Assembly (NCBI GenBank): GCA_033391075.1 | Contig: JAWPMV010000005.1 | Span: 1-64,000, forward strand | Length of the DNA: 64,000 nt | Reading direction: 5' to 3' | Source: Bacteroidia bacterium | GTDB taxonomy: Bacteria; Bacteroidota; Bacteroidia; J057 | Shown: positions 1-64,000 of the stretch, in pieces | Layout of the letters: every line of letters begins with the position of its first letter | Position numbering within the stretch: the stretch's first letter is position 1 | Translations under genes and position numbers: made by a program | The notes under the pieces: generated by a model | What the model was told of the DNA's origin: nothing | Databases searched by the model: none | Seen by the model: only the letters and a program-made list of their open reading frames with translations

Positions 1-593
1 TTTGCTCGGCTATACCAGGCTCCCCCCATTCTCCCTACCAGATCAATTTTTTCAGTATCTACTTTCCGATTTTCGTCCAGATACTTTTCCTGATAATGCA
101 TGCGTAAAACTCTGCAAATCACCAGATTACCTGAGCTGCCTTCATTCCCTAGTTCAATTACTTGTTCTACTTTACACTCAAAGGCCGCAGGTGCTTCGGC
201 TACCCGGGGAGGTTTTACTACATCAGAAGCGATTTCCGTAAAACCTGCTTTTACAAATTCATTTACTCCTTTATCATAAGCTGTACTCGCGAGTGACATT
301 TGTTCTACCATAGGATAGTTGACAATATTGATCACTACTTCCGCGACTTCTTTTACATTTTGATGCGTATGTTTTTCTGATCCATCTCTTCCACTTCTGG
401 CCGGAGAAAAGATCATGATCGGCGGATTTGAGCTAAATACATTGAAAAAGCTGAAGGGACTTAGATTTACCGTTCCTTCCTTATCTACTGAACTCACAAA
501 GGCTATTGGTCTTGGTGCTACAGCAGCCAATAAATAGCCATGCCTTTGTGGAACAGGCATTTCCATAGGGTCGAGACTCAGGTATTTTGACAT
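1..593 (-). CDS. Flavin reductase-like (split-barrel FMN-binding) protein, partial
   Basis: The reading frame begins at ATG 593-591 and stays open through the window edge, so about 197 codons are visible and the C-terminus is missing. The start of the protein (GYLLAAVAPRPIAFVSS, then LSPFSFFNVFSSNPPI) is the typical FMN-binding signature of the flavin reductase-like family, which shares the PNPOx split-barrel fold. It starts only 6 bp after the stop of the fumarylacetoacetase gene, so it is the last visible gene of that operon. Family members reduce FMN with NAD(P)H or act as flavin oxidoreductases. A role beside homogentisate degradation is inferred from position only; the substrate cannot be read from the sequence. 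Confidence 0.85.
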   Translation of the reverse strand, partial: MSKYLSLDPMEMPVPQRHGYLLAAVAPRPIAFVSSVDKEGTVNLSPFSFFNVFSSNPPIMIFSPARSGRDGSEKHTHQNVKEVAEVVINIVNYPMVEQMSLASTAYDKGVNEFVKAGFTEIASDVVKPPRVAEAPAAFECKVEQVIELGNEGSSGNLVICRVLRMHYQEKYLDENRKVDTEKIDLVGRMGGAWYSRA

Positions 594-599
594 AGATAT

Positions 600-1844
600 T
601 TACTTTGCAGGTAAAACTTTGCCACTAACAGAGCCGAATCCCACCCGTATGCCTTCTTTTTTTGCATATCCTTTTAAGGTGACGGTATCTCCATCCTGAA
701 TAAAGGACCTGCTACTTCCATCAGAAAGTGTGAGTGGGTTTTTTCCTCCAGATGAAATTTCCAGCATAGATCCATAGGAATGTTCGTCCTTGCCGGAAAT
801 CGTTCCAGAGGCCATCATATCTCCAACTTTCACATTACAGCCATTGACTGTATGGTGGGCGAGCTGTTGAGCTTTATTCCAATACATATACTTATAATTG
901 GAATTAGAGATGATATTTTCCTCTCCGTTTTCAGGTGTCAGGCTTACTTGGAGATTGATATCAATATTACGATCTCCCTCATATTGCAGATAGGACAGTA
1001 CCTCAGGTTCCTGTTTGGGACCTGCTACTCTAAAAGGAGCCAAAGCTTCGAGGGTTACGACCCAGGGAGATATGCTTGAGGCAAAATTCTTTCCCAGAAA
1101 GGGTCCAAGTGGGACATATTCCCATTTTTGTATATCTCTGGCCGACCAATCATTGAAGAGAACCATTCCAAAAATGTAATCCTCGGCCTTTTTGGTCGAA
1201 ATGTTTTTACCCAGCTTGCTATTCTTTCCGATAATAAAAGCCATCTCCAATTCGAAATCCAGACGCGCGCAAGCTTGATACACCGGATCGCTATCGACAG
1301 GTTTTACCTGACCTTTGGGACGATGAATCGGACTTCCATCCAGAATAATGGAAGAAGCACGGCCATGATAACCTACGGGAAGGTGTCGCCAATTGGGTAA
1401 AAGGGCATTTTCGGGGTCGCGCCACATTTTACCAAGATTGGTGGCATGCTCAATACTCGAATAGAAATCCGTATAATCTCCCACTTTTACCGGCAGATGC
1501 ATTTTTACGGATGACATATGATAGAGCAGGCCATTTTGATCCTTGTGAATAGGAGAATCTGCATCACATAACCAGTTTTGCACCCTTTCTCGTACATCGC
1601 CTGTGATAGATTTCCCCAAGCGGATGAAACTATTGAGGTATTTCCTTCTGAAAACTTTGGGATCAACGATGATATCAGCAAAAACGCCACTTTTGGCCAG
1701 CTTATACATATCGATGACATGATCACCTATTGCTATACCGACGCGGGCACTTTTTTTCCCTTTTGAAAAAATGCCAAAAGGAAGATTGTATATACTAAAA
1801 TCTGAATCTGGCGCGATTTCCAGCCAGGATTGCAGTTCTTTCAT
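600..1844 (-). CDS. fahA: Fumarylacetoacetase
   Basis: This 414-aa protein hydrolyses fumarylacetoacetate to fumarate and acetoacetate, the last step of tyrosine/homogentisate degradation. The length fits the family (about 415-435 aa). Visible signatures are the DYTDFY...IEHA segment with the catalytic His, the metal ligands in DFELEMAF, NDWSARDIQ, and the lysine in GKNFASSISPW. YHGRASS and a late GTISGKDEHSYGSMLE segment are also family-typical. It follows homogentisate dioxygenase after 41 bp and precedes the flavin reductase-like gene by 6 bp, which supports one transcript. No maleylacetoacetate isomerase gene is seen in the window, so that step must be encoded elsewhere or be non-enzymatic. 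Confidence 0.95.
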   Translation of the reverse strand: MKELQSWLEIAPDSDFSIYNLPFGIFSKGKKSARVGIAIGDHVIDMYKLAKSGVFADIIVDPKVFRRKYLNSFIRLGKSITGDVRERVQNWLCDADSPIHKDQNGLLYHMSSVKMHLPVKVGDYTDFYSSIEHATNLGKMWRDPENALLPNWRHLPVGYHGRASSIILDGSPIHRPKGQVKPVDSDPVYQACARLDFELEMAFIIGKNSKLGKNISTKKAEDYIFGMVLFNDWSARDIQKWEYVPLGPFLGKNFASSISPWVVTLEALAPFRVAGPKQEPEVLSYLQYEGDRNIDINLQVSLTPENGEENIISNSNYKYMYWNKAQQLAHHTVNGCNVKVGDMMASGTISGKDEHSYGSMLEISSGGKNPLTLSDGSSRSFIQDGDTVTLKGYAKKEGIRVGFGSVSGKVLPAK

Positions 1845-1885
1845 ATGGATATTGTTAGTGAGATTGACAAATATACTGTATTGGC

Positions 1886-3049
1886 TTAGCTATGATCAAG
1901 CCAGGATTGATAATAAATTCCATCATCAATATTCAAGGCATTTTCTGTGATTTGAAGCGGCCTGAAGGTATCGATCATAACAGCCAGTTCTTCGGTTTCT
2001 TTTTGTCCGATACTTCTTTCATATGCACCAGGATGCGGTCCGTGGGGAATTCCTCCGGGATGTAAAGTAATGTAGCCCTGGTCGATATTGTTTCTGCTCA
2101 TGAAATCTCCATCTACATAGTAGAGCATTTCATCCGAATCAATATTTGAGTGATTATAAGGAGCCGGAATAGCTTTGGGATGATAATCATACAATCTTGG
2201 GCAGAAAGAACAAACCACAAAAGCTTTGGTCTCAAAAGTCTGGTGAACGGGTGGGGGCTGATGAACACGCCCGGTAATGGGCTCAAAATTATGGATCGAA
2301 AAGCCATAGGGGAAGTTATAGCCATCCCAGCCAATGACATCAAAAGGATGTGATGCATAAACCAATTCATGCAAATGTCCCTGCTTTTTTATCTTCATCA
2401 GGAATTCACCCGATTCATCATAAGTCTCTAATTCTTCCGGTAGTTTGTAATCTCTTTCGCAAAATGGAGAATGCTCCAACATTTGTCCAAACCAGTTTCG
2501 ATACCTTTTAGGAGTATAGATAGGATGGAAAGACTCTGAATAAAGGATACGATTTTCCTCTGTATCAAAATCAATCTGATAGATCATGCCGCGGGGTATG
2601 ACCAGATAATCTCCATATTCAAAACGAATATTACCTACGAGGCTGCGTAAAGTTCCACTTCCTTTGTGAATAAAGAGCAGTTCATCGGCATCAGCATTCT
2701 TATAGAAATACTCTCTGAGAGATTTTTTTGGGGCTGCAACTCCAATATGGATATCACTATTGACCAATAAAGGGACCCTGCTTTCCAGGTAATCATCTTT
2801 GGGGGGAACATTGAAACTGACAAGCTTGCGGGCCATCATATTTTTTCCGACCGCAATTTTTGGCGTGAGATCTATGGATTCCCCTATATGCTTTACCATG
2901 GTAGGTCTTTGGACATGATAGAGTAGGGAAGACATGCCATCAAATCCAATGGTACCAAAGAGTTGTTCGTAATAGAGGCCTCCTTCAGGTTTTTCAAACT
3001 GGGTATGTCTTTTGGGAGGTAATTTTCCGAGTTTATGGTAGATAGGCAT
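1886..3049 (-). CDS. hmgA: Homogentisate 1,2-dioxygenase
   Basis: This non-heme iron dioxygenase opens the ring of homogentisate to maleylacetoacetate. The frame is open further upstream, but ATG 3049 gives MPIYHKLGKLPPKRH, the usual family N-terminus, and a 387-aa protein of normal length for the Bacteroidota type. The cupin core carries the iron-ligand region HSNIDSDE at about residues 300-307 and a second His-rich segment, HPGGIPHGPH, near residue 330. It leads the operon with fumarylacetoacetase and the flavin reductase-like gene. A perfect palindrome lies 26 bp upstream of the start and may be an operator. Confidence 0.95.
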   Translation of the reverse strand: MPIYHKLGKLPPKRHTQFEKPEGGLYYEQLFGTIGFDGMSSLLYHVQRPTMVKHIGESIDLTPKIAVGKNMMARKLVSFNVPPKDDYLESRVPLLVNSDIHIGVAAPKKSLREYFYKNADADELLFIHKGSGTLRSLVGNIRFEYGDYLVIPRGMIYQIDFDTEENRILYSESFHPIYTPKRYRNWFGQMLEHSPFCERDYKLPEELETYDESGEFLMKIKKQGHLHELVYASHPFDVIGWDGYNFPYGFSIHNFEPITGRVHQPPPVHQTFETKAFVVCSFCPRLYDYHPKAIPAPYNHSNIDSDEMLYYVDGDFMSRNNIDQGYITLHPGGIPHGPHPGAYERSIGQKETEELAVMIDTFRPLQITENALNIDDGIYYQSWLDHS

Positions 3050-3074
3050 ATGAAAAATCTTTATACGAATGAGC

Positions 3075-3092
3075 GTTAGTAAAAATACTAAC
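3075..3092. promoter_or_regulatory. Palindrome upstream of homogentisate dioxygenase, candidate operator
   Basis: GTTAGTA and TACTAAC form a perfect 7-bp inverted repeat separated by AAAA. It sits 26 bp upstream of the chosen hmgA start, inside the 141-bp gap to the DUF1569 gene, where a promoter is expected. An operator for a dimeric regulator is inferred; no regulator gene is adjacent. Confidence 0.4.
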
Positions 3093-3190
3093 AATTGATA
3101 CGATGATCAAATAGTAAGAAGACTTTCTGAAATAAAAAATCCGTAGCACAATACAAAATCATGCTACGGGAATTCTTTTCGTATGGGTAA

Positions 3191-3667
3191 TTAAACTACC
3201 TCTTCGGGTTCAGCTATGACGGAAAATTGCATGAGGTGATGATCCAAATGCTTAACATGAAATTCCAGCCATTCTGGATAGGTGAAGGTGTTCATGAAGG
3301 GGTGGGGATTTTCCTGCTCAGGATGTCCCTGATAGTGATCCATAAATTCCTGCACGGATTGCTTCATCATGACTTTGGCAGCTTCCATGTTTTCCGATTT
3401 CAATTCTGGTGGACTGGGTGGGTCCTGGCTCTGCAAGGGTACACGTCTTGGAAAGGGGTAAGCAGTGCTGAAAAAATGTGCTTTTCCTTTAGCGGCTTTT
3501 TCTTCGTCCCCACTAAAAGGAACACCAAATTTGCCTGTAGAGAATTCAAAAACGGAAGCGAGGTGCTCGACCATGTGTTGTGGTCCCATCACCCCCCATT
3601 TTCTGGAGGAATCGTCACTGATCTCGTTCAACACTAACTGTACCTTATCTTGGAGTTGTGTTAGCAT
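3191..3667 (-). CDS. DUF1569 (DinB-like) protein
   Basis: This 158-aa soluble protein shows the DinB-like four-helix arrangement. Putative metal-binding histidines lie in MGPQHMVEHL near the N-terminus and in FHVKHLDHHL near the C-terminus, matching DUF1569. Members are predicted metal-dependent hydrolases or transferases acting on small thiols or cofactors, but their reaction is generally undefined. It lies upstream of hmgA on the same strand with a 141-bp gap that contains a palindrome, so it is probably transcribed separately. Family confidence is good; function is unknown. Confidence 0.75.
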   Translation of the reverse strand: MLTQLQDKVQLVLNEISDDSSRKWGVMGPQHMVEHLASVFEFSTGKFGVPFSGDEEKAAKGKAHFFSTAYPFPRRVPLQSQDPPSPPELKSENMEAAKVMMKQSVQEFMDHYQGHPEQENPHPFMNTFTYPEWLEFHVKHLDHHLMQFSVIAEPEEVV

Positions 3668-4400
3668 GCTGGAAATTTCTCTTAAAAATCGTTGCTAGAC
3701 AATAGGAAGTTCATGGTGTGTAAGTTTTTAACTGTGAACGGTTATAAATCCTTATTAAAATTGTAGGATAGATATAGTAAAGAGTACAAGATTCTGAATT
3801 TACTCTGCGAAATACAGGTCAAATGAGGTTAGAAAGTGTAGAAAAATAAGCTAAAATGGTTCGCTATTTGCGAATAGCGAACTAAAACAATATGACACTT
3901 ATTTGAAATATCAATAAATGTAAAGCATGTATGACTGATTTAAATAGATCACTTACTGCGAAACATTTCATCCCAAAATGACCCCTTTTGTATCCTTTTC
4001 ATCTCAATGGTGCATGAAATTCATTGCTGATCTATTGAGGGGCGGATAGGTCAACTTTAAGTGCTTTTGTATAATGTATTGATATATAGGGATTTATAGA
4101 AAGAGGTATTTCCATACTTACTCAATGCCGCCTGGGAAAGAAAATAGGCCTGAAATGCTATAGAATAAAGATATTTTGCCCCCATACCCTTAATATATCT
4201 ATAATAGAAAGAGATGCCCTGAATTACTCGTCAATACTTTTAGGCCAAAAAGCACTCTTTATTTCAAGTATCAGAAGATTAACTCACTGATAAGCAGCCT
4301 ATAGCTGCTGGGGATGTTAAATGCGAGAATTTCAGGGAGGCTATGTGCTTTATTTAGGAAGGATTTCTTTGTGCGAGTCAATCAGGGTAGGGGCCCATGA
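3668..4400. other. 733-bp stretch without a convincing gene
   Basis: No convincing coding frame, tRNA or repeat array was seen. The only clear structure is the perfect inverted repeat at 3859-3882, described separately, and a short AGCAGC/GCTGCT hairpin near 4294-4311. The segment separates the aromatic-degradation genes from the cytochrome/ROCO region. Confidence 0.5.
3859..3882. repeat. 24-bp perfect inverted repeat
   Basis: GTTCGCTATT and AATAGCGAAC are exact 10-bp complements around TGCG. The hairpin is not followed by a T-run on the plus strand; on the minus strand the next 30 nt are T-rich. It could be an operator, a weak minus-strand terminator or part of a small RNA. Confidence 0.45.
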
Positions 4401-4928
4401 TTAGGGCAGAACCAAACTGATTGCCTGACTCTCTTCCGCCTTCCAGCTAGCGTTTCCTTTCCACTTACTGAATGAATTTTTCCCGGAATCATGACAAGTA
4501 TCACAACTACGGATGAGCTTAGCATAATGGCTGCGAAATTTTTCCTGGTCTTTATCCCGGATACTGAATTCGATATTAGCTAAAGTTTTACTTGAAGTCC
4601 GTTGGAAACGAGGAGTTAAGTCTTGATCTCCCACCGTTAACTGAAAGCTTTCCAAATCATGCAATAAAGCTTTTAACTCTGTGTAGTATAGATCTGCCTT
4701 ATTCCAGTTATTACTTTCTCCTGCAATCCAGAGCTTGGTGCTATAGCGCTGTAACTCTTGCATAGAATGCCTCAGGATTTTTTTATCCTGATTTTCACTT
4801 TTCAGAGATTTGATTTGTTGAATTTCGCTTTCCATAGCATCAATCCTGTTCTGCGATCTATGCAAAGAAAAGCCGGTAAGCAATATGCTCATGCCTAGCA
4901 AGAAGGATAATACGGGTTCGCGTTTCAT
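4401..4928 (-). CDS. Membrane-anchored c-type cytochrome (C-terminal CxxCH)
   Basis: The 175-aa protein has an uncleaved N-terminal hydrophobic segment (about residues 5-21). A predicted coiled coil (about 27-62) and further helices follow, and a single heme-c site CDTCH lies at residues 142-146. A helical bundle with the heme motif close to the C-terminus resembles cytochrome c' type proteins, although the bundle here is tethered to the membrane and faces the periplasm. No second heme motif is seen. It lies 97 bp downstream of the ROCO gene on the same strand. The redox partner and function are unknown; it could be an electron carrier or a gas-binding protein. Confidence 0.65.
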   Translation of the reverse strand: MKREPVLSFLLGMSILLTGFSLHRSQNRIDAMESEIQQIKSLKSENQDKKILRHSMQELQRYSTKLWIAGESNNWNKADLYYTELKALLHDLESFQLTVGDQDLTPRFQRTSSKTLANIEFSIRDKDQEKFRSHYAKLIRSCDTCHDSGKNSFSKWKGNASWKAEESQAISLVLP

Positions 4929-5025
4929 AAAAGCAAGCTAGACAGCTGATTCATGAAATGGGAACGTTATGCAGTTGGAATATAACCTATGTAATAATTG
5001 TTGCGAGATCCAATAGTTGGCATAA

Positions 5026-8000
5026 TTATCTTTTTGACCTATCATTACTGATTAAGATCTGCAAAGATGATTTATTTTTTTTGCTAAAATTCAAGCTTCT
5101 TTTTGCAAATTCGAAGGCAAACGGAATTGCTTTACCATTACATAAAGCATCATAAAAACTTGTTGCAAACTCTATTGCTTGGCTATCCTCAATGGTTTCT
5201 CTAATCCCAATAACGTATGGAACATGATTTGCTATGTGCTTAGCCTGATTTTCGGTATAACAAGCATTTAAGATTACGCATTCAACTGTATCAGAGAATA
5301 ATTCGAATAGACCATCTAACTCTTTGGGCTTTAATTTCTCTAACCTCTTATTTTTTGTTTCTATGTGTATTCCTGATTCACTATCTCCAGAACTTGTAAA
5401 ATGAATTATTCTAGGAGTTTCTTCTAAAATTGCTCTACTTAAATCTCTGCGATTTAAAATAGTCCTAGTCCTAAAGGAAAATGTGTCTCTATTTTTGGAT
5501 CTTTTTATACTCTCTAATATTTCCCGTTGTTCCTGTCCTAATCGTTGTCTACCTGTATCGGTTGGTCTTGATGCTAAAAACAATATCTTGATTTTCTTAT
5601 CATCTGAAGTTACTGGTTCATATAATGGTACTAAATCTTGTTGTGTTTTTTTCAATCGATTTTCTTTTATCTCCTGTTCTCTATTTTCACTTCTGGTAGA
5701 TTTTGATTCGTAGCCATCTAGTAGGGTAGCGACTGAAAAAGATTTTCTCAGTCCAGGGCTAAAAAAACTATCTATACCTTCTTGTTCCATTACCAGTAAG
5801 TCATTATAGTTGTATAAGATTTTACTTTCAATATCTAAAGGAATATATTCTTCTACTTTAATCCCAGAGAGAGTCTCATGAATATTTTTTAGATATCTTC
5901 TAATAATGGATAACAAGCCTCTTTTATTCCCAATCCCAACAACTTCAATATTTATTGTTTTTTCTCCTGGGTCAGCTATAATAAGTGCCTTACAGTTTTC
6001 CTCAGATATAATTACTCCCGAACGCCAAAAGTTTTGTTCTAAAATTAAGTCATGGATATTTGATATAAAACGAGAAATAATAACATCTGGCATTATGTTG
6101 TATTGATATTGGAATTTGAGCATAGGAGCATTAGAGTGCTCCCATTTTATCGACTTAGGTCTATCAAGCGGAAAAGCTCCTGGAATAAAAAATTTCCCTT
6201 CTAGTTGAGGTAATCGGAAGCTCAATTGGAATCTCTCCATCATTTCCATAATAAATCTCCATTCTTTTATAGAGGGATATGATTCCGATTTTAGTAATTT
6301 TCCAGCTTCCTTTAATGTTAATATACCTTTTCGTTTATTCAGATATCTTGAGGTAATTATTTTGTATACACCTTTTGTGACCCACTCTGGATTTAAAACC
6401 TGAGTTTCAGCTAAGGATTGGCGGATGTCATCTCTGAAGTTTAACATTACTCCAAGATCATGCAATAATTTTATTAGTCTTTCTTTCTGGTAAGATTCCA
6501 TTTCTGGATACAGGTTTTTACATAATTTTTCATATTCTGGATAAGACATATAGTCTTTGTTTTTTAGCTCAAGTTCTCCTTTAATTTTTAAGTCGCCTTC
6601 TAACATTATATCGTCAACGTGCTGCATGTTTTTCTGCTTTAACGCATTAATAACTTGAGTTTTCAGGGAATCTATTCCAATTTCATTTCTAGCCGAGGTT
6701 TCGATAATTTCGACTATATTGGGATATTTATCCATTAAACTTCCTTTACCAATATCCATTTTATGTGCATCGCACTTATTCAGACAAATAATTATTGGGA
6801 TTTTAGCGCCTGCATAAGAGTGTATTATTCTAAGCCAGTAATCTAATTCTGTATCACCGTATTTGTCGTCCATTCTGGAGGTAACGACTAGCACGTAGAT
6901 TGACCTCTTCGTCATAAAAAATCTATGTGTAGCATGCATAATTTCTTGTCCTCCGAAATCCCAAATATTAAGTTTAATATTTGTTAAATCTCGATTAATT
7001 GCCCAAGGGTAAATATTTATTCCCTCAGTCATAGACTCCTCTTTATTAAAAGGCTTTCCAAGTAAACGTTTAATAATCGAGGTTTTACCAACTTCACCTG
7101 AGCCTATAAATATTAATTTTGCTTCGTGTAATGGTTTCGCTTTTCCAAGTTTCAGAGCATCTTGAACTGATAAAATATGATCGATTTGTCGTTTAGGAGA
7201 AAAATTAAATATTTCTTCAGGTAAGCCAAAATTATTTCCTCGCAGGGATATTATTTCAATTGAAGCTAAATCTTTAAGTGAAGACGGCAAATGTTTTAAT
7301 TGGTTATTAGATAAATCAATTATTTCAAGGTTGGTTAAATTCCCGACAGATTTTGGTATTTTTTGTAATTTATTCCCTGAAGCAATTAAGATTTTTAAAC
7401 TCCTTATATTTCCAAGACCTTCATCTAAGCTTGTTAAGTTATTTCCTGAGACATCAAATCCCTCCAATTTTTTTAAATTTCTAATTACTTTAGGAAATTC
7501 TTTTAGTCTTGTTTTGGCTAATATTAAATGCTCTAACTCTAAATCTTTGAGATAGGTTGGAATTTCTTTTAAAGGGTTAGAGGACATATATAGAACTCTT
7601 AATTTGCTTAGACTTGAGAAAAATCTAGGAATTGAGCTGATTTTATTTTGTTGCCCATTTATATATTCAAGTTGTGTTAATCGTCCTATAAAGTCTGGAA
7701 TTATTTCAACCTCATTGCCCCAGAAATATATTTCATTTATTTGATTAAGATTCTCGATTACCGGAGGTATTTCTCCAATTTTATTTCCACCTATATTTAA
7801 AATTTTTAGGTTTTGTAATTGCTCAAATTCTGAGGGGATTGATAGGATACGATTACTCCATACCGATAATCTCTTAAGGTCAATAAGATTACTTAAGAAA
7901 GTTGGAAGCTCTTTTAAATTGTTAGATCCTAAGATTAAATCTTCTAAAGATTTATTAAGAAGGATAGATTCAGGTATGTAGTCAATTGAATTATGTGACA

Positions 8001-8559
8001 AATCCAATTCTTTGAGAAGTTCTAACTTTTTCAAAGAGTTGGGGATAACTTTAAGATTATTAGTTGATACATTAAGTGTTTGTAAATTAGAGCAACTAAA
8101 TATGGAATCTGGAATTTCATCTAAACCACAGCCTTCCAAATTTATTGATTTTAGATTCGGTAGTTTTTTAAGAAAAGAAAATCCTGATATTAAGTTGTTT
8201 TTCGATAAATTAAAGGACTCCAGCTTCTTCAAATCGACAATATAATTTGGTATTTTAGTGATTTTGTTCTCACTTATATCAAGGTGCCTTAAATTGCCCA
8301 ACCGCGTAATCTCTGGAGGTAACTCTAGTATCTGATTTCGTCTATTATAGAATTCTCTTATTTGATAATAGGTATTGAATTCTGTATCATAAATTGAATT
8401 TCTAGTATTCCCAACTAGAAGTTCTTCAAGCCAATTCAATTTGAATATTTCAAATGGAATCTCTTTCAGTTCCAAATTTCTTAGGTCTAGAGACTTAGAT
8501 TTTTCAGAGATACATTTTTGGATTCTTTGATCAATAAACGTAGAATTCATTTCAGGCAT
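5026..8559 (-). CDS. ROCO protein: LRR-Roc GTPase-COR with C-terminal CHAT domain
   Basis: The 1177-aa protein begins with about eighteen 23-residue leucine-rich repeats (about 20-445). A Ras-of-complex GTPase domain follows, with P-loop GSGEVGKT at 486-493, DFGGQE at 534-539 and NKCD at 594-597. A COR dimerisation domain spans about 665-900. The C-terminus from about 984 starts KIKILFLASRP and contains VILNACYTENQA, a CHAT caspase-like domain with Cys at 1100. The segment that normally reads HFSGHG is HFTSSG at 1053-1058, so the expected catalytic His is Ser1057. CHAT domains usually act as proteases or effectors in bacterial conflict and death pathways; here activity is doubtful. The gene is visibly more AT-rich than its neighbours, suggesting transfer. 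ATG 8559 was used; ATG 8550 is an alternative. Confidence 0.9.
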   Translation of the reverse strand: MPEMNSTFIDQRIQKCISEKSKSLDLRNLELKEIPFEIFKLNWLEELLVGNTRNSIYDTEFNTYYQIREFYNRRNQILELPPEITRLGNLRHLDISENKITKIPNYIVDLKKLESFNLSKNNLISGFSFLKKLPNLKSINLEGCGLDEIPDSIFSCSNLQTLNVSTNNLKVIPNSLKKLELLKELDLSHNSIDYIPESILLNKSLEDLILGSNNLKELPTFLSNLIDLKRLSVWSNRILSIPSEFEQLQNLKILNIGGNKIGEIPPVIENLNQINEIYFWGNEVEIIPDFIGRLTQLEYINGQQNKISSIPRFFSSLSKLRVLYMSSNPLKEIPTYLKDLELEHLILAKTRLKEFPKVIRNLKKLEGFDVSGNNLTSLDEGLGNIRSLKILIASGNKLQKIPKSVGNLTNLEIIDLSNNQLKHLPSSLKDLASIEIISLRGNNFGLPEEIFNFSPKRQIDHILSVQDALKLGKAKPLHEAKLIFIGSGEVGKTSIIKRLLGKPFNKEESMTEGINIYPWAINRDLTNIKLNIWDFGGQEIMHATHRFFMTKRSIYVLVVTSRMDDKYGDTELDYWLRIIHSYAGAKIPIIICLNKCDAHKMDIGKGSLMDKYPNIVEIIETSARNEIGIDSLKTQVINALKQKNMQHVDDIMLEGDLKIKGELELKNKDYMSYPEYEKLCKNLYPEMESYQKERLIKLLHDLGVMLNFRDDIRQSLAETQVLNPEWVTKGVYKIITSRYLNKRKGILTLKEAGKLLKSESYPSIKEWRFIMEMMERFQLSFRLPQLEGKFFIPGAFPLDRPKSIKWEHSNAPMLKFQYQYNIMPDVIISRFISNIHDLILEQNFWRSGVIISEENCKALIIADPGEKTINIEVVGIGNKRGLLSIIRRYLKNIHETLSGIKVEEYIPLDIESKILYNYNDLLVMEQEGIDSFFSPGLRKSFSVATLLDGYESKSTRSENREQEIKENRLKKTQQDLVPLYEPVTSDDKKIKILFLASRPTDTGRQRLGQEQREILESIKRSKNRDTFSFRTRTILNRRDLSRAILEETPRIIHFTSSGDSESGIHIETKNKRLEKLKPKELDGLFELFSDTVECVILNACYTENQAKHIANHVPYVIGIRETIEDSQAIEFATSFYDALCNGKAIPFAFEFAKRSLNFSKKNKSSLQILISNDRSKR

Positions 8560-8626
8560 ATAGCATTGCTTAGTGTTTTCTAACTTCTTTTTAATATTTC
8601 TGAATTCAGGTTATTTTAAATTTAAA

Positions 8627-9061
8627 TCATCCTTGAAAATCAATCTTTTTGTGAGAACCGTCGCAATAGGGTTTATTATTTGATGCCCCACATCTGCAAA
8701 AGGCTGTCATATTTTCCTTAGCTACCTCAATTCCTTCAACATCTATAACTATGCAACTTCCTTTAAGGATCAGCGGACCATTGGGTGCTACCTGGATAGA
8801 CACAGGATCGGCAGAAGCCTTTGCCTGCTGTTCTCCTTCCGCATTTGAGAAATAAGAAAGAGCTCCGGATGGGCATGTCTGTACTTGCTTTACAATGGTT
8901 TCAGAATCACTGGCTTCAACATTGACCCAGGGCCTTTGTTTAGGATTAAAGACACGGGGAAGTCCGTGGAAACACTTTTCAGAGTGAATACACATAGCTG
9001 GCTGCCAGACAACAGTTATCTCGCCATTGCTATAATGTTTGACAATTTTCTTCTCGCTCAT
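8627..9061 (-). CDS. Divergent 4Fe-4S plus CDGSH iron-sulfur protein
   Basis: This 144-aa cytoplasmic protein joins two iron-sulfur modules. The N-terminal part (about residues 1-70) has CIHSEKC and a later CPSGAL, the divergent mono-cluster ferredoxin-like domain. The C-terminal part (about 105-142) has CRCG followed by YCDGSH, the CDGSH motif that binds a 2Fe-2S cluster through three Cys and one His. Such fusions are predicted electron-transfer or redox-sensing proteins; no specific partner is known. It lies 67 bp upstream of the ROCO gene on the same strand, so cotranscription is possible, but base composition differs sharply between the two. Confidence 0.85.
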   Translation of the reverse strand: MSEKKIVKHYSNGEITVVWQPAMCIHSEKCFHGLPRVFNPKQRPWVNVEASDSETIVKQVQTCPSGALSYFSNAEGEQQAKASADPVSIQVAPNGPLILKGSCIVIDVEGIEVAKENMTAFCRCGASNNKPYCDGSHKKIDFQG

Positions 9062-9627
9062 ATTGATTTCCTGCTTTTTCTTAAACTACAAATTTCTACC
9101 GATTTTATTCATACTTCATCCTGTCCATAAGGGATAAAAGATTTGCTCTTTAGCTGAAGAAGTAGAATAGCAGATGATTTCAGGAAATCCTTTAAGGAGA
9201 TTTATGTACTACTCTTATCCTTTTCAGTTGTACATATGTGTTTTGAAGTAGGAAGTCCGAATCCCGGCTGAATACATTTCCCAAAAAGAAAAAAGGCTCC
9301 ATACCCTGAGGGCAGCAGCCTTTTCCCTTTCCAACCTATTTTGTGTGTTAAATTTGACTTGATATATAAGTCCCTTTAAGACAGTTAATTAGGTCTTTTT
9401 GTTTAAAGTGTTTGCTCAATAAAATGGCTTAAAGTATTACTTGATTACCCCCTTAGAATAGGATTCATGAATTAGTTCTGCAAGGGATAAAAAGTGTAAT
9501 GTGGAAAAGGATTTTTCCCAAATAATGAAAATGGGCCAATTTGTTTTTCAGGAGATTGCTCTCTAATATTAAGAGGAATTTAGATGCTATACTACGGGTT
9601 ATTAAGCTACTACAAATTTAACCTGAC
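9062..9627. other. 566-bp divergent intergenic region
   Basis: It separates the minus-strand iron-sulfur gene from the plus-strand carbohydrate operon and should hold both promoters. No coding frame is convincing. It contains a terminator-like hairpin at 9283-9324 that no annotated gene explains. Confidence 0.5.
9283..9324 (-). terminator. Rho-independent terminator-like hairpin without an obvious gene
   Basis: AAAAGGCT (9291-9298) pairs with AGCCTTTT (9317-9324). Read on the minus strand, the stem is followed by a T-rich tract (9290-9283). No minus-strand gene ends here: the nearest one starts downstream at 9061. It may end a short untranslated transcript, or act weakly on the plus strand, where TTTTCCC also follows. 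Confidence 0.45.
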
Positions 9628-10626
9628 ATGAAATATAAAATACTACTACAATTGGCAGGCCTCGCTTGTCTTATTGGATTCCTAATTTCCTGTAAATCCA
9701 CAAGTGGTGCAGAGGACAAAAATTCTGTTGAATCACCGCCACTTAAAGCCCTGATCATAGATGGCCAGAATAACCATGATCATTGGCCAAAGACATCTAT
9801 CATGATGAAAAGCTATCTCGAAGCCAGTGGACTTTTTGAGGTGGATATAGATCGAACAGCTTTTGCCTGGAAAGGAAAAGATAAGCTCAAAGATTATGCT
9901 CTGGCAGATCAGCCTACGGAATTACTGGATGAGCCAAAGTCTGATCCTAATTTCAAACCTGATTTTTCTTCTTATGATGTCGTCATTTCCAATTTTGGCT
10001 GGAATGCAGCAGATTGGCCAGAGCAAACCCAGAAAGCCCTGGAGGATTATATATCTAAAGGAGGTGGACTAGTTGTGGTCCATGCAGCAAATAATTCCTT
10101 TCCTAATTGGGAAGCTTATAATAAGATGATTGGTCTTGGTGGTTGGGGAGGAAGAACGGAAAAGGATGGTCCTTATATCTACTTTAATGAAAATGGCGAA
10201 GTAGTTCGGGATGAAAGTCCCGGAAGGGGAGGAGCACATGGTCCTCAGCATGAATTTACCATCACCATACGGGATAGCGAACATCCCATCACAAAAGGGA
10301 TGCCTGCACAATGGCTGCATAGCCAGGATGAATTATATGACAGATTGCGAGGACCTGCTGAAAATATGACGGTAATAGCGACTGCATTTTCCTCAGAGGA
10401 AAATAAAGGAACGGGAAGACATGAACCCATGCTGATGGTTCTGGAATATGGTGAGGGGAGAATATTTCATACACCCATGGGGCATGCCGACTATTCTTTT
10501 GAATGTGTAGGCTTTATCAGTACTTTTAATAGAGGCACTGAGTGGGCGGCTACTGGCAAGGTGAGTCAGGCCATCCCGGATGATTTCCCGACTGCAGAAC
10601 AAACAAGTACAAGAGCATTTAAATAA
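9628..10626 (+). CDS. ThuA-like domain lipoprotein
   Basis: The 332-aa protein has a lipoprotein signal (LIGFLISC; Cys at residue 22) and a single ThuA-like domain. The ThuA domain is a glutamine-amidotransferase-like flavodoxin fold. Diagnostic segments include KALIIDGQNNHDHW, SNFGWNAADWP, GGGLVVVHAANNSFP and GRIFHTPMGH. ThuA proteins are linked to trehalose and other disaccharide use via 3-keto sugars, but the reaction of most secreted members is undefined. It is the first gene of a run of six plus-strand genes for sugar conversion and starts 45 bp before an epimerase. Family assignment is secure; the exact role is not. Confidence 0.88.
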   Translation: MKYKILLQLAGLACLIGFLISCKSTSGAEDKNSVESPPLKALIIDGQNNHDHWPKTSIMMKSYLEASGLFEVDIDRTAFAWKGKDKLKDYALADQPTELLDEPKSDPNFKPDFSSYDVVISNFGWNAADWPEQTQKALEDYISKGGGLVVVHAANNSFPNWEAYNKMIGLGGWGGRTEKDGPYIYFNENGEVVRDESPGRGGAHGPQHEFTITIRDSEHPITKGMPAQWLHSQDELYDRLRGPAENMTVIATAFSSEENKGTGRHEPMLMVLEYGEGRIFHTPMGHADYSFECVGFISTFNRGTEWAATGKVSQAIPDDFPTAEQTSTRAFK

Positions 10627-10671
10627 AGGAATTCCCTTTATTCACCTTAGTAATAAAATCACCCAATAAGA

Positions 10672-11520
10672 ATGAAAATAGGAATGAACCTGTTGTTGTG
10701 GACAACAGATATCAATGAAGACCTTTATCCCATTTTAGATAAGATAAAAGAAACAGGATTTGATGGGGTAGAAGTTCCCATCGGAGATGAAGGGAAAGAG
10801 AATTATACCAAGCTGGGAAAGCGGATCAAAGAATTGGGATTGGGCTGTACTGCTGTCACCTCAATTTTTGAGGATGGAAATCCGGCTAGTTCTGATCCTA
10901 AAGTGAGGGAGAAAGCTGTAGATCAGATGAAATGGAGGATAGATATGGGAGCTGAATTAGGAGTAGAAGTGATTTGTGGACCTTATCATTCTGCATTTGC
11001 CTACTTTTCCGGGGAGCCTCCTAGAGAAGATGAACGGAAGTGGAGTACAGAGGTCATGCGCAAGGCCGCCGAATATGCCGAGGGTACAGGAGTTATCCTG
11101 ACACCTGAAGCCCTCAATCGTTTCGAATGCTATCTCTATAATACCCTGGCCGATATCTCTGTCATGATCCGGGAAGTCGATCATCCCAATATGAAGATGA
11201 TCTTTGACACCCATCATGCTCATATAGAAGAAAAAAGTCATGCCGAGGCCATCGCTACTTATGCAGACTTGATTGGACATGTTCATATCTCTGAAAATGA
11301 TCGTGGAACGCCCGGTAGTGGTCAGGTTGCCTGGGAAGATACCTTCTCCGGATTACAGGAAATCGGATATGATGGCTGGCTAACGATAGAAGCCTTTAGT
11401 CGAAACAAACCCGAATTCGCCTCCAATATCAATGTCTGGAGAAATTATGCGGATTCTATGGAAGCCATTTACAAAGGGGGCTATGATTTCATCAAAGCTA
11501 TGTGGGCCAAATACGCCTAG
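10672..11520 (+). CDS. D-tagatose/D-psicose 3-epimerase family enzyme
   Basis: This 282-aa TIM-barrel protein aligns with the D-tagatose 3-epimerase family. Glu146 (TPEALNRFE), Asp179 (IFDTHH), His205 (GHVHISEND) and Glu240 (LTIEAFS) sit at a constant offset of six from the four metal ligands of the Pseudomonas cichorii enzyme (152, 185, 211, 246), and Arg211 fits the conserved substrate Arg. These enzymes use a divalent metal to invert C3 of free ketoses, including L-ribulose and L-xylulose. It sits in an operon with ribulokinase and L-ribulose-5-phosphate 4-epimerase, so a ketopentose substrate is a reasonable inference. The specific sugar is not proven. Confidence 0.85.
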   Translation: MKIGMNLLLWTTDINEDLYPILDKIKETGFDGVEVPIGDEGKENYTKLGKRIKELGLGCTAVTSIFEDGNPASSDPKVREKAVDQMKWRIDMGAELGVEVICGPYHSAFAYFSGEPPREDERKWSTEVMRKAAEYAEGTGVILTPEALNRFECYLYNTLADISVMIREVDHPNMKMIFDTHHAHIEEKSHAEAIATYADLIGHVHISENDRGTPGSGQVAWEDTFSGLQEIGYDGWLTIEAFSRNKPEFASNINVWRNYADSMEAIYKGGYDFIKAMWAKYA

Positions 11521-11541
11521 TACATTCCTCAAAATTGAACT

Positions 11542-12351
11542 ATGAATACGAAAAACGGATATGTCGACTCAAACGGCAGCCAAATCTACTACCAGGAAAG
11601 GGGAGAAGGTGAACCCCTTGTTTTGCTGATGGGCTTTGGAGCAGATGGAAATGTCTGGGAACTCCATGCGGCCGAATACGAAAAACACTTTCGGTGCATT
11701 ATCCTTGATAATCGGGGAGTAGGTCTTTCGGCCCAACCTAAAGGGCCTTATTCGACAGCTATGATGGCAGATGATACGGCTGCGGTGATGGATCATCTGG
11801 GGATAGCAAAAGCCAAAGTTGCTGGAATCTCCATGGGAGGGGCCATTGCGCAGGAACTTGCCCTCAATCATCCAGATAAGGTGAGTTGTCTAGTCTTGAT
11901 CAGTACCTGGCCAGTGTTTAACAATTACGCCAAAACGGTTTATCAAAACCTGATCAAACTCCGCAGAACTTCCAAAGCGGATGATTTCATGGAGCTTTTG
12001 CAATTATGGATTTTCGCTCCTCCTTATTATGAAGATAATATGTCTGATCTTAAGGAAGGCCAGGCTGGAGCAGCCGCCAATGAAAATCCCCAAAGTCAGG
12101 ACGGCTTTGAAGGACAGCTCCATGCCTGTATGAATCATGATAGCGTTTCTCGACTTCATCAGATCAAGGTACCGACCCTGGTCACGATTGGGAGTATGGA
12201 CATTTTTACCCCTCCGCCTTTCTCTGACATTTTGCATGAAAAGATTGCCGGTTCAGTTATGGAAACTTTTCCTACGGGTGGGCATGTACATCACTGGGAG
12301 GATTTGGAAAGATTTAATCGAGTAACGAGGGATTTTTTAATTGATAATTAA
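11542..12351 (+). CDS. Alpha/beta hydrolase
   Basis: The 269-aa protein has the alpha/beta-hydrolase layout: LVLLMGFGADGNVW near the oxyanion region, DNRGVGLS, the nucleophile elbow GISMGG at about residues 95-100, and a late GGHVHHWED segment with the catalytic His. No signal peptide is seen. It starts 21 bp after the epimerase stop, within the sugar operon. It could be an esterase or lactonase that frees or opens a sugar derivative, but the fold is too generic to name a substrate. It is followed by a GTGTT-rich palindrome. Confidence 0.85.
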   Translation: MNTKNGYVDSNGSQIYYQERGEGEPLVLLMGFGADGNVWELHAAEYEKHFRCIILDNRGVGLSAQPKGPYSTAMMADDTAAVMDHLGIAKAKVAGISMGGAIAQELALNHPDKVSCLVLISTWPVFNNYAKTVYQNLIKLRRTSKADDFMELLQLWIFAPPYYEDNMSDLKEGQAGAAANENPQSQDGFEGQLHACMNHDSVSRLHQIKVPTLVTIGSMDIFTPPPFSDILHEKIAGSVMETFPTGGHVHHWEDLERFNRVTRDFLIDN

Positions 12352-12354
12352 AAA

Positions 12355-12417
12355 TGTGTTAGCGTTCGTGGGTGTTAGGGTATTAGAGTTCTCTTATAAC
12401 CCTCGCATGCTAACACA
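12355..12417. repeat. GTGTT-rich palindrome A
   Basis: TGTGTTAGC (12355-12363) pairs exactly with GCTAACACA (12409-12417). A second imperfect inner stem joins AGGGTATTAGAG to CTCTTATAACCCT. The right arm continues with more ACAC/CTAACAC units up to the next start codon. It lies 3 bp after the alpha/beta-hydrolase stop and resembles palindromes at 13267-13320 and 44759-44806. Confidence 0.7.
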
Positions 12418-12437
12418 CAAACACACTAACACCAACG

Positions 12438-13253
12438 ATGAGTAACATCAAACTCGCCTGCGAGACCTATACATGGCAAATGCCAGGCGAACAATATAAA
12501 GGAAGGCTTGAGCACATTATGGAGGTAGTTTCTCAGGCGGGCTTCACCGGGATTGAGCCAGAGACCAGCTTTATGCAGCATCTGGAAGATCCGATCCTGA
12601 TGAAAGAGGCTCTGGATACGTATGGACTTGATCTGTCTGTTTTATGTGTGGTAGAGGATTGGTTGGGGCCGAAAGAAAGTCCGGAAGAACGGGCGCGAGC
12701 TGATAAGTGGATAGACTTCTTGCAGCATTTTCCTGATACCATCCTGCTGACTGTTCAAATGCCTCAAGCAGATCGTAGCAATCTGCGCGAGCGCCAAAAC
12801 AATATGATTGCCTGTGTCAATGATTTTTGTCGCAGAGCAAGCGAGAAAGGCATTACTTGTTCCAATCACCCTAACTCTCCAGGAGGATCAGTATTCAGGA
12901 TAGCCGAAGATTATGAAATCCTCCTGGAAGGTCTGGACCCGGAAGCTTGTGGATACTGTCCGGATGTAGGCCATATCGCCAAAGGAGGAATGGATCCCCT
13001 CGAAATCGTTAAAAAATATCGCTCCCAGATCAATCTTATGCATTATAAAGATATGTATACAGATGGTCGTTGGGCAGAAACCGGTAAAGGAGCCATAAAT
13101 TTTGCAAGCGTAACCAAAGAGCTGGTCGATACGGGCTATGAAGGCTGGATCATCATGGAAGATGAATGTGATGAGTGCATCACCGACCCGGATGGAGTTA
13201 CAGCCAGGGATGGGATTTATATTAAAGAGGTGCTTGCGCCGATGTTGAAATAA
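12438..13253 (+). CDS. Sugar phosphate isomerase/epimerase family (TIM barrel)
   Basis: This 271-aa cytoplasmic protein belongs to the xylose-isomerase-like TIM-barrel superfamily. It begins KLACETYTW and carries metal-ligand-type residues in SNHPNSPGG, CPDVGHIAKGG, LMHYKDM and IIMEDECD. It lacks the residue spacing of the D-tagatose 3-epimerase two genes upstream, so it is a different subfamily (IolE/Hyi-like enzymes are possible relatives). Its place directly before ribulokinase makes it a candidate for the missing aldose-ketose isomerase or a second epimerase. The substrate is unknown. Confidence 0.8.
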   Translation: MSNIKLACETYTWQMPGEQYKGRLEHIMEVVSQAGFTGIEPETSFMQHLEDPILMKEALDTYGLDLSVLCVVEDWLGPKESPEERARADKWIDFLQHFPDTILLTVQMPQADRSNLRERQNNMIACVNDFCRRASEKGITCSNHPNSPGGSVFRIAEDYEILLEGLDPEACGYCPDVGHIAKGGMDPLEIVKKYRSQINLMHYKDMYTDGRWAETGKGAINFASVTKELVDTGYEGWIIMEDECDECITDPDGVTARDGIYIKEVLAPMLK

Positions 13254-13266
13254 AAAATATGTGTTT

Positions 13267-13320
13267 TAGTGTTATGGTGTTGTAGTTAAGATACCTGATT
13301 ACTACCGTACGATAACACTA
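13267..13320. repeat. GTGTT-rich palindrome B
   Basis: TAGTGTTAT (13267-13275) pairs exactly with ATAACACTA (13312-13320), and GTAGT with ACTAC inside. Extra GTGTT and AACAC units flank the arms. It fills the gap between the TIM-barrel gene and ribulokinase. Composition and placement match palindrome A. Confidence 0.7.
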
Positions 13321-13342
13321 TAAAACGACAACACTTTTAAAA

Positions 13343-14998
13343 ATGAACAACTCTCTCGTCATAGGCCTGGATTACGGATCAGATTCCGTGCGTTCCGTCT
13401 TGATAGATACTGAAAATGGAGCCGAACTGGCTTCAAAAGTCTTTTATTATCCTCGATGGTCGAAGGGAATGTACTGTGATGCACCCAATAATCAGTTTCG
13501 CCAACATCCACTCGACTATATTGAAGGTCTGGAAGAAAGTATAAAGGGATTATTTGAGGGCGAAAGAGCAGGTCTGGCCAAAGCTGTAAAGGGGATTTCT
13601 GTAGACACAACGGGTTCTACACCTGTTGCAGTAGATGCAAGTGGAACTCCCCTGGCCATGTTGTCAGAATTTTCAGAGGATCCTCATGCGATGTTTATTC
13701 TCTGGAAAGATCACACAGCCATCAAAGAGGCCGAAGAAATCAATAGACATGCTGAAAAATTCCCAACAAATTACCTGAAATACGTAGGGGGAATATATTC
13801 CTCAGAATGGTTTTGGGCCAAAATCCTGCGAACTTTACGCGTTTCAGAAGCCATGCAAAAGCATGCGCATTCCTGGGTGGAACATTGTGATTGGATTCCC
13901 TTTTTGCTGACAGGAGGAAAGGATGTACGGGAAATGAAAAGAAGCCGATGTGCAGCAGGTCATAAAGCCATGTGGCATGAAGAGTTTGAGGGATTACCTC
14001 CTGAGGAATTCTGGGCATCTTTGGATCCCTTATTGGCAGGATTGAGGGAAAGATTGTTTGCGGAAACCCAAACCTCCGAGCTCTCAGCAGGGAACTTGAC
14101 CGCTGAATGGGCAGAAAGATTGGGCTTGAGCACAGATGTAGTCGTAGGAGTTGGAGCCTTTGATGCACATATGGGAGCTGTTGGAGGAGAAATAAAACCT
14201 TATTCTTTTTCTCGGATCATGGGGACATCGACCTGCGATATTCTGGTGGCCCCAATGGAAGAAATGGGAGATTATTTGGTAAAAGGGATTTGCGGACAGG
14301 TAGATGGCTCTGTTTTACCGGGTATGTTAGGAATGGAAGCTGGGCAATCTGCCTTTGGAGATGTTTATGCCTGGTTTAAAAACCTCATTTCCTGGCCGAT
14401 AGATGAATTGCTGCCTACTGATCTTCCAAATCGTGCGGAGGTCGCTGCCAAAATGAAGGATAATATTATCCCAGCTCTCAGTAAAGCAGCGGAACAAATC
14501 TCCCCTCAGGAAAGTAGTGAATTGGCACTTGACTGGATGAACGGAAGACGGACACCCGATGCAGATCAGTCACTGAAAGGAGCCATTTTCAACCTCAACC
14601 TGGGTTCTGATGCCCCCAGGGTTTTTCGCGCTTTGGTTGAAGCAACCTGTTTTGGGGCAAGAGCAATTGTGGAAAGATTTGGCAGAGAAGGTGTACCGAT
14701 CAAAGAGGTGATTGGACTAGGAGGCGTAGCCAAGAAATCTCCATTCGTAATGCAAACCCTGGCAGATGTTCTGAATATGCCCATTAAAATTGCAAGATCA
14801 GAGCAAACCTGTGCCCTCGGGGCCGGTATGTTTGCCGCAGTTGCTGCAGGCATTTTCCCCAATTTACAGGAAGCTCAATCAGCTATGGGACAAGGATTTG
14901 AAAATTCTTATGAGCCGATTGCTGAGCATGTAGCCTTATACGATAAGCTTTACGCCTCTTATATGAAAGCTGGGGCATTGGTGGAAAAATTGAAATAA
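13343..14998 (+). CDS. araB: Ribulokinase (FGGY carbohydrate kinase)
   Basis: This 551-aa kinase phosphorylates L-ribulose at O5 with ATP. The N-terminal GLDYGSDSVRSVLID is the phosphate-binding FGGY/AraB start. WVEHCDWIPFLLTG, MGTSTCDILVAP, GMEAGQSAFGDVYAWF and the C-terminal GLGGVAKKSPFVMQTLADVL are ribulokinase hallmarks, and the length is normal for AraB. Its TAA is immediately followed by the ATG of the 4-epimerase with no intervening base, so the two should be translationally coupled. L-arabinose isomerase, the usual partner, is not in the window. Confidence 0.93.
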   Translation: MNNSLVIGLDYGSDSVRSVLIDTENGAELASKVFYYPRWSKGMYCDAPNNQFRQHPLDYIEGLEESIKGLFEGERAGLAKAVKGISVDTTGSTPVAVDASGTPLAMLSEFSEDPHAMFILWKDHTAIKEAEEINRHAEKFPTNYLKYVGGIYSSEWFWAKILRTLRVSEAMQKHAHSWVEHCDWIPFLLTGGKDVREMKRSRCAAGHKAMWHEEFEGLPPEEFWASLDPLLAGLRERLFAETQTSELSAGNLTAEWAERLGLSTDVVVGVGAFDAHMGAVGGEIKPYSFSRIMGTSTCDILVAPMEEMGDYLVKGICGQVDGSVLPGMLGMEAGQSAFGDVYAWFKNLISWPIDELLPTDLPNRAEVAAKMKDNIIPALSKAAEQISPQESSELALDWMNGRRTPDADQSLKGAIFNLNLGSDAPRVFRALVEATCFGARAIVERFGREGVPIKEVIGLGGVAKKSPFVMQTLADVLNMPIKIARSEQTCALGAGMFAAVAAGIFPNLQEAQSAMGQGFENSYEPIAEHVALYDKLYASYMKAGALVEKLK

Positions 14999-15697
14999 AT
15001 GTCTGATTATCAGAAGATAAAACAAGAAGCCTACGAAGCCAATATGCGCTTGCCCGAACTGGATTTGGTCCTCTTTACCTTCGGAAATGTAAGTGTGGCT
15101 GATCGGGAGAAGGGGGTCTTTGCCATTAAACCCAGCGGTGTACCATACAAAGAATTGGACCCGGAAGAAATGGTTATTGTGGATTTTGATGCGAATGTAG
15201 TGGAAGGGCAATTACGGCCTTCTTCTGACACAAAAACCCATGCCGTCTTGTACAAACATTGGGAAGAGATTGGCTCTGTGTCCCATACCCATTCTACCTA
15301 TGCTACTGCATGGTCCCAGGCACAAAGAGATATTCCCATTATGGGTACCACGCATGCAGATCACTTAACAAATGATATTCCCTGTGCGCCCGTGATGAGT
15401 GATGATATGATAAAGGGAGATTATGAATACCAAACCGGATTTCAAATCCTCAATGCCTTTAAGGATAAAGGCCTGGATTACCGTGAGGTAGAAATGGTTC
15501 TAATTTCCAATCACGCTCCTTTTACCTGGGGGAAAAATGCCCAAAAAGCAGTCTACAATAGTGCTACCCTGGAGGAAATTGCCAGAATGGCTTATTTAGC
15601 ATTGCAGATCAATCCCCAGGCTCCTCGCCTCAAGGATTCGCTAATCGACAAACACTGGCAACGGAAACATGGAAAAGATGCCTACTATGGTCAATAA
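14999..15697 (+). CDS. araD: L-ribulose-5-phosphate 4-epimerase
   Basis: This 232-aa class II aldolase-fold enzyme converts L-ribulose 5-phosphate to D-xylulose 5-phosphate, which enters the pentose phosphate pathway. Zinc ligands are His96 and His98 (SVSHTHSTYATAW) and His172 (ISNHAPFTWG). Asp77 in SSDTKTH, Asp121 in THADHL and the terminal Tyr pair in KDAYYGQ match the catalytic residues of the E. coli enzyme within one position. The start codon touches the araB stop. It is the last gene of the operon; the next 726 bp carry no gene. Confidence 0.95.
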   Translation: MSDYQKIKQEAYEANMRLPELDLVLFTFGNVSVADREKGVFAIKPSGVPYKELDPEEMVIVDFDANVVEGQLRPSSDTKTHAVLYKHWEEIGSVSHTHSTYATAWSQAQRDIPIMGTTHADHLTNDIPCAPVMSDDMIKGDYEYQTGFQILNAFKDKGLDYREVEMVLISNHAPFTWGKNAQKAVYNSATLEEIARMAYLALQINPQAPRLKDSLIDKHWQRKHGKDAYYGQ

Positions 15698-16423
15698 AGG
15701 AAGAAACTAAATTTCAGACCTTTTACGCAAAGATCGGATTTCTGTGAAATCGCTCTTACAAAGGTGCCTTAGGCTAAATGCCTTCATATGAGTATGCTAG
15801 CACTGTTTTTTGTAATTTTTTAAGTTAAATTAATATTCAAAAAATAATCGAGCTTTCGTACTATTTCTGAAATGGGAGGAGATTTTAGGAATAATTTCTA
15901 TCTTTACTGCAAGGTACTATTACACATTTCCCAGACAAACATACAAGCAAATCGAGCAGTTTGAGCTTATCAGCAGGCTTGAGTAATTAGGTCTTATTGA
16001 AAGACACTGTTATCGATACTTTGAAGATGTAGGGACAGACAATAGGGGTAGGACGAATTATATAAGAAGCTCTGATGAAAGGGTGGTTTGGGGACCACAA
16101 TCGTCTTTTTTGTTCATATGCAGGATAGGCTTTGCTGCCGAAATATTTCCATTGTAACCTCTGGAAGGGCTATCCATATGGAGACTCTTTCAGAAAATAA
16201 AAGAGATGCTCATTCATAAACTTTACCTGACTTTAACCGATTCCTTGCCATTAAACCCACCAAAAAACTCCCGCATTCCGCCGGGGGATTATCTACCATT
16301 CTATCTAAACCATTAAAAGAGAGGCAGTTGATCTCAAATATGAGGCATTTTGCACGCTCAAAAGCTGTTTGGGCTCATTTCCTGCCACTAACCAATTAAC
16401 ACGATTGTTTTAAGCCATTCAAA
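15698..16423. other. 726-bp stretch without a convincing gene
   Basis: Both strands were read and no coding frame with family resemblance was seen. It lies between the pentose operon and the DUF1800 gene and should include that cluster's promoter. No strong terminator hairpin was found after araD. Confidence 0.5.
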
Positions 16424-18208
16424 ATGAAATTACCCAAGACTAATTTCAGGATTTTCACCTATGCTATAGCAGGGATTCTTTGTATGTGGGGAGGCGAAAG
16501 TATAGGTCAAACCTATAAAGACTATTTTGGGAACGGCCACCAGATAGGAATACAAGCCACTTCAAGTGATACTTCAAGCACAGATCATGCGACTGAAAGT
16601 ATTTCCGGAACAGGCATGATTCCTGATCTCAAGGGTTCTTCCCGTTTTCTTGCTCAGGCAACCCTGGGATACAACTATGATGATATCCAAAACCTCAGCC
16701 AAATAGGTATTGATGCCTGGTTGGATGGACAGTTCGCCGAATCTGATACTTCTTATTTACAGATGTACTGGTCCCAATTGGGCATGACGGGCCTGCCAGA
16801 TGTAACTGATCTTCAGGATCTTAAAAGTTACTATCTGAGTAGAAGCTTTTACTATAATGTGGTAAAACGGGAGGATCAACTCAGACAAAAACTGGGATTC
16901 GCGCTCAGCCAGATTCTGGTTACTTCCATCGCAACAGGTGGAAACTGGGGAGACCAATACGCCGAGTATTATGATATCCTGTACCGCAATGCATTTGGCA
17001 ACTACCGAGACATTTTGGCTCAGGTAACCTATTCGACAAGTATGGGAAGATACCTGAGTTCCATCAAGAACCCCAAAGCGGATTATGGGCTAAATACCCT
17101 GCCGGATGAAAATTATGCCCGTGAGATCATGCAGCTATTTACTATCGGATTGTTGGAGCTCAATAATGATGGGACCCTGAAACTTGATACAGAAGGCAAT
17201 CCCATTCCGACTTATACCAATGAAGATATTCAGGAAATGGCCAAAGTTTTTACAGGATTAAACTATGCGACAGACAGGATGGGAGCCCCCAACAATAACT
17301 GGAACATAGGATATAATAGTTACGGGCGGATAAACGGAATGAAAGTCTTTCCGAACTATCATGATGTTACCTCAAAACGGATGATAGATGGGACTGTTTT
17401 ACCAGCTGGTAGAAGTGGCAATCAGGATATTGAAGATGTCATTGATCTTTTATTTAATCATCCGAACACCGGACCCTTCGTCAGTATTCGGCTTATTCAA
17501 AATTTTGTCAAATCCAATCCTACTCCTGCCTATGTAAATCGGGTAGCTACTGTATTTAACAACAATGGCAAAGGAGAAAGAGGAGATTTACAAGCCGTAA
17601 TCAGAGCCATTCTGGTTGACCCGGAAGCAAGAGATTGTTCCTGGATAGATGATCCTCAAAATGGAAAACTGGCTCAGCCCATCGAGCGGACAAGTCGCTT
17701 GTTGGCAGCTTTTAATGTATATGATACACCGGATACCCTCTATTTAAGAGATGTTTCAGAAACACAATTGGGACAAACTTTTATGAATGCACCTACGGTA
17801 TTCAATTATTTCTCTCCTTTTTATCAGGAAGAAAAATACATAGCGCCTCAAAACCTCGTTTCACCGGAATTTGAAATCCTAAATGATGTAACAGCCATTG
17901 AAAACCTCAACCTGACGGAAAACCGAATCAAAAGCAGGCCTTTCAGGAACAGGTATCCCAATGGAAATAATCCTGCATTGGACCTGAGTGAGGAGATCAA
18001 TCTGATGGGATCACAGGGTATTTCTGCTGTTTTGGATCGTCTGGATATCCTCTTGTGCAGAGGACAACTTTCCACAGAAACCAGGAATACCATCATCAGT
18101 ACCATCGACCAGTACAAGGCCAATATCAATAACTACTCTGACGAAAGAGCAGTTGAAGATGCCATTTACTTCCTGTTGGTATCTCCTGATTATCTCATCA
18201 TCAAATAA
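16424..18208 (+). CDS. DUF1800 secreted protein
   Basis: The 594-aa protein has an N-terminal signal peptide (about residues 1-28, ending near SIGQ). A DUF1800 domain covers most of the chain, recognisable from SSRFLAQATLGYNYDDIQNL, NYAREIMQLFTIGLLELN and VFTGLNYA. Its function is unknown; members are almost always paired with a DUF1501 protein, as here. No T9SS sorting domain is present at the C-terminus, so it is probably periplasmic or held on the surface by a partner. It starts the four-gene secreted cluster and is separated from the next gene by 8 bp. Confidence 0.9.
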   Translation: MKLPKTNFRIFTYAIAGILCMWGGESIGQTYKDYFGNGHQIGIQATSSDTSSTDHATESISGTGMIPDLKGSSRFLAQATLGYNYDDIQNLSQIGIDAWLDGQFAESDTSYLQMYWSQLGMTGLPDVTDLQDLKSYYLSRSFYYNVVKREDQLRQKLGFALSQILVTSIATGGNWGDQYAEYYDILYRNAFGNYRDILAQVTYSTSMGRYLSSIKNPKADYGLNTLPDENYAREIMQLFTIGLLELNNDGTLKLDTEGNPIPTYTNEDIQEMAKVFTGLNYATDRMGAPNNNWNIGYNSYGRINGMKVFPNYHDVTSKRMIDGTVLPAGRSGNQDIEDVIDLLFNHPNTGPFVSIRLIQNFVKSNPTPAYVNRVATVFNNNGKGERGDLQAVIRAILVDPEARDCSWIDDPQNGKLAQPIERTSRLLAAFNVYDTPDTLYLRDVSETQLGQTFMNAPTVFNYFSPFYQEEKYIAPQNLVSPEFEILNDVTAIENLNLTENRIKSRPFRNRYPNGNNPALDLSEEINLMGSQGISAVLDRLDILLCRGQLSTETRNTIISTIDQYKANINNYSDERAVEDAIYFLLVSPDYLIIK

Positions 18209-18216
18209 TTGAAAGC

Positions 18217-19635
18217 ATGTCTAAGAAGAAATATTCAAGAAGAAATTTTATAACAACCTTGAGTGGGGGCTGTGCATCTGTAGGGATTACCTCTGCGTTG
18301 GCAGGAATTACCAATTTAGGTTTGGTAAATGCTGCTGCGGCTGCTAATCACTCGATGTTTAGGCCTCAAAACACCTACAAAGCCCTGGTTTGTGTCATGT
18401 TTGCCGGAGGAAATGATAGCTTCAATATGCTCATTCCCAGGGGGAATGACGAGTATAATGAGTATGCGACAGTCAGAACCAATCTGGCCATTCCCCAAAA
18501 CCAGCTCCTTCCCTTGAATCCCTTAAATCAAATGAATAAGCAATTGGGGCTGCATCCCAATTTGCCAGATGTGAAGCAGATCTTTGATAATGGGGATATG
18601 GCTTTTGTCTCCAATGTGGGAGCACTGGTAGAACCGCTGACAAAATCAGTATACCAAAGTAAGCTGAAACCCGTTCCGGTGGGTTTATTCTCTCACTCTG
18701 ATCAGCAAAAACACTGGCAGACTTCTGTACCTCAGGATCGGAGAGAAATCCATGGCTGGGGAGGACGATTGGCGGACATCATGTACACCAATAATGCCAA
18801 CCAAAATATCTCCATGAATATCGCGATCGATAATGGAAATATTTTTCAGAAGGGCCAGAATGCTTTGCCCTATGTAATCAAGAGCAATGGAGGAGGAGGG
18901 AGTATTGTGCTGAATGGAAGTAGTAACAATAACTTTTACGAAACCCTTAAGCGCCAAACCCTGGACAACCTCCTGGATGCTACTTACCAGAATGTGCTCG
19001 AAAAAGGCTATACCAATTCTGTACAAAATGCAGTAGGTTCTTCTTTCGAATTCAATTCTGCACTTTCCGGAGCTCCACCTCTCACAACTACATTTCCTGA
19101 CAACCAATTTGGCAGGAGATTGGAAATAACGGCCAAGACCATTGCTGCAAGAAATCTGCTCAATGTCTCGCACCAAACCTTCTTTCTGCAAATTGGAGGA
19201 TTTGATACGCATGGCTCAATAGATGATCATAGCGATTTGATGACTGTGGTAAATGATGGCTTAAAAGCCTTCTATGATTCCCTGGTCGAAATGGGCGTAC
19301 AGAATGATGTTACCACTTTTTCCATCTCTGATTTTGGGAGAAAGCTGATCTCTAATGGCACGGGTTCTGATCATGCCTGGGGAGGAAATGCGATTGTAAT
19401 GGGGGGTGCCGTAAACGGCCAAAGAATCTATGGAGAGTATCCGGATTTGGCTGAAGGAAGTTCTCTGGTATTTGGAGGGGGACGGGTATTGCCGACCACT
19501 TCCTGCGATGAGTATTACTCAGAACTGGCCCTTTGGTTTGGCGCATCTACTGCTGACCTCCCTCAAATTTTTCCTAACATATCCAATTTCTGGCTACCGA
19601 ATTCCGGCTCAAGCCCCCTTGGATTCATGAGCTAA
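18217..19635 (+). CDS. DUF1501 protein with Tat signal
   Basis: This 472-aa protein opens with a twin-arginine signal (SRRNFITTLSGG followed by a hydrophobic stretch), so it is probably exported folded. The body is DUF1501, distantly related to the alkaline phosphatase/sulfatase superfamily. VCVMFAGGNDSFNMLIP, GLFSHSDQQKHWQTS, QIGGFDTHG and GSDHAWGGNAIVMGG are typical. It follows the DUF1800 gene after 8 bp and precedes the dockerin-like gene by 11 bp, so one transcript is likely. The enzymatic activity of DUF1501 is not established. Confidence 0.9.
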   Translation: MSKKKYSRRNFITTLSGGCASVGITSALAGITNLGLVNAAAAANHSMFRPQNTYKALVCVMFAGGNDSFNMLIPRGNDEYNEYATVRTNLAIPQNQLLPLNPLNQMNKQLGLHPNLPDVKQIFDNGDMAFVSNVGALVEPLTKSVYQSKLKPVPVGLFSHSDQQKHWQTSVPQDRREIHGWGGRLADIMYTNNANQNISMNIAIDNGNIFQKGQNALPYVIKSNGGGGSIVLNGSSNNNFYETLKRQTLDNLLDATYQNVLEKGYTNSVQNAVGSSFEFNSALSGAPPLTTTFPDNQFGRRLEITAKTIAARNLLNVSHQTFFLQIGGFDTHGSIDDHSDLMTVVNDGLKAFYDSLVEMGVQNDVTTFSISDFGRKLISNGTGSDHAWGGNAIVMGGAVNGQRIYGEYPDLAEGSSLVFGGGRVLPTTSCDEYYSELALWFGASTADLPQIFPNISNFWLPNSGSSPLGFMS

Positions 19636-19646
19636 GCATCTAAATA

Positions 19647-22565
19647 ATGAAAAATATATACACCTTTATTATAAGGCCCATATATCTACTGATAAGTACT
19701 TGCTTTTTGCTCATGATTTTGAGCAATAATTCATACGCTCAGTGTGTGGATGATGGTAATACCTGGAACCAAAGTTGGAAATCCTGTATCCTTACCCCTA
19801 ATCCTAATGCTGCTCGTTTAAATTCTCACTGGTTACTTTTTTCCTTTGATGAACCCCAGAACATAGATTCTACCCATATCTGGAATGCAAACCGGGCGGG
19901 GGAAAGTATTGATGGAATCAAAACAGCTATTATCGACTATTCTGTTGATGATAGTACCTGGATACAATTAGGGAGTTTCAATTTCCCACAGGGTACAGAA
20001 CAAAGCGATTATGAAGGCTTTGACGGACCCAATTTAGGAGGTATCTGGGTAAAGAAAATCCTGATTACCGTTCAGGAAACCTATGGAAATGGCAGTTGCG
20101 CTTCTTTAGCGGAGATTCAATTTCAGGTTGATGAAGATGCCTGTTATGGAGAAGTGGATGCTTGTGGTAACTGTAATGGACCGGGCGAAACGGTTTGGTA
20201 CAAAGATGAAGATGGAGACGGTCTGGGTACACAAAGTATAGTTACAATGGCATGTGAGCAGCCTATTGGCTATGTAGAGAATGCTGATGATGATTGCGAC
20301 AATGGTTTGCTGGGATGGAATGAGATTGAATTCATTTTCATGGAAAATGGCTGTAGAGGTTGCCACGGAACCAATGGCGCAGGAGGACTTGATCTGACTT
20401 CTTATGTAAGCACCATACAAGGTGGTAACAATTGCGGGACAGATATTCTGACTGGAAACACCCTTGCCAGTATCATCATGGTAGATGGATATAATGGCTG
20501 TGGAACTCCCATCAGCTCGCCTTCTATGAATGCGAGAACTGGTGGAATGATAGATAGTACAGAACTTGCCGCTATCCAGACCTGGATAGATGCGGGTGCA
20601 CCTGAAAATTGTAATTGTGTTGCCGGAGCTCCTGATAATGATGGCGATGGAATCTGTGATGCCGTAGATGAATGTCCGAATTTCAATAATAACCTCATCG
20701 GAACAGCCTGTGATGATGGACTGGTTTGTACAGATAATGATGTATGGGTGGCTACTTGCGAATGTAAAGGAACTCCTCGCCAGGATACAGATGATGATGG
20801 CGTATGTGATGACGAGGATTTGGCTCCCAATAATCCCTGTACAGCTGATGGCGTAATGGATGGAGTAGAACCTGCTGGATGGATTCCCAATCCCCTCAAT
20901 GATTGTGATGTCGATGGAGTAACGGTTGTACAAGGAGACTTGAATGACTATGAAGCTTGTGTAAATGAAGTTGGAAGTCTTACGACAGCCGCTTGTAATT
21001 GTGGAACAGCTGTAACCGTAGAAGGAGGAACCTATATTAGCTCTGTTGGGATAAATAATGCACAAAGAGCAGATGGTTTACCAGACAGTAGTTTTACCAG
21101 TTACATAGGAGGAAATGATAGTTTGTATTTGCAAACCTCTTATTTAAGTGAAGGAGAAATCGTGTGTATAACTACCCGCTTTACAGATCCGGATGGGCGT
21201 ATTAGGGTAGAAGCCAATGGCGAATTATTTACCCTGCTAAATGGAGATCCTGGAAATGATCAAAGAATCTGTTACGAAGTTCGAACGGATGGAATTCAGA
21301 ATATTCTAATTAAAGATGGAGGTGCAGGCGGTATTTATATCGATGGACTGGATTACAACTATTGTCCCTGTACGGACTTTAGTGTGAATGGTGATCCTGA
21401 TACCAGTGCAGTAGTGAAGGCCTATTCCAATCTTACCGGATGGCAGATACTTACGGATGCGACCTTCTTTGTTTGTGAAGGTGATTCATTGGCCTTGGGC
21501 CTTGAATCAGGAATAGCAAGCAGTTTTGATTGGACCGGTCCCGGGATTGGTCTGGTTCAGGCGCCAGAATTAGCAGTAGGTATTGCAAGCCCGGCTGATG
21601 AAGGCCTATATACAGCTACCTATACCAATTCCAACGGATGTGTAGTCCGCAAAGATATACAAGTCTATGTTGAAGCGGCTCCACAGATCAGCTATGTGAA
21701 GGTTGATCCGGTTTGTACAGATCCTAGCTCGGGCATTATCACCTTTAGTTTTGACAATAATCCGAATAGATCAAGCCTTGAGTTCAGTATAAATGGGCAA
21801 AACGGTCCATATCGTACGGTTGCTGATGATATTGGTAGCTTCAGTATGACGGATCTGGAAAGTGGAAGTTATGATCTTTGGGCAAGATGGGAGTCCAATC
21901 ATATTGAAATCAATTTGGGGCAAGTGGTATTGATGGGCTGTAATGAGGTCGAGGTTTCTGCCTTCCTGGAAGGGCCTATGCGAAACGACAGTATGGGAAC
22001 CTTTATCATAAGTCAAATGGACAATCTCGATCCTTATCTAGGATTAGATAGTTCTGCAAATATTCCTTCGAATGTGGTGGATTGGGTGCTTGTTCAAATC
22101 AGGGACAGTGCCGATAGCCGAATCGTACTTGCCCAACGGGCTGCCTTTATCACCAGCCAGGGACAAGTTATATCAACTGGAGGAAACTCGAAATTGGGCA
22201 TGAGAGAGAATATTCCAGACAGGGCCTATATCGCGCTGCTGCATAGAAATCACCTGGGGGTTATGACGGCTGATCCGGTAGATCTCTCTCAGCCCCTTGA
22301 TTTTAGTGATCCTAATACTGCAGTTTATGGTTTGAATCCACGCAAAATGATCAATGGAAAAGCGGTCATGTACGCAGGAGACTGTAATCAGGATGGCAGT
22401 ATCAATGCAGTCGATAAAAACAACTATTGGAGATTGCAAAATGGACAACCCTTTGAGTACGGACAGGGAGGCGGTGATATGAACATGGACGGTTCAGTCA
22501 ATGTCATAGACGCCAATGGATACTGGCGAATCAATAATGGTAAGCTTACCCAAATCCCTAATTAA
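19647..22565 (+). CDS. Secreted multidomain protein: discoidin-like, heme-c motif, TSP3 repeats, dockerin-like end
   Basis: The 972-aa protein has a signal peptide (about 1-31). In order it shows an F5/8-type C-like galactose-binding domain (about 45-162); a Cys/Asp-rich segment; a c-type cytochrome-like domain with CRGCH at 236-240 and candidate axial Met near 294; calcium-type DNDGDG repeats (about 328-400); a carbohydrate-binding-like beta domain (about 450-575); and Ig-like regions. The C-terminus (about 905-970) has two dockerin-like calcium loops, DCNQDGSINAVD and DMNMDGSVNVID. No T9SS domain is present. The next gene encodes a cohesin-like protein, suggesting surface tethering through dockerin-cohesin contact. 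The role is inferred, not known. Confidence 0.75.
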   Translation: MKNIYTFIIRPIYLLISTCFLLMILSNNSYAQCVDDGNTWNQSWKSCILTPNPNAARLNSHWLLFSFDEPQNIDSTHIWNANRAGESIDGIKTAIIDYSVDDSTWIQLGSFNFPQGTEQSDYEGFDGPNLGGIWVKKILITVQETYGNGSCASLAEIQFQVDEDACYGEVDACGNCNGPGETVWYKDEDGDGLGTQSIVTMACEQPIGYVENADDDCDNGLLGWNEIEFIFMENGCRGCHGTNGAGGLDLTSYVSTIQGGNNCGTDILTGNTLASIIMVDGYNGCGTPISSPSMNARTGGMIDSTELAAIQTWIDAGAPENCNCVAGAPDNDGDGICDAVDECPNFNNNLIGTACDDGLVCTDNDVWVATCECKGTPRQDTDDDGVCDDEDLAPNNPCTADGVMDGVEPAGWIPNPLNDCDVDGVTVVQGDLNDYEACVNEVGSLTTAACNCGTAVTVEGGTYISSVGINNAQRADGLPDSSFTSYIGGNDSLYLQTSYLSEGEIVCITTRFTDPDGRIRVEANGELFTLLNGDPGNDQRICYEVRTDGIQNILIKDGGAGGIYIDGLDYNYCPCTDFSVNGDPDTSAVVKAYSNLTGWQILTDATFFVCEGDSLALGLESGIASSFDWTGPGIGLVQAPELAVGIASPADEGLYTATYTNSNGCVVRKDIQVYVEAAPQISYVKVDPVCTDPSSGIITFSFDNNPNRSSLEFSINGQNGPYRTVADDIGSFSMTDLESGSYDLWARWESNHIEINLGQVVLMGCNEVEVSAFLEGPMRNDSMGTFIISQMDNLDPYLGLDSSANIPSNVVDWVLVQIRDSADSRIVLAQRAAFITSQGQVISTGGNSKLGMRENIPDRAYIALLHRNHLGVMTADPVDLSQPLDFSDPNTAVYGLNPRKMINGKAVMYAGDCNQDGSINAVDKNNYWRLQNGQPFEYGQGGGDMNMDGSVNVIDANGYWRINNGKLTQIPN

Positions 22566-22584
22566 GACCTTTCAAATATTTATC

Positions 22585-23682
22585 ATGAAATCGAATATCA
22601 TATATTACTTGAGTACATGCTTCTTCCTGGGACTGCTAGTGGCAGGGCAGGGGCTATGGGCTCAAACCACATATAACCTTTCCTTTGCCAATCCCAAACT
22701 CACCGCAAATCCTCTACAGCTTTCTGTGGATGTGATGCTCTCTTTCAATCAGGAAGGGCAATTGGGATCAAGCAATCTTGCGATCGAGTACGATCCCAAA
22801 GTGCTGACACGCCCTCAATTGATTGCCCAGCATCTATCGGATGTGCCGACTTATCTCGAGCCGAACCTCACCCTTCAAATGGAAGGGAGAGTAGCGTTAA
22901 ATATTGAGCTGCTGGCCAATGGTCAGGGAGATGAGATTGGCCTGGATGGAAATGATGTCAAAATAGCTCGCCTATCTTTTGATCTCTTTTCTACCGAAGA
23001 ATTGATCAATCTGAACTGGTATGAGTCTGGGACAGTAGGAACGGTAGTCTTTAGTGATGATCCGAACTTTACCCAACTGAATCCTGCAAAACTGGAAAAT
23101 ATGACCTTCAATCCTGCAGATTTTCCAGCCCAGGACCTTATTCTTACAGCTGTTCAGGTAGGACTTGATGCGGAACTGGAATGGGAGGATGTCGCGGATT
23201 TACAGGCCTTGAATTATGAGGTAGAAAGGTCGGTAGATGGAGATTTGTTTGAAGTGATAGCGACTGTGGATAAAAATGCCAATCAGGGAACGGGTCGAAG
23301 CTACACCTATCTGGATGAAGGGATCGTACACTCGCTGGAGGGAAGAATTTATTATAGAGTGAAGCAGAAGGAAGTAGATGGTACCTATATTACCAGTAAT
23401 ACCGTCGAGCTCACGATCGATGAGGTAAATGCCCTGGGTTTAGAGGCTTTCCCCAATCCTGTAGTAGATGAGGTGAAGATTCAATGGGTGGATTTGGGAG
23501 GAAAAGCCGAGATAAGTTTACTTGATGCAAAAGGTCAATTGGTAAAAACTGCCAAAACAGAAATGGGTCAATCCAGTCTCGATTGGGACTTAAGTAAGCT
23601 CAGCTCAGGCGTATATTTTATCGAATACAAAAATCTGGACCTCCAGAGCATGCGTGCTTCTGTGACGGTGCAGGTTAAATAA
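22585..23682 (+). CDS. Cohesin-like protein with T9SS type A sorting domain
   Basis: ATG 22585 was chosen because it starts directly at a signal peptide (MKSNIIYYLSTCFFLG...WAQ). The longer frame overlaps the preceding gene and delays the signal. The 365-aa protein has an N-terminal beta domain (about 25-170) resembling cohesins, with segments LSVDVMLSFN, LAIEYDPKVL and KIARLSFDLFS. A fibronectin-like segment follows, and the C-terminus is a T9SS domain (LEAFPNPVVDEVKI to the end). It should be exported by the type IX system and anchored on the surface. It is the last gene of the cluster and is followed by a terminator. Confidence 0.75.
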   Translation: MKSNIIYYLSTCFFLGLLVAGQGLWAQTTYNLSFANPKLTANPLQLSVDVMLSFNQEGQLGSSNLAIEYDPKVLTRPQLIAQHLSDVPTYLEPNLTLQMEGRVALNIELLANGQGDEIGLDGNDVKIARLSFDLFSTEELINLNWYESGTVGTVVFSDDPNFTQLNPAKLENMTFNPADFPAQDLILTAVQVGLDAELEWEDVADLQALNYEVERSVDGDLFEVIATVDKNANQGTGRSYTYLDEGIVHSLEGRIYYRVKQKEVDGTYITSNTVELTIDEVNALGLEAFPNPVVDEVKIQWVDLGGKAEISLLDAKGQLVKTAKTEMGQSSLDWDLSKLSSGVYFIEYKNLDLQSMRASVTVQVK

Positions 23683-23700
23683 TATTCAATTTTCAATTAT

Positions 23701-23742
23701 AATGGTAGGTTGGTTAATTCCAGCCTGCCATTTTTCCTTTTT
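23701..23742 (+). terminator. Terminator after the cohesin-like gene
   Basis: AATGGTAGGTTGG (23701-23713) pairs with CCAGCCTGCCATT (23720-23732) using G-T pairs at two positions. The T-rich tract TTTCCTTTTT follows. It lies 18 bp after the stop codon. Confidence 0.75.
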
Positions 23743-23883
23743 GGCAATCCGGGACCAATGAGAAAAACAAATAATTACATCCCTTTGAGCCTGTCGCGGG
23801 GTCTAATTATCTTCTCAGAAACTCAGATAGCTATTTTGACATAAGGGCTCTGCGCATAAGTCAGGAATGACCCTTGTCTGCTG

Positions 23884-26658
23884 CTATTTCTTCAACACCA
23901 AAGTAGGATCAAGAGGATACCTGCCGAAATCTTTTCCATAGATGGCAATCCCACCATTTCCCTGGGTCCTGATATCAATTTTCAACATGCCGCTTCTTGC
24001 GGCATCCCTAAATTGCTTTCTGCTAATGGGAACTTTCAGCAAAAAACCATAAGAACCGGCTTCCTGAAGTTTTGCATCCTTTCTTTCTTTGGTTTCGATC
24101 TGCGCGTGCCAGGAAAGCACCCCTCTATGGTCTGCCGGATCATCTGGCAAAGTGGTTTCCATGAGCTTCTCCCCATTCACATAAATATTGATTTTTGAGG
24201 GGAACAAATTTTCATCCGTCATAGGGTAGGAGTTGGGGTTACTGCTGGGAGCTACCCGGGAGCCCTTCATATAATCCTGGTTATTGTCGAAGGCTTGTTG
24301 ATCTTTGACAAAAAATTCTTTGGCTGATGCTTCGATCAGGAAATAACTTTCCCTGGGACGGAAATCAAGGGTATTGCTTCGAATGGGAATTTCATAGGTG
24401 ATAACTCCACTTCCCGCAGCATTTATTTTTTTCCCATCCATGACTTTCCAGACCTTTTGGGAAAAATTTGCATTGCTGTAATCCTCTGCAGCTACACTTA
24501 CCGTTTTTGTCCCTTCTATTCGACTTTCAGAATTGATTACAAAATGCATGAAGTTCCGACCCAGGATTTGTCCACGTGCATCACTGATTCGGAAGGTTAA
24601 TCGTCCTAAACCCGGCATATCCGGCATGCTGATTTTGAGGGGATCCAATTCTTTCTGCATCCAGGCCTGATAGCTGGTTTTAAAAGAGCCCGAGCTATAC
24701 TTTCGACTATCCCCCACATAGTTGTCTACAAAGAGATCGTAATTTATCAGCAGCTCTGAACCATGATCTGCACTGGTCATGGCAGAGAGAAATAGGGGAA
24801 TTTCAACTTCTGTTCCGCCCAATACCTCTTTACATATTTCATTTCCTGTACTGATATAAATAGGAGCATGTAAGTCGCTAAGTGTCATCCCATTAACCAT
24901 CTCCCCAAATCCGGTTTCCTTTTCAGAACGGTCAAAGCGCCAATAGCCATTCCATTCATTGATGACATCATGATGCTCGGTATAAAGCCAGCCTCCGATT
25001 TTGGGGAACATGCGGAAACTATTCATCATCCGGTGATAGTCCCAACTCCAGTCAACATCTCCTGTGCTACCTGTATATCCCCAGACATTGCCACATTCCG
25101 AATTGATATTGGGTTGTCGAGCTTGTTTGAATCCTTTTTCGAAATGATGACTGCTACCTTCAAAGGTTTGTTCGTCTATATTCTTCAAATGCTCATCCCA
25201 CATCCATCCCGGCAGATATTCATGCCAGCTATTGATGTCTGTTTCTGTATGTCCAGCTCCACAACAAATAGAATTATCTTCAACCAAACGACTGGGATCC
25301 AAGGATTTTGCTAAATAATACATGGATGCTACCCAGGATTGGGTTTCAGGCAGGTATTCATTTTTCTTCCCATCTCCATTTGTATCGGTTTTCAGCCCCC
25401 AGGTCTCATTGAAAACGACCCATGAAAAGATAGAAGGATGATTATAATCCCTTTTAATCATCTCCTTGAGGGTATACTCTGATTCTGCACGCATCCTCTC
25501 ATCAGGTTCTCCCCAGCTATTTGGGAGATCCTCCATGACTAATAAGCCCAGTTTATCTGCCCAGTAAAGCTTGCGTGGCACTTCTATTTTGATGTGCGTT
25601 CTGATCCCATTCAGACCAATAGATTTACTTCTTTCGATTTCCTCCTTCATGAATCGATCACTGGGGAAGGTATAGAAGCCTTCCGGATGATAGGACTGAT
25701 CCAAAGCCAGTTGGAGATAAATGGGCTCATTATTTAAGGCGATATAGGGATATTCTGTCCCAGGGAGATCCATGACCGATATTTTTCGCATACCGAAATA
25801 GGAATTTACCACATCATCTCCGACTCTTGCCTTTACTCCATATAAATATGGGTCATCCAGAGTCCATAAGCGGGGACTAGCTAGCTTGAGACTAAATCGA
25901 ACTTTCGCCTCTCCTTTTTTAATGCTAACGGAATGAGTAAGAGGGGTTTCATTTCCCTGAATTTCGACGATTAAATTCAAATCCTCTTCTGCTTCCTCTC
26001 CTAAATAGGCTACTCCACTGATTTGCTCCTTGTCGATATCGGGAGTGATATGGAGAGCGTCGAGGTAATTTTGTCCTCTTGCTTCCAGGTAGACCGTTTG
26101 CCAAATCCCCCGGGCATTTCCATAACCCTGTTTGCCATATAAAGTGAATTCTCTTCTTGAATCATCCACTCGGATCGTGAGTTTTTGGTCACTGCCTGAT
26201 TTGATATGGTCTGTAAGCTCAAATGAAAAAGGGACATAACCTCCCTGATGACTGCCAATCAGTTTTCCATCCAGCCAAACATGGGTTTCCCAATCTGAAG
26301 CTCCGATGGTAAGGAAGATCCTTTTGTTCTGCCAGCTTGAGCCTATGCGTATACTTCTTTGGTACCAGGCGATATCTGCCTCATCTTTTTGTCCTGACAA
26401 TTCTGATCCCCAGGGAAAGGGAACCTGTATGCGTCTGGAAAAAGTTTTTTTCCCATTAGCCCAATTTGCATCCATTCCTTCATCATTAGCATCAAATTCA
26501 AAGGCCCAGAAGCCATTGAGATTTTGCCACTGACTTCTTTCGAAGTCCGGTCTGGGATGTTCTGCCAGAGGAATATTTTGGGCGAAAAGGGGGCTGGATA
26601 AAAGAAAAAGGAGCAGGAATGCCGCTAATGTAACGCGGCTTGATAGTAAAGTAGTCAT
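23884..26658 (-). CDS. Glycoside hydrolase family 2 enzyme
   Basis: The 924-aa protein has a cleavable signal peptide (about 1-26, ending LFAQ). The GH2 modules follow: jelly-roll (NGFWAFEFDANDEG to about residue 200), Ig-like sandwich, and a TIM barrel. The acid/base is Glu418 in VFNETWG and the nucleophile is Glu521 in NSECGNVWGY. A long C-terminal beta region (about 600-924) is extra to the classical core. Known GH2 activities are beta-galactosidase, beta-glucuronidase and beta-mannosidase; sequence reading alone does not choose. It stands alone on the minus strand and probably acts in the periplasm or on the surface. Confidence 0.9.
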   Translation of the reverse strand: MTTLLSSRVTLAAFLLLFLLSSPLFAQNIPLAEHPRPDFERSQWQNLNGFWAFEFDANDEGMDANWANGKKTFSRRIQVPFPWGSELSGQKDEADIAWYQRSIRIGSSWQNKRIFLTIGASDWETHVWLDGKLIGSHQGGYVPFSFELTDHIKSGSDQKLTIRVDDSRREFTLYGKQGYGNARGIWQTVYLEARGQNYLDALHITPDIDKEQISGVAYLGEEAEEDLNLIVEIQGNETPLTHSVSIKKGEAKVRFSLKLASPRLWTLDDPYLYGVKARVGDDVVNSYFGMRKISVMDLPGTEYPYIALNNEPIYLQLALDQSYHPEGFYTFPSDRFMKEEIERSKSIGLNGIRTHIKIEVPRKLYWADKLGLLVMEDLPNSWGEPDERMRAESEYTLKEMIKRDYNHPSIFSWVVFNETWGLKTDTNGDGKKNEYLPETQSWVASMYYLAKSLDPSRLVEDNSICCGAGHTETDINSWHEYLPGWMWDEHLKNIDEQTFEGSSHHFEKGFKQARQPNINSECGNVWGYTGSTGDVDWSWDYHRMMNSFRMFPKIGGWLYTEHHDVINEWNGYWRFDRSEKETGFGEMVNGMTLSDLHAPIYISTGNEICKEVLGGTEVEIPLFLSAMTSADHGSELLINYDLFVDNYVGDSRKYSSGSFKTSYQAWMQKELDPLKISMPDMPGLGRLTFRISDARGQILGRNFMHFVINSESRIEGTKTVSVAAEDYSNANFSQKVWKVMDGKKINAAGSGVITYEIPIRSNTLDFRPRESYFLIEASAKEFFVKDQQAFDNNQDYMKGSRVAPSSNPNSYPMTDENLFPSKINIYVNGEKLMETTLPDDPADHRGVLSWHAQIETKERKDAKLQEAGSYGFLLKVPISRKQFRDAARSGMLKIDIRTQGNGGIAIYGKDFGRYPLDPTLVLKK

Positions 26659-26785
26659 TGTTTGAGTCCTTTTGGGCTTTCGAGTGTTTGGGCCGATCCG
26701 ATGTTCCTCTATCCCGAATGTATCAATGTTTTTTCAGGATTAAAAATAGTCAATTTGAATCCTGTATTTCTGGCAGGGGAAAAAT

Positions 26786-28372
26786 ATGACTAGTCAAAAT
26801 AAATCTATGCTTCTTCTACTGCTTTATAGCCTGGCTAAAGGATCCGAGATAAATGAGCTGAATAAACTGTATATTGCTTCTCAGGCAAACATAGCTTTGA
26901 AACGCATTTCCAAAAGCATTATAAGTCTCCTGCTCTTCTTATTTCTTGCCCAATTATCCTGGGGAGCCCATACTTCTTTTGTCTTTTCCTATCTGGAGGA
27001 CAAGGAAGGAATCTACAGCCTTGAGGAAATTGCAGGAGGGGATTTCGCAGACAAATTTCAGCAAAGCCAAATGCATGCGCATGGTTTTGGTATCATAGCT
27101 TCACATTTTTGGATTAAGCTGGAGTTTGAGCAAAGTGAAGCTTTTACCGAAGAACACTACCTGATCCTTGAAAACCAATTGCTGGATAAGATTGAGGTCT
27201 TTGTTGAAAGAAAGGAGAATTATGAGTCAATAGGTAGGGCAGGGGCCAAGGTTCCCCATAAAGATTGGGCCATATCCAGCAATGTGCCTGTTTTTGAACT
27301 TCTCCCTACAGATCTTTCTTCAGCTATTTACCTCCGGATTTCTGTTTCTACCTTATCCAATTTGCCTATAAGGCTATTAGGGGCCAGGGAGTATTTTGAA
27401 GCAGAAGGGAAAGATCATACCCTCATGGGTATTTTCTTTGGAATTCTCTGCCTTTTCCTGCTGTACAATAGCCTGATATATGTTCGATTTCGTGCACGAA
27501 TTTTCCTGTTCTACATTCCGTTTATTCTCCTGGTATTTCTATGCTGCACGATTTTTAGTGGATATGCTTATCGTTTCTTTTGGCCGAGCTTCCCAGCATT
27601 CAACTATATCGCTCCTGAATTTGCCACGAGCCTGATCACAACGGTCGCTGTACTCCTGGCTGCCTTCGTGCTTCGTGTGGAAGAGCTTTTTCCCCGATTA
27701 AAACATACTTTCCGCATACTAGCTATCCTTCCGACCCTCCTGTTGGGGATCAGTTTCTTTTTGCCGAAACCACTTACAGTCAGATTGTTTAATTCGGTCC
27801 CTCAATTGATCATGATTTTTCTGGTTGTGCTTAGTTTTTTTTCCTGGAGAAAGGGAAATCGAGCAGCTCTCTTCTTTTTTCTGGGATGGATCAGTCTCTT
27901 TTTCGGAGTGCTTATTTTCATATTGAAGGATTTCGGCTTACTCCCCTTTACTTTTATTACAGAACATATCATCCTGTTAAGCATACTCATTGATATCCTC
28001 ATGTTTTCTATTGCTATGGGAGAAATTGTCAGTCAAAGCTTTGCAAAAAGACAGGAATCTGCCCTTAAACTAAAGCAATTGTCTCTGGAAGTAGAATTTC
28101 TGAAAAAGCAAGTTCAGTTGCATGGGAATACCGATGTAGAATTACCCCTTGAGCGGATCAATCTTTACCTGGAAGATGCCTTGAGCAATAGGGAGATGGA
28201 AGTTTTGGAATTACTTATTTCCGGCAAAAAGAACAAAGAAATATCCGAAGCCCTTTTCATTTCGGAGAATACCATCAAAAAGCATGTCTCTTCCATTTAC
28301 CGAAAACTTGAAGTAAAGAATCGCGCCCAACTCAGTACCAAAGCGATTACCCTTGCAAATCATAAAAAGTAG
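26786..28372 (+). CDS. 7TM-DISM sensor with LuxR-type HTH
   Basis: This 528-aa membrane regulator has a hydrophobic export segment (about 44-62), an extracytoplasmic 7TMR-DISM sensory domain (about 65-205), seven transmembrane helices (about 215-405), a short coiled coil, and a C-terminal LuxR-type helix-turn-helix (about 462-522: LSNREMEVLELLISGKKNKE, then NTIKKHVSSIYRKLEV). The start is supported by AGGGGA about 6 nt upstream of ATG 26786. The architecture implies that a carbohydrate or other ligand outside the inner membrane directly controls transcription. It is divergent from the GH2 gene (127 bp apart), a possible target. Confidence 0.85.
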   Translation: MTSQNKSMLLLLLYSLAKGSEINELNKLYIASQANIALKRISKSIISLLLFLFLAQLSWGAHTSFVFSYLEDKEGIYSLEEIAGGDFADKFQQSQMHAHGFGIIASHFWIKLEFEQSEAFTEEHYLILENQLLDKIEVFVERKENYESIGRAGAKVPHKDWAISSNVPVFELLPTDLSSAIYLRISVSTLSNLPIRLLGAREYFEAEGKDHTLMGIFFGILCLFLLYNSLIYVRFRARIFLFYIPFILLVFLCCTIFSGYAYRFFWPSFPAFNYIAPEFATSLITTVAVLLAAFVLRVEELFPRLKHTFRILAILPTLLLGISFFLPKPLTVRLFNSVPQLIMIFLVVLSFFSWRKGNRAALFFFLGWISLFFGVLIFILKDFGLLPFTFITEHIILLSILIDILMFSIAMGEIVSQSFAKRQESALKLKQLSLEVEFLKKQVQLHGNTDVELPLERINLYLEDALSNREMEVLELLISGKKNKEISEALFISENTIKKHVSSIYRKLEVKNRAQLSTKAITLANHKK

Positions 28373-28506
28373 GCCCCAAAAAAGGTCTTTTCCTGCATTT
28401 TCTGTCCGATTTGAGTAAAAACTACCCGAACGGGTAATTGACAAAGCGCCTCCTGATTGCAAGCTTTGTTCAAGCGACAAATAGCCATCCATTCTGTATA
28501 TCCATC

Positions 28507-30540
28507 ATGAATCCAGTGAAACCTTCATTGCAGGACCTTGCTCTTTATGCCCTCACTTTTCTGAAACATCTGCTTCTTTTGATCCTGCTTGGGGGCAGCT
28601 TTTCTCTGCAGAGCATGGCTCAACTTAATGGAAATTATAGCATAAATCCGGCTCTTCCAGCAGGGCCCACAAATTACCCTTCCTTTGCACTTGCATTCCA
28701 GGCCTTGGCAAATCAGGGAATCAATGCTCCGGTACATTTTGAGGTAAGTCCGGGCACCTATAATGAACAGCTTAGCATAGGTCCTGTCACTGGGGCCAGC
28801 GAAACCGATCAGATCCGTTTCTATTCAGCAAGTGGCAATGCCACAGACGTAATAATCGAATATGCTTCTATCCTCACTGGCATTAATTATGTCTTACAGC
28901 TGGATGGAGCGGATTTTCTCATCTTCGAGAATCTGAGTTTCCGAGCCCTAAGCAATAGTTTTGCTCGTTTATTGGAGTTGGACAATGGAGCGGATAAGAA
29001 TTCTTTTCTCAATTGTCGATTTCTGGGCCAGATTCCTCCCGGAAATTCAAGCAGCAGTGATTATGCTTTGGTCTATTGTCGCGAATTTTCTAACAGTAAT
29101 AGTTCGGATGCTAACCTTTTTCAGGGCAATCTCTTTCAGGATGGAAGTTGGGGAATGTATTGTCGAAATGACGGAGGCTCAGATAAAATCAGAAACTTTC
29201 AGCTGATCGATAATCAGTTTCTTAATCAGAACTGGACAGCTCTTTACTTCTATCAAACAGAGGGAAATGTGATCCGGGGAAATGAGATTCGCTCCAGTGC
29301 CATTTCTAATGGGATGTTTTTGCGGGGACAAAATGAGGAAGACTGGTTGATCCAGAAAAATCTCCTGGTGCTCAGCAATCCCAGCCGTTTAGTTTATGGC
29401 TTGAATTTAGGTATAGGAAAGCTCGGTTTTCGTACAGAAGTCAGCAACAACCTCATCAACATTGATAATAGTTCAGGTTCAGCTGGAGCAAGGGGAATAT
29501 CAATAGCTTTTTGCCGGGATATGGACATCCTGTATAATACCGTCCAGGTCAGTTCAGGAAGCATCCTTCCTTCCAATTCCCAGGCTGTGCATGAGAATAC
29601 AAGTTCTAGCAGTAGTTGGGGGCCGGTCCACTTTCAGAATAATATCTTTTCCAATCTGAGTAATGGCTATGTCTATAGTTTTAGATTGAATCCTTCTGCA
29701 GGATTAGGAGTCATGAACCACAACATCTACCATACTCAGGGTACGCATTTGTCCGATTGGGCGGGTACACCTCTGGCAGATATCGCTGCTTTACGTAGCA
29801 ATACGAGCAAGGATGCCCAATCTGTGGAGCGGAATCCCCAACTTATTGCTGTTGATGGAGAATTACTGGTCGATGCCAGTGTCTTTACACAGCCAGATTT
29901 TGCTGCAAGTCCTATTGCTTCTGTGAGTGATGATTATTTCGGAGATCCGCGTGATGCGAACATCCCAAGAAAAGGGGCTTCGGAAAGAAATGCTTTGGGC
30001 AATATTTTTCCGGTCGAATGGCTCTATGTTGAGGCAGAGCAAAAGGGAAATGAAGTGCTTATTTACTGGGCAACAGCACTAGAACTCAACCATGACTATT
30101 TCACGATTCAAAGAAGTAATACATCCCTCATATGGCAGGATCTGGCTAGGGTTTCTCGGCCCGTTTCGGAAGGACAGGTCCGTGCCTATGAGTGGACAGA
30201 TCCTAGACCCCTTTTAGGAAATGCTGTTTATCGCATAGCACAAAAAGACATAGATGGGAGCCTCAGGTACTCCAAAGGAGTTGAAATATCTTTCCAGGCA
30301 GAAGTAGATATGCGGTTTTACCCGAATCCTGTGGAAAGGAAGCTCAGACTTTCTATGAGTCCAGAGATAAGGCAGATCACTCTCAGGGATATAAGTGGGA
30401 AGCTATTGTGGAAAAAAGACCTTTCCTCTTCAGATGATCTCGTCCTCGATCTGGCAAAGCTCAATGCTGGAGTTTATCTCCTAAGTGGGCTCAATCAAAA
30501 TGGCCAAAGACTTCTTACGAAAAAACTAATCCGAAATTAG
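28507..30540 (+). CDS. Parallel beta-helix protein with T9SS sorting domain
   Basis: ATG 28507 was chosen: it begins MNPVKPSLQDLA and leads into the signal helix LLLLILLGGSFSLQSMAQ, while the longer frame adds an unlikely leader. The 677-aa protein has a right-handed beta-helix region (about 50-440) with repeated N-rich turns such as NSFLNCRF, GNVIRGNEI and VSNNLINI. A fibronectin-like stretch follows (VEWLYVEAEQKGNEVLIYW), then a T9SS C-terminal domain (YPNPVERKLRLS to the end). Beta-helix proteins of this type bind or cleave polysaccharides; no catalytic motif was identified. The stop codon abuts the stop of the convergent next gene. Confidence 0.85.
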   Translation: MNPVKPSLQDLALYALTFLKHLLLLILLGGSFSLQSMAQLNGNYSINPALPAGPTNYPSFALAFQALANQGINAPVHFEVSPGTYNEQLSIGPVTGASETDQIRFYSASGNATDVIIEYASILTGINYVLQLDGADFLIFENLSFRALSNSFARLLELDNGADKNSFLNCRFLGQIPPGNSSSSDYALVYCREFSNSNSSDANLFQGNLFQDGSWGMYCRNDGGSDKIRNFQLIDNQFLNQNWTALYFYQTEGNVIRGNEIRSSAISNGMFLRGQNEEDWLIQKNLLVLSNPSRLVYGLNLGIGKLGFRTEVSNNLINIDNSSGSAGARGISIAFCRDMDILYNTVQVSSGSILPSNSQAVHENTSSSSSWGPVHFQNNIFSNLSNGYVYSFRLNPSAGLGVMNHNIYHTQGTHLSDWAGTPLADIAALRSNTSKDAQSVERNPQLIAVDGELLVDASVFTQPDFAASPIASVSDDYFGDPRDANIPRKGASERNALGNIFPVEWLYVEAEQKGNEVLIYWATALELNHDYFTIQRSNTSLIWQDLARVSRPVSEGQVRAYEWTDPRPLLGNAVYRIAQKDIDGSLRYSKGVEISFQAEVDMRFYPNPVERKLRLSMSPEIRQITLRDISGKLLWKKDLSSSDDLVLDLAKLNAGVYLLSGLNQNGQRLLTKKLIRN

Positions 30541-30831
30541 TTATCCAGCATTTACCTGATCCATTTTATAGATCTTCATGCTGGCAATCTTTCCTTTACT
30601 CACCGTACGATAAGCCATAATATGCGCACTCTGGGCATGTTTGGCCAGATGAGCAGCACTCTCCCAATTTTCGTAAAAAATGAAATGATTTTCATCCTCC
30701 TGATCCTGGTGGAGATCATAATTGATACATCCCTCCTCTGCTCGTGTAGGTTCGAGGAGTTTGATCATTTCGGCTTTGAGTTCATTTGCAAAGCCTTCTT
30801 TTACATAGCATTCGGCAACAACGGATAGCAT
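30541..30831 (-). CDS. Antibiotic biosynthesis monooxygenase (ABM) domain protein
   Basis: ATG 30831 gives MLSVVAECYVKEG, the usual beginning of single-domain ABM proteins, and a 96-aa product of family length. The frame is open to 31020, but the additional 63 residues do not look like a domain; ATG 30867 is a second alternative. The core EEGCINYDLHQDQEDENHF and FYENWES is typical of quinol monooxygenase/YgiN-like proteins, small dimeric ferredoxin-like barrels. Proposed roles in the family include quinone oxidation and autoinducer processing. Its stop codon lies directly against that of the convergent beta-helix gene. Confidence 0.8.
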   Translation of the reverse strand: MLSVVAECYVKEGFANELKAEMIKLLEPTRAEEGCINYDLHQDQEDENHFIFYENWESAAHLAKHAQSAHIMAYRTVSKGKIASMKIYKMDQVNAG

Positions 30832-31124
30832 ATCTTTATTTTTTTCAAAACTAGGCTTTTTCTGCATTTCCTCGATGATTTCCAGGCGCTTTCTATTGTT
30901 GATAGAGAATAGATTTTTGCATAAATCCGTAAATCTCAGAGCTGATGTCAACAATAATATGGGTTTACCTAAACCGCAACACCTGGCATAGAGACAATTC
31001 GGCTGTATCCTTATTTCCATTAGCTGCTGATTATAAATCCTTTAGGCTAAAGCTGGCCCATCTATTAGCTTGAGTTTGAAAGCCGAATCCCTTGTTTCCC
31101 CTTTACAATCCAAAATTGCCAGCT

Positions 31125-31481
31125 ATGATTCTTATAACCTTCATTATTTTCCTCATACAAAATTTGAATCGCCCTATCGAGCGCTTTAAGAGTCAGCTTA
31201 TTAAAACCAATCCCAATCCTTTCCCTTCATTCTTCAATCAAGTACGAGAAAATGGTTCGGAGGTCATCCTGAGGTATTGGGATGAAGAAGTAAAGGCTTA
31301 TTACAATTTAGGCCTGGAAGAAATTCAGGTCGGACCCAATCGATTGAGAGGAGTTTTGAAACATCTTCCGGAAGTTTTCTGGGGGGCAGTTGTAATCTAT
31401 GTCTTTGATCCTGTGAAAATGGGTCCTGTTAAACTGGATTATCAGCAAATCGAATATGTTGATCACTTTTTTGAGCAATAG
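31125..31481 (+). CDS. Hypothetical protein with N-terminal membrane segment
   Basis: ATG 31125 starts a 118-aa protein with one hydrophobic N-terminal helix (MILITFIIFLIQNL) followed by a soluble part. An upstream TTG would add 11 residues with no support. I do not recognise a family. Visible features are a charged central region (RENGSEVILRYWDEEVKAYY) and no cysteines. It precedes two lipoprotein genes on the same strand, 39 bp away, and may share their transcript. It could be a membrane-anchored accessory protein. Confidence 0.55.
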   Translation: MILITFIIFLIQNLNRPIERFKSQLIKTNPNPFPSFFNQVRENGSEVILRYWDEEVKAYYNLGLEEIQVGPNRLRGVLKHLPEVFWGAVVIYVFDPVKMGPVKLDYQQIEYVDHFFEQ

Positions 31482-31520
31482 AAACTAAGACTTATTTCAT
31501 CTTCTACTCGTCCATATATT

Positions 31521-32078
31521 ATGATTGCCTACTACTACCGAACCATAAGCTATTGTCTGCTGCTTTTTTCCATGCTGATTAGCTCTTCATGTAGTTCAAC
31601 TTACTATCGTGAAATCCTGCATACTCGAGATTTTTCACATAAAGATTGGAAGCAACATCTACAAGAGAGTATAGCGGATGCAAGCATAATTATAGTTAAG
31701 GATCAGAACCTTCTTCTTTCTCACTATGGGACTTCTGGCTTATACCGTTTAGGTAATATAAGTTTTGAAGAGGAAGGACTAAAAGGAGTCCTTCTTTCAG
31801 CTCCACCTTATATGCATGGAAGCCTTCCGGAAAGGAATCGTATTTCGGCTTATTCAATACCAACCAGGGAACGAGATTTAGTATTCAACAGTCTTCGAAT
31901 CCACTTGAATGTCGAACTATCGGGAGATGAAGAGATAATTTTATACCGAAATATGATTCTGACGGAATCCTTTGATCGACAAGGTTCTTCCTATAGTGGA
32001 TTTCGGCGGACAGGCGATACAAATAAGAATACTGCTGCCTCTTTGATTAGCCTACTGCTTTTTATACTTCTATTTTAA
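31521..32078 (+). CDS. Lipoprotein with C-terminal hydrophobic segment (tandem paralogue 1)
   Basis: This 185-aa protein has a lipoprotein signal ending LISSSC with the lipidated Cys followed by SSTYY. The middle carries ISFEEEGLKGVLLSAPPYMHG, which matches the next protein's TFEEKGLKIQLKTAPHYYRT. The last 12 residues (LISLLLFILLF) are hydrophobic, so both ends may contact membranes. I recognise no family. The shared lipobox, central motif, length and C-terminal helix make it a paralogue of the adjacent 32097-32657 gene, 18 bp downstream. Confidence 0.7.
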   Translation: MIAYYYRTISYCLLLFSMLISSSCSSTYYREILHTRDFSHKDWKQHLQESIADASIIIVKDQNLLLSHYGTSGLYRLGNISFEEEGLKGVLLSAPPYMHGSLPERNRISAYSIPTRERDLVFNSLRIHLNVELSGDEEIILYRNMILTESFDRQGSSYSGFRRTGDTNKNTAASLISLLLFILLF

Positions 32079-32096
32079 CTCACAGCCCTTATTTTC

Positions 32097-32657
32097 ATGA
32101 AAAATTACAAGCACTTATCTCTGTGGATTGCAAGTACAATTTTACTGCTATGTACTTCCTGTAGCTCCACCTATTACCCTGAGGGTAAAAATAGAGATCA
32201 TTCTTATGATTGTGAGTGTCAGTGGAGATCCTATATCAGGTCTTATGCCAGTCAGACTGCCAATATTGTTGTAGCTGGCCCTTCCAAAATGGAATCGGGT
32301 GTTATGAGCCGGACCATCTATTTAATAGATGATTATACATTTGAGGAGAAAGGCTTAAAAATTCAGCTAAAAACAGCTCCTCATTACTATCGGACTTTTG
32401 TTGAGGAGGGTAAAAAACTTGATCATCGTAATTTCAATCTGGCTGCTTACAAGACAGAGCTAATCAATACCATGTATATAGATATAGAAAAAGAAGTCGG
32501 TAGAGATCGGACGTATATTTTCTATGACGAAATTGATTCAATAGATCGGATTGAAAAAGTGGAAAAAAATGGACTTAAAGTTTTCAAAATTGTAGGACTT
32601 ACGGTAGTAGGTACCTTGGCTAGCTTAATTGCTATTTTGGCTTTATCTGATTTTTGA
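32097..32657 (+). CDS. Lipoprotein with C-terminal hydrophobic segment (tandem paralogue 2)
   Basis: This 186-aa protein has a lipobox (LLLCTSC) followed by the same SSTYY as the preceding gene. It shares the FEEKGLK..L..AP.Y motif and ends in a membrane helix (about 163-184: VGLTVVGTLASLIAILAL). It differs in having an extra Cys pair (DCECQ) after the lipobox. Family and function are unrecognised. The two genes are 18 bp apart and were probably produced by duplication followed by strong divergence; overall identity looks low outside the shared blocks. Confidence 0.7.
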   Translation: MKNYKHLSLWIASTILLLCTSCSSTYYPEGKNRDHSYDCECQWRSYIRSYASQTANIVVAGPSKMESGVMSRTIYLIDDYTFEEKGLKIQLKTAPHYYRTFVEEGKKLDHRNFNLAAYKTELINTMYIDIEKEVGRDRTYIFYDEIDSIDRIEKVEKNGLKVFKIVGLTVVGTLASLIAILALSDF

Positions 32658-32714
32658 AAGAGAAATTTGTCGATTAAAGGAGATTCGAAAAGACCAGTTT
32701 ATCCTGGATGAGAC

Positions 32715-33809
32715 CTATTTCCTTCTGAATTTTCGAAATTCCCTTAATTTGTCAGCTGTCTCCCTTACCAATCTTTGAACTGCTAATCCATGGGAAAGAT
32801 CTGGTAGAAAGCTATCTGTCCGATTTCCAGTAAGGAACATGTAATGGGCATGCACCATAGACCTTAACCATCCTGTAGGAACATGTTTAGAAGGAAAGCT
32901 GCTTATGGGTTCATAACGGCTGCTGACAATTTTTTTGCTCCATTCGCCGCTTTCTTCGAGATAATATTCAAAGTAGTCGGCCTCATGCGTGGAAAATTTC
33001 AGGGTTCCCTTTTCTCCATACAGCTCAAAAGCGATCAAATCACCCGTTCCGGAACTGATCCGACTGGCTGACATATGCCCCACGGCTCCTGTCTTCGGTT
33101 CATACAAGGAAAGGCTGCTAAAGAGATCTGAATCTTCCGGAACATCTTCAAAATTACCTGCCTGGAAAGCACTCTGAATTTGAAGGTTTTCTCCGAGAAA
33201 GGCACAGAGCAAACTGATGCCATGTGAACCTAAATCTGCCATAGCGCCTCCATCCGGGGCGGGTGTCAATCGAGTTCTTCTTTTGTCGCGATAGGCTTGC
33301 TGGAGGTAATCTCCATGATAATATTTCAAGTCAAAATGCAAGGCTTTCCCCAGTACACCTGATTTCCAGAAATTCAGGGCTTCTCGAATAGATGAAATCT
33401 GCAGGTATTGAAAGCCGATCTGGATGCTCGTGGAAGCAGGAATGCTTCCAAGCAATTCTCCAAGGGCTTTTTCCTCTTCATGGGAGCCACAAACCGGCTT
33501 TTCCAAGTATATTTTATCTACCTGAGGCATACTAAGAGCCACTTGCAAATGCTCAAAATGAACCTTATTAGGTCCCAGAATATAGACCGTATTAATCTGA
33601 GAATTCCTGGCGAAGTTTTGCAAATCCTCTGCCTTTTCAAATGAATATCTCCGGGCAAAAGCCTCTCGACTCTCGGCCCTGCTTGAACATACCGAACTCA
33701 ATTCGACTTTTGGAAGACTTTCATAATAAAAGGGAAGGGCTGTGAGCGCATATACATGGGCCTTTGCTATGCCTCCTGAACCAATAAATCCGACAGATAC
33801 TTTTTCCAT
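32715..33809 (-). CDS. Gfo/Idh/MocA family oxidoreductase
   Basis: ATG 33809 gives MEKVSVGFIGSGGIAKAH, placing the Rossmann NAD(P) loop at the very N-terminus as usual; the upstream frame extension was rejected. The 364-aa protein has the conserved EKPVCGS lysine motif near residue 100 and a C-terminal alpha/beta domain with GGAMADLGSHGISLL. Family members oxidise or reduce sugars, inositols and glycosides with NAD(P). It lies 50 bp after the CotH-like gene on the same strand. The specific substrate cannot be determined. Confidence 0.88.
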   Translation of the reverse strand: MEKVSVGFIGSGGIAKAHVYALTALPFYYESLPKVELSSVCSSRAESREAFARRYSFEKAEDLQNFARNSQINTVYILGPNKVHFEHLQVALSMPQVDKIYLEKPVCGSHEEEKALGELLGSIPASTSIQIGFQYLQISSIREALNFWKSGVLGKALHFDLKYYHGDYLQQAYRDKRRTRLTPAPDGGAMADLGSHGISLLCAFLGENLQIQSAFQAGNFEDVPEDSDLFSSLSLYEPKTGAVGHMSASRISSGTGDLIAFELYGEKGTLKFSTHEADYFEYYLEESGEWSKKIVSSRYEPISSFPSKHVPTGWLRSMVHAHYMFLTGNRTDSFLPDLSHGLAVQRLVRETADKLREFRKFRRK

Positions 33810-33859
33810 AATGCTGGTGAATTTAGGGATAAATCCACTCAGCAAAAAAGAGCCATTAA

Positions 33860-34894
33860 TCAAGGTTCACAATAGGATAGAAAATTCCTTTTCACAAGGG
33901 CAGGATTTTCGATGATCTTGAAAAAATCTGCGAGATATCGCTGGATGTAAAAGCTGCTTTTTGCATCCAGATGCTCGAAGTCTGCGACTACTGCCATAAA
34001 ATCATTCTCTTTGGCTTTGAATTCCTCCAGAAGTTGATACAATTCCGGATCTGACTGACATACTCCCATATAAAGTCTTTGGGTGACAGAACTGAGACCT
34101 AATTTGTCATGAGGGATTGCATAGCTGGCATTTACGAGTCCTGCATAGTCAAAGTCATAAGGAACGGCATAAACTCTTCTGTCTACCGCCGGATTGCTTT
34201 GTAGCACTTTGATGTTGTGAGTGTTCTCAACTTTCCAATCGGTATTGCCTATCGCATATTGGAAAAGGGCGACTTTCGCCATATAGTTTTGCTCAACCAG
34301 TTTTTTGCTAAATCTGGCAGGCTCTATTTCATGGCTGTCAATCCTGTCTGCCAATTTATCTACATGCTCTATTAGAAAACCATAGACCTGCATAGGTTTT
34401 CTTTTGTCCTGGCTATCGGTCAAGTTTAGCTCAACCAAACGTACTTTGAAGCTGATATCAGAAACCAGATTGAATAGTTTGTATGCTAAATACTCTTTAT
34501 AGACATACTGCTGGAAAACCTTGCTATTTCGGCAAGGAACTACAAGTTTCAGCGTAGTTTGCCCTAAAAAACCGGTTTCTTTAGATTTTTCGTCTTTAAA
34601 ATTCAGTTTTAGTGGGGGTAAGCTACAGTAACTTTTTCGGGAGTTTCCTCTGGCCCGAATGCGGATACTTTCTTCTATTAGATCTCCGTTCTCAAGGGTT
34701 AAATAGAGAGAAGCGGGTACATAAAGTTCTTTGTATTTCCCTTTCAGTAATTGCTTGATATCAAAATCAAGATGAATTTTTAATACTTCATCCGAAGCAA
34801 AGAGATCATAGGTCTCAGGCTTTGCAGTAAGGGATAAAAATGACTGGAGAATAAAGGCTATACAAATAATACCTTTCACATAAAGACGTTCCAT
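33860..34894 (-). CDS. Secreted CotH-kinase-like protein
   Basis: The 344-aa protein has a signal peptide (about 1-24). Segments resemble the CotH atypical protein-kinase family: IRARGNSRKSYC, PLKLNFKD with a conserved-type Lys, YAIGNTDWKVENTHNIKVL, and VPYDFDYAGLVN with acidic residues expected to bind metal. CotH proteins phosphorylate spore coat proteins in Bacillus, and homologues occur widely in secreted bacterial proteins. This organism is not a spore former as far as the window suggests, so a surface-protein kinase role is only inferred. It is located upstream of the Gfo/Idh/MocA gene. Confidence 0.55.
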   Translation of the reverse strand: MERLYVKGIICIAFILQSFLSLTAKPETYDLFASDEVLKIHLDFDIKQLLKGKYKELYVPASLYLTLENGDLIEESIRIRARGNSRKSYCSLPPLKLNFKDEKSKETGFLGQTTLKLVVPCRNSKVFQQYVYKEYLAYKLFNLVSDISFKVRLVELNLTDSQDKRKPMQVYGFLIEHVDKLADRIDSHEIEPARFSKKLVEQNYMAKVALFQYAIGNTDWKVENTHNIKVLQSNPAVDRRVYAVPYDFDYAGLVNASYAIPHDKLGLSSVTQRLYMGVCQSDPELYQLLEEFKAKENDFMAVVADFEHLDAKSSFYIQRYLADFFKIIENPALVKRNFLSYCEP

Positions 34895-35025
34895 GTCCTT
34901 GAATTTGAATGATTACAAACACGGAGGGATAGTCTTATTGAAATCGGAGCCACTTATTTGTACGCCTGTGAGATATTTAGGTTCAAATATTGGCCGTATT
35001 GTCAAAGATTTTACATTAAGTTAAT

Positions 35026-36906
35026 CTAGAGACCCTGCAAATAGATGATAAATTCTGTTCCAATTCCTACTTCACTTTCTACCTGAATAAAGCCTCCCAA
35101 TGCCTCTATCTGATTTTTGGTGATAAAAAGCCCTATGCCTTTGGCTTGTGGATGCTCATGGAAGGTTTTGAACATTCCAAAAACTTTCTCTTTATGGAGC
35201 TTGAGGTCTATTCCTAGACCATTGTCTTTGACAGAAAGTACAGGCTTCCCATTGTCAAAATAGGTTCTCAATTTAATGTGAGGGTTTCTGTCGGGATGTC
35301 TGTATTTAATGGCATTCGAGATAAGATTTTGAAAAATACTGTCCAGGTATGCCGGCACATAGTTGATATGGTTCCAATCATTGAAATCAGTCTCAATTAT
35401 GCATCCTGTTTGGGTGATATCCATGCTCAGGATATCAAGGGTTCTATTTAATACTCGATTTATTCCGAGGTATTCTTTTTGTTGGCTGATTTCAGTTTGT
35501 ATTTCTACCACTTTACTGAGATGATCAATCGTCTCTTTCAAACGGCTGAATGTCGTCTTGCCCATATCGAGAATTTTATCCAATTCACTTTTCTCGGAAG
35601 TTCGTTCGTATAATTCAATCAAGAGGGTGAAATTACTGATATGAGATCTAAGGTTATGTGATACGATGTAGGCAAAATTGGAGAAGCGTTTGTTCTGTTC
35701 GCTAATGATCTCGATGGACTTATTTAAAGAATTCTCCCTCCTTTTTTGCTCCTCTATATCCTGAAAAATTCCGCGAAGGGCTGTTACTTCTCCCTCATCA
35801 TTTTTGATGGGTTTGCCTATTGCCCTAACCCATCGTTCTTGATTCTTTTTGGTTAAGATTTTCAATTCGAGATCATATTCCTTGCCTTCATTTATAGCTT
35901 TTTCAACGGCATCAGAAATGAGAGCCCGATATTCTTCCACATAAAAATCAAAGGCCTCTTCAAGATTAAGTTTATAGCTGGGTTCGACTTCATGAATTCT
36001 ATAAACTTCCTCGGACCAAATGGGGGTCATTTTGTCTAAACATATTTCCCATCCTCCAACCCGAGCCATTTTGGCTGTTTGATTCAGAAGGAATTCCTGT
36101 TTCTCTACCTCCAATTGAGCCATTTTACGATCATTGATATCTCGGAGGGAACCTGCCACTCTTAAGGCATTTCCTTCATCATCTCTGATACTTTGGCCAG
36201 AGGTCTCCATCCATTTATACTCCCCATTACCCGTCAAGAGCCGAAGTTCTACTTTATAATCTTTTTGATGGTATAAATGGTCGTGAAACTTTTTTTCCAT
36301 ATAGGCCCGATCACTGGGATGAACCAGACTTTTGAAATGGGCATAGGAAGGATGAATTTCTCCGGGCTCATAATCCAGCAGTTTGAAAAAATTGGAAGAC
36401 CACCATTCTCTGCCTGTTCGGAGATCATGGCTCCAAATCCCGGCATCAATTCCTCGCACAATCAGGTTGAAATCTTCGACTGCTCTACGCTTTTCCATTT
36501 CATGGATGCGCATATCCGTGATGTTTCTGAAGGTACAATATATCTGCTGATTCTGTCTGTCAGGTACTGCATTCCATTGGAAATAAACATAATCCTCATT
36601 TTTCTTTCGAAAGCGACTGACAAAATCCATGGAATTTTCCTGCATGTCGATGAGACGATGTACTTCAATAAGCGTCTTTTCCTGATCTTCCGGGTGGATA
36701 AAATTCAAAAAAGAGCTAGATAACAATTCTTCTTCTGAATATCCTAATGTATCTGTAAAAGCCGGATTAATGATTTTTAAAAAGCCATCAAAACCAGCAA
36801 CACAAAGAGGATCGAGGGAATGTTGAAAGAGCCTAAGGATATGCAGTTGCTCCTCTCCAGAAATTACAGTTAATTCTTGTAAGGAGCTATTTGTCAGGAT
36901 ATTCAT
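35026..36906 (-). CDS. Three-PAS sensor histidine kinase
   Basis: ATG 36906 was used; an upstream in-frame TTG would add only two residues. The 626-aa protein has no membrane helix and three PAS/PAC units: about 18-135 (FDGFLKIINPAF), about 140-265 (GIWSHDLRTGREWW) and about 270-390 (VGGWEICLDK). The histidine region is YIVSHNLRSHISNF, followed by an ATPase domain with N box FQNLISNAIKYRH, DNGLGID and GIGLFITKNQIEALGG. It is a cytoplasmic orphan kinase with no response regulator next to it. PAS3-like folds suggest redox, light or small-molecule sensing; no heme or flavin signature was identified. Confidence 0.92.
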   Translation of the reverse strand: MNILTNSSLQELTVISGEEQLHILRLFQHSLDPLCVAGFDGFLKIINPAFTDTLGYSEEELLSSSFLNFIHPEDQEKTLIEVHRLIDMQENSMDFVSRFRKKNEDYVYFQWNAVPDRQNQQIYCTFRNITDMRIHEMEKRRAVEDFNLIVRGIDAGIWSHDLRTGREWWSSNFFKLLDYEPGEIHPSYAHFKSLVHPSDRAYMEKKFHDHLYHQKDYKVELRLLTGNGEYKWMETSGQSIRDDEGNALRVAGSLRDINDRKMAQLEVEKQEFLLNQTAKMARVGGWEICLDKMTPIWSEEVYRIHEVEPSYKLNLEEAFDFYVEEYRALISDAVEKAINEGKEYDLELKILTKKNQERWVRAIGKPIKNDEGEVTALRGIFQDIEEQKRRENSLNKSIEIISEQNKRFSNFAYIVSHNLRSHISNFTLLIELYERTSEKSELDKILDMGKTTFSRLKETIDHLSKVVEIQTEISQQKEYLGINRVLNRTLDILSMDITQTGCIIETDFNDWNHINYVPAYLDSIFQNLISNAIKYRHPDRNPHIKLRTYFDNGKPVLSVKDNGLGIDLKLHKEKVFGMFKTFHEHPQAKGIGLFITKNQIEALGGFIQVESEVGIGTEFIIYLQGL

Positions 36907-37105
36907 AGACAAAGAGGGCTTTCGGGATGAATACCCATATTTATGAATAGTACTGCCAATTTTCCTGCGAATTTCGGCCTTTCCTTAAGGAAGGTAAGAT
37001 TTGCAGGGAAGCTGTAAATTTTATGCGGGAATAGTGCAGGCGTTTTGCAAGCTTCCAGGCCAAATAAGAATTTGGCTTTCTAAAGTAAAGAAGATATATA
37101 CTTTT

Positions 37106-38050
37106 CTATATCAAGGAGAAGCTCTCACTCATGGCTTTATAGGTAGCAGCAAGTGCATCATCATTTTCCATGTCCCATAATACCTTATTAAAAGGCTCAG
37201 CCCTGACGGGGCCATCATATCCCAACTGTGTTAAGGCTTGTAAAAAGGATTTGAGGTCAATCTCTCCGGAGGCACCTGGTAGTTCCCGTTTTCCATCTAT
37301 TTGATCATCTGCTGAAATACCAGCTCTTGCATCATTGAGGTCTACAGCCACTATGTCTTTATTCTCAAGACTCAGGATATCTGCTGCACTTTCCCCTGCA
37401 CAAAACCAGTGAAAACTATCCAGAATAAAGCCCAAATTGTCTTCATCCACTGCTTCTATGAGCTCTTTCAACTCTGCCATAGTTCGGATAAAGGAATATT
37501 TATCCCGACTCATAAGGGTTTTGGGACCAACATACTCCAAGCCAAATCTGATACCGTGATGACCCAGGATGTTGCTAATCTCTTTGATCCTTTTCTGGTG
37601 CAGCTCAAAATTTGCTCTATAGGTTCTATCAGCCTGGGTAGGCATGATCCAGGTATTCATTCTGCTAGCTCCGACTTCCTCCATAGCTTTTGCTGCCTTG
37701 GGTAAAGCCTTCAGTCCTTGCTGATAAGTGGCCTCATCTTTACGGAAATCTAAGGGGAGTCCTGCAGATCCCCAACTGATGCTTTTCGCTTTCATTTTAT
37801 CTACCAACTCATCTGTCTGCCGGGCATCCATAGAAAGGAGGTCTTTGGTATTGCAGGTCATGGCCTCGAAGCCGTATTTTATGGCATAATCGAGGACTTC
37901 CAATTGATTGCCTGAGACCCCAATCGAGCCAGCATTGAGAGACATTTTAAACTTTCTGTCTGAGGAGGAAGAAAATAAGGATGCGGGAGCAATTCCAATT
38001 CCTAGCATAGCAGTAGTTTGGGTGGCGATAAATTTCCTGCGGTTAAGCAT
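37106..38050 (-). CDS. Tat-exported sugar isomerase/epimerase-like TIM barrel
   Basis: This 314-aa protein starts MLNRRKFIATQTTAMLGIG, a twin-arginine signal, and continues as a xylose-isomerase-like TIM barrel. Likely metal or catalytic residues lie in FGLEYVGPKT, ILDSFHWFCAGES, VAVDLNDARAG and VRAEPFNK. Secreted members with a Tat signal commonly occur with GMC dehydrogenases and ThuA-like proteins in Bacteroidota. It is transcribed divergently from the GMC gene, 87 bp apart, so common regulation is plausible. The substrate is unknown. Confidence 0.82.
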   Translation of the reverse strand: MLNRRKFIATQTTAMLGIGIAPASLFSSSSDRKFKMSLNAGSIGVSGNQLEVLDYAIKYGFEAMTCNTKDLLSMDARQTDELVDKMKAKSISWGSAGLPLDFRKDEATYQQGLKALPKAAKAMEEVGASRMNTWIMPTQADRTYRANFELHQKRIKEISNILGHHGIRFGLEYVGPKTLMSRDKYSFIRTMAELKELIEAVDEDNLGFILDSFHWFCAGESAADILSLENKDIVAVDLNDARAGISADDQIDGKRELPGASGEIDLKSFLQALTQLGYDGPVRAEPFNKVLWDMENDDALAATYKAMSESFSLI

Positions 38051-38137
38051 AGTTTCTTAAATAATTTGAGCTAATATCGAATAAATCGAGCAAGTTTACT
38101 AACTTGATTTCCCTCTTAAAACCTCAAAAACTACTGC

Positions 38138-39853
38138 ATGCAGATCATAGAAAATTCTCAAGAGTATGATGCCATAATAGTTGGCTCGGGCGCAGGTGGG
38201 GGCATGGCTACTCATATGCTTGCCAATGCCGGCTTAAAAGTGGCGGTTGTAGAAGCTGGCCCTTATTTCGATCCCAAAGATGAAGAAACGCGAACCCAGT
38301 TAAAATGGCCCTGGGAATCTCCTCGCAGAGGTGCCAGTACGAATCGGGCCTTTGGCGATTACGATATGTCCTGGGGAGATTGGAAAGTTGATGGGGAGCC
38401 TTATACCCATGAAGAAGGCACAAAATTTATGTGGTGGCGTTCCCGGATGCTTGGTGGACGTACCAATCACTGGGGGAGAATATCTCTTCGTTTTGGCCCT
38501 ACGGACTTTAAGCACAAAGATGTAGATGGTCTGGGCGATAATTGGCCGATCAGTTATGATGATGTCAAACCTTATTATGACAAACTGGATAAACTGGTAG
38601 GGGTATTCGGTTCCAATGAAGGCCTTCCCAATGACCCGGACGGATTTTTTCTACCCCCACCTAAACCGCGTCTGCACGAACTCTATTATATAAAGGCTGC
38701 CAGAAAAGCTGGAGTGAGGGTTATACCCAGTCGTCTGTCAATTTTGACGAAAAAACTCAATGATGATCGGGGTGTTTGTTTTTACTGTAGCCAATGTGGG
38801 CGTTCCTGTACGCAGTACGCTGACTTTTCTGCCAGTTCTGTTTTTGTCATTCCTGCGAAAAACAGTGGGAGAATAGATCTCTTTACCAATTGCATGGTCA
38901 AATCGGTAATGACAGATTCAGAAGGGCGCGCAACGGGGGTTTCTTATATCAATAAAAATGACCGTCGTGAATATCAGTTGAAAGGCAGAACGGTAGTACT
39001 AGGAGCTTCAGCTTGTAGTTCTGCTCGTATCCTGATGAATTCGAAAAGTAGCCAGCATCCCAATGGATTGGGAAATAGCAGTGATGTAGTAGGACGTTAT
39101 CTGCATGATTCTACTGGAGGAGGGCGTGCAGCTTTTGTACCTCAATTGATGAATCGTAAAACCTACAATGAAGATGGAGTAGGAGGTATGCATGTATATT
39201 CGCCCTGGTGGCTGGATAATAAGAAACTGGATTTCCCAAGAGGATACCATATTGAGATTTGGGGAGGAATGGGAATGCCTAGTTATGGTTTTGGTTTTAA
39301 TCATACGGAATTCAATAAATATATCGGAGGCGATATTGGAGGCTATGGCGACAAGCTTCGAGAAGATGCCAAGCGTTTTTACGGAGCGGTAATTGGTCTT
39401 TCCGGTAGAGGAGAAGCCATTGCTCGTTATGACAACCGCTGTACGATTGACCCCAATGTGGTCGATCAATGGGGAATACCTGTATTGAAATTTGACTACA
39501 AATGGTCGGATTATGAAAGACTGCAAGCCCGTCATATGCAAAAGACCTTTGAAGAAGTTTTTGATGCTATGGGAGCTCATGTACTGGGAGATACGCCAGG
39601 AAAAGATCAGGATTATGGTCTTTTGGCGCCTGGTCAGATTATCCATGAGGTAGGTACGACCCGTATGGGCGATAATGCGAAAACCTCGGTTACCAATAAA
39701 TACAGCCAACTCCACGATTGTGACAATGTATTTGTGGTGGATGCCGGAGTATTTACTTCACAGGCTGATAAGAATTGTACCTGGACCATTATGGCCCTCT
39801 CTATGCGCACTTCGGAATACATCATTGATCAAATGAAAAAACAGAACATCTAG
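38138..39853 (+). CDS. GMC family sugar/alcohol dehydrogenase, large subunit
   Basis: This 571-aa flavoprotein begins with an ADP-binding loop (GSGAGGGMATHMLANAGL) and has GMC features: RMLGGRTNHWGR, and the C-terminal GTTRMG and NVFVVDAGVFTSQADKN motifs near the active site. A Cys cluster, CFYCSQCGRSC (about residues 209-219), lies in the middle. The next gene, 2 bp later, encodes gluconate 2-dehydrogenase subunit 3-like protein, so this is the catalytic part of a membrane-associated complex that passes electrons to a cytochrome or quinone. Glucoside 3-dehydrogenase is the closest known theme. No own signal peptide is seen; export with the Tat-type small subunit is inferred. Confidence 0.9.
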   Translation: MQIIENSQEYDAIIVGSGAGGGMATHMLANAGLKVAVVEAGPYFDPKDEETRTQLKWPWESPRRGASTNRAFGDYDMSWGDWKVDGEPYTHEEGTKFMWWRSRMLGGRTNHWGRISLRFGPTDFKHKDVDGLGDNWPISYDDVKPYYDKLDKLVGVFGSNEGLPNDPDGFFLPPPKPRLHELYYIKAARKAGVRVIPSRLSILTKKLNDDRGVCFYCSQCGRSCTQYADFSASSVFVIPAKNSGRIDLFTNCMVKSVMTDSEGRATGVSYINKNDRREYQLKGRTVVLGASACSSARILMNSKSSQHPNGLGNSSDVVGRYLHDSTGGGRAAFVPQLMNRKTYNEDGVGGMHVYSPWWLDNKKLDFPRGYHIEIWGGMGMPSYGFGFNHTEFNKYIGGDIGGYGDKLREDAKRFYGAVIGLSGRGEAIARYDNRCTIDPNVVDQWGIPVLKFDYKWSDYERLQARHMQKTFEEVFDAMGAHVLGDTPGKDQDYGLLAPGQIIHEVGTTRMGDNAKTSVTNKYSQLHDCDNVFVVDAGVFTSQADKNCTWTIMALSMRTSEYIIDQMKKQNI

Positions 39854-39855
39854 AT

Positions 39856-40575
39856 ATGGACAGAAGAGAATCTCTTAAAAATATATTGATTGGTACCATA
39901 GCAGGTGCCACGGTCGCAGGTGCAGCCACTTCTTGTGAGAGCCCTGCTGAAGTACAAGAACAGAAAGTCGAGGGAAAGGAAGAATATTACGGACGAACTC
40001 CCAAGGAGATTGAGCATGATAAGAAAGTCATGGCTGAGGTCTTTTTAGTTGAGCATGAATTGGAAACGATAGCCGTTCTGTGTGATATTATCCTTCCTGC
40101 AACTGCAACTGCAGGCTCTGCTACGGATGCAGGTGTTCCTGAATTTATTGAGTTCATTGTCAAAGACCTTCCTAATAATCAATTGCCAATTAGAGGAGGA
40201 TTGATGTGGTTGGATGGAGAATCAAATCTTCGCTTTAACAAACTATTTAAAGCAGCTACTCCTGAAGAACAAATCCAGATTGTGGATGATATCGCCTATC
40301 CTGATCCAGACAATAAAAAGCCAGAAATGGCATATGGAATCAAGTTTTTCAATTTGATGAGAAATCTGACCATGACCGGATACTATACAACCCGTATGGG
40401 AATTGATGATCTGGGGTATAAAGGAAATGTACCGAATGTTTGGAATGGCGTACCTGCAGAGGTTCTGGCTGAACATGAGGTGGACTATGAGCCTGAATGG
40501 ATTGCCAAATGTGTGGATATCACCAAGGCCGGCACCAAGGCAGAATGGGATGAAAAGGGCAACCTAATTACATAA
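39856..40575 (+). CDS. Gluconate 2-dehydrogenase subunit 3 family protein
   Basis: This 239-aa protein starts MDRRESLKNILIGTIAGATV, a Tat-like signal with twin Arg, and has GAATSC that could also be a lipobox. The body matches the small subunit of membrane gluconate/glucoside dehydrogenases, with ELETIAVLCDIILPAT, GVPEFIEFIVKDLP and GIKFFNLMRNLTMTGYYT. Small subunits of this type carry the export signal and help assemble the GMC flavoprotein. It follows the GMC gene by 2 bp and is followed immediately by a strong terminator, so the operon has these two genes only. Confidence 0.9.
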   Translation: MDRRESLKNILIGTIAGATVAGAATSCESPAEVQEQKVEGKEEYYGRTPKEIEHDKKVMAEVFLVEHELETIAVLCDIILPATATAGSATDAGVPEFIEFIVKDLPNNQLPIRGGLMWLDGESNLRFNKLFKAATPEEQIQIVDDIAYPDPDNKKPEMAYGIKFFNLMRNLTMTGYYTTRMGIDDLGYKGNVPNVWNGVPAEVLAEHEVDYEPEWIAKCVDITKAGTKAEWDEKGNLIT

Positions 40576-40615
40576 AAAACGATAGGGGCAGCTGATGAGC
40601 TGTCCCTATCGTTTT
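40576..40615 (+). terminator. Strong terminator after the GMC operon
   Basis: An 18-bp stem with one G-T pair starts directly after the TAA: AAAACGATAGGGGCAGCT pairs with AGCTGTCCCTATCGTTTT around the loop GATG. The 3' arm ends in TTTT. Confidence 0.9.
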
Positions 40616-40688
40616 GATTAAAGGCGAACTGGCTAAGTTGCTTTATTTCAATAATTTGTAATATCCTATTTGTCCCAGTACTTGAATC

Positions 40689-41633
40689 CTAATACTTCTC
40701 AAACCAGACTTTCTTCCGTTTATAATCCATACTGAGTTTGTAGTTCTTAAGAATCCCATTTCCCATATTCCCGGCCCGTATTTCCATAGGGACTTGAGAT
40801 TTTTTGCTTTCCAGGTCTGCAAAGATGGTTTTCTCCTCAGGGATCTTCCAGTCTTGCAGTAACAGAGAATGCGCAGCCAGACTTTTCACTTTTTTTTCTC
40901 CTCCATATCCCAGACTAGTTTTCCCTGGCAAGTCCTTTAGTTGTCTTTCCAGTTTGAGTTCCCTTACTGCTTCTGTATAAAGGGTAAGGGATTGATTATA
41001 GCCTGTATCAAGGGTTACCCGTATTTTTTTACCATTTATTATCAATTCGTCGATCAAGGGAAAGCTGCCTTCATCAATAAATTGGAGATTCATGGCCAAA
41101 ACTCCTTTTTCACCAGCTGAATAAAGCTCATGATCTGCAGGAAAGAAGTGAATCTCTTTCTTCCTATAGTCAATTTGAAAAGCATTATCGCGTAGGAAAT
41201 TATGTCCTAATATGCCATGAATCGGCATTCCCATTTTTTGTGAGATGGGCTTTAGGTCCAGACCCAGAAAAAATTTGCGACTTGCTGGCATATCTCCCAG
41301 TCGAAGTTTAAGGGGGGCTGGTAAACTTATTTCTATGGGTTGATTTTCTCCTACTTCCTGCTTTCCCAATGAAAACTGAACAAAGCTCAGTCTTTCTGCC
41401 AACTCTTTATCTATCACACTGGGATCTGTACCGGTATCGAGGATAAAATTATAGGGACCAATGCCTTTCAAATATGCCTCTACGATAATGACATCTCTTT
41501 CAAAATTGAAAGAAAGGCTATGTGTTTTGTCAATGTTTGTTGTACCGGGTAAATGAAGGACAATCAGGATAAGGATGACCAGTAAATTGATTCCCAGGAG
41601 GAATCCCAATAGTTTGACGATCTTCAATAGCAT
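40689..41633 (-). CDS. Membrane-anchored two-lobe aspartic peptidase-like protein
   Basis: The 314-aa protein has an N-terminal membrane helix (about 5-27) and two aspartic protease motifs, LDTGTDPSVID (about residue 61-71) and LDTGYNQSLTL (about 189-199). Hydrophobic flap-like segments precede each. This is the retropepsin-like single-chain arrangement found in Bacteroidota and related to the pepsin fold, with both catalytic Asp residues intact. It is expected to face the periplasm. No peptide substrate is known. It stands alone on the minus strand. Confidence 0.75.
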   Translation of the reverse strand: MLLKIVKLLGFLLGINLLVILILIVLHLPGTTNIDKTHSLSFNFERDVIIVEAYLKGIGPYNFILDTGTDPSVIDKELAERLSFVQFSLGKQEVGENQPIEISLPAPLKLRLGDMPASRKFFLGLDLKPISQKMGMPIHGILGHNFLRDNAFQIDYRKKEIHFFPADHELYSAGEKGVLAMNLQFIDEGSFPLIDELIINGKKIRVTLDTGYNQSLTLYTEAVRELKLERQLKDLPGKTSLGYGGEKKVKSLAAHSLLLQDWKIPEEKTIFADLESKKSQVPMEIRAGNMGNGILKNYKLSMDYKRKKVWFEKY

Positions 41634-41769
41634 ATAGCTGGTTTACCAGCTAAGATGAAAAAGACAGCCAAATAGTTGCATGAAAGAAAAAATCCACCTG
41701 CCAGAAGCAGACGGATTTGATATTTTTCTCCCAATAGGGAAATCCTTTATTCAAGCTAAAAATGGAAAC

Positions 41770-42036
41770 TTAGGTAGCTTTCTTAAGCAGTCCCGCTACA
41801 AAAAGTAATACGACAGCTCCTCCCACTGCTGTGAGGATACTTGGGACACTGAGGCCACCGGTTTGTGCGCCAGCTATTCCCAATTGAGGAGCTAGCCAAC
41901 CCCCAAGAAAACTACCGAGGATACCGACGATGATATTTCCAATCGTACCAAATCCACGTCCTTTCATGATCTGTCCGGCTAACCAGCCTGCGACGGCGCC
42001 TAAGACAAGCCAGATTACTAAACTAGTGAGATCCAT
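41770..42036 (-). CDS. GlsB/YeaQ/YmgE family membrane protein
   Basis: This 88-aa hydrophobic protein has three membrane segments and the family signatures GAVAGWLAGQIMKGRGFG and GNIIVGILGSFLGGW. Members are stress-associated inner-membrane proteins of unknown mechanism, formerly called transglycosylase-associated proteins. Length and pattern are normal for the family. It lies on the opposite strand from the S9 peptidase, 214 bp apart, and 136 bp upstream of the aspartic peptidase gene on its own strand. Confidence 0.92.
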   Translation of the reverse strand: MDLTSLVIWLVLGAVAGWLAGQIMKGRGFGTIGNIIVGILGSFLGGWLAPQLGIAGAQTGGLSVPSILTAVGGAVVLLFVAGLLKKAT

Positions 42037-42250
42037 GATGTTAAAATTTAGAGTTAGAAGGTGTAGAGCATTCCAAAGGCTAATTATAAATTATCCATTT
42101 AGAGCGGAATAAAAAATTTTGTTTGGCTTTTTCGAATAAAAATTTTCGATGATCTGAGCTACTTCATAGACAAAGAATGCTGTGTCTCTGGATTCTTGTT
42201 CCCATTTTGCAGGATCAATTTAATCGAGATCAACATCTAATCTATTTGCT

Positions 42251-44746
42251 ATGCGTTCACTCCTAAGCATAATATGCCTGCTGGGCTTGATGGCCTCAGC
42301 TACGGCACAAAACACGCCCATAAACAAGGCTAATTATTCTCTGGCAGCCAGATTTTCACCTGATAATCTGAAGAGAATGGTTTTTTCAACCTCTGTAGAT
42401 CCCCATTGGCTAAAGAATAGCAATCGCTTCTGGTACACTTATGAAACCAGTGACGGGAAATTCTACTATATCGTTGATCCGGCCAGAAGGAGCAAAACCC
42501 AAATGTTCGACCGGGATGAGCTAGCTGCAGAAATGACTCGTCTTACGGGAGATCCTTTTGACGGCAAACACCTGAATATCGAGAAGTTGAAATTCATCAA
42601 AAATGAAACCCATATCATGTTTGAGGTGAAAAGTAAGTTGGTGGAAGTAGAAGCGGAAGAAGAAGGTGACTCTCAGGATAGCGATAAGCGCAAGAACAAA
42701 AAGAAAAAGATGGAGGCCAAGGTCTGGTATTTTGAATACAATCTGGGCAATGGGGAACTGCGTTTGCTGGATGATTATGAAAAACCCAAAAAGGATCAGA
42801 GCTGGGCTTCTATCTCACCCGATAGTTCTATCGTCCTTTTTGGCCGTAAGCATAATCTCTATTGGATGGATATGGAGAACTACCTGAAGGCGAAAAAAGA
42901 TGAGAAAGACACCACAATTGTAGAAAATCAGTGGACAGAGGATGGAGAAATGTACTACAGTTATTCCCGCGCTGGTAGAGGGCAGACCAATGTAGACCTG
43001 GAGAAGAACAAAGATAAAAGACAAAGGGTATTTGTGAGCTGGTCCCACGATAGCAAGAAGTTTGCTATGGTTCGGACAGATAGCCGAGACGTAAAACCGC
43101 TTTGGGTGATCAATTCAACTGCTAATCCCAGACCTACACTCGAAACCTATAAATACCATATGCCCGGAGAGAAAGAAGCAGCTAAGTCTGAGCTTTTGGT
43201 CTTCGATCTTGCGAGTAAGGGCATTCAGAAAATTGATACAGATACTTTCCCTGATCAACAATTAGGACTTCTATATGCACCTCGCTTAAAGAAAAATCGG
43301 GATGATGAGCAAAGACCTGCTCTATGGCTTTCCTCAAGCTCGGATAAAATCTACTTTGCCCGTACAAGCCGTGATCTTAAGCGCATTGATATTTGTGTAG
43401 GAAATACTTCCGATGGAGAAAGTGAAGTAGTAGTAGAAGAAAGACTCAATACCTATGTAGAGATGACAACTCCTGCTTTGGTCAATGATGGAGAAGAACT
43501 CATACAATGGTCCGAGAGAGATGGCTGGGCGCATCTGTATTTATATAATGGAAATGGAGAGTTGAAAAACCAAATCACCCGCGGCCCCTGGCATGTAGAG
43601 AGTATTGAAGGAGTAGATGAAGCAAATCGTTGGGTGTATTTCCGGGCAAACGGAAGAGAACAAGGAGAGGATCCTTATTATCAGCATTTGTATCGTGTCA
43701 ATTTTGACGGAAGTGGTTTGAGGCTTCTCAATAAAGGGAATTTCGATAGCCGGGTGAGTTTGAATGATGAGGAGAGCTATTTCGTCAGTAATTATTCCCG
43801 GGTAAATACAGTTCCCCAATCGGATCTTTTCGACAGAAGCGGAAATAAAATCATGTCTCTGGAGAGCGCAGACTTTTCTATGCTATTTGAAGCAGGATAT
43901 AAATTCCCGGAACCTTTCAAAGCAAAGGCGGGAGATGGAATCACGGATATTTATGGGGTGATGTACAAGCCTTTTGATTTTGACAGTACCAAACTCTATC
44001 CTCTGATTGAGTACGTTTATCCTGGTCCACAGACGGAAGCTGTCAATAAAGCATTCTCATCACGAATGAACCGTACCGACCGCATGGCTCAGCTTGGTTT
44101 TATCGTCATCACTTTGGGTAATAGAGGAGGGCATCCGGATCGCAGCAAGTGGTACCATAATTATGGCTATGGCAACCTGCGAGACTATGGTTTGGAGGAT
44201 AAAAAGGTAGTAGCAGAACAAATCGCCTATCGCCATGACTATATCGACATTAATAAGGTCGGAATCTTTGGCCACTCCGGAGGAGGTTTTATGTCCACAG
44301 CGGCTATGCTGGTATATCCGGACTTCTTTAAGGTAGCTGTATCATCCTCCGGTAATCACGACAATGCTGTTTACAATCGCTGGTGGAGTGAAAAGCACCA
44401 TGGAGTGAAAGAAATTACCGATGATGAAGGCAATGTCAGTTTCAAATACGACATCGACAAGAATCCAGAGTTAGCCAAAAACCTCAAAGGAAAATTGATG
44501 ATCACGACTGGGGATATCGATAATAATGTTCATCCGGCCGGAACCCTACGCATGGCCCAGGCACTTTTAAAAGCCAATAAAAGATTCGATTATTTTGTCT
44601 TCCCTGCGGCTCGTCATGGCTATGGTAGCATGACGGAGTATTTTTTCTGGTTAAAGGCAGATTATTTCACCCGACACCTGATGGGAGATAAGACAGAAAG
44701 ACCGACGGATATTTTAGAGATGAATATGGGGAAGCCAAGAAAGTAA
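42251..44746 (+). CDS. S9 family (dipeptidyl-peptidase IV-like) peptidase
   Basis: The 831-aa protein has a signal peptide (about 1-19, ending ATAQ). A beta-propeller N-domain (about 40-560) contains a lysine/glutamate-rich insert (about 132-158). The C-terminal alpha/beta-hydrolase domain carries Ser676 (FGHSGGGFM), Asp757 (DIDNNVHP) and His789 (ARHGYG). This is the S9B/DPP4-like order. The enzyme should release dipeptides or short peptides from protein N-termini in the periplasm. It ends shortly before a perfect 14-bp palindrome shared with the convergent deaminase gene. Confidence 0.92.
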   Translation: MRSLLSIICLLGLMASATAQNTPINKANYSLAARFSPDNLKRMVFSTSVDPHWLKNSNRFWYTYETSDGKFYYIVDPARRSKTQMFDRDELAAEMTRLTGDPFDGKHLNIEKLKFIKNETHIMFEVKSKLVEVEAEEEGDSQDSDKRKNKKKKMEAKVWYFEYNLGNGELRLLDDYEKPKKDQSWASISPDSSIVLFGRKHNLYWMDMENYLKAKKDEKDTTIVENQWTEDGEMYYSYSRAGRGQTNVDLEKNKDKRQRVFVSWSHDSKKFAMVRTDSRDVKPLWVINSTANPRPTLETYKYHMPGEKEAAKSELLVFDLASKGIQKIDTDTFPDQQLGLLYAPRLKKNRDDEQRPALWLSSSSDKIYFARTSRDLKRIDICVGNTSDGESEVVVEERLNTYVEMTTPALVNDGEELIQWSERDGWAHLYLYNGNGELKNQITRGPWHVESIEGVDEANRWVYFRANGREQGEDPYYQHLYRVNFDGSGLRLLNKGNFDSRVSLNDEESYFVSNYSRVNTVPQSDLFDRSGNKIMSLESADFSMLFEAGYKFPEPFKAKAGDGITDIYGVMYKPFDFDSTKLYPLIEYVYPGPQTEAVNKAFSSRMNRTDRMAQLGFIVITLGNRGGHPDRSKWYHNYGYGNLRDYGLEDKKVVAEQIAYRHDYIDINKVGIFGHSGGGFMSTAAMLVYPDFFKVAVSSSGNHDNAVYNRWWSEKHHGVKEITDDEGNVSFKYDIDKNPELAKNLKGKLMITTGDIDNNVHPAGTLRMAQALLKANKRFDYFVFPAARHGYGSMTEYFFWLKADYFTRHLMGDKTERPTDILEMNMGKPRK

Positions 44747-44758
44747 GGATGTGCTCAT

Positions 44759-44806
44759 GTGTTCTTGTGTTCAGGTTTTTTATGAAAATCGGGAACACAA
44801 GAACAC
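44759..44806. repeat. GTGTT-rich palindrome C, between convergent genes
   Basis: GTGTTCTTGTGTTC (44759-44772) is exactly complementary to GAACACAAGAACAC (44793-44806), with a 20-nt loop. Imperfect pairing extends outward on both sides. It lies between the convergent S9 peptidase and deaminase genes, so a bidirectional terminator is possible. The arms use the same GTGTT vocabulary as palindromes A and B. Confidence 0.75.
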
Positions 44807-44832
44807 GAGAACACCTCCAAAAACCTACGGTT

Positions 44833-45453
44833 TTATCTTATCTGCCCATCCAAACTCTCCTTATTTAAATCCATGATCTCTCCTGCGATTTGTAGGAGGG
44901 CAGGGGAGGCTTTGGCGCGTGAAAGATTGTGTCGTTTTGCGACAGATCGAAAGAAAGGAGGCATATGCTCTACATATCTCTGCATACCACCCAGATCGTC
45001 TTCCGCCGCGTAATGGATGCCTTTGATTTCGGAGTAAAGCAAGCGGGTGAAACACATCGGGCAGGGTTCCAGAGAGGAAAAGAGTCGGAGGCCGTTATCC
45101 TTATTTTCCAAAGGTCCACTGAGGTGGGATTCCCATTCATTGAGAACCACCATTTCAGCATGCAGGTCTGAGCGATAGTCGGGCTTGAAGCTGTGATTGT
45201 GGCCTTGTATGAGAATATCTCCTTTTTCGTCTACCAGTATTGCTCCAACTCCAAAATTGCCTTCAGATACCCCGAAAAGTGCTTCTACGCAACTGAGCCA
45301 AACATAAGAATCGTCTTCCAGCTGCCAGTTACTCTCCCAGTCCAGCAATAGAGCTCTCTTTTCCTCAATTCCCGGATAGCTAAGTGGAAGGGCTTCCAGG
45401 ATTTCCCTTCCTCTACTTTGTATTTCTTCTTTCCTCAGGATTGGTTTTATCAT
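44833..45453 (-). CDS. Cytidine/nucleoside deaminase family protein
   Basis: The 206-aa protein has the zinc deaminase signature: HAEMVVLNEWE (His and catalytic Glu, about residue 98-100) and SLEPCPMCFTRLL (two Cys ligands, about 129-132). The core FGVGAILVDEKGDIL is typical of the CMP/dCMP deaminase fold. About 60 N-terminal and 40 C-terminal residues are extra to the minimal domain. Substrates of relatives include cytidine, guanine and tRNA adenosine; no choice can be made here. It is divergent from pobA, with 42 bp between start codons. Confidence 0.85.
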   Translation of the reverse strand: MIKPILRKEEIQSRGREILEALPLSYPGIEEKRALLLDWESNWQLEDDSYVWLSCVEALFGVSEGNFGVGAILVDEKGDILIQGHNHSFKPDYRSDLHAEMVVLNEWESHLSGPLENKDNGLRLFSSLEPCPMCFTRLLYSEIKGIHYAAEDDLGGMQRYVEHMPPFFRSVAKRHNLSRAKASPALLQIAGEIMDLNKESLDGQIR

Positions 45454-45495
45454 GCCTGTATTTTTTGTAAATATATCTCTGAAGGAATTAAGAAC

Positions 45496-46668
45496 ATGAA
45501 AAAAATTGAGACACAGTTAGGGATAATTGGTGCAGGCCCCGCTGGATTATTATTGGGGCAAATGCTGTATAAGCGGGGAATAGACTCTGTGATCATCGAG
45601 AAAGAGAGCAGGCATACCATCGAAAATCGGGTCCGTGCTGGGGTTTTAGAAGCAAGAGCAGTTAAGACCTTTGTGGATGAGGGAGTGGGGGAGCGTTTGC
45701 TCAAAGACCGAATGCTTCATAAAGGGATAAGTATTGCTTTTAATGGGAGTCTTAAACAGCTTGATTTTGAATCACTTGAAGGAGAAGGTGTTAGCCTCTA
45801 TGGCCAGCGCTACATTTCCCGAGATATGATAGAAGTAAGGCTGAAAAATGGACAGGAAACATATTTTTCAGCAGAGGCAAAAGAGCTAAGGGGCTTGGAA
45901 GATGGAAAGGCTGAAATTGTATTCGAAAAGGAAGGCGAAGAGCATCTGCTTATCTGCGATTTTATTGCGGGTTGTGATAGCTATGAGGGAATAGGGCAGG
46001 CGAGCATCCCTCAAAAACTCAAAAATCCGCAAAAATACCTCTATCCTTATGGATGGCTCGCTTTATTGGTTGAGGCTGCCCCAAGTTTTGATCAGGTCCT
46101 ATATGCTCATCATCCGCGAGGATTTGCCCTGGCGAGTATGAGAAGTCCTGAGCTGTGTCGATATTATCTCCAATGCGATCCCGGGGAAGATCCTAATCAC
46201 AGAAGTGAGGAGGAAATTTGGGAGGAATTGGAACTACGAATCGGTCGGCCGCTGAATCGGGGAAAGATGCTAAGTAGGGCGGTTACTCCTATGCGTAATG
46301 AGTATGATACCTGCATGAGTTTTGGAAGACTTTTTCTGGCAGGGGATGCTGCACATATTGTTCCTCCTACAGGTGCAAAAGGATTAAATCTGGCTATCGG
46401 AGATGTGCGGGTGCTGGCAAAAGGCCTGGAAGATTATTATACACGGGGAGATAAGGAACTTCTTGATAACTATGCAGAGATCTGTTTAGATCGAATCCTG
46501 AAAGTACAAAGCTTTTCCTGGTGGATGACGAATATCTTTCATATTGGGAAAGGGCATTCTTCTTTTGATCTGAGCATGCAAATAGCGTCTCTGAATCATG
46601 TATGTTCTTCGAAAGCAGCCGGAAGAGCTTTTGCAGAAAATTACCTGGGTTTGCCTTATGCCTATTGA
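45496..46668 (+). CDS. pobA: 4-hydroxybenzoate 3-monooxygenase
   Basis: ATG 45496 gives MKKIETQLGIIGAGPAGL and 390 residues, the standard PobA length; the upstream frame extension was rejected. This FAD monooxygenase converts 4-hydroxybenzoate to protocatechuate with NADPH and O2. Signatures are GxGPAG near the N-terminus, NRVRAGVLEARAV, FIAGCDSYEG, HPRGFALASMRS, RYYLQCDPGEDP and LAGDAAHIVPPTGAKGLNLAI, followed by FSWWMT. The AraC-type gene 64 bp downstream on the same strand is a candidate regulator. No protocatechuate ring-cleavage genes are in the window. Confidence 0.93.
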   Translation: MKKIETQLGIIGAGPAGLLLGQMLYKRGIDSVIIEKESRHTIENRVRAGVLEARAVKTFVDEGVGERLLKDRMLHKGISIAFNGSLKQLDFESLEGEGVSLYGQRYISRDMIEVRLKNGQETYFSAEAKELRGLEDGKAEIVFEKEGEEHLLICDFIAGCDSYEGIGQASIPQKLKNPQKYLYPYGWLALLVEAAPSFDQVLYAHHPRGFALASMRSPELCRYYLQCDPGEDPNHRSEEEIWEELELRIGRPLNRGKMLSRAVTPMRNEYDTCMSFGRLFLAGDAAHIVPPTGAKGLNLAIGDVRVLAKGLEDYYTRGDKELLDNYAEICLDRILKVQSFSWWMTNIFHIGKGHSSFDLSMQIASLNHVCSSKAAGRAFAENYLGLPYAY

Positions 46669-46732
46669 GTTTTAGCGAACCTTTTTCCTTTTTCGCAGTC
46701 CTTCAAGGAAGAAAAACAGGGAGCGAACACAC

Positions 46733-47875
46733 ATGGAAGTAAATTTACTCGACATACTGGTCATGTTGAGCCTTGCACAAGGCTTTATTTTCGGATTTGT
46801 GCTGCTATTTTCTCCCATTTTTAAAGGCAGTCCCAACAAATACCTGGCCTTATCCTTTATTATGATCTCTATCATAGGGATGAATCAATGGTTGAGTGAT
46901 TGGGGCTTTGATGATCAATATTATTTCATAGACTATTTCGGAGATGATGTTCCCTGGATTCTGTTGGTATTTGTTCCTGTACTCTTTTTTTTCCTGAAAA
47001 TCACCAAGCATTCCTGGGGAAACAAAAGGGAATTTCTTTTGCTGAGCATTCCTTTCGGTATCTATGTAATTCTCAATCTCATCATCAATTTTGAGTACGA
47101 TTTCCAGTGGTACAAAATGCCGGGAATGGAAAGCTTTAGGTATTGGGTGTATTCCACGGAGTCTTATCTGGGGCCTATATATAGTTTACTCCTCTGCATC
47201 ATTAGTTTCTTTATCATTAGGCAGGCTAAAGTTCCTCCAGAGGAAAAAATATGGATCCAGAGAATCTGGCATTTCTTTCTCATACTTGTAATTCTTTGGC
47301 TGATCGTGAGTTTTATCCCTTCAGATTTTATGCTGATTGATTCTGCTTTTACCTACGGACTCTGGTTGGCGATCTCATTCTTTATTTACTGGATGACTTA
47401 TAAAGGGCTTTATCAATTGAGATTGGTGCAGGACAAGGCTTTGTTGAAAAAACTTTTCCACGAGGAGGCTACTGAAGCAAATAAAAGCTCGGTGATAAGG
47501 ACAAAAGAGGTTGTAAATAATCCAACTTTCGACAAAAACAATCATTACTTACTTGAGTTGGACCGTTTGCTTTCAGAGGAAAAGATTTTTCTTGATCCGG
47601 ATTTGAGTAGAGATCAGGTCGCCGAACGATTGGGGATTAGCTCGGGCTACCTTTCCCAAATAATAAATACGGCTACTTCCACCAATTTCACCAGCTATAT
47701 CAATCAGCATCGGGTTGAAGAAGTTAAGAAGATGATCCTCGATCCTGAAGCTCAAAAGTACAGTTTGCTAGCGATTGGCTTGGAGGCTGGCTTTAAATCT
47801 AAATCTGCTTTTTACACTACCTTCAAAAAGCAGACAGGAAAAACCCCCACAGAATTCAAAAAATCGCATAGATAG
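46733..47875 (+). CDS. Membrane-bound AraC-type transcriptional regulator
   Basis: The 380-aa protein has six to seven hydrophobic segments in residues 1-235, a short linker, and a C-terminal AraC DNA-binding domain (about 285-378). Recognition segments are VAERLGISSGYLSQIIN and IGLEAGFKSKSAFYTTFKKQTG followed by TPTEFKK. GGAG lies 9 nt upstream of the ATG. This is the Bacteroidota class of integral-membrane AraC regulators, which are thought to sense a signal at the membrane. It follows pobA after 64 bp on the same strand and could control it; this is inference from position. Confidence 0.88.
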   Translation: MEVNLLDILVMLSLAQGFIFGFVLLFSPIFKGSPNKYLALSFIMISIIGMNQWLSDWGFDDQYYFIDYFGDDVPWILLVFVPVLFFFLKITKHSWGNKREFLLLSIPFGIYVILNLIINFEYDFQWYKMPGMESFRYWVYSTESYLGPIYSLLLCIISFFIIRQAKVPPEEKIWIQRIWHFFLILVILWLIVSFIPSDFMLIDSAFTYGLWLAISFFIYWMTYKGLYQLRLVQDKALLKKLFHEEATEANKSSVIRTKEVVNNPTFDKNNHYLLELDRLLSEEKIFLDPDLSRDQVAERLGISSGYLSQIINTATSTNFTSYINQHRVEEVKKMILDPEAQKYSLLAIGLEAGFKSKSAFYTTFKKQTGKTPTEFKKSHR

Positions 47876-47980
47876 GTTCTCATTTCTCAGGTTTTAACAA
47901 TCCAAAACCCCTTCTCGCTTGAGATAAGCCACCTTTGAGTCATCGAGGGTATCTATTACGGAAAACTTAATCCCTATCTC

Positions 47981-48580
47981 ATGCAGAACAAATGTTTGCT
48001 GGCTTTGGGCCTCTTTATGATGGTCTTTTTTGCCAACACAAAATCCCAAAATGATTCCCAAAACTTCCCACTCAAGATTTCGGTGCTGGATGAAAGCATC
48101 ACTTTTCCAAGTTTCAATTTCCTTTCATTCGATTATAATCCCGCCATCCTTATCGGGACGGAATATCAATTGAAAGAGAATCGCAATTCCGAATGCTTCA
48201 TTGCAGGAAACCTGGGCTTCCTTCATCATAAAGAGATGCAGACAGCCGTATTTCTGACTACAGAATTCGCCTACCGGAGATATTTCGGTCCACTTAGCCT
48301 TAGGATAGGATTGGGGCCTGGCTATCTCTATGGATTTGCTACCGGACCTGTGTATCGGGTAGAAAATGGGAACTATGAAGAAATAGGCAATAGTGGGACT
48401 CCCTATTTCCTGGTATCTGCAACTGCTGAACTAGGCTATCGATTGGGGGAAGATAGATACAGTCCCGAACTCTTTATCAGCTGGTCCAATAGCGTCGAAC
48501 TTCCCCTTAATGCCTATACGACTGCTCACCAATTGGTCGGCATAGGCATCAAAATTTATCCTTTCAAAAAGAAGCACTAA
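47981..48580 (+). CDS. Predicted outer-membrane beta-barrel-like protein
   Basis: The 199-aa protein has a signal peptide (about 1-22, ending TKSQ) and alternating hydrophobic/aromatic strands through to the C-terminus, for example FIAGNLGFLHH, TEFAYRRYFGPLSLRIGLGPGYLYG and LGYRLGEDRYSPELFISWS. The last residues (HQLVGIGIKIYPFKKKH) resemble a closing strand. This pattern fits a small eight-stranded barrel. I do not recognise a named family. It lies 10 bp upstream of the serine hydrolase gene and is probably cotranscribed. Confidence 0.6.
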   Translation: MQNKCLLALGLFMMVFFANTKSQNDSQNFPLKISVLDESITFPSFNFLSFDYNPAILIGTEYQLKENRNSECFIAGNLGFLHHKEMQTAVFLTTEFAYRRYFGPLSLRIGLGPGYLYGFATGPVYRVENGNYEEIGNSGTPYFLVSATAELGYRLGEDRYSPELFISWSNSVELPLNAYTTAHQLVGIGIKIYPFKKKH

Positions 48581-48590
48581 TCCAGGAATC

Positions 48591-49778
48591 ATGAAAAAAT
48601 ACTTCATAATATGCTTATCCCTCATTAGTTTCTATGCCTGTGAAACAGATGATGTTGTTGCTCCAGCGACTTATAACTGTCAACTAAGTGGTCCCGATAA
48701 TACAGACGCTCACCCCGATAAAGCCGCTATTGATCGGGCTTTGGAGGAAATAGGTGCTATATCCGTCGGTGTACAAGTTTCTGTCAAGGACAAAAACGGC
48801 CTTTGGTACAATAATGCGATGGGAAAAGCTGATATCCCCAATGATGTAGTTCTGGAAGCCTGTACGAAAACCATGGTAGGGAGTATTTCAAAAACATTTA
48901 CGGGCGTCCTCATCATGCAATTACAGGACGATGGAATTTTGTCGGTGGATGATATGCTCAAGGATTGGTTGGATGAGTCTGTGATCGGGGAGATTGAAAA
49001 TGCAGATCAGGTTAACTTAGGTCATTTGCTCACCCACACCAGCGGGATCAGAGATTACTTAGGCGTCAAACAGTACATCAATGCTTTGAATACTTCTTAT
49101 TTGTTGGAAACTCAAGAAGAGAAACTGCGCTATATCTATGGGAAAAAGGCGGAATTAGCGGTTGGAGAGAAATATTCTTATTCTAATAGCAATTACGTAT
49201 TGCTGGGGTTGGTCATAGAGAAGGCTAGAAATATGCCCCTTTGGGATGCGGTAGATACCTATATCGTAAAACGTCTGGGATTGGAGAACACAGAAATGGG
49301 AACGCATGAAAACCCCATTCCGGAAGGTACGGCAAGGCCTTATAGAAACATCAGCGGAAGAAGGTTTGAAGATGTTATGCACATTGCGGTTTCTGATGCA
49401 GCTACCGGGGATGGAGGAATCGCTAGCAATATGCAGGACCTCAACCTCTTTTTCGATGGACTTTTCACTGGACAATTGATGTCAAATGAAGCTTTCCAGC
49501 AAATGACAGATTCAGAATTGCTTATCGTAGGGGAGGGGGAAGAAGATTATCCTCAGTGGCCAGATGAGTCTTATGGGTTGGGGATCAGCTTATGGAATAC
49601 CCCTAAAGGTGTGGCTTATGGACATACGGGATCAACTTCTACCTATGAAGCCTATAGTTTTTACTTCCCGGATACTGGGGTTGCTATATCAATCGGATAT
49701 AATGCAGCAGAAGGAAATGGATTGGGAGAGAAACAACGAGCTTTTCGGGAAAAGTTGTTCGACATTCTATTGGATTAG
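48591..49778 (+). CDS. Serine hydrolase, class C beta-lactamase/DD-peptidase fold lipoprotein
   Basis: The 395-aa protein has a lipobox ending FYAC at residue 17. The catalytic motifs are Ser98-x-x-Lys101 (GSISKTFTG), Tyr197-x-Asn199 (YSYSNSNY) and a late HTG (YGHTGST). HLLTHTSGIRDY is a hallmark of the beta-lactamase class C/esterase group. Such lipoproteins act as D-alanyl carboxypeptidases, esterases or peptidases; a true beta-lactamase role is not shown. It ends before a clear terminator and follows the beta-barrel-like gene by 10 bp. Confidence 0.88.
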   Translation: MKKYFIICLSLISFYACETDDVVAPATYNCQLSGPDNTDAHPDKAAIDRALEEIGAISVGVQVSVKDKNGLWYNNAMGKADIPNDVVLEACTKTMVGSISKTFTGVLIMQLQDDGILSVDDMLKDWLDESVIGEIENADQVNLGHLLTHTSGIRDYLGVKQYINALNTSYLLETQEEKLRYIYGKKAELAVGEKYSYSNSNYVLLGLVIEKARNMPLWDAVDTYIVKRLGLENTEMGTHENPIPEGTARPYRNISGRRFEDVMHIAVSDAATGDGGIASNMQDLNLFFDGLFTGQLMSNEAFQQMTDSELLIVGEGEEDYPQWPDESYGLGISLWNTPKGVAYGHTGSTSTYEAYSFYFPDTGVAISIGYNAAEGNGLGEKQRAFREKLFDILLD

Positions 49779-49800
49779 CAGAAAAGCTTGGCCTTAACTT

Positions 49801-49826
49801 AAGGCTCTTATTAGAGAGCCTTTTTT
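49801..49826 (+). terminator. Terminator after the serine hydrolase
   Basis: AAGGCTCT (49801-49808) pairs with AGAGCCTT (49815-49822) and a T-run follows directly. It lies 22 bp after the stop codon. Confidence 0.9.
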
Positions 49827-50309
49827 CTAGCTTATACTTTATCCGAATTTCGAATATTTCGAGTTGTGACGTTTTTTTGTCAGAGGGCAGGATAGCTGTA
49901 TATATTTGAAGGTAAAAATGCTTAGACTTAGGTGATATTCTTACATAAAGTATTTTGATTTTAGGATAAATTGAATATCCGTATAATATGTTGTTAAACA
50001 TCTGAACATCATATAGTTATAGTTATTTAGTTTTGTTTCCGGAATAACATTTATTCCGAATTAATAAAATAATACATGGATATTTTTTAAATTGGACTAT
50101 TTTTATTACCTTGTGATTCTATAAGATCTATCAAAAAAACTCCCATTATTTAATCTTACCATTTATTGCCTTCTTTCTTTCCTGAGAAATTAGATGTTTA
50201 ACCCAGGGGTATTATTATACAATTCTCGGGCAAATCCATCGGGTCTAATCTTTGATTGGGACCGCTAAGCTTTGTAAGATCAATTGTACTCCATGAATTG
50301 ACAATTTTA
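49827..50309. other. 483-bp AT-rich intergenic region
   Basis: No gene is convincing here. It is strongly AT-rich and contains the palindrome 50040-50058. It should hold the promoter of the following T9SS protein gene. Confidence 0.5.
50040..50058. repeat. 19-bp perfect hairpin, possible operator
   Basis: CGGAATAA (50040-50047) and TTATTCCG (50051-50058) are exact complements around CAT. It lies about 250 bp upstream of the T9SS gene in AT-rich DNA. Confidence 0.35.
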
Positions 50310-51932
50310 ATGGAACAACTTTACATTTTTATTAAACCTTCCCGAAGGTATCGGGACCTCTTCTTTAGCTTTCCTTTGATTCTGATCCTATGTATGGGCA
50401 TGTCCTATGCACAGGGTAGTGCTTTTTGTGATGGTAGTGTTGCAAATGCAGGCAACATTAAACTTAACGGAGATTTTGGCAATCCAACTTTGCTGAATCC
50501 TGATGCAGGATCTGGAGATGCCAACATTTTTCAGGGCGGGAGTTATAATGCACTCTCAGGTGTTCCTGAAATGGACCAGTTTGAAGACCTTATCTCTCTT
50601 GGATTCAATGACTCAGGTTTTGACCAAAGCGGAATTTATCCTTGCAGCCAAACCAATCTGGATTGGATTGCGCTAGAGGGAGTGGTAAATGGTGAAGAAC
50701 CGCATAATGATCTCAGCGGAGGTTCAGCTTGTGGTGCGACTGACATTGTGCATAACGGATCGAATGCAGGTTACGGATTTTACACAATTGTTGACCAGGA
50801 TTGTAATCCTACGACTTCTACAGATGCCTACCTGATCATTCGTATGAGAATAGCCAAAGAATCCGCCGGTGCTTTTGGTTTTAGCTTGTTGGTAGATACT
50901 GACAATAGCTGCAACGGTTGGATTCCGGATGTAGGTTCTAACTGCGCTTCTCACTGTTTTGATCGTGAAATATGGTTAGGAACAGGTGGTGGAAACACTG
51001 GTCTGCACATCAAGAATATATCCGGCGGTGTTTCTCCGGGAACAGAAGTAGGTTTTATTGATATCAGCGAAACACAGGTTGCCTGCACGGCTTTGGCTCC
51101 GGCGGCTTGTAAAACGGGAAATCATAGCACCATCTTCTATACCTTTGGAGTTCCACTTTCTGATTTGGGAGTAACTTCCGGTTCTTTCGATCTTGGATTG
51201 GCTCCTGCAACATCCAATAGCCCTGATGACGTAATTGATGGCAACTATGCTTTTTCAGATGTGGGTGGAGTTGATGGAAGCGCAGCAGATGCGACAGGTT
51301 GTAATTGTACCGGTTTGACAGGAGACTGCCTAAATGCTTGTATCCTTACCTGTGCGACTAATAGTAATAATGCTGTATTCCCAGTGGAATACCTTGATTT
51401 GGTAGGAGAATATGTAGGACAGGAAATACTACTTAGCTGGTCTACCGCTAGAGAATTGAACAACCAAAAGTTTGAAATTGAGCGTTTAGATGCATTCGGT
51501 GAATTTGTACAAATCGGGGAGAAAGTTGGAAATGGAACAACTCAGGAAACATCCAGATACGTTTTCCGTGATCAGCAGCCCTTGTTGGGAAGCAATTACT
51601 ACCGCCTTAAGCAAATCGATTTCGATGGACAATTCCATTATTCTTCTATTCTCGAAGTTCGGCCTGGAGGTAGTGAAACTGAAATCAGAATCAATCCAGC
51701 TGTCGTTCAGGATGAATTAGGAATCGATGTTTTGAGTTCCAGTAATGAAAGCTATGAGCTTCAAATATTGTCCGTGAATGGGCAGATTCTTTTCTCCGAA
51801 AAACAAGCTTTTCAAAAAGGATCTCAACGATTATACTTCTCAGCGGATAATCTGAGTAGTGGAATGTACTTTGTACGGCTGATGGATATAACTGGGAGGG
51901 CAATAGCTCCTGCCAAGTTTATTAAATATTAA
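50310..51932 (+). CDS. Secreted protein with T9SS type A sorting domain
   Basis: ATG 50310 begins a 540-aa protein; the longer frame starts at TTG and was rejected. A signal segment (FSFPLILILCMGMSYAQ) ends near residue 36. The main body (about 37-375) is rich in Gly, Asn, Asp and Cys, with SGGSACGATDIVHNG and LLVDTDNSCNGWIPD, and is not a family I recognise. A fibronectin-like strand set follows (VEYLDLVGEYVGQEILLSW). The C-terminus from about 475 is a T9SS domain ending SSGMYFVRLMDITGR. It is surface-exported; ligand or enzyme function is unknown. Confidence 0.8.
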   Translation: MEQLYIFIKPSRRYRDLFFSFPLILILCMGMSYAQGSAFCDGSVANAGNIKLNGDFGNPTLLNPDAGSGDANIFQGGSYNALSGVPEMDQFEDLISLGFNDSGFDQSGIYPCSQTNLDWIALEGVVNGEEPHNDLSGGSACGATDIVHNGSNAGYGFYTIVDQDCNPTTSTDAYLIIRMRIAKESAGAFGFSLLVDTDNSCNGWIPDVGSNCASHCFDREIWLGTGGGNTGLHIKNISGGVSPGTEVGFIDISETQVACTALAPAACKTGNHSTIFYTFGVPLSDLGVTSGSFDLGLAPATSNSPDDVIDGNYAFSDVGGVDGSAADATGCNCTGLTGDCLNACILTCATNSNNAVFPVEYLDLVGEYVGQEILLSWSTARELNNQKFEIERLDAFGEFVQIGEKVGNGTTQETSRYVFRDQQPLLGSNYYRLKQIDFDGQFHYSSILEVRPGGSETEIRINPAVVQDELGIDVLSSSNESYELQILSVNGQILFSEKQAFQKGSQRLYFSADNLSSGMYFVRLMDITGRAIAPAKFIKY

Positions 51933-51950
51933 TAGAAAGATCTGTTATGC

Positions 51951-51984
51951 AAATCCCTTACCCTTTCAAGAGGGTAGGGGATTT
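51951..51984. terminator. Bidirectional terminator between convergent genes
   Basis: AAATCCCTTACCC (51951-51963) pairs with GGGTAGGGGATTT (51972-51984), one G-T pair. It lies between the stop codons of the T9SS gene and the START-domain gene; TTTTTT follows shortly on the plus strand. Confidence 0.85.
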
Positions 51985-52620
51985 CTAGTTTTTTATCCAG
52001 GGTACATTTGCATAAATGAAACTTTCTTTCTTGCATTCCTTTCTGAGCCCTTTCATGGTTTCAAAAGGACCATCCAACAAAAATAGATTTACCAACCAGG
52101 CAGGCAAAGCACCCGGATCAGCCAAGGATTGGTAGGAGATCTTTAATTTCCCTTCTGGGAGCTGTTCTATTTTCCATTCTGTATCTACTTGAGCCAGTCG
52201 AACAAAGTCTTCTTTTTCAGGCACAAAAGAGGGAGCGGACTTTTGTTTAATGATGACGGTTCCATCACTTTTTTGGCTAGCAGTGGTAGCACTGATTCCG
52301 TCTCGATCTGTAAGTGGCCAGGGCATGGAAACAGTATAATAGGTCCAGGAACCCTGAGGTACATTGCCTTTTAGTTTTTTTGTACTACTGAGTTTATATA
52401 CCCAATTGGGATAGTTGGAAGCCTGGGTTAAAATGGCGGTAACTGTACTCATCCGTGCTTCCAGGGTCATATAGGCTTTGAATTCCTTGAGGTCTTTTCC
52501 GCCTGAAGTCCGTGTATATATAGTAATGCCGTCTTTTTCTTTCTCTTTTTTCCACTCAGACTGTCCAAAACTGGAACTAAAGAGGAATATACTTAGTAGA
52601 ATGGCAATGGATTTTTTCAT
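51985..52620 (-). CDS. START/SRPBCC domain secreted protein
   Basis: ATG 52620 starts MKKSIAILLSIFLFSSSFGQ, a signal peptide, giving 211 aa; the in-frame upstream extension is rejected. The rest is a START-type helix-grip fold, with EWKKEKEKDGITIYTR, LTQASNYPNWV, MPWPLTDRDGIS and a final long helix. START domains bind lipids or other hydrophobic ligands in a deep pocket. Periplasmic lipid transfer or sequestration is inferred. The gene is divergent from the MBL-fold gene (126 bp). Confidence 0.85.
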   Translation of the reverse strand: MKKSIAILLSIFLFSSSFGQSEWKKEKEKDGITIYTRTSGGKDLKEFKAYMTLEARMSTVTAILTQASNYPNWVYKLSSTKKLKGNVPQGSWTYYTVSMPWPLTDRDGISATTASQKSDGTVIIKQKSAPSFVPEKEDFVRLAQVDTEWKIEQLPEGKLKISYQSLADPGALPAWLVNLFLLDGPFETMKGLRKECKKESFIYANVPWIKN

Positions 52621-52746
52621 GTGTTGAATGTTTGCTGAAAGAACTCTTCCGAAGGAAAATAGTTGGTTTATGGGCAAAAATTAATTCAAGGCTTCAAGTT
52701 GTCGACTTTTTCTTTCTGTATGTATATTGAATCCATACAGAATATT

Positions 52747-53607
52747 ATGGAACGCATCACGAAAGAACTAAGTATTAAAGGAGTACCCATCAAGGTGCAT
52801 GGTATGTCAACCGGTTTAATCAGCCTCAAAGAAAAGGCTGTTAATGTAAAGAGTCCGGGTATGCTGAGCCTGCTACCTAGCTTTTTTACTAAGAAATTTG
52901 CACCGATGATGCCGATTTGGTGTTGGTTGGTTGAGCATCCGGAAGGAAATATCCTGATTGATGTGGGGGAGACGAGCAAGGTCCATGATCCAGATTATTT
53001 TAAAGTCCTGGATGCGGTTTCCAGCTACTATTTCCGAACACAAATGAAGTTTGATGTCAAGCGGGAGGATGAATTGGATATACAATTGAAAGAGCTTGGC
53101 TTTACTCCCGAAGACATTGATCGCATTGTCCTGACCCATTTGCATTTGGATCATACGGGTTGCCTCGATTATTTCCTCGATCATACTATTGAAGTCAATC
53201 AAGTGGAAAATGAGAAACCGGAAGGGGTCTTTCCTCAGTTATTCCCAGAAGGATTTTCTCCTGTTTATGTAAGCCTGGAGGATGCATATGAGGTTTTTGG
53301 GAGCTGCAGGTATTTGACAGAGGATAAATCCATGCTGATGGTTCCCACGCCAGGGCATAGCTACGGTCATAGCTCGATTTTACTCAAAACGGATCAGGGC
53401 GAAATTCTCTTTGCCGGAGATGCGGTGTATTATGAGGAGCAACTGGCTGCGGACAGATTTTCGGCTACGGTAGCTAATAAGGAAATGAGTATAGCGAGTA
53501 TTGGCAAGATCAAGGAATATGCAAGCAAGCATCAGATGGTCTTTTTGCCAAGTCATGATGCGGATGCCCGTAGGAAGCTTGCGGATATGGTGTTTTTGAA
53601 GGGATAA
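52747..53607 (+). CDS. MBL-fold hydrolase, N-acyl homoserine lactonase-like
   Basis: ATG 52747 (MERITKELSIKG) gives 286 aa; ATG 52720 is a possible alternative. The metallo-beta-lactamase fold motif HLHLDH is at residues 131-136, with later ligands in TPGHSYGHSS and FAGDAVYY. WCWLVEHPEGNILIDVGE and the overall length match the AHL-lactonase subgroup (AiiA/AttM-like). Quorum quenching or lactone hydrolysis is plausible, but sequence alone does not fix the substrate. There is no signal peptide, so it acts in the cytoplasm. It is followed by a class A beta-lactamase-like gene after 34 bp. Confidence 0.82.
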   Translation: MERITKELSIKGVPIKVHGMSTGLISLKEKAVNVKSPGMLSLLPSFFTKKFAPMMPIWCWLVEHPEGNILIDVGETSKVHDPDYFKVLDAVSSYYFRTQMKFDVKREDELDIQLKELGFTPEDIDRIVLTHLHLDHTGCLDYFLDHTIEVNQVENEKPEGVFPQLFPEGFSPVYVSLEDAYEVFGSCRYLTEDKSMLMVPTPGHSYGHSSILLKTDQGEILFAGDAVYYEEQLAADRFSATVANKEMSIASIGKIKEYASKHQMVFLPSHDADARRKLADMVFLKG

Positions 53608-53641
53608 TCTGCGGTTAATAACTAATTAAACTACTACGAAA

Positions 53642-54640
53642 ATGAGAAATACATACATTAATTACCTGCTATTCCTGGCGTTTTTCCTTTTTATTCCTAC
53701 CATCTATCACGCACAGGAAGGAAATCCAGACCGACTGAAAGGAGAGATCCAAAGACTAGAAAAGTTATCAGGAGGTAGAGTAGGGGTAGGAATCATTCAC
53801 TTGGAAAGTGGGAAGGAATTCTTTTACAATAAGGATGTGATTTTTCCCATGGCCAGTACCTATAAAATTCCGGTTGCGGTGAAAATGCTTCAGTTGGTGG
53901 AAGCGGGCGAATTGCGTCTTGACAGTATGGTAACAATAGGAGAAAAGGATATCCATCCAGGAAGTGGAACCATTTCTCGCCTCTTAAATGATCCTGGATT
54001 AGCGATTTCTGCCTTGAATTTGATGGAACTAATGATGTTGATCAGTGATAATTCGGCTACAGATTTGTGCATGAAACTGGCGGAAGGGCCAGATGTGATC
54101 AATGAAATGCTAAGGAAATATGGAATAAAAGATCTGAGTGTGGATCGTCCGACTGTAGCTCTGATAGCGAATTATCTGGGGATTGATTTAATGGCAGATG
54201 AAGAAATGTCCATGGATGAAATGATGAAGAAGCTTGAAGACATTGATGAAAAGGAGCAGGAAGCGGCCATGGCAAAATTTTCTGAAGATCCCAGAGATCA
54301 ATCTTCTCCTTATGCGATGGCTAAATTGCTGGAGAAACTATGGGATGGAGAAATGCTGAATAAAGAGAATACAGAACTTCTGCTCGATATTATGTTAAGA
54401 TGTGAGACGGGCGAGAATCGCTTAAAGGGGGTTTTACCACCCGGAACAGCGCTTGCGCATAAAACAGGAACCATAGGAGGTACAACTAATGATGTCGGCA
54501 TCATTTATTTGCCTGAGGAAGCCGGACATGTGGTAGTGGTAGTATTTGTAAAGGATTCAGAGAAGGAAATCCCTCAAAGAGAGAAATCGATCGCTCATAT
54601 TGCTCGGGCGGCTTATGATTATTTCTTGTTTCATCCCTAA
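53642..54640 (+). CDS. Class A beta-lactamase-like serine hydrolase without canonical Glu166
   Basis: This 332-aa protein has a signal peptide (about 1-24). The class A motifs are Ser72-x-x-Lys75 (MASTYK), Ser135-Asp-Asn137 (ISDNSA) and Lys274-Thr-Gly (AHKTGT). The omega-loop region that usually reads ExxLN after DR is instead DRPTVALIANYLG, followed by an acidic, Met-rich insert (about 183-222) before SSPYAMAKLL. The deacylating Glu is therefore not at its standard place. It could be a beta-lactamase with a substituted deacylation residue, a slow penicillin-binding enzyme, or an esterase. It lies just upstream of the IS3 element. Confidence 0.82.
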   Translation: MRNTYINYLLFLAFFLFIPTIYHAQEGNPDRLKGEIQRLEKLSGGRVGVGIIHLESGKEFFYNKDVIFPMASTYKIPVAVKMLQLVEAGELRLDSMVTIGEKDIHPGSGTISRLLNDPGLAISALNLMELMMLISDNSATDLCMKLAEGPDVINEMLRKYGIKDLSVDRPTVALIANYLGIDLMADEEMSMDEMMKKLEDIDEKEQEAAMAKFSEDPRDQSSPYAMAKLLEKLWDGEMLNKENTELLLDIMLRCETGENRLKGVLPPGTALAHKTGTIGGTTNDVGIIYLPEEAGHVVVVVFVKDSEKEIPQREKSIAHIARAAYDYFLFHP

Positions 54641-54647
54641 ACAGAAA

Positions 54648-54673
54648 AGGATTCTTCTGCTGAGGAGAATCCT
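54648..54673 (+). terminator. Terminator-like hairpin after the class A enzyme
   Basis: AGGATTCTTCT (54648-54658) pairs with AGGAGAATCCT (54663-54673) with one mismatch. The following sequence (ACTTTATTC) is only moderately T-rich. It lies 7 bp after the stop. Confidence 0.6.
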
Positions 54674-54758
54674 ACTTTATTCAAGAAAGTTAACATAAGA
54701 TAAATTATCGAGTCAAAGGTCTTGCGCTGGATAAAGGGGACACTTAGTAAGTAAGTGT

Positions 54759-55166
54759 ATGAAGATTAACGATTTAGAGAAGCTTAGTAGCGAGCTGCAT
54801 TCTGGTGAGTTTAAATACCGGCTTGTCAGTCGCTATCGTATGGGCTTGTATAGTCCGTTGGAAATTTGGCAAAGCTATGGAGTAAGTCGTAGCTTATTAC
54901 ATAAGTGGAACTGCCAGTACTACCGAAATTTCATTTTATCTGTAAAACCACCTAACTCTATGAATTCCAGGAAAAACTCCAACAAGCAGCGCATCGCTCA
55001 GCTAGAGCGTCAGCTTCGCGAGCTCAAAGCCGCCTATGCAGAAGAAAAACTCAAACGTCAGATGTACGAGAAAGTCATCCGTATAGCTGAAGAAGAATTT
55101 GAGATGCCGGTTAGAAAAAAGGCTGGCGCCAAGCAGTTGCGGAAGGACGCAGGGACTACCCCTTAG
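54759..55166 (+). CDS. IS3-family transposase OrfA
   Basis: This 135-aa protein carries a helix-turn-helix (about 20-50; SPLEIWQSYGVSRSLLHKW) and a leucine-zipper-like coiled coil (about 72-105; IAQLERQLRELKAAYAEEKL), the standard OrfA layout for binding the IS ends and oligomerising. Its TAG overlaps the GTG of OrfB by one base. A slippery A-AAA-AAG heptamer lies 45 bp before the stop, so a fraction of ribosomes should make the OrfAB fusion. Confidence 0.9.
   Translation: MKINDLEKLSSELHSGEFKYRLVSRYRMGLYSPLEIWQSYGVSRSLLHKWNCQYYRNFILSVKPPNSMNSRKNSNKQRIAQLERQLRELKAAYAEEKLKRQMYEKVIRIAEEEFEMPVRKKAGAKQLRKDAGTTP
55115..55121 (+). promoter_or_regulatory. Programmed -1 frameshift site of the IS3 transposase
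   Basis: The heptamer AAAAAAG is phased A-AAA-AAG in the OrfA frame. A -1 slip enters the OrfB frame, which is free of stop codons from here to the OrfB start at 55166. This gives a continuous OrfAB product. Confidence 0.85.
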
Positions 55167-56182
55167 TGAGTATGACACAACTCTGCCGCGTGTTTGGCCG
55201 ACATCGTCAGGCCTGGTATCGAGCCACCCTGACTAAAGAGCGTCAAGATATGCAGGAGCTACTGATCCTGGAGAAAGTTCGGCGCATCCGCAAGGAACTT
55301 CCTCGCATGGGAACAGAAAAGCTCCACGTCTGTTTGAAGCATTTTTATCGGGATCACTACATCAAAATGGGTCGAGATCGGCTGAATCGAATTCTGAAGT
55401 CAGCGGGTTTATTGGTTCCCAAGCACAGCCGTAGAGCGCGTACAACGCATTCCCGGCACAGATTCCGGAAATACGCCAACCTGATCAAGGGGCTGCAACC
55501 TGCTCGAGCTAATGAGCTCTGGGTCAGTGATATAACCTACATATCTGTAGGCGGATACTTCTGTTATCTCAGCCTGGTAACAGATGCTTACTCTCGTAAG
55601 ATCGTTGGCTGGAATCTGGGCAGAACGCTCGAAGCCAAGGGCCCTATAGCTGCCCTAAACATGGCCATTAAGCAGCGAAAGGATCCTAAGCAAACCCTCA
55701 TCCATCATTCTGATAGAGGCATCCAATACTGCTCTCATGCTTATGTGGAAATCCTGGAAGAAAACCAGATACAAATTAGTATGACAGAGGGAGAATCCTA
55801 TGAAAATGCCATTGCTGAACGGGTCAATGGGATGCTCAAGAATGAGGTGTTTATGACACAAGGCTTCCCCAATTTTGAACTGGCCCTGGCAGAAGTACAA
55901 AGAGGTATCAAAGCCTACAATACCCTGATGCCACATAGATCCTGTGATATGCTAACACCAGCTAAGGCGCACAAAAAGAAAGGTGTGCTCAAAAGAAGAT
56001 GGAAGGACTATCGCAAACTCAAACTTCAGGCCCTGGATTACGAACGAGACTCCCACGATCCAGTATCGTCCGTCTCTCCTCCCCTGCCCCGCAAGACGCC
56101 AGACACAGAGTCCGGGAGGAGAATGAATACCTTTTTGAATCTTGAACAATCAATTAAAAACAGTCCGAATAATCCAGGGTAA
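55166..56182 (+). CDS. IS3-family transposase OrfB (DDE integrase domain)
   Basis: The 338-aa frame starts at GTG 55166 (ATG 55172 is an alternative), but the active form is probably the OrfAB frameshift product. A short N-terminal HTH_21-like helical region (RRIRKELPRMGTEKLHVCL) precedes the rve integrase core. The catalytic DDE residues lie in LWVSDITYIS, IHHSDRGIQYCS and ENAIAERVNG. The C-terminal tail after about residue 300 (PLPRKTPDTESGRR) is proline-rich and beyond the core. No internal stop or frameshift was seen. Confidence 0.92.
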   Translation: MSMTQLCRVFGRHRQAWYRATLTKERQDMQELLILEKVRRIRKELPRMGTEKLHVCLKHFYRDHYIKMGRDRLNRILKSAGLLVPKHSRRARTTHSRHRFRKYANLIKGLQPARANELWVSDITYISVGGYFCYLSLVTDAYSRKIVGWNLGRTLEAKGPIAALNMAIKQRKDPKQTLIHHSDRGIQYCSHAYVEILEENQIQISMTEGESYENAIAERVNGMLKNEVFMTQGFPNFELALAEVQRGIKAYNTLMPHRSCDMLTPAKAHKKKGVLKRRWKDYRKLKLQALDYERDSHDPVSSVSPPLPRKTPDTESGRRMNTFLNLEQSIKNSPNNPG

Positions 56183-56243
56183 GAGTAAAAAAACTTGCTT
56201 TTCACGCGACAAATCTGGTTGACACACAAATCATCGAATTCAA

Positions 56244-56624
56244 TTATGTCTGCAACAATCCATCTTCCTGATAGAGTTTAACTGATCTTTTTACCAGGTC
56301 CCGGAGGTTATTCACAAATTCTTCATCCATTTTTTTGATATGGAAGCAGGATTTGCCTTTGAGAGCCTTTTGCAAATTCTCAGGCAATTCCCCCAATTTC
56401 TCTTTGTGTGTATAACAGGGAAAAAAATAAAAGCGGACATCTTTAGCCTTCGGAGCAACGGTAGAGAAATAAATTCCTTCAACTTTTTTCTTGCCCTGCA
56501 TGGCCTCTATGGTTCCCGAAACTTCAAATTTTTCGTAGGAATCAACATTTATTTTCAAAACTTCCAGATGCTCTTTCAGCATATCTACAAGTTTCTCTCT
56601 TATTTCCTGAATATCAGTTATCAT
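56244..56624 (-). CDS. Hypothetical protein, possibly DUF1801-like
   Basis: This 126-aa cytoplasmic protein shows an alternating N-terminal helix (ITDIQEIREKLVDMLKEHL), a beta-rich middle (VEGIYFSTVAPKAKDVRFYFFPCYTH) and a C-terminal segment (LGELPENLQKALKGKSCFHIK). The last segment recalls the DUF1801/YdhG fold of small alpha/beta proteins. I would not assign a function. It lies 5 bp downstream of the VOC gene on the same strand, so it belongs to the AraC-VOC operon. Its stop is about 60 bp from the IS3 end. Confidence 0.6.
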   Translation of the reverse strand: MITDIQEIREKLVDMLKEHLEVLKINVDSYEKFEVSGTIEAMQGKKKVEGIYFSTVAPKAKDVRFYFFPCYTHKEKLGELPENLQKALKGKSCFHIKKMDEEFVNNLRDLVKRSVKLYQEDGLLQT

Positions 56625-56629
56625 ATCTA

Positions 56630-57061
56630 TTAGTGTTGATCGATTAAAATGGAATTTTCATCTGGATCGAGCAAAACAAAAGAGCAAGGGCCTCTTTCTT
56701 GTTCGATTCCTCTTTCAAATGAAGTGGATATCCCCTCCTGCTTTAATATTTTGTAAACTCCCCTAGCCTCTGTAGGATTGAAAGTCAAGGTGTTAGACGG
56801 GAAAAAATCCTGAAATAATCCGATTCTACATTCTCCATTTGAGAGAATTATCCATTTTTCTTCTACACTACCCATACCTTCCAGGGGTTTAAAACCCAGT
56901 TTTGTATAGAAATCATAGGATTTTCGAACATCTTTTACGCTTAAAGAAAGGCTGTATTGTCCCAGATCTGAACCCATTTGCCCGGAATAATCTGGAAAAG
57001 TAAAGGCAAGAAATAGCGCAGTACAGAGGCTAATCGCTAAAAGGGGAATTCTAAGATTCAT
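56630..57061 (-). CDS. VOC (glyoxalase-fold) protein with N-terminal membrane segment
   Basis: ATG 57061 was chosen because it overlaps the stop of the upstream AraC-type gene as ATGA, a typical coupled start; an in-frame extension upstream would lie inside that gene. The 143-aa protein has a hydrophobic N-terminal segment (IPLLAISLCTALFLAF), probably a signal or anchor. A VOC domain follows: YSLSLSVKDVRKSYDFYTKLGF, KWIILSNGECRIGLFQ and FVLLDPDENSILIDQ. Metal-ligand positions are partly conserved (Glu in the last strand is Asn/Asp here). Substrate is unknown. Confidence 0.8.
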   Translation of the reverse strand: MNLRIPLLAISLCTALFLAFTFPDYSGQMGSDLGQYSLSLSVKDVRKSYDFYTKLGFKPLEGMGSVEEKWIILSNGECRIGLFQDFFPSNTLTFNPTEARGVYKILKQEGISTSFERGIEQERGPCSFVLLDPDENSILIDQH

Positions 57062-57960
57062 CTTTTGAGTTTTTTTATAGGTACACGACATTTGAGATTG
57101 AAACGATCCCAGCCTATCTCCTCTGGTCCCTGGATAAACTCTTCTAAAGCAGGATAATGTATGGGTACATAGTCGCTAAGGGGTAACCAGTCTCGGTAGA
57201 GGTAATCCCAGGCTTTTGCTACCTCTTCCAGATTCCCTTCTAGCTGTACCGTCGCATAATCTGCTTCAGGAATCAAGCCAAATTCAAGGCCTTCAACTGA
57301 AGGGTATTCCTGTTCAATTCGAAGAGCAAAATCGTATCGATACTTGCTGGCTGGCGTAACTTCCGGATTATCGATTGACATGCCAAATCTTCGTAAAGGA
57401 CCCTTTATTTCGATTTGATTTTCTGCTGCCCATTCCATCAATTCCAGATATTTTTCCACCAGTCCCGAACCATCTGCTCCGAAAATTGCTTTTCCGTAGA
57501 CGATAGGAATAGCTGCTAATCTTTCAAGCTCAACAGTAAAATCGGCTTTACTCGATTTTCTACTGTTTTCAATGTGAAGGTAAAAGTCATTGGGACTAAA
57601 CTCTTGATAAATCCTGCTATTGTGAAGTTCTTTGTTCTTGCGAAAGGCACTGGGGCTGATTTGAAAACGAGTCTTGAATTGGCGGGAGAAGTTTTCTATG
57701 GAGGCAAAACCACTTTCAAATGCAATATCCGAAATCTTTAAATTGGGTCTATACTTTAGCAAGAATATGGCTTTCTCCAGCCTTAGCCGCTTGATTGAAT
57801 CATAGGGTGATTCTCCCGTTAGAGCCTTGAAAATCCTGTGAAAATGAAAGAGAGAAAAATTGCTGATTTCTGCCAGAGATTTGATATCAATATCCTCGCT
57901 TAAATGCTCATCTATGTGTTTCAAGGCTTGGTTGATGCGAGTTTGGTAGTAGGATTTCAA
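57058..57960 (-). CDS. AraC-type regulator with GyrI-like effector domain
   Basis: The 300-aa frame starts at TTG 57960; a stop lies five codons upstream and there is no ATG before the conserved N-terminus, so TTG is the probable start. The N-terminal AraC DNA-binding domain spans about 1-105 (SLAEISNFSLFHFHRIFKAL and IAFESGFASIENFSRQFK). The C-terminal domain (about 135-300) is GyrI-like/SOUL-type, with LAAIPIVYGKA, GLIPEADYATVQLEG and YRDWLPLSDY. This Rob/SoxS-like fusion binds small hydrophobic molecules or drugs. It overlaps the VOC gene by four bases and likely regulates its own operon. Confidence 0.88.
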   Translation of the reverse strand: MKSYYQTRINQALKHIDEHLSEDIDIKSLAEISNFSLFHFHRIFKALTGESPYDSIKRLRLEKAIFLLKYRPNLKISDIAFESGFASIENFSRQFKTRFQISPSAFRKNKELHNSRIYQEFSPNDFYLHIENSRKSSKADFTVELERLAAIPIVYGKAIFGADGSGLVEKYLELMEWAAENQIEIKGPLRRFGMSIDNPEVTPASKYRYDFALRIEQEYPSVEGLEFGLIPEADYATVQLEGNLEEVAKAWDYLYRDWLPLSDYVPIHYPALEEFIQGPEEIGWDRFNLKCRVPIKKLKR

Positions 57961-58600
57961 ATTGTGTTGTGATTAATGAGTTTAACTGCCTAAGATAAAG
58001 ACTATTGATTATTCAGGTATATCTGTAGCTTGAGTCAGGCTCAAGAAAGGAAATCTTGTGGGGAAAATAGCTCGTATTCTGCTCTCCCTCCCTACCCTAT
58101 TTCAGCAATTCAAATACTTACTTTACAGAAGGAGCTTCTTTTCACAGTTCATCCTATAAATCCTCTGATTATCTGTAAATTACGAGTATTGAATAAGTAG
58201 GAAATCATGAATTTATCCTCTAAAAAGTTGCAAAAATTTCAGGATTATTGAAGAATCAGAGCATGCAAATTTCCGACTAAATTAAACACCTATTTAATTA
58301 ATAATCAGCTTATTATCCCCGGTATTTTTTAATTGTCAATTAATTAACCGTTTACATCTGGATATTCTCTCTCCAGCAACAGATAATGACTATCAAAACA
58401 TATTTTCAACCAGACTATAAGTGATTTTACCTAGTTTTAGAATCTAGAATATTTGATTTTTCAAATAAAACCCCCTTACCTCATTTCTATTTTCTCTTGT
58501 TGTGCTAAACAGATTTTTCTGTTGATAAATCAGTAATCCACGAAAGGATTTTGGATAAGGAACTTCTATTCCTATATGCAACGCCTAAGATAATATTGTA
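57961..58600. other. 640-bp divergent AT-rich region
   Basis: The region separates the divergent AraC-type gene and the TPR/TolB-like gene and must contain both promoters. It is AT-rich with no coding frame longer than about 15 codons of interest. No strong hairpin or direct repeat was found. Confidence 0.5.
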
Positions 58601-60217
58601 ATGCCTAAGTTAACCGACGAAATTCGCCTGCTCCTTGAGCAGAATCAAGTTTTGCAGGCAAAAGAAAGACTTTCTTCAGTATTAAAAAATGGGAAAGAGG
58701 AAGTCTATGCGCATTCTTTAACATTCGCCTATACTGAACCAAATAAGGCTAAACATAGAAAGAGATCAAGCTCCAGCTCCAGGCAGCCGGATAATGATCC
58801 CGAACTAATCCTCAGCTTTCTTGACCAATTGGAAAGTGATGAAGAGGAAATGCTTGAATTTTTGTCATTCATCGAACTTGCCGATCAATATGAAAGGTCT
58901 GGAAAATGGCAGGAAGGCAAAAGAGCATATGAACAAGCCCTGGACAAACATTTAGACTCTTTCTACATCAGCAAACAAGACATTGATTCGAGAATTTATC
59001 TCTGCAATGAATCCATAGCGATAGAGCAACAACTGCAACAAGGCGATCATTTTTTTGAGGAGAAAGATTGGAGATCCGCGAAGAAATCCTATTCAGATGC
59101 ACTAGAACTGATTGGACAAAGGATTGGCTTTGAAGTGGAAAACATACAACACAAGCTTGTAATATGTAATCAGGGCATTTGGTTCAAAGAATACATAGAC
59201 CTGGCAAATGTCTATTTAACCCAAAACAAATGGAGCCTGGCTATAGAATATTTTCAAAATGCCCTGAAAGTACATAGAGAGGAATTTTACCTAACAGAAA
59301 TTGAAATCAAGCGCTGGATTGAGAACTGCATGTTGAGAAATCAGTCTAAGAAACAAAAACAACTATTATCCCCTGCCCTTATGCAAAATTTAAAATCTTA
59401 CCTCATTCCTATTTTAGGAATAATTGGTATCCTCATTATTTATATCTACTTCCCTAAACTGGATGCGTATTTTGAAAACAAGAAGGAAAGTCAAGCGATT
59501 ACATACAATGAACAATCCGGTGTCACAGTTGAGTTTGTCAAATCTCAAGATACACTCGCGGCGCTTGATATTGAGATGATGGATGATTCTGTTTATACCG
59601 ATTCTGGGGAGGCTACAGAGTTTTTGGCTGAGGAATTAGAAGTTGAAGAGTCTTTAGCAAATCCTGCAGAAGAAATTGTCGCAGAAGAACTCCCCGAGAT
59701 CCAAATCCCCAGTATTCCTAGCTATACCCCTTCTCCAGGTGAGATCAAACGTTTGATCAAAGCAGACGAGGAAAAGGCTGAAAAAGCAGAAGCCGAGCAG
59801 AAAGTTGAAACCTTTCAAAAGGGAAGAATTGCGATTATACCTTTCTGCCATGACCTGAAAGATGAGTCTTTCGCCAAGCGAATTTATATGGATGCGCTAT
59901 TTGTCGTCCGGACAAATATGAATACCGATCAAACTACTGTTTCCAAAAATCTGGTACAGAATACTGTAGAGAGTCTGGGCTACCTCAAGAAGAATGTCTG
60001 CTATGAAAAACCGGCCATGGACATAGCTAAAGCCCTTCAGGCAGAAAGTATTCTTTCTGGAAAAATCGTTCAGTTACCTAATTCCCAAATACAAGTTTCT
60101 TGTGGAATTCTTCATATCCCTAGTCTTAGAAGCAGTAAAGAAATAGTGCTTGTAGATCATGATTTCCAAAGGTTAAGAAACAAACTAAAAAAAGAGATAC
60201 AACAGGTTTTTAATTAA
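58601..60217 (+). CDS. TPR protein with single TM helix and TolB-like periplasmic domain
   Basis: The 538-aa protein has a short helical N-terminus (about 1-35), a Ser-rich linker (HRKRSSSSSRQ), and cytoplasmic TPR-like helical pairs (about 90-255) with repeats such as YERSGKWQEGKRAYEQALDK and NVYLTQNKWSLAIEYFQNAL. One transmembrane helix follows (about 264-286), then an acidic linker (about 340-400). The extracytoplasmic C-terminal domain begins RIAIIPFCHDL, a TolB/FlgO-like nucleotide-enzyme-associated beta-alpha fold. No catalytic motif is seen. It is 5 bp from the next gene, which begins with a related TolB-like domain, suggesting a complex across the inner membrane. Confidence 0.7.
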   Translation: MPKLTDEIRLLLEQNQVLQAKERLSSVLKNGKEEVYAHSLTFAYTEPNKAKHRKRSSSSSRQPDNDPELILSFLDQLESDEEEMLEFLSFIELADQYERSGKWQEGKRAYEQALDKHLDSFYISKQDIDSRIYLCNESIAIEQQLQQGDHFFEEKDWRSAKKSYSDALELIGQRIGFEVENIQHKLVICNQGIWFKEYIDLANVYLTQNKWSLAIEYFQNALKVHREEFYLTEIEIKRWIENCMLRNQSKKQKQLLSPALMQNLKSYLIPILGIIGILIIYIYFPKLDAYFENKKESQAITYNEQSGVTVEFVKSQDTLAALDIEMMDDSVYTDSGEATEFLAEELEVEESLANPAEEIVAEELPEIQIPSIPSYTPSPGEIKRLIKADEEKAEKAEAEQKVETFQKGRIAIIPFCHDLKDESFAKRIYMDALFVVRTNMNTDQTTVSKNLVQNTVESLGYLKKNVCYEKPAMDIAKALQAESILSGKIVQLPNSQIQVSCGILHIPSLRSSKEIVLVDHDFQRLRNKLKKEIQQVFN

Positions 60218-60222
60218 TCCAC

Positions 60223-61596
60223 ATGCCCTATCCAATTATCAATAATCGCTATAGCCATTATTGCGTCTACGCCTTTCTATTTTGGCAATTTCTAGTATGC
60301 CCAACTGCTTATTCTCAAACAGAAGCCGCCGAAAATAATCGTGCAGCAGATCCTTTAAAAATTACTGTCCTGCCATTTTGCGAAGAATTATCTTCACAGG
60401 ATACAGGGACTGATCTCAATTCATTTGAAATGTATGATGCCATCATGGCATCCATCAAGGTTTTCTATGATTGTGCGGATCCCCTAGAGTGGGTGAGCAA
60501 AAACGGGATGGGTAACTCTGTTAGCACTTCTCTGCTCAAAAGCAGGGATAATGAAAGAGGCAATACTTCCTGTGAGCAGGATGCTTCGATCAATATTTGT
60601 GAGAGTGTAAATACAGACCTGATGGTCAGAGGTGAATACCTGATCAGTGATGATAAATCCGTTGAGGTCTATTATTCTTATGAAAATTGCAAAGGAATCT
60701 ATTCTTCCCAAATAGAATACCTCAGCAGTCAGCCTATCGTTGGCTCCCTTGATGATCTACCCAGTCTGTACAATACAGTTGGCCAGGCTATTCAAAAAGA
60801 TTTGCAAAAATTTCTGGATTGCAAGTCCGGAATGACGACCATTGAGCTCAGCAATAATATGCGTGAGGCCAAGGAATTTTTTCACCAGGGAGATGAGAGT
60901 GTCCTCAATTATTTAAAATCAATCGAGCTATTTGAGAAGGTTGAAGCTTCCCAACATGATCTCCCGGATGCAAAGTATCATTTGGGTCTGGCTTATTTTT
61001 CTTTAGGAGAATATGAGAAGGCCAAAAACTATTTTGTGCAACTGGAGGCATATAAGGATGCGGAGGAGTACACACTCTACTGTGATCTTGAAGCAAAGCC
61101 TGCGATTTGGTATAACAATCCTCAGAGGAGAAGAATGTGGTGGGACAATATTAATAGTGACTGGAAAAAAGCTATTTGTTCTCAGGTATTCCATTTGCCT
61201 GTCACTGAAGTTCCACCGGATCAGAAACTGGATTCCTTGTTCAACATAAGTTCCTTGCAACTAGAGCGAGTACCTTTAGCTGATATAAAAGGGATACAGG
61301 CTCTGACCAAACTTACGCAACTGAGTTTTTTCAAAACAGAGCTTAGAACATTGGATGGCATAGAGAGTCTTGTAAATCTGGGGCAAATTTCTCTGAATAA
61401 TAACAAAATCGAATCCCTCAAAGAGTTAAAAGAATTGCCGCTGCTTACCCGAATTTATTGTAGGAATAATCCCCTGGAGAGCCTGGAAGGGGTGGAAAAC
61501 ATGGCTCCCAATCGATCCGTAATTTTTTGCGGAGGGAGTGTCTCAAATAAAGAGATGAAAAGAATCAGATCCTTAGGAATAAAAGTTCAGCCCTAA
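60223..61596 (+). CDS. Secreted TolB-like/TPR/leucine-rich-repeat protein
   Basis: The 457-aa protein has a signal peptide (about 1-31, ending AYSQ). The first domain (about 44-195) begins KITVLPFCEEL, parallel to the RIAIIPFCHDL domain of the previous gene, and has several Cys. A TPR stretch follows (about 225-285: AKYHLGLAYFSLGEYEKAKNYF). The C-terminal 120 residues form internalin-like leucine-rich repeats: LTKLTQLSFFKTELRTLDG, LVNLGQISLNNNKIESLK and LPLLTRIYCRNNPLESLEG. All three modules are protein-binding; no enzyme signature is visible. It should be periplasmic and sits 15 bp before the TonB receptor gene. Confidence 0.72.
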   Translation: MPYPIINNRYSHYCVYAFLFWQFLVCPTAYSQTEAAENNRAADPLKITVLPFCEELSSQDTGTDLNSFEMYDAIMASIKVFYDCADPLEWVSKNGMGNSVSTSLLKSRDNERGNTSCEQDASINICESVNTDLMVRGEYLISDDKSVEVYYSYENCKGIYSSQIEYLSSQPIVGSLDDLPSLYNTVGQAIQKDLQKFLDCKSGMTTIELSNNMREAKEFFHQGDESVLNYLKSIELFEKVEASQHDLPDAKYHLGLAYFSLGEYEKAKNYFVQLEAYKDAEEYTLYCDLEAKPAIWYNNPQRRRMWWDNINSDWKKAICSQVFHLPVTEVPPDQKLDSLFNISSLQLERVPLADIKGIQALTKLTQLSFFKTELRTLDGIESLVNLGQISLNNNKIESLKELKELPLLTRIYCRNNPLESLEGVENMAPNRSVIFCGGSVSNKEMKRIRSLGIKVQP

Positions 61597-61611
61597 TTAT
61601 ACATTACTATT

Positions 61612-64000
61612 TTGAAACTATTTTTGATAAGATTAATTACTACTGCTGTAGTAGGAATCCTTATTGGCTTTCCCATCAGCACCCTTGCTCAAAATCATAA
61701 GCTAGAAGGCTTTATTTTCGATGAATTTGGTCCCTTATCGGGTGCAAATGTTGAACTTGAAGAGTTAAAAGTATTTACTACTACAGACATAAATGGATTG
61801 TTTTCATTTAACCTTTCTGAAGGAGTTTATACCCTCAAAATAAGCTCTATTGGCTTCGAGGAATTCAAACGACAAATAACATTAAGAAAGGATACGACCA
61901 TTTCGATCACCCTGCGCGCGCCCATTATTGAGATTGGAGGTGAGGGCGAACCTGTTGAAGTCGTTTCAAGAGAAGATATTGCTAACTCTTCTCGTCAAAA
62001 TCTTGGCGAATTGCTTCAATACCTGATTCCCACTTTTCACTCTACCCATCAGACTATTTCAGATGGAACCGACCACATTGATCCTATTTCTTTAAGAGGC
62101 TTAGGTCCGGATCAGGTGTTAATTCTGATAAATGGGAAGCGCTTTCATACGAGTTCTTTGGTGAATGTGAATGGAACCATTGCGAGGGGGGCTGTAAGTA
62201 CCGACATCAATGTAATTCCTTTGGCAATGGTAGAGCGAGTAGAGATCCTGAAGAATGGAGCTTCTACTCTTTACGGATCTGATGCTGTAGCAGGGGTAAT
62301 CAATATTGTATTGAAAAAAGATGTGAAACTCACAGAAGCCGGTATCCAGACAGGAGTTACCGGTCAGGGAGATGGCGTTTATAGTCGTATTTATGGAAGT
62401 TCTGGTTTTGCTGTAGGCGAAAAGGGCTATGTACATGTAGGGGGCGAATATATTAACAGAGATCCCGTAAATCGATCAGGAGCTTATACAGGTTCTGTTT
62501 ATGGAGATGAACGAGACAATAACCTGGGTGATTTCTTTGCGAATACGGGATACACAGATCAGAGAGTAATGTCTATTGGAAGTGCGGGAACCAGAGATGC
62601 ACGGATTGTAGCTAATGTGAGCTTTCCCCTCAATGATTTTGCAGAAGTATATGGATATGCTGGTCGTAATTATCGCATTGGCAGAGCCAATGGCTTCTAC
62701 CGTTTTCCTCAAAATGAAGCAAGGGTTATTTCACAAATCTATCCCTACGGATTTTCTCCCAGCATACGCACAGACATCGTAGACAACTACATCACGGTAG
62801 GTGTTAGGGGTAAGATTGATGCCTGGACCCTCGACTTTAGCAATACCATAGGAGCCAACTCCCTGGATTTTACCATTCAAAACTCAAACAATGCCTCTTT
62901 GGGACTAGCCTCCCCTACCCAGGCCTATGCGGGGGGATTCCGTTCCAGACAGAATAATACCAACTTCAATGCATATCGGGGATTTCGTCCGGTTTCAGGA
63001 GTAGATACCCTGACCCTGAAATTTGGAGGAGTGTTCCGGGATGAGGGCTACGAAATTGTACATGGAGAAGATGCCTCCTGGGTTCAAGGGACTGATACTA
63101 CCAGTACAGGTTCATTACGGGCGGCTGGCATTCAGGTCTTTCCCGGCTTTCAACCCATCAATGCCATCAAAGGAGACAGAGCAAATGTTTCTACCTATGC
63201 TGGAGTGGATATTGATATCTCCAAGAATCTATTCCTGGCGGGAACTATGAGATATGAAGCTTTTAGTGAATTCGGAGATAATTTTAGTTGGAAAATTTCA
63301 GCTCGCTATAAGTATCGCTGGCTAAGTCTGCGATCTACCTTTAGTACAGGCTTTCGTGCTCCCTCTCTCCACCAGGTGTACTTCAATAATGTGAGTTTGC
63401 AGTTTATTGGAGAAACCCCTTTGAGAGTAGGAACCTTTGGCAACAATAGCGCAGTTTCCAGAGCATTTGGGATTCCTAGTTTGAAGCCGGAAATTTCTGA
63501 AAACCTCACCTTTGGGTTCGTTATCAAGCCTTCCGTAGATCAAAACCTTTCTATCACCGGAGACTTCTACCAAATTGACATCAGAGATCGTATTGTTTTG
63601 TCCGGTAGACTAAATGCACTTGATGGAAGTGGGGGCCCAAGTTCTTTCTTCACGATTCTGGATCCATTGGGAGTTGGGGCTGCCCAGTTTTTTTCAAATG
63701 CGATTGACACACGTACACGAGGATTTGATTTGGCCATTACTTACAAAGGAATAAAACTCAATAGAGGGGAATTGGATTTATCCCTGAATTCAAACTTTAC
63801 TGAAACTCAAGTCGCTTCTGAAATCACTACTCCTGATCTTCTTATCGGAAAAGAAGAACTCTTTTTCAATAGAGAAGAAAGATCTCGCCTTGAGGTAGCA
63901 TCTCCTGCCAATAAGATCATTTTCATTGCCAATTATCAGATAGGCAGACTTCAAATCCGTGGACAACTCACTAGCTTTGGAAGCGTGCAGTATATCCATC
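61612..64000 (+). CDS. TonB-dependent receptor with carboxypeptidase-regulatory domain, partial
   Basis: The frame runs from TTG 61612 off the window end (796 codons seen); no ATG precedes the signal peptide KLFLIRLITTAVVGILIG...LAQ, so TTG is the likely start. A carboxypeptidase-regulatory-like domain covers about 27-95 (GFIFDEFGPLSGANVELEEL). The plug domain follows (about 120-240: NLGELLQYLIPTFHS, SLRGLGPDQVLILINGKR, STLYGSDAVAGVINIVLKK), then beta-barrel strands with FSTGFRAPSLHQVYFNN. It is an outer-membrane importer of an unknown substrate. No SusD partner is visible. It directly follows the TolB-like/TPR/LRR gene (15 bp). Confidence 0.9.
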   Translation, partial: MKLFLIRLITTAVVGILIGFPISTLAQNHKLEGFIFDEFGPLSGANVELEELKVFTTTDINGLFSFNLSEGVYTLKISSIGFEEFKRQITLRKDTTISITLRAPIIEIGGEGEPVEVVSREDIANSSRQNLGELLQYLIPTFHSTHQTISDGTDHIDPISLRGLGPDQVLILINGKRFHTSSLVNVNGTIARGAVSTDINVIPLAMVERVEILKNGASTLYGSDAVAGVINIVLKKDVKLTEAGIQTGVTGQGDGVYSRIYGSSGFAVGEKGYVHVGGEYINRDPVNRSGAYTGSVYGDERDNNLGDFFANTGYTDQRVMSIGSAGTRDARIVANVSFPLNDFAEVYGYAGRNYRIGRANGFYRFPQNEARVISQIYPYGFSPSIRTDIVDNYITVGVRGKIDAWTLDFSNTIGANSLDFTIQNSNNASLGLASPTQAYAGGFRSRQNNTNFNAYRGFRPVSGVDTLTLKFGGVFRDEGYEIVHGEDASWVQGTDTTSTGSLRAAGIQVFPGFQPINAIKGDRANVSTYAGVDIDISKNLFLAGTMRYEAFSEFGDNFSWKISARYKYRWLSLRSTFSTGFRAPSLHQVYFNNVSLQFIGETPLRVGTFGNNSAVSRAFGIPSLKPEISENLTFGFVIKPSVDQNLSITGDFYQIDIRDRIVLSGRLNALDGSGGPSSFFTILDPLGVGAAQFFSNAIDTRTRGFDLAITYKGIKLNRGELDLSLNSNFTETQVASEITTPDLLIGKEELFFNREERSRLEVASPANKIIFIANYQIGRLQIRGQLTSFGSVQYIH

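Follow-up and report, generated by a model that had tools for sequence, protein, structure and literature searches.

Organization of the locus

Within the window, the 64,000-nucleotide stretch of a Bacteroidia genome that was analysed, four consecutive forward-strand genes encode a DUF1800 protein, a DUF1501 protein, a 972-aa protein with a two-loop dockerin and a 365-aa protein that carries a T9SS sorting domain, in the positions and arrangement given by an earlier note on this DNA (Table 1). Taking the ATG at 22585 as the start of the last gene, the four genes are separated by 8, 11 and 19 nt; this start, which yields a product of 365 aa with a signal-peptide-like beginning, appears preferable to the one at 22516 (388 aa). 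Downstream, a candidate terminator hairpin would end the operon, in a region where terminator-like sites are not enriched (6, compared with 6.4 in shuffled sequences). The description of the window as a T9SS cluster, also from the earlier note, could not be substantiated: the T9SS translocon gene sprA is located on a different contig.

A paralogous operon in the same genome encodes DUF1800 and DUF1501 proteins that are 39% and 43% identical, respectively, to those of the locus, and an F5/8C protein that shares 33% identity over 149 aa with the F5/8C-like domain of the 972-aa protein; in this operon, the F5/8C domain is fused directly to a T9SS tail. By eye, the start of the DUF1501 protein is twin-arginine-like (Tat motif, SRRNFI) and that of the 972-aa protein is signal-peptide-like.

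Table 1. Genes and features of the locus (positions within the window)
Feature	Position	Strand	Evidence
DUF1800 protein, 594 aa, first in the presumed operon	16424-18208	+	PF08811, E 3.5e-83
DUF1501 protein, 472 aa	18217-19635	+	PF07394, E 5.2e-30
972-aa protein: F5/8C-like domain, one CxxCH, linker, X-dockerin module	19647-22565	+	
F5/8 type C-like domain, 972-aa protein	19752-20114	+	PF00754, 19.5 bits, under the cut-off of 28.2
CxxCH (CRGCH) haem-type motif, 972-aa protein	20352-20366	+	PF00034 weak, E 0.16
X-like beta domain (LEGP...HRNHLGVMTA...), 972-aa protein	21942-22373	+	AlphaFold2 model with dockerin; aligns with X-dockerin chains
Dockerin with a pair of 12-residue calcium-type loops and a helix after each	22374-22562	+	PF00404, AlphaFold2 model
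Cohesin/T9SS protein, 365 aa	22585-23682	+	ORF open from 22516
Cohesin-fold domain, 365-aa protein	22660-23121	+	AlphaFold2 model, PDB structural matches
T9SS type A sorting domain, 365-aa protein	23449-23640	+	PF18962 (Por_Secre_tail), 1.3e-11; TIGR04183, 2e-8
Terminator-like hairpin, 13 pairs and T-rich tail	23701-23732	+	Consensus match only

An X-dockerin module and a predicted cohesin in consecutive genes

Domain searches bear out the observation that the 972-aa protein ends in two dockerin-like calcium loops and lacks a T9SS domain. Dockerin_1 is recognized at aa 910-956 in a Pfam search with the whole protein (23.8 bits, cut-off 22.9), the isolated dockerin stretch scores 30.9 bits with PF00404 (same cut-off, 22.9), and no T9SS model matches the protein (Pfam, E<=10; NCBIfam, E<=0.1). 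The calcium-type loops, DCNQDGSINAVD (22380-22415) and DMNMDGSVNVID (22476-22511), are followed by helices at 156-166 and 188-198 in an AlphaFold2 model built without calcium. More broadly, 13 of the 34 aligned dockerins reach E<=0.01 with the Pfam dockerin model. The top two PDB matches of the dockerin profile were tandem cyanovirins (2e-6 and 2.9e-6), with dockerins following from 7.1e-6; given that the best single stretches of the cyanovirins have an i-E of 1.1, these matches are treated as chance.

The approximately 140 residues N-terminal to the dockerin are predicted by AlphaFold2 to fold with it as a single unit (pLDDT 92, pTM 0.89 for the two modelled together). In the VIA comparison, rows 1-8 for this model are all X-dockerin dyad chains from type II complexes (Z 9.2-10.4, against 4.9 at row 9), with 141-146 residues aligned that span the model from residue 1 to 201-207. 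With an X domain that immediately precedes the dockerin and packs against it in the model, the module corresponds by predicted structure to the type II X-dockerin dyad.

The N-terminal domain of the 365-aa protein (pLDDT 85, pTM 0.83) is, by predicted structure, a cohesin. All 50 matches listed by Foldseek are cohesins, as are the first 48 in VIA (best Z 14.1 over 140 residues, 2.9 A), the earliest other fold appearing at row 49 with Z 9.2; a family profile of the domain gave six matches among PDB sequences at E<=10, all of them cohesins, the best at 0.024. The earlier note had called this domain cohesin-like and had made its structure one of two deciding points, and the predicted model agrees with that assignment. 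Sequence identity in the structural alignments of both the X-dockerin and the cohesin is 8-22%. The Pfam cohesin model PF00963 gives no match to the 365-aa protein at E<=10 and matches the N-terminal parts of only 3 of 82 next-gene proteins at E<=0.1 (best 0.0083). Judging from the predicted fold, we attribute this failure to the limited reach of PF00963, and we accordingly speak of a cohesin-fold domain and not of a PF00963 member.

Related modules and partners in the same genome

The genome encodes eight X-dockerin module proteins; a T9SS tail was found on none, and Pfam lists none on the six that were scanned. Six module genes are followed, on the same strand and at no more than 700 nt, by a gene without a module; it encodes a T9SS-tail protein in five cases and a detected cohesin in four, compared with 11 and 0, respectively, of 99 other pairs. 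Three of the eight module genes are not directly followed by a T9SS or cohesin gene, and one of these three runs into a module gene that is.

The five class A partners scanned with Pfam carry GSDH, lectin, F5/8C, PA14, PKD, FG-GAP, lactonase and haloperoxidase-like domains. Glycoside hydrolases, expected if the dockerin partners were plant-cell-wall hydrolases, are not among the domains listed for these five. CxxCH motifs are present in 4 of the 8 module proteins of this genome and in 2 of its 117 other ORFs longer than 300 aa; elsewhere, the corresponding counts for the 80 named loci are 4 of 104 and 2 of 338, and those for the phylum set 0 of 92 and 0 of 141. The enrichment is a feature of this genome, and haem cargo was discarded as a general theme.

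A tethering system for substrates of DUF1800 and DUF1501, as suggested in the earlier note, finds no support as a general function. In this genome, the module and DUF1800 coincide in one of the eight module genes and one of the seven DUF1800 loci. Outside this genome, the ORFs of loci L005-L222, which have flanks of 1.5-10 kb, include a single DUF1800 gene, the one in L028, where it adjoins a cohesin gene. Because coincidence is so rare, we reject the DUF1800/DUF1501 pair as a general part of the system; the association looks specific to the 16424-23682 locus.

Distribution and pairing across Bacteroidota

The X-dockerin module is present in 52 of 395 Bacteroidota genomes and a cohesin was detected in 19; the module occurs in 18 of these 19, compared with 34 of the 376 others (Fisher p 1.3e-16). 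Within the order, all 10 genomes with a cohesin have the module. Two relatives with 16 and 12 modules have just one detected cohesin each. Cohesins without an adjoining module also exist, in four loci (L226-L229) that were chosen for that reason, one of them from a genome in which the module has no match.

In the 80 named loci, which were mostly obtained via the module and on which one cohesin HMM was trained, so that the counts are not independent, the neighbour of the module has a T9SS tail in 11 of 50 cases and a detected cohesin in 7 of 50, against 11 and 2, respectively, of 358 others; 39 of the 50 have no T9SS tail and 43 no detected cohesin. Many module genes have no cohesin/T9SS gene adjoining. 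Across the phylum, the listed neighbours mostly have lengths of 300-470 aa, which leaves space for one cohesin. A cohesin and the module are joined in one polypeptide in six proteins, and three further long ORFs run from a weakly matching module through a cohesin to a T9SS-like end. Typically the module is C-terminal or nearly so, with Q-[VIL]-P as a frequent ending; exceptions to this position include L189 and the long ORF in L223. A T9SS-tail profile made for this analysis, which misses some tails (it detects 46 of 76 neighbour tails, and TIGR04183 detects 51), matches none of the 233 module ORF entries (219 distinct). Dockerin and cohesin distances are correlated over 41 pairs (Mantel r 0.70, and 0.62 once the X-domain distance is removed), a correlation that is confounded by shared descent. 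The cohesin/X-dockerin pairing is not local: the partners are often encoded by consecutive genes and sometimes by one polypeptide.

A putative surface-anchoring pair

The last two genes of the locus probably encode a non-cellulosomal cohesin/X-dockerin anchoring pair, with a cohesin that is exported by T9SS and displays proteins without a sorting signal of their own. The 365-aa protein would leave the cell by type IX secretion and present its cohesin domain, into which the X-dockerin dyad of the 972-aa protein would plug; the 972-aa protein may cross the outer membrane together with, or after, this partner, and its F5/8C and haem-type part would thereby be kept at the cell surface. The two genes here may do the job of a single T9SS tail, which in the paralogous operon is joined directly to the F5/8C domain. 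We infer the binding, its calcium dependence, the surface location and the export route from domain identities, predicted folds, gene order, co-occurrence, fusions and the module proteins without a detected T9SS tail. Of the proposal in the earlier note, the dockerin, the cohesin fold and the gene pairing are supported (predicted structure, phylum-wide adjacency, fusions, co-occurrence); its extension to DUF1800 and DUF1501 in general is not.

The same genome also encodes, outside the window, a 2354-aa protein with nine cohesins of the same class and a weak T9SS tail, a multi-cohesin architecture of the scaffoldin type known from cellulosomes. Its cohesins are 36-41% identical to that of the 365-aa protein and might provide an alternative socket. 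The 972-aa protein could even dock mainly on this protein, the single-cohesin proteins being only extra or regulatory sockets and the system as a whole a cellulosome-like scaffold that serves several partners at the surface. We give this arrangement appreciable but minority weight: the six closely related X-dockerin proteins face eleven class A cohesins, and three of the six have no T9SS or cohesin gene directly after them, but the gene directly upstream of the nine-cohesin gene itself encodes an X-dockerin protein, five of the eight module genes have a T9SS-tail neighbour of their own, and the typical neighbour across the phylum is of single-cohesin size.

It is unlikely that the two proteins bind each other in a complex that is not surface-anchored, with a dockerin protein that stays periplasmic or is shed and a cohesin protein whose T9SS tail is cleaved without attachment. 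T9SS sorting domains do not invariably lead to attachment; against such a fate, the partners carry domains of extracellular type (F5/8C, PA14, lectin, PKD), and in the three long ORFs the module belongs to a protein with a T9SS-like end. Quite improbable is a module that acts as a self-standing, calcium-stabilised C-terminal cap or as its own sorting or retention signal next to a co-regulated, non-binding T9SS cargo: its mostly C-terminal position, the numerous module genes that stand alone and the lack of detected T9SS tails on module proteins would fit a competing signal, but the neighbour, where detected, has exactly the fold that binds X-dockerins, and the module-cohesin fusions and the co-variation of subtypes speak for binding.

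A wider role can be proposed tentatively, as a conjecture with the odds somewhat against it: across Bacteroidota, the small cohesin/T9SS proteins might be dedicated export adaptors. In this piggyback secretion, T9SS would move proteins without sorting domains through the outer membrane as preformed cohesin/X-dockerin complexes, and dockerin subtypes would let a single genome address many partners.

Relation to known systems

What is known of cohesin/dockerin assembly comes mainly from clostridial cellulosomes, where the cohesin/X-dockerin pair has an anchoring role. Non-cellulosomal cohesin- and dockerin-like modules were reportedly described by Peer et al. in 2009. The clostridial type II pair (PDB 2b59, 4fl4, 5m0y, 4wi0) has the same cohesin fold, an X domain and dockerin that form one dyad, and likewise a C-terminal dockerin and a cohesin on a cell-fixed protein. 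Here, by contrast, the anchor would be a T9SS sorting domain in a diderm rather than a Gram-positive cell-wall anchor, a single cohesin gene often adjoins a single X-dockerin gene, and there are no plant-cell-wall enzymes among the five scanned partners. As in Archaeoglobus fulgidus (PDB 2xdh, row 26 in VIA), the cohesin occurs outside cellulosomes; unlike such non-cellulosomal cohesins, the family described here escapes the Pfam cohesin model and is linked to T9SS. The 365-aa protein has the C-terminal PF18962/TIGR04183 domain and the signal-peptide-like start of T9SS type A cargo, whereas the 972-aa protein has no such tail and would depend on its partner.

A scaffoldin-like complex has been inferred from sequence alone in Candidatus Stygibacter (Cloacimonadota), with secreted dockerin proteins and a multi-cohesin protein that has a conserved C-terminal surface-attachment domain, as here; it differs in phylum, in that standard models find the domains, and in its cargo of hydrolases and peptidases, and the passages on this complex do not describe an X-dockerin dyad, a two-gene pairing or a single-cohesin anchor (PMC8542988). 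Cohesin- and dockerin-related genes are also noted in Bacteroidetes metagenomes, the cohesin-related ones being counted in two MAGs; they are interpreted as cellulosome parts with SLH anchoring, in passages that do not mention T9SS, X-dockerins or gene pairing (PMC8547425). The absence of cellulosomal cohesins and dockerins from another genome is called consistent with other Bacteroidetes in PMC5831590. A literature search, with thin coverage of subscription journals and preprints, returned no description of a cohesin/X-dockerin T9SS pair.

Predicted structures point to a cohesin family in Bacteroidota that Pfam misses and that is often paired, gene by gene, with X-dockerins and coupled to T9SS. 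The recurrence of the same gene pair over the phylum suggests an overlooked means of fixing proteins to the cell surface. If so, a set of secreted proteins without a recognisable T9SS signal could be placed at the cell surface, T9SS export by way of a partner would become open to testing, and a fresh set of plug-and-socket pairs would be available.

Architecture of the probable cohesin/X-dockerin operon

The analysis identified a non-cellulosomal pairing of cohesin and X-dockerin genes with a T9SS anchor that is real and widespread; calcium dependence, binding and location of the products are putative. The essential gene pair had been recognised from sequence alone in the earlier note, and the positions and annotations given there for all four genes are correct. 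The start of the last gene is better read at ATG 22585, which yields a 365-aa protein with a signal-peptide-like N-terminus (judged by eye) and intergenic gaps of 8, 11 and 19 nt; a hairpin and a T-rich tail lie 3' of its stop codon. The four genes are likely to form one operon. Nothing was found in support of the T9SS cluster named in that note's title; the translocon gene sprA is on another contig of the same genome (PF14349, 470.6 bits).

Coordinates of the genes discussed
Feature	Location	Strand
DUF1800	window 16424-18208	+
DUF1501	window 18217-19635	+
972-aa X-dockerin protein	window 19647-22565	+
365-aa cohesin/T9SS protein	window 22585-23682	+
2354-aa nine-cohesin protein	L035:6128-13192 = C1:7344127-7351191	-
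Another cohesin/dockerin set	L037 (C1): 7156-15126 and 5040-6779	

Predicted structures of the two domains

The N-terminal domain of the 365-aa protein is not recognised as a cohesin by Pfam; by predicted structure it is one, which bears out the cohesin-like assignment proposed previously. Residues 26-179, modelled in AlphaFold2 together with 18 relatives, gave pLDDT 85 and pTM 0.83. The 50 PDB matches that Foldseek lists belong to cohesins without exception (probability 1.00, best E 5.2e-6; 53 matches at E 0.001 or better). Rows 1-48 of the VIA-align comparison are likewise cohesins, led by 6kgf_C (Z 14.1, 140 residues, 2.9 A, 15% identity), and the first other fold, an integrin in row 49, is level with the last cohesin (Z 9.2). 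A profile of 20 such domains searched against all PDB sequences gave six matches at E<=10, all of them cohesins (best 0.024).

As noted before, the 972-aa protein ends in a dockerin, with two 12-residue loops and a score over the Pfam cut-off, and has no T9SS domain listed. Directly before the dockerin lies a conserved domain, roughly 140 residues long, and the two together constitute the module (alignment A2), of which Pfam matches the dockerin part only and NCBIfam nothing. In the predicted model (pLDDT 92, pTM 0.89), each loop is followed by a helix. All of the top eight VIA matches belong to type II complexes and are chains bearing an X-dockerin dyad (Z 9.2-10.4; 141-146 residues aligned, from model residue 1 to 201-207), and the score drops to Z 4.9 in row 9; Foldseek agrees, more weakly (5m0y_B, 8.2e-4; 2b59_B, 1.4e-3). 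On the basis of these matches, the domain before the dockerin has the place and shape of an X module.

A paralogous operon and a possible route of export

The strongest single argument that the cohesin/X-dockerin pair takes the place of a T9SS tail comes from a paralogous operon of the same genome, L044. Its DUF1800 and DUF1501 proteins are 39% and 43% identical to those of the window, and its third gene encodes a 248-aa protein with a T9SS tail at its end and an N-terminal F5/8C part that shares 33% identity with the corresponding part of the 972-aa protein over 149 residues. The X-dockerin and the separate cohesin/T9SS gene of the window stand where L044 has the tail. Among the other DUF1501 proteins of this genome, three of six have a T9SS tail over the Pfam cut-off and a fourth is just under it. 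Outside the window, a neighbourhood with both a cohesin and a DUF1800 gene was seen only in L028 (genome G012, contig 257), where the cohesin gene lies immediately upstream of the DUF1800 gene.

A T9SS-tail profile built from ten other proteins of the genome has no match among 233 module ORF entries, 219 of them distinct, but matches about three in five of their neighbours. The simplest export route would be for the dockerin protein to be captured by the cohesin/T9SS protein or exported together with it. The T9SS is described as a transporter of folded proteins (PMC9251779); in the parts of the T9SS literature surveyed, we found no report of partner-carried export.

Copies in the genome of the window

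This genome (9.49 Mb, 5 contigs) has eight module copies, one of which runs into a second module gene and one faces a gene on the opposite strand. Five of the remaining six have a T9SS-tail protein as the next gene: that of the window, a 356-aa paralogue (34% identity over 334 aa), the 2354-aa protein and two more divergent ones. Cohesins were detected in four of these neighbours, the exception being that in L049. The 2354-aa protein combines nine cohesins (36-41% identity to that of the window), separated by cysteine-rich CDDG repeats, with a T9SS tail under the Pfam cut-off; the repeat is also found in the linker of the 972-aa protein (26 aa, 58-62% identity). Window-type cohesins number 11 and X-dockerins of that type six. 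Window-type dockerins adjoin window-type cohesins, and L048 pairs a different dockerin with a different cohesin.

Beyond the module, five class A (window-type) partners scanned with Pfam contain glucose/sorbosone dehydrogenase, lactonase, lectin, F5/8C, PA14, PKD, FG-GAP and haloperoxidase-like domains, with no glycoside hydrolase listed; CxxCH motifs occur in four of the eight module proteins. Elsewhere, the genome search also gave three cohesins that exceed the Pfam cut-off, of which only one is listed, under the cut-off, when the two proteins are scanned directly. At L037, this search places two Pfam cohesins and a dockerin, with RCC1 repeats and HYR domains, in a 2669-aa frame, both cohesins being absent from the direct scan, and a further cohesin in an HYR/T9SS protein of 579 aa.

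Pairing across Bacteroidota and beyond

The module was found in 52 of 395 Bacteroidota genomes; since scoring was limited to seven candidates per genome, the copy numbers are minimum values. The loci surrounding these and previous matches comprise 109 distinct module entries, not all of them complete: in 12 cases the next gene is another module gene, 15 lack a usable neighbour (other strand, far, or stretch end) and 82 have a same-strand, non-module neighbour. Among the 76 neighbours uncut by an end, PF18962 matches 47 and CHU_C 20 (E<=0.01; the sets may overlap), TIGR04183 51 and our T9SS profile 46. Cohesins were detected in 34 of the 82 by an iterated HMM and in three by the Pfam model at E<=0.1.

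From the cohesin side, 19 of the 395 genomes have a match, and the module is present in 18 of these and in 34 of the 376 genomes without a match (Fisher p 1.3e-16); an earlier, stricter class-wide search found cohesins in 4 of 247 genomes. Outside the genome of the window, 10 of 32 cohesin matches are directly 3' of a module by listed coordinates, and many others lie in ORFs of about 2000 aa. Within the order, the cohesin is present in 10 of 22 genomes and the module in 14, including all 10 with cohesin (p 0.0017); outside the genome of the window, 8 of 12 matches there are directly 3' of a module. Two genomes of the same family as that of the window (G013, G014) have 16 and 12 module matches but one detected cohesin each; either a single socket serves many plugs or some cohesins have diverged beyond the reach of the profile.

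In the 80 named loci, the best 80 of at least 495 relatives from a scan of GTDB genomes, T9SS tails occur in 11 of 50 neighbours vs 11 of 358 other same-strand pairs, and cohesins in 7 of 50 vs 2 of 358 (Fisher p ~8e-6 each); therefore, most module genes of these loci have no T9SS-tail or cohesin neighbour. The 17 cohesin proteins in them are fused to the module (6), follow a module gene (7), are otherwise adjacent (2) or lie elsewhere (2). Long ORFs in L223, L224 and L225 run from module through cohesin to a T9SS-cargo-like end (ends judged by eye), the module being weakly matched in two of the three. Solitary cohesins also exist (four genes, L226-L229, selected for absence of an adjoining module).

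For 41 neighbouring pairs, dockerin and cohesin similarity matrices are correlated (Mantel r 0.70, p 2e-4, the lowest value attainable with 5000 permutations), more strongly than X-domain and cohesin matrices (r 0.42, also p 2e-4); the correlation is 0.62 once X-domain distance is removed. Shared descent contributes to the dockerin-cohesin correlation, some pairs being from close species.

In L124 (G465) and L129 (G521), three and four module genes stand in a row, closed by one 1240-1247-aa cohesin/T9SS-tail protein. Module relatives with a different second half occur in the gammaproteobacterial isolate Thiofilum flexile DSM 14609 (L193, L200) and a Thiotrichaceae MAG (L195), possibly through transfer. 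A MAG contig assigned to a Candidatus Thermoplasmatota archaeon (L151), probably by binning error, carries three genes with the module, in one of which it is fused to a cohesin.
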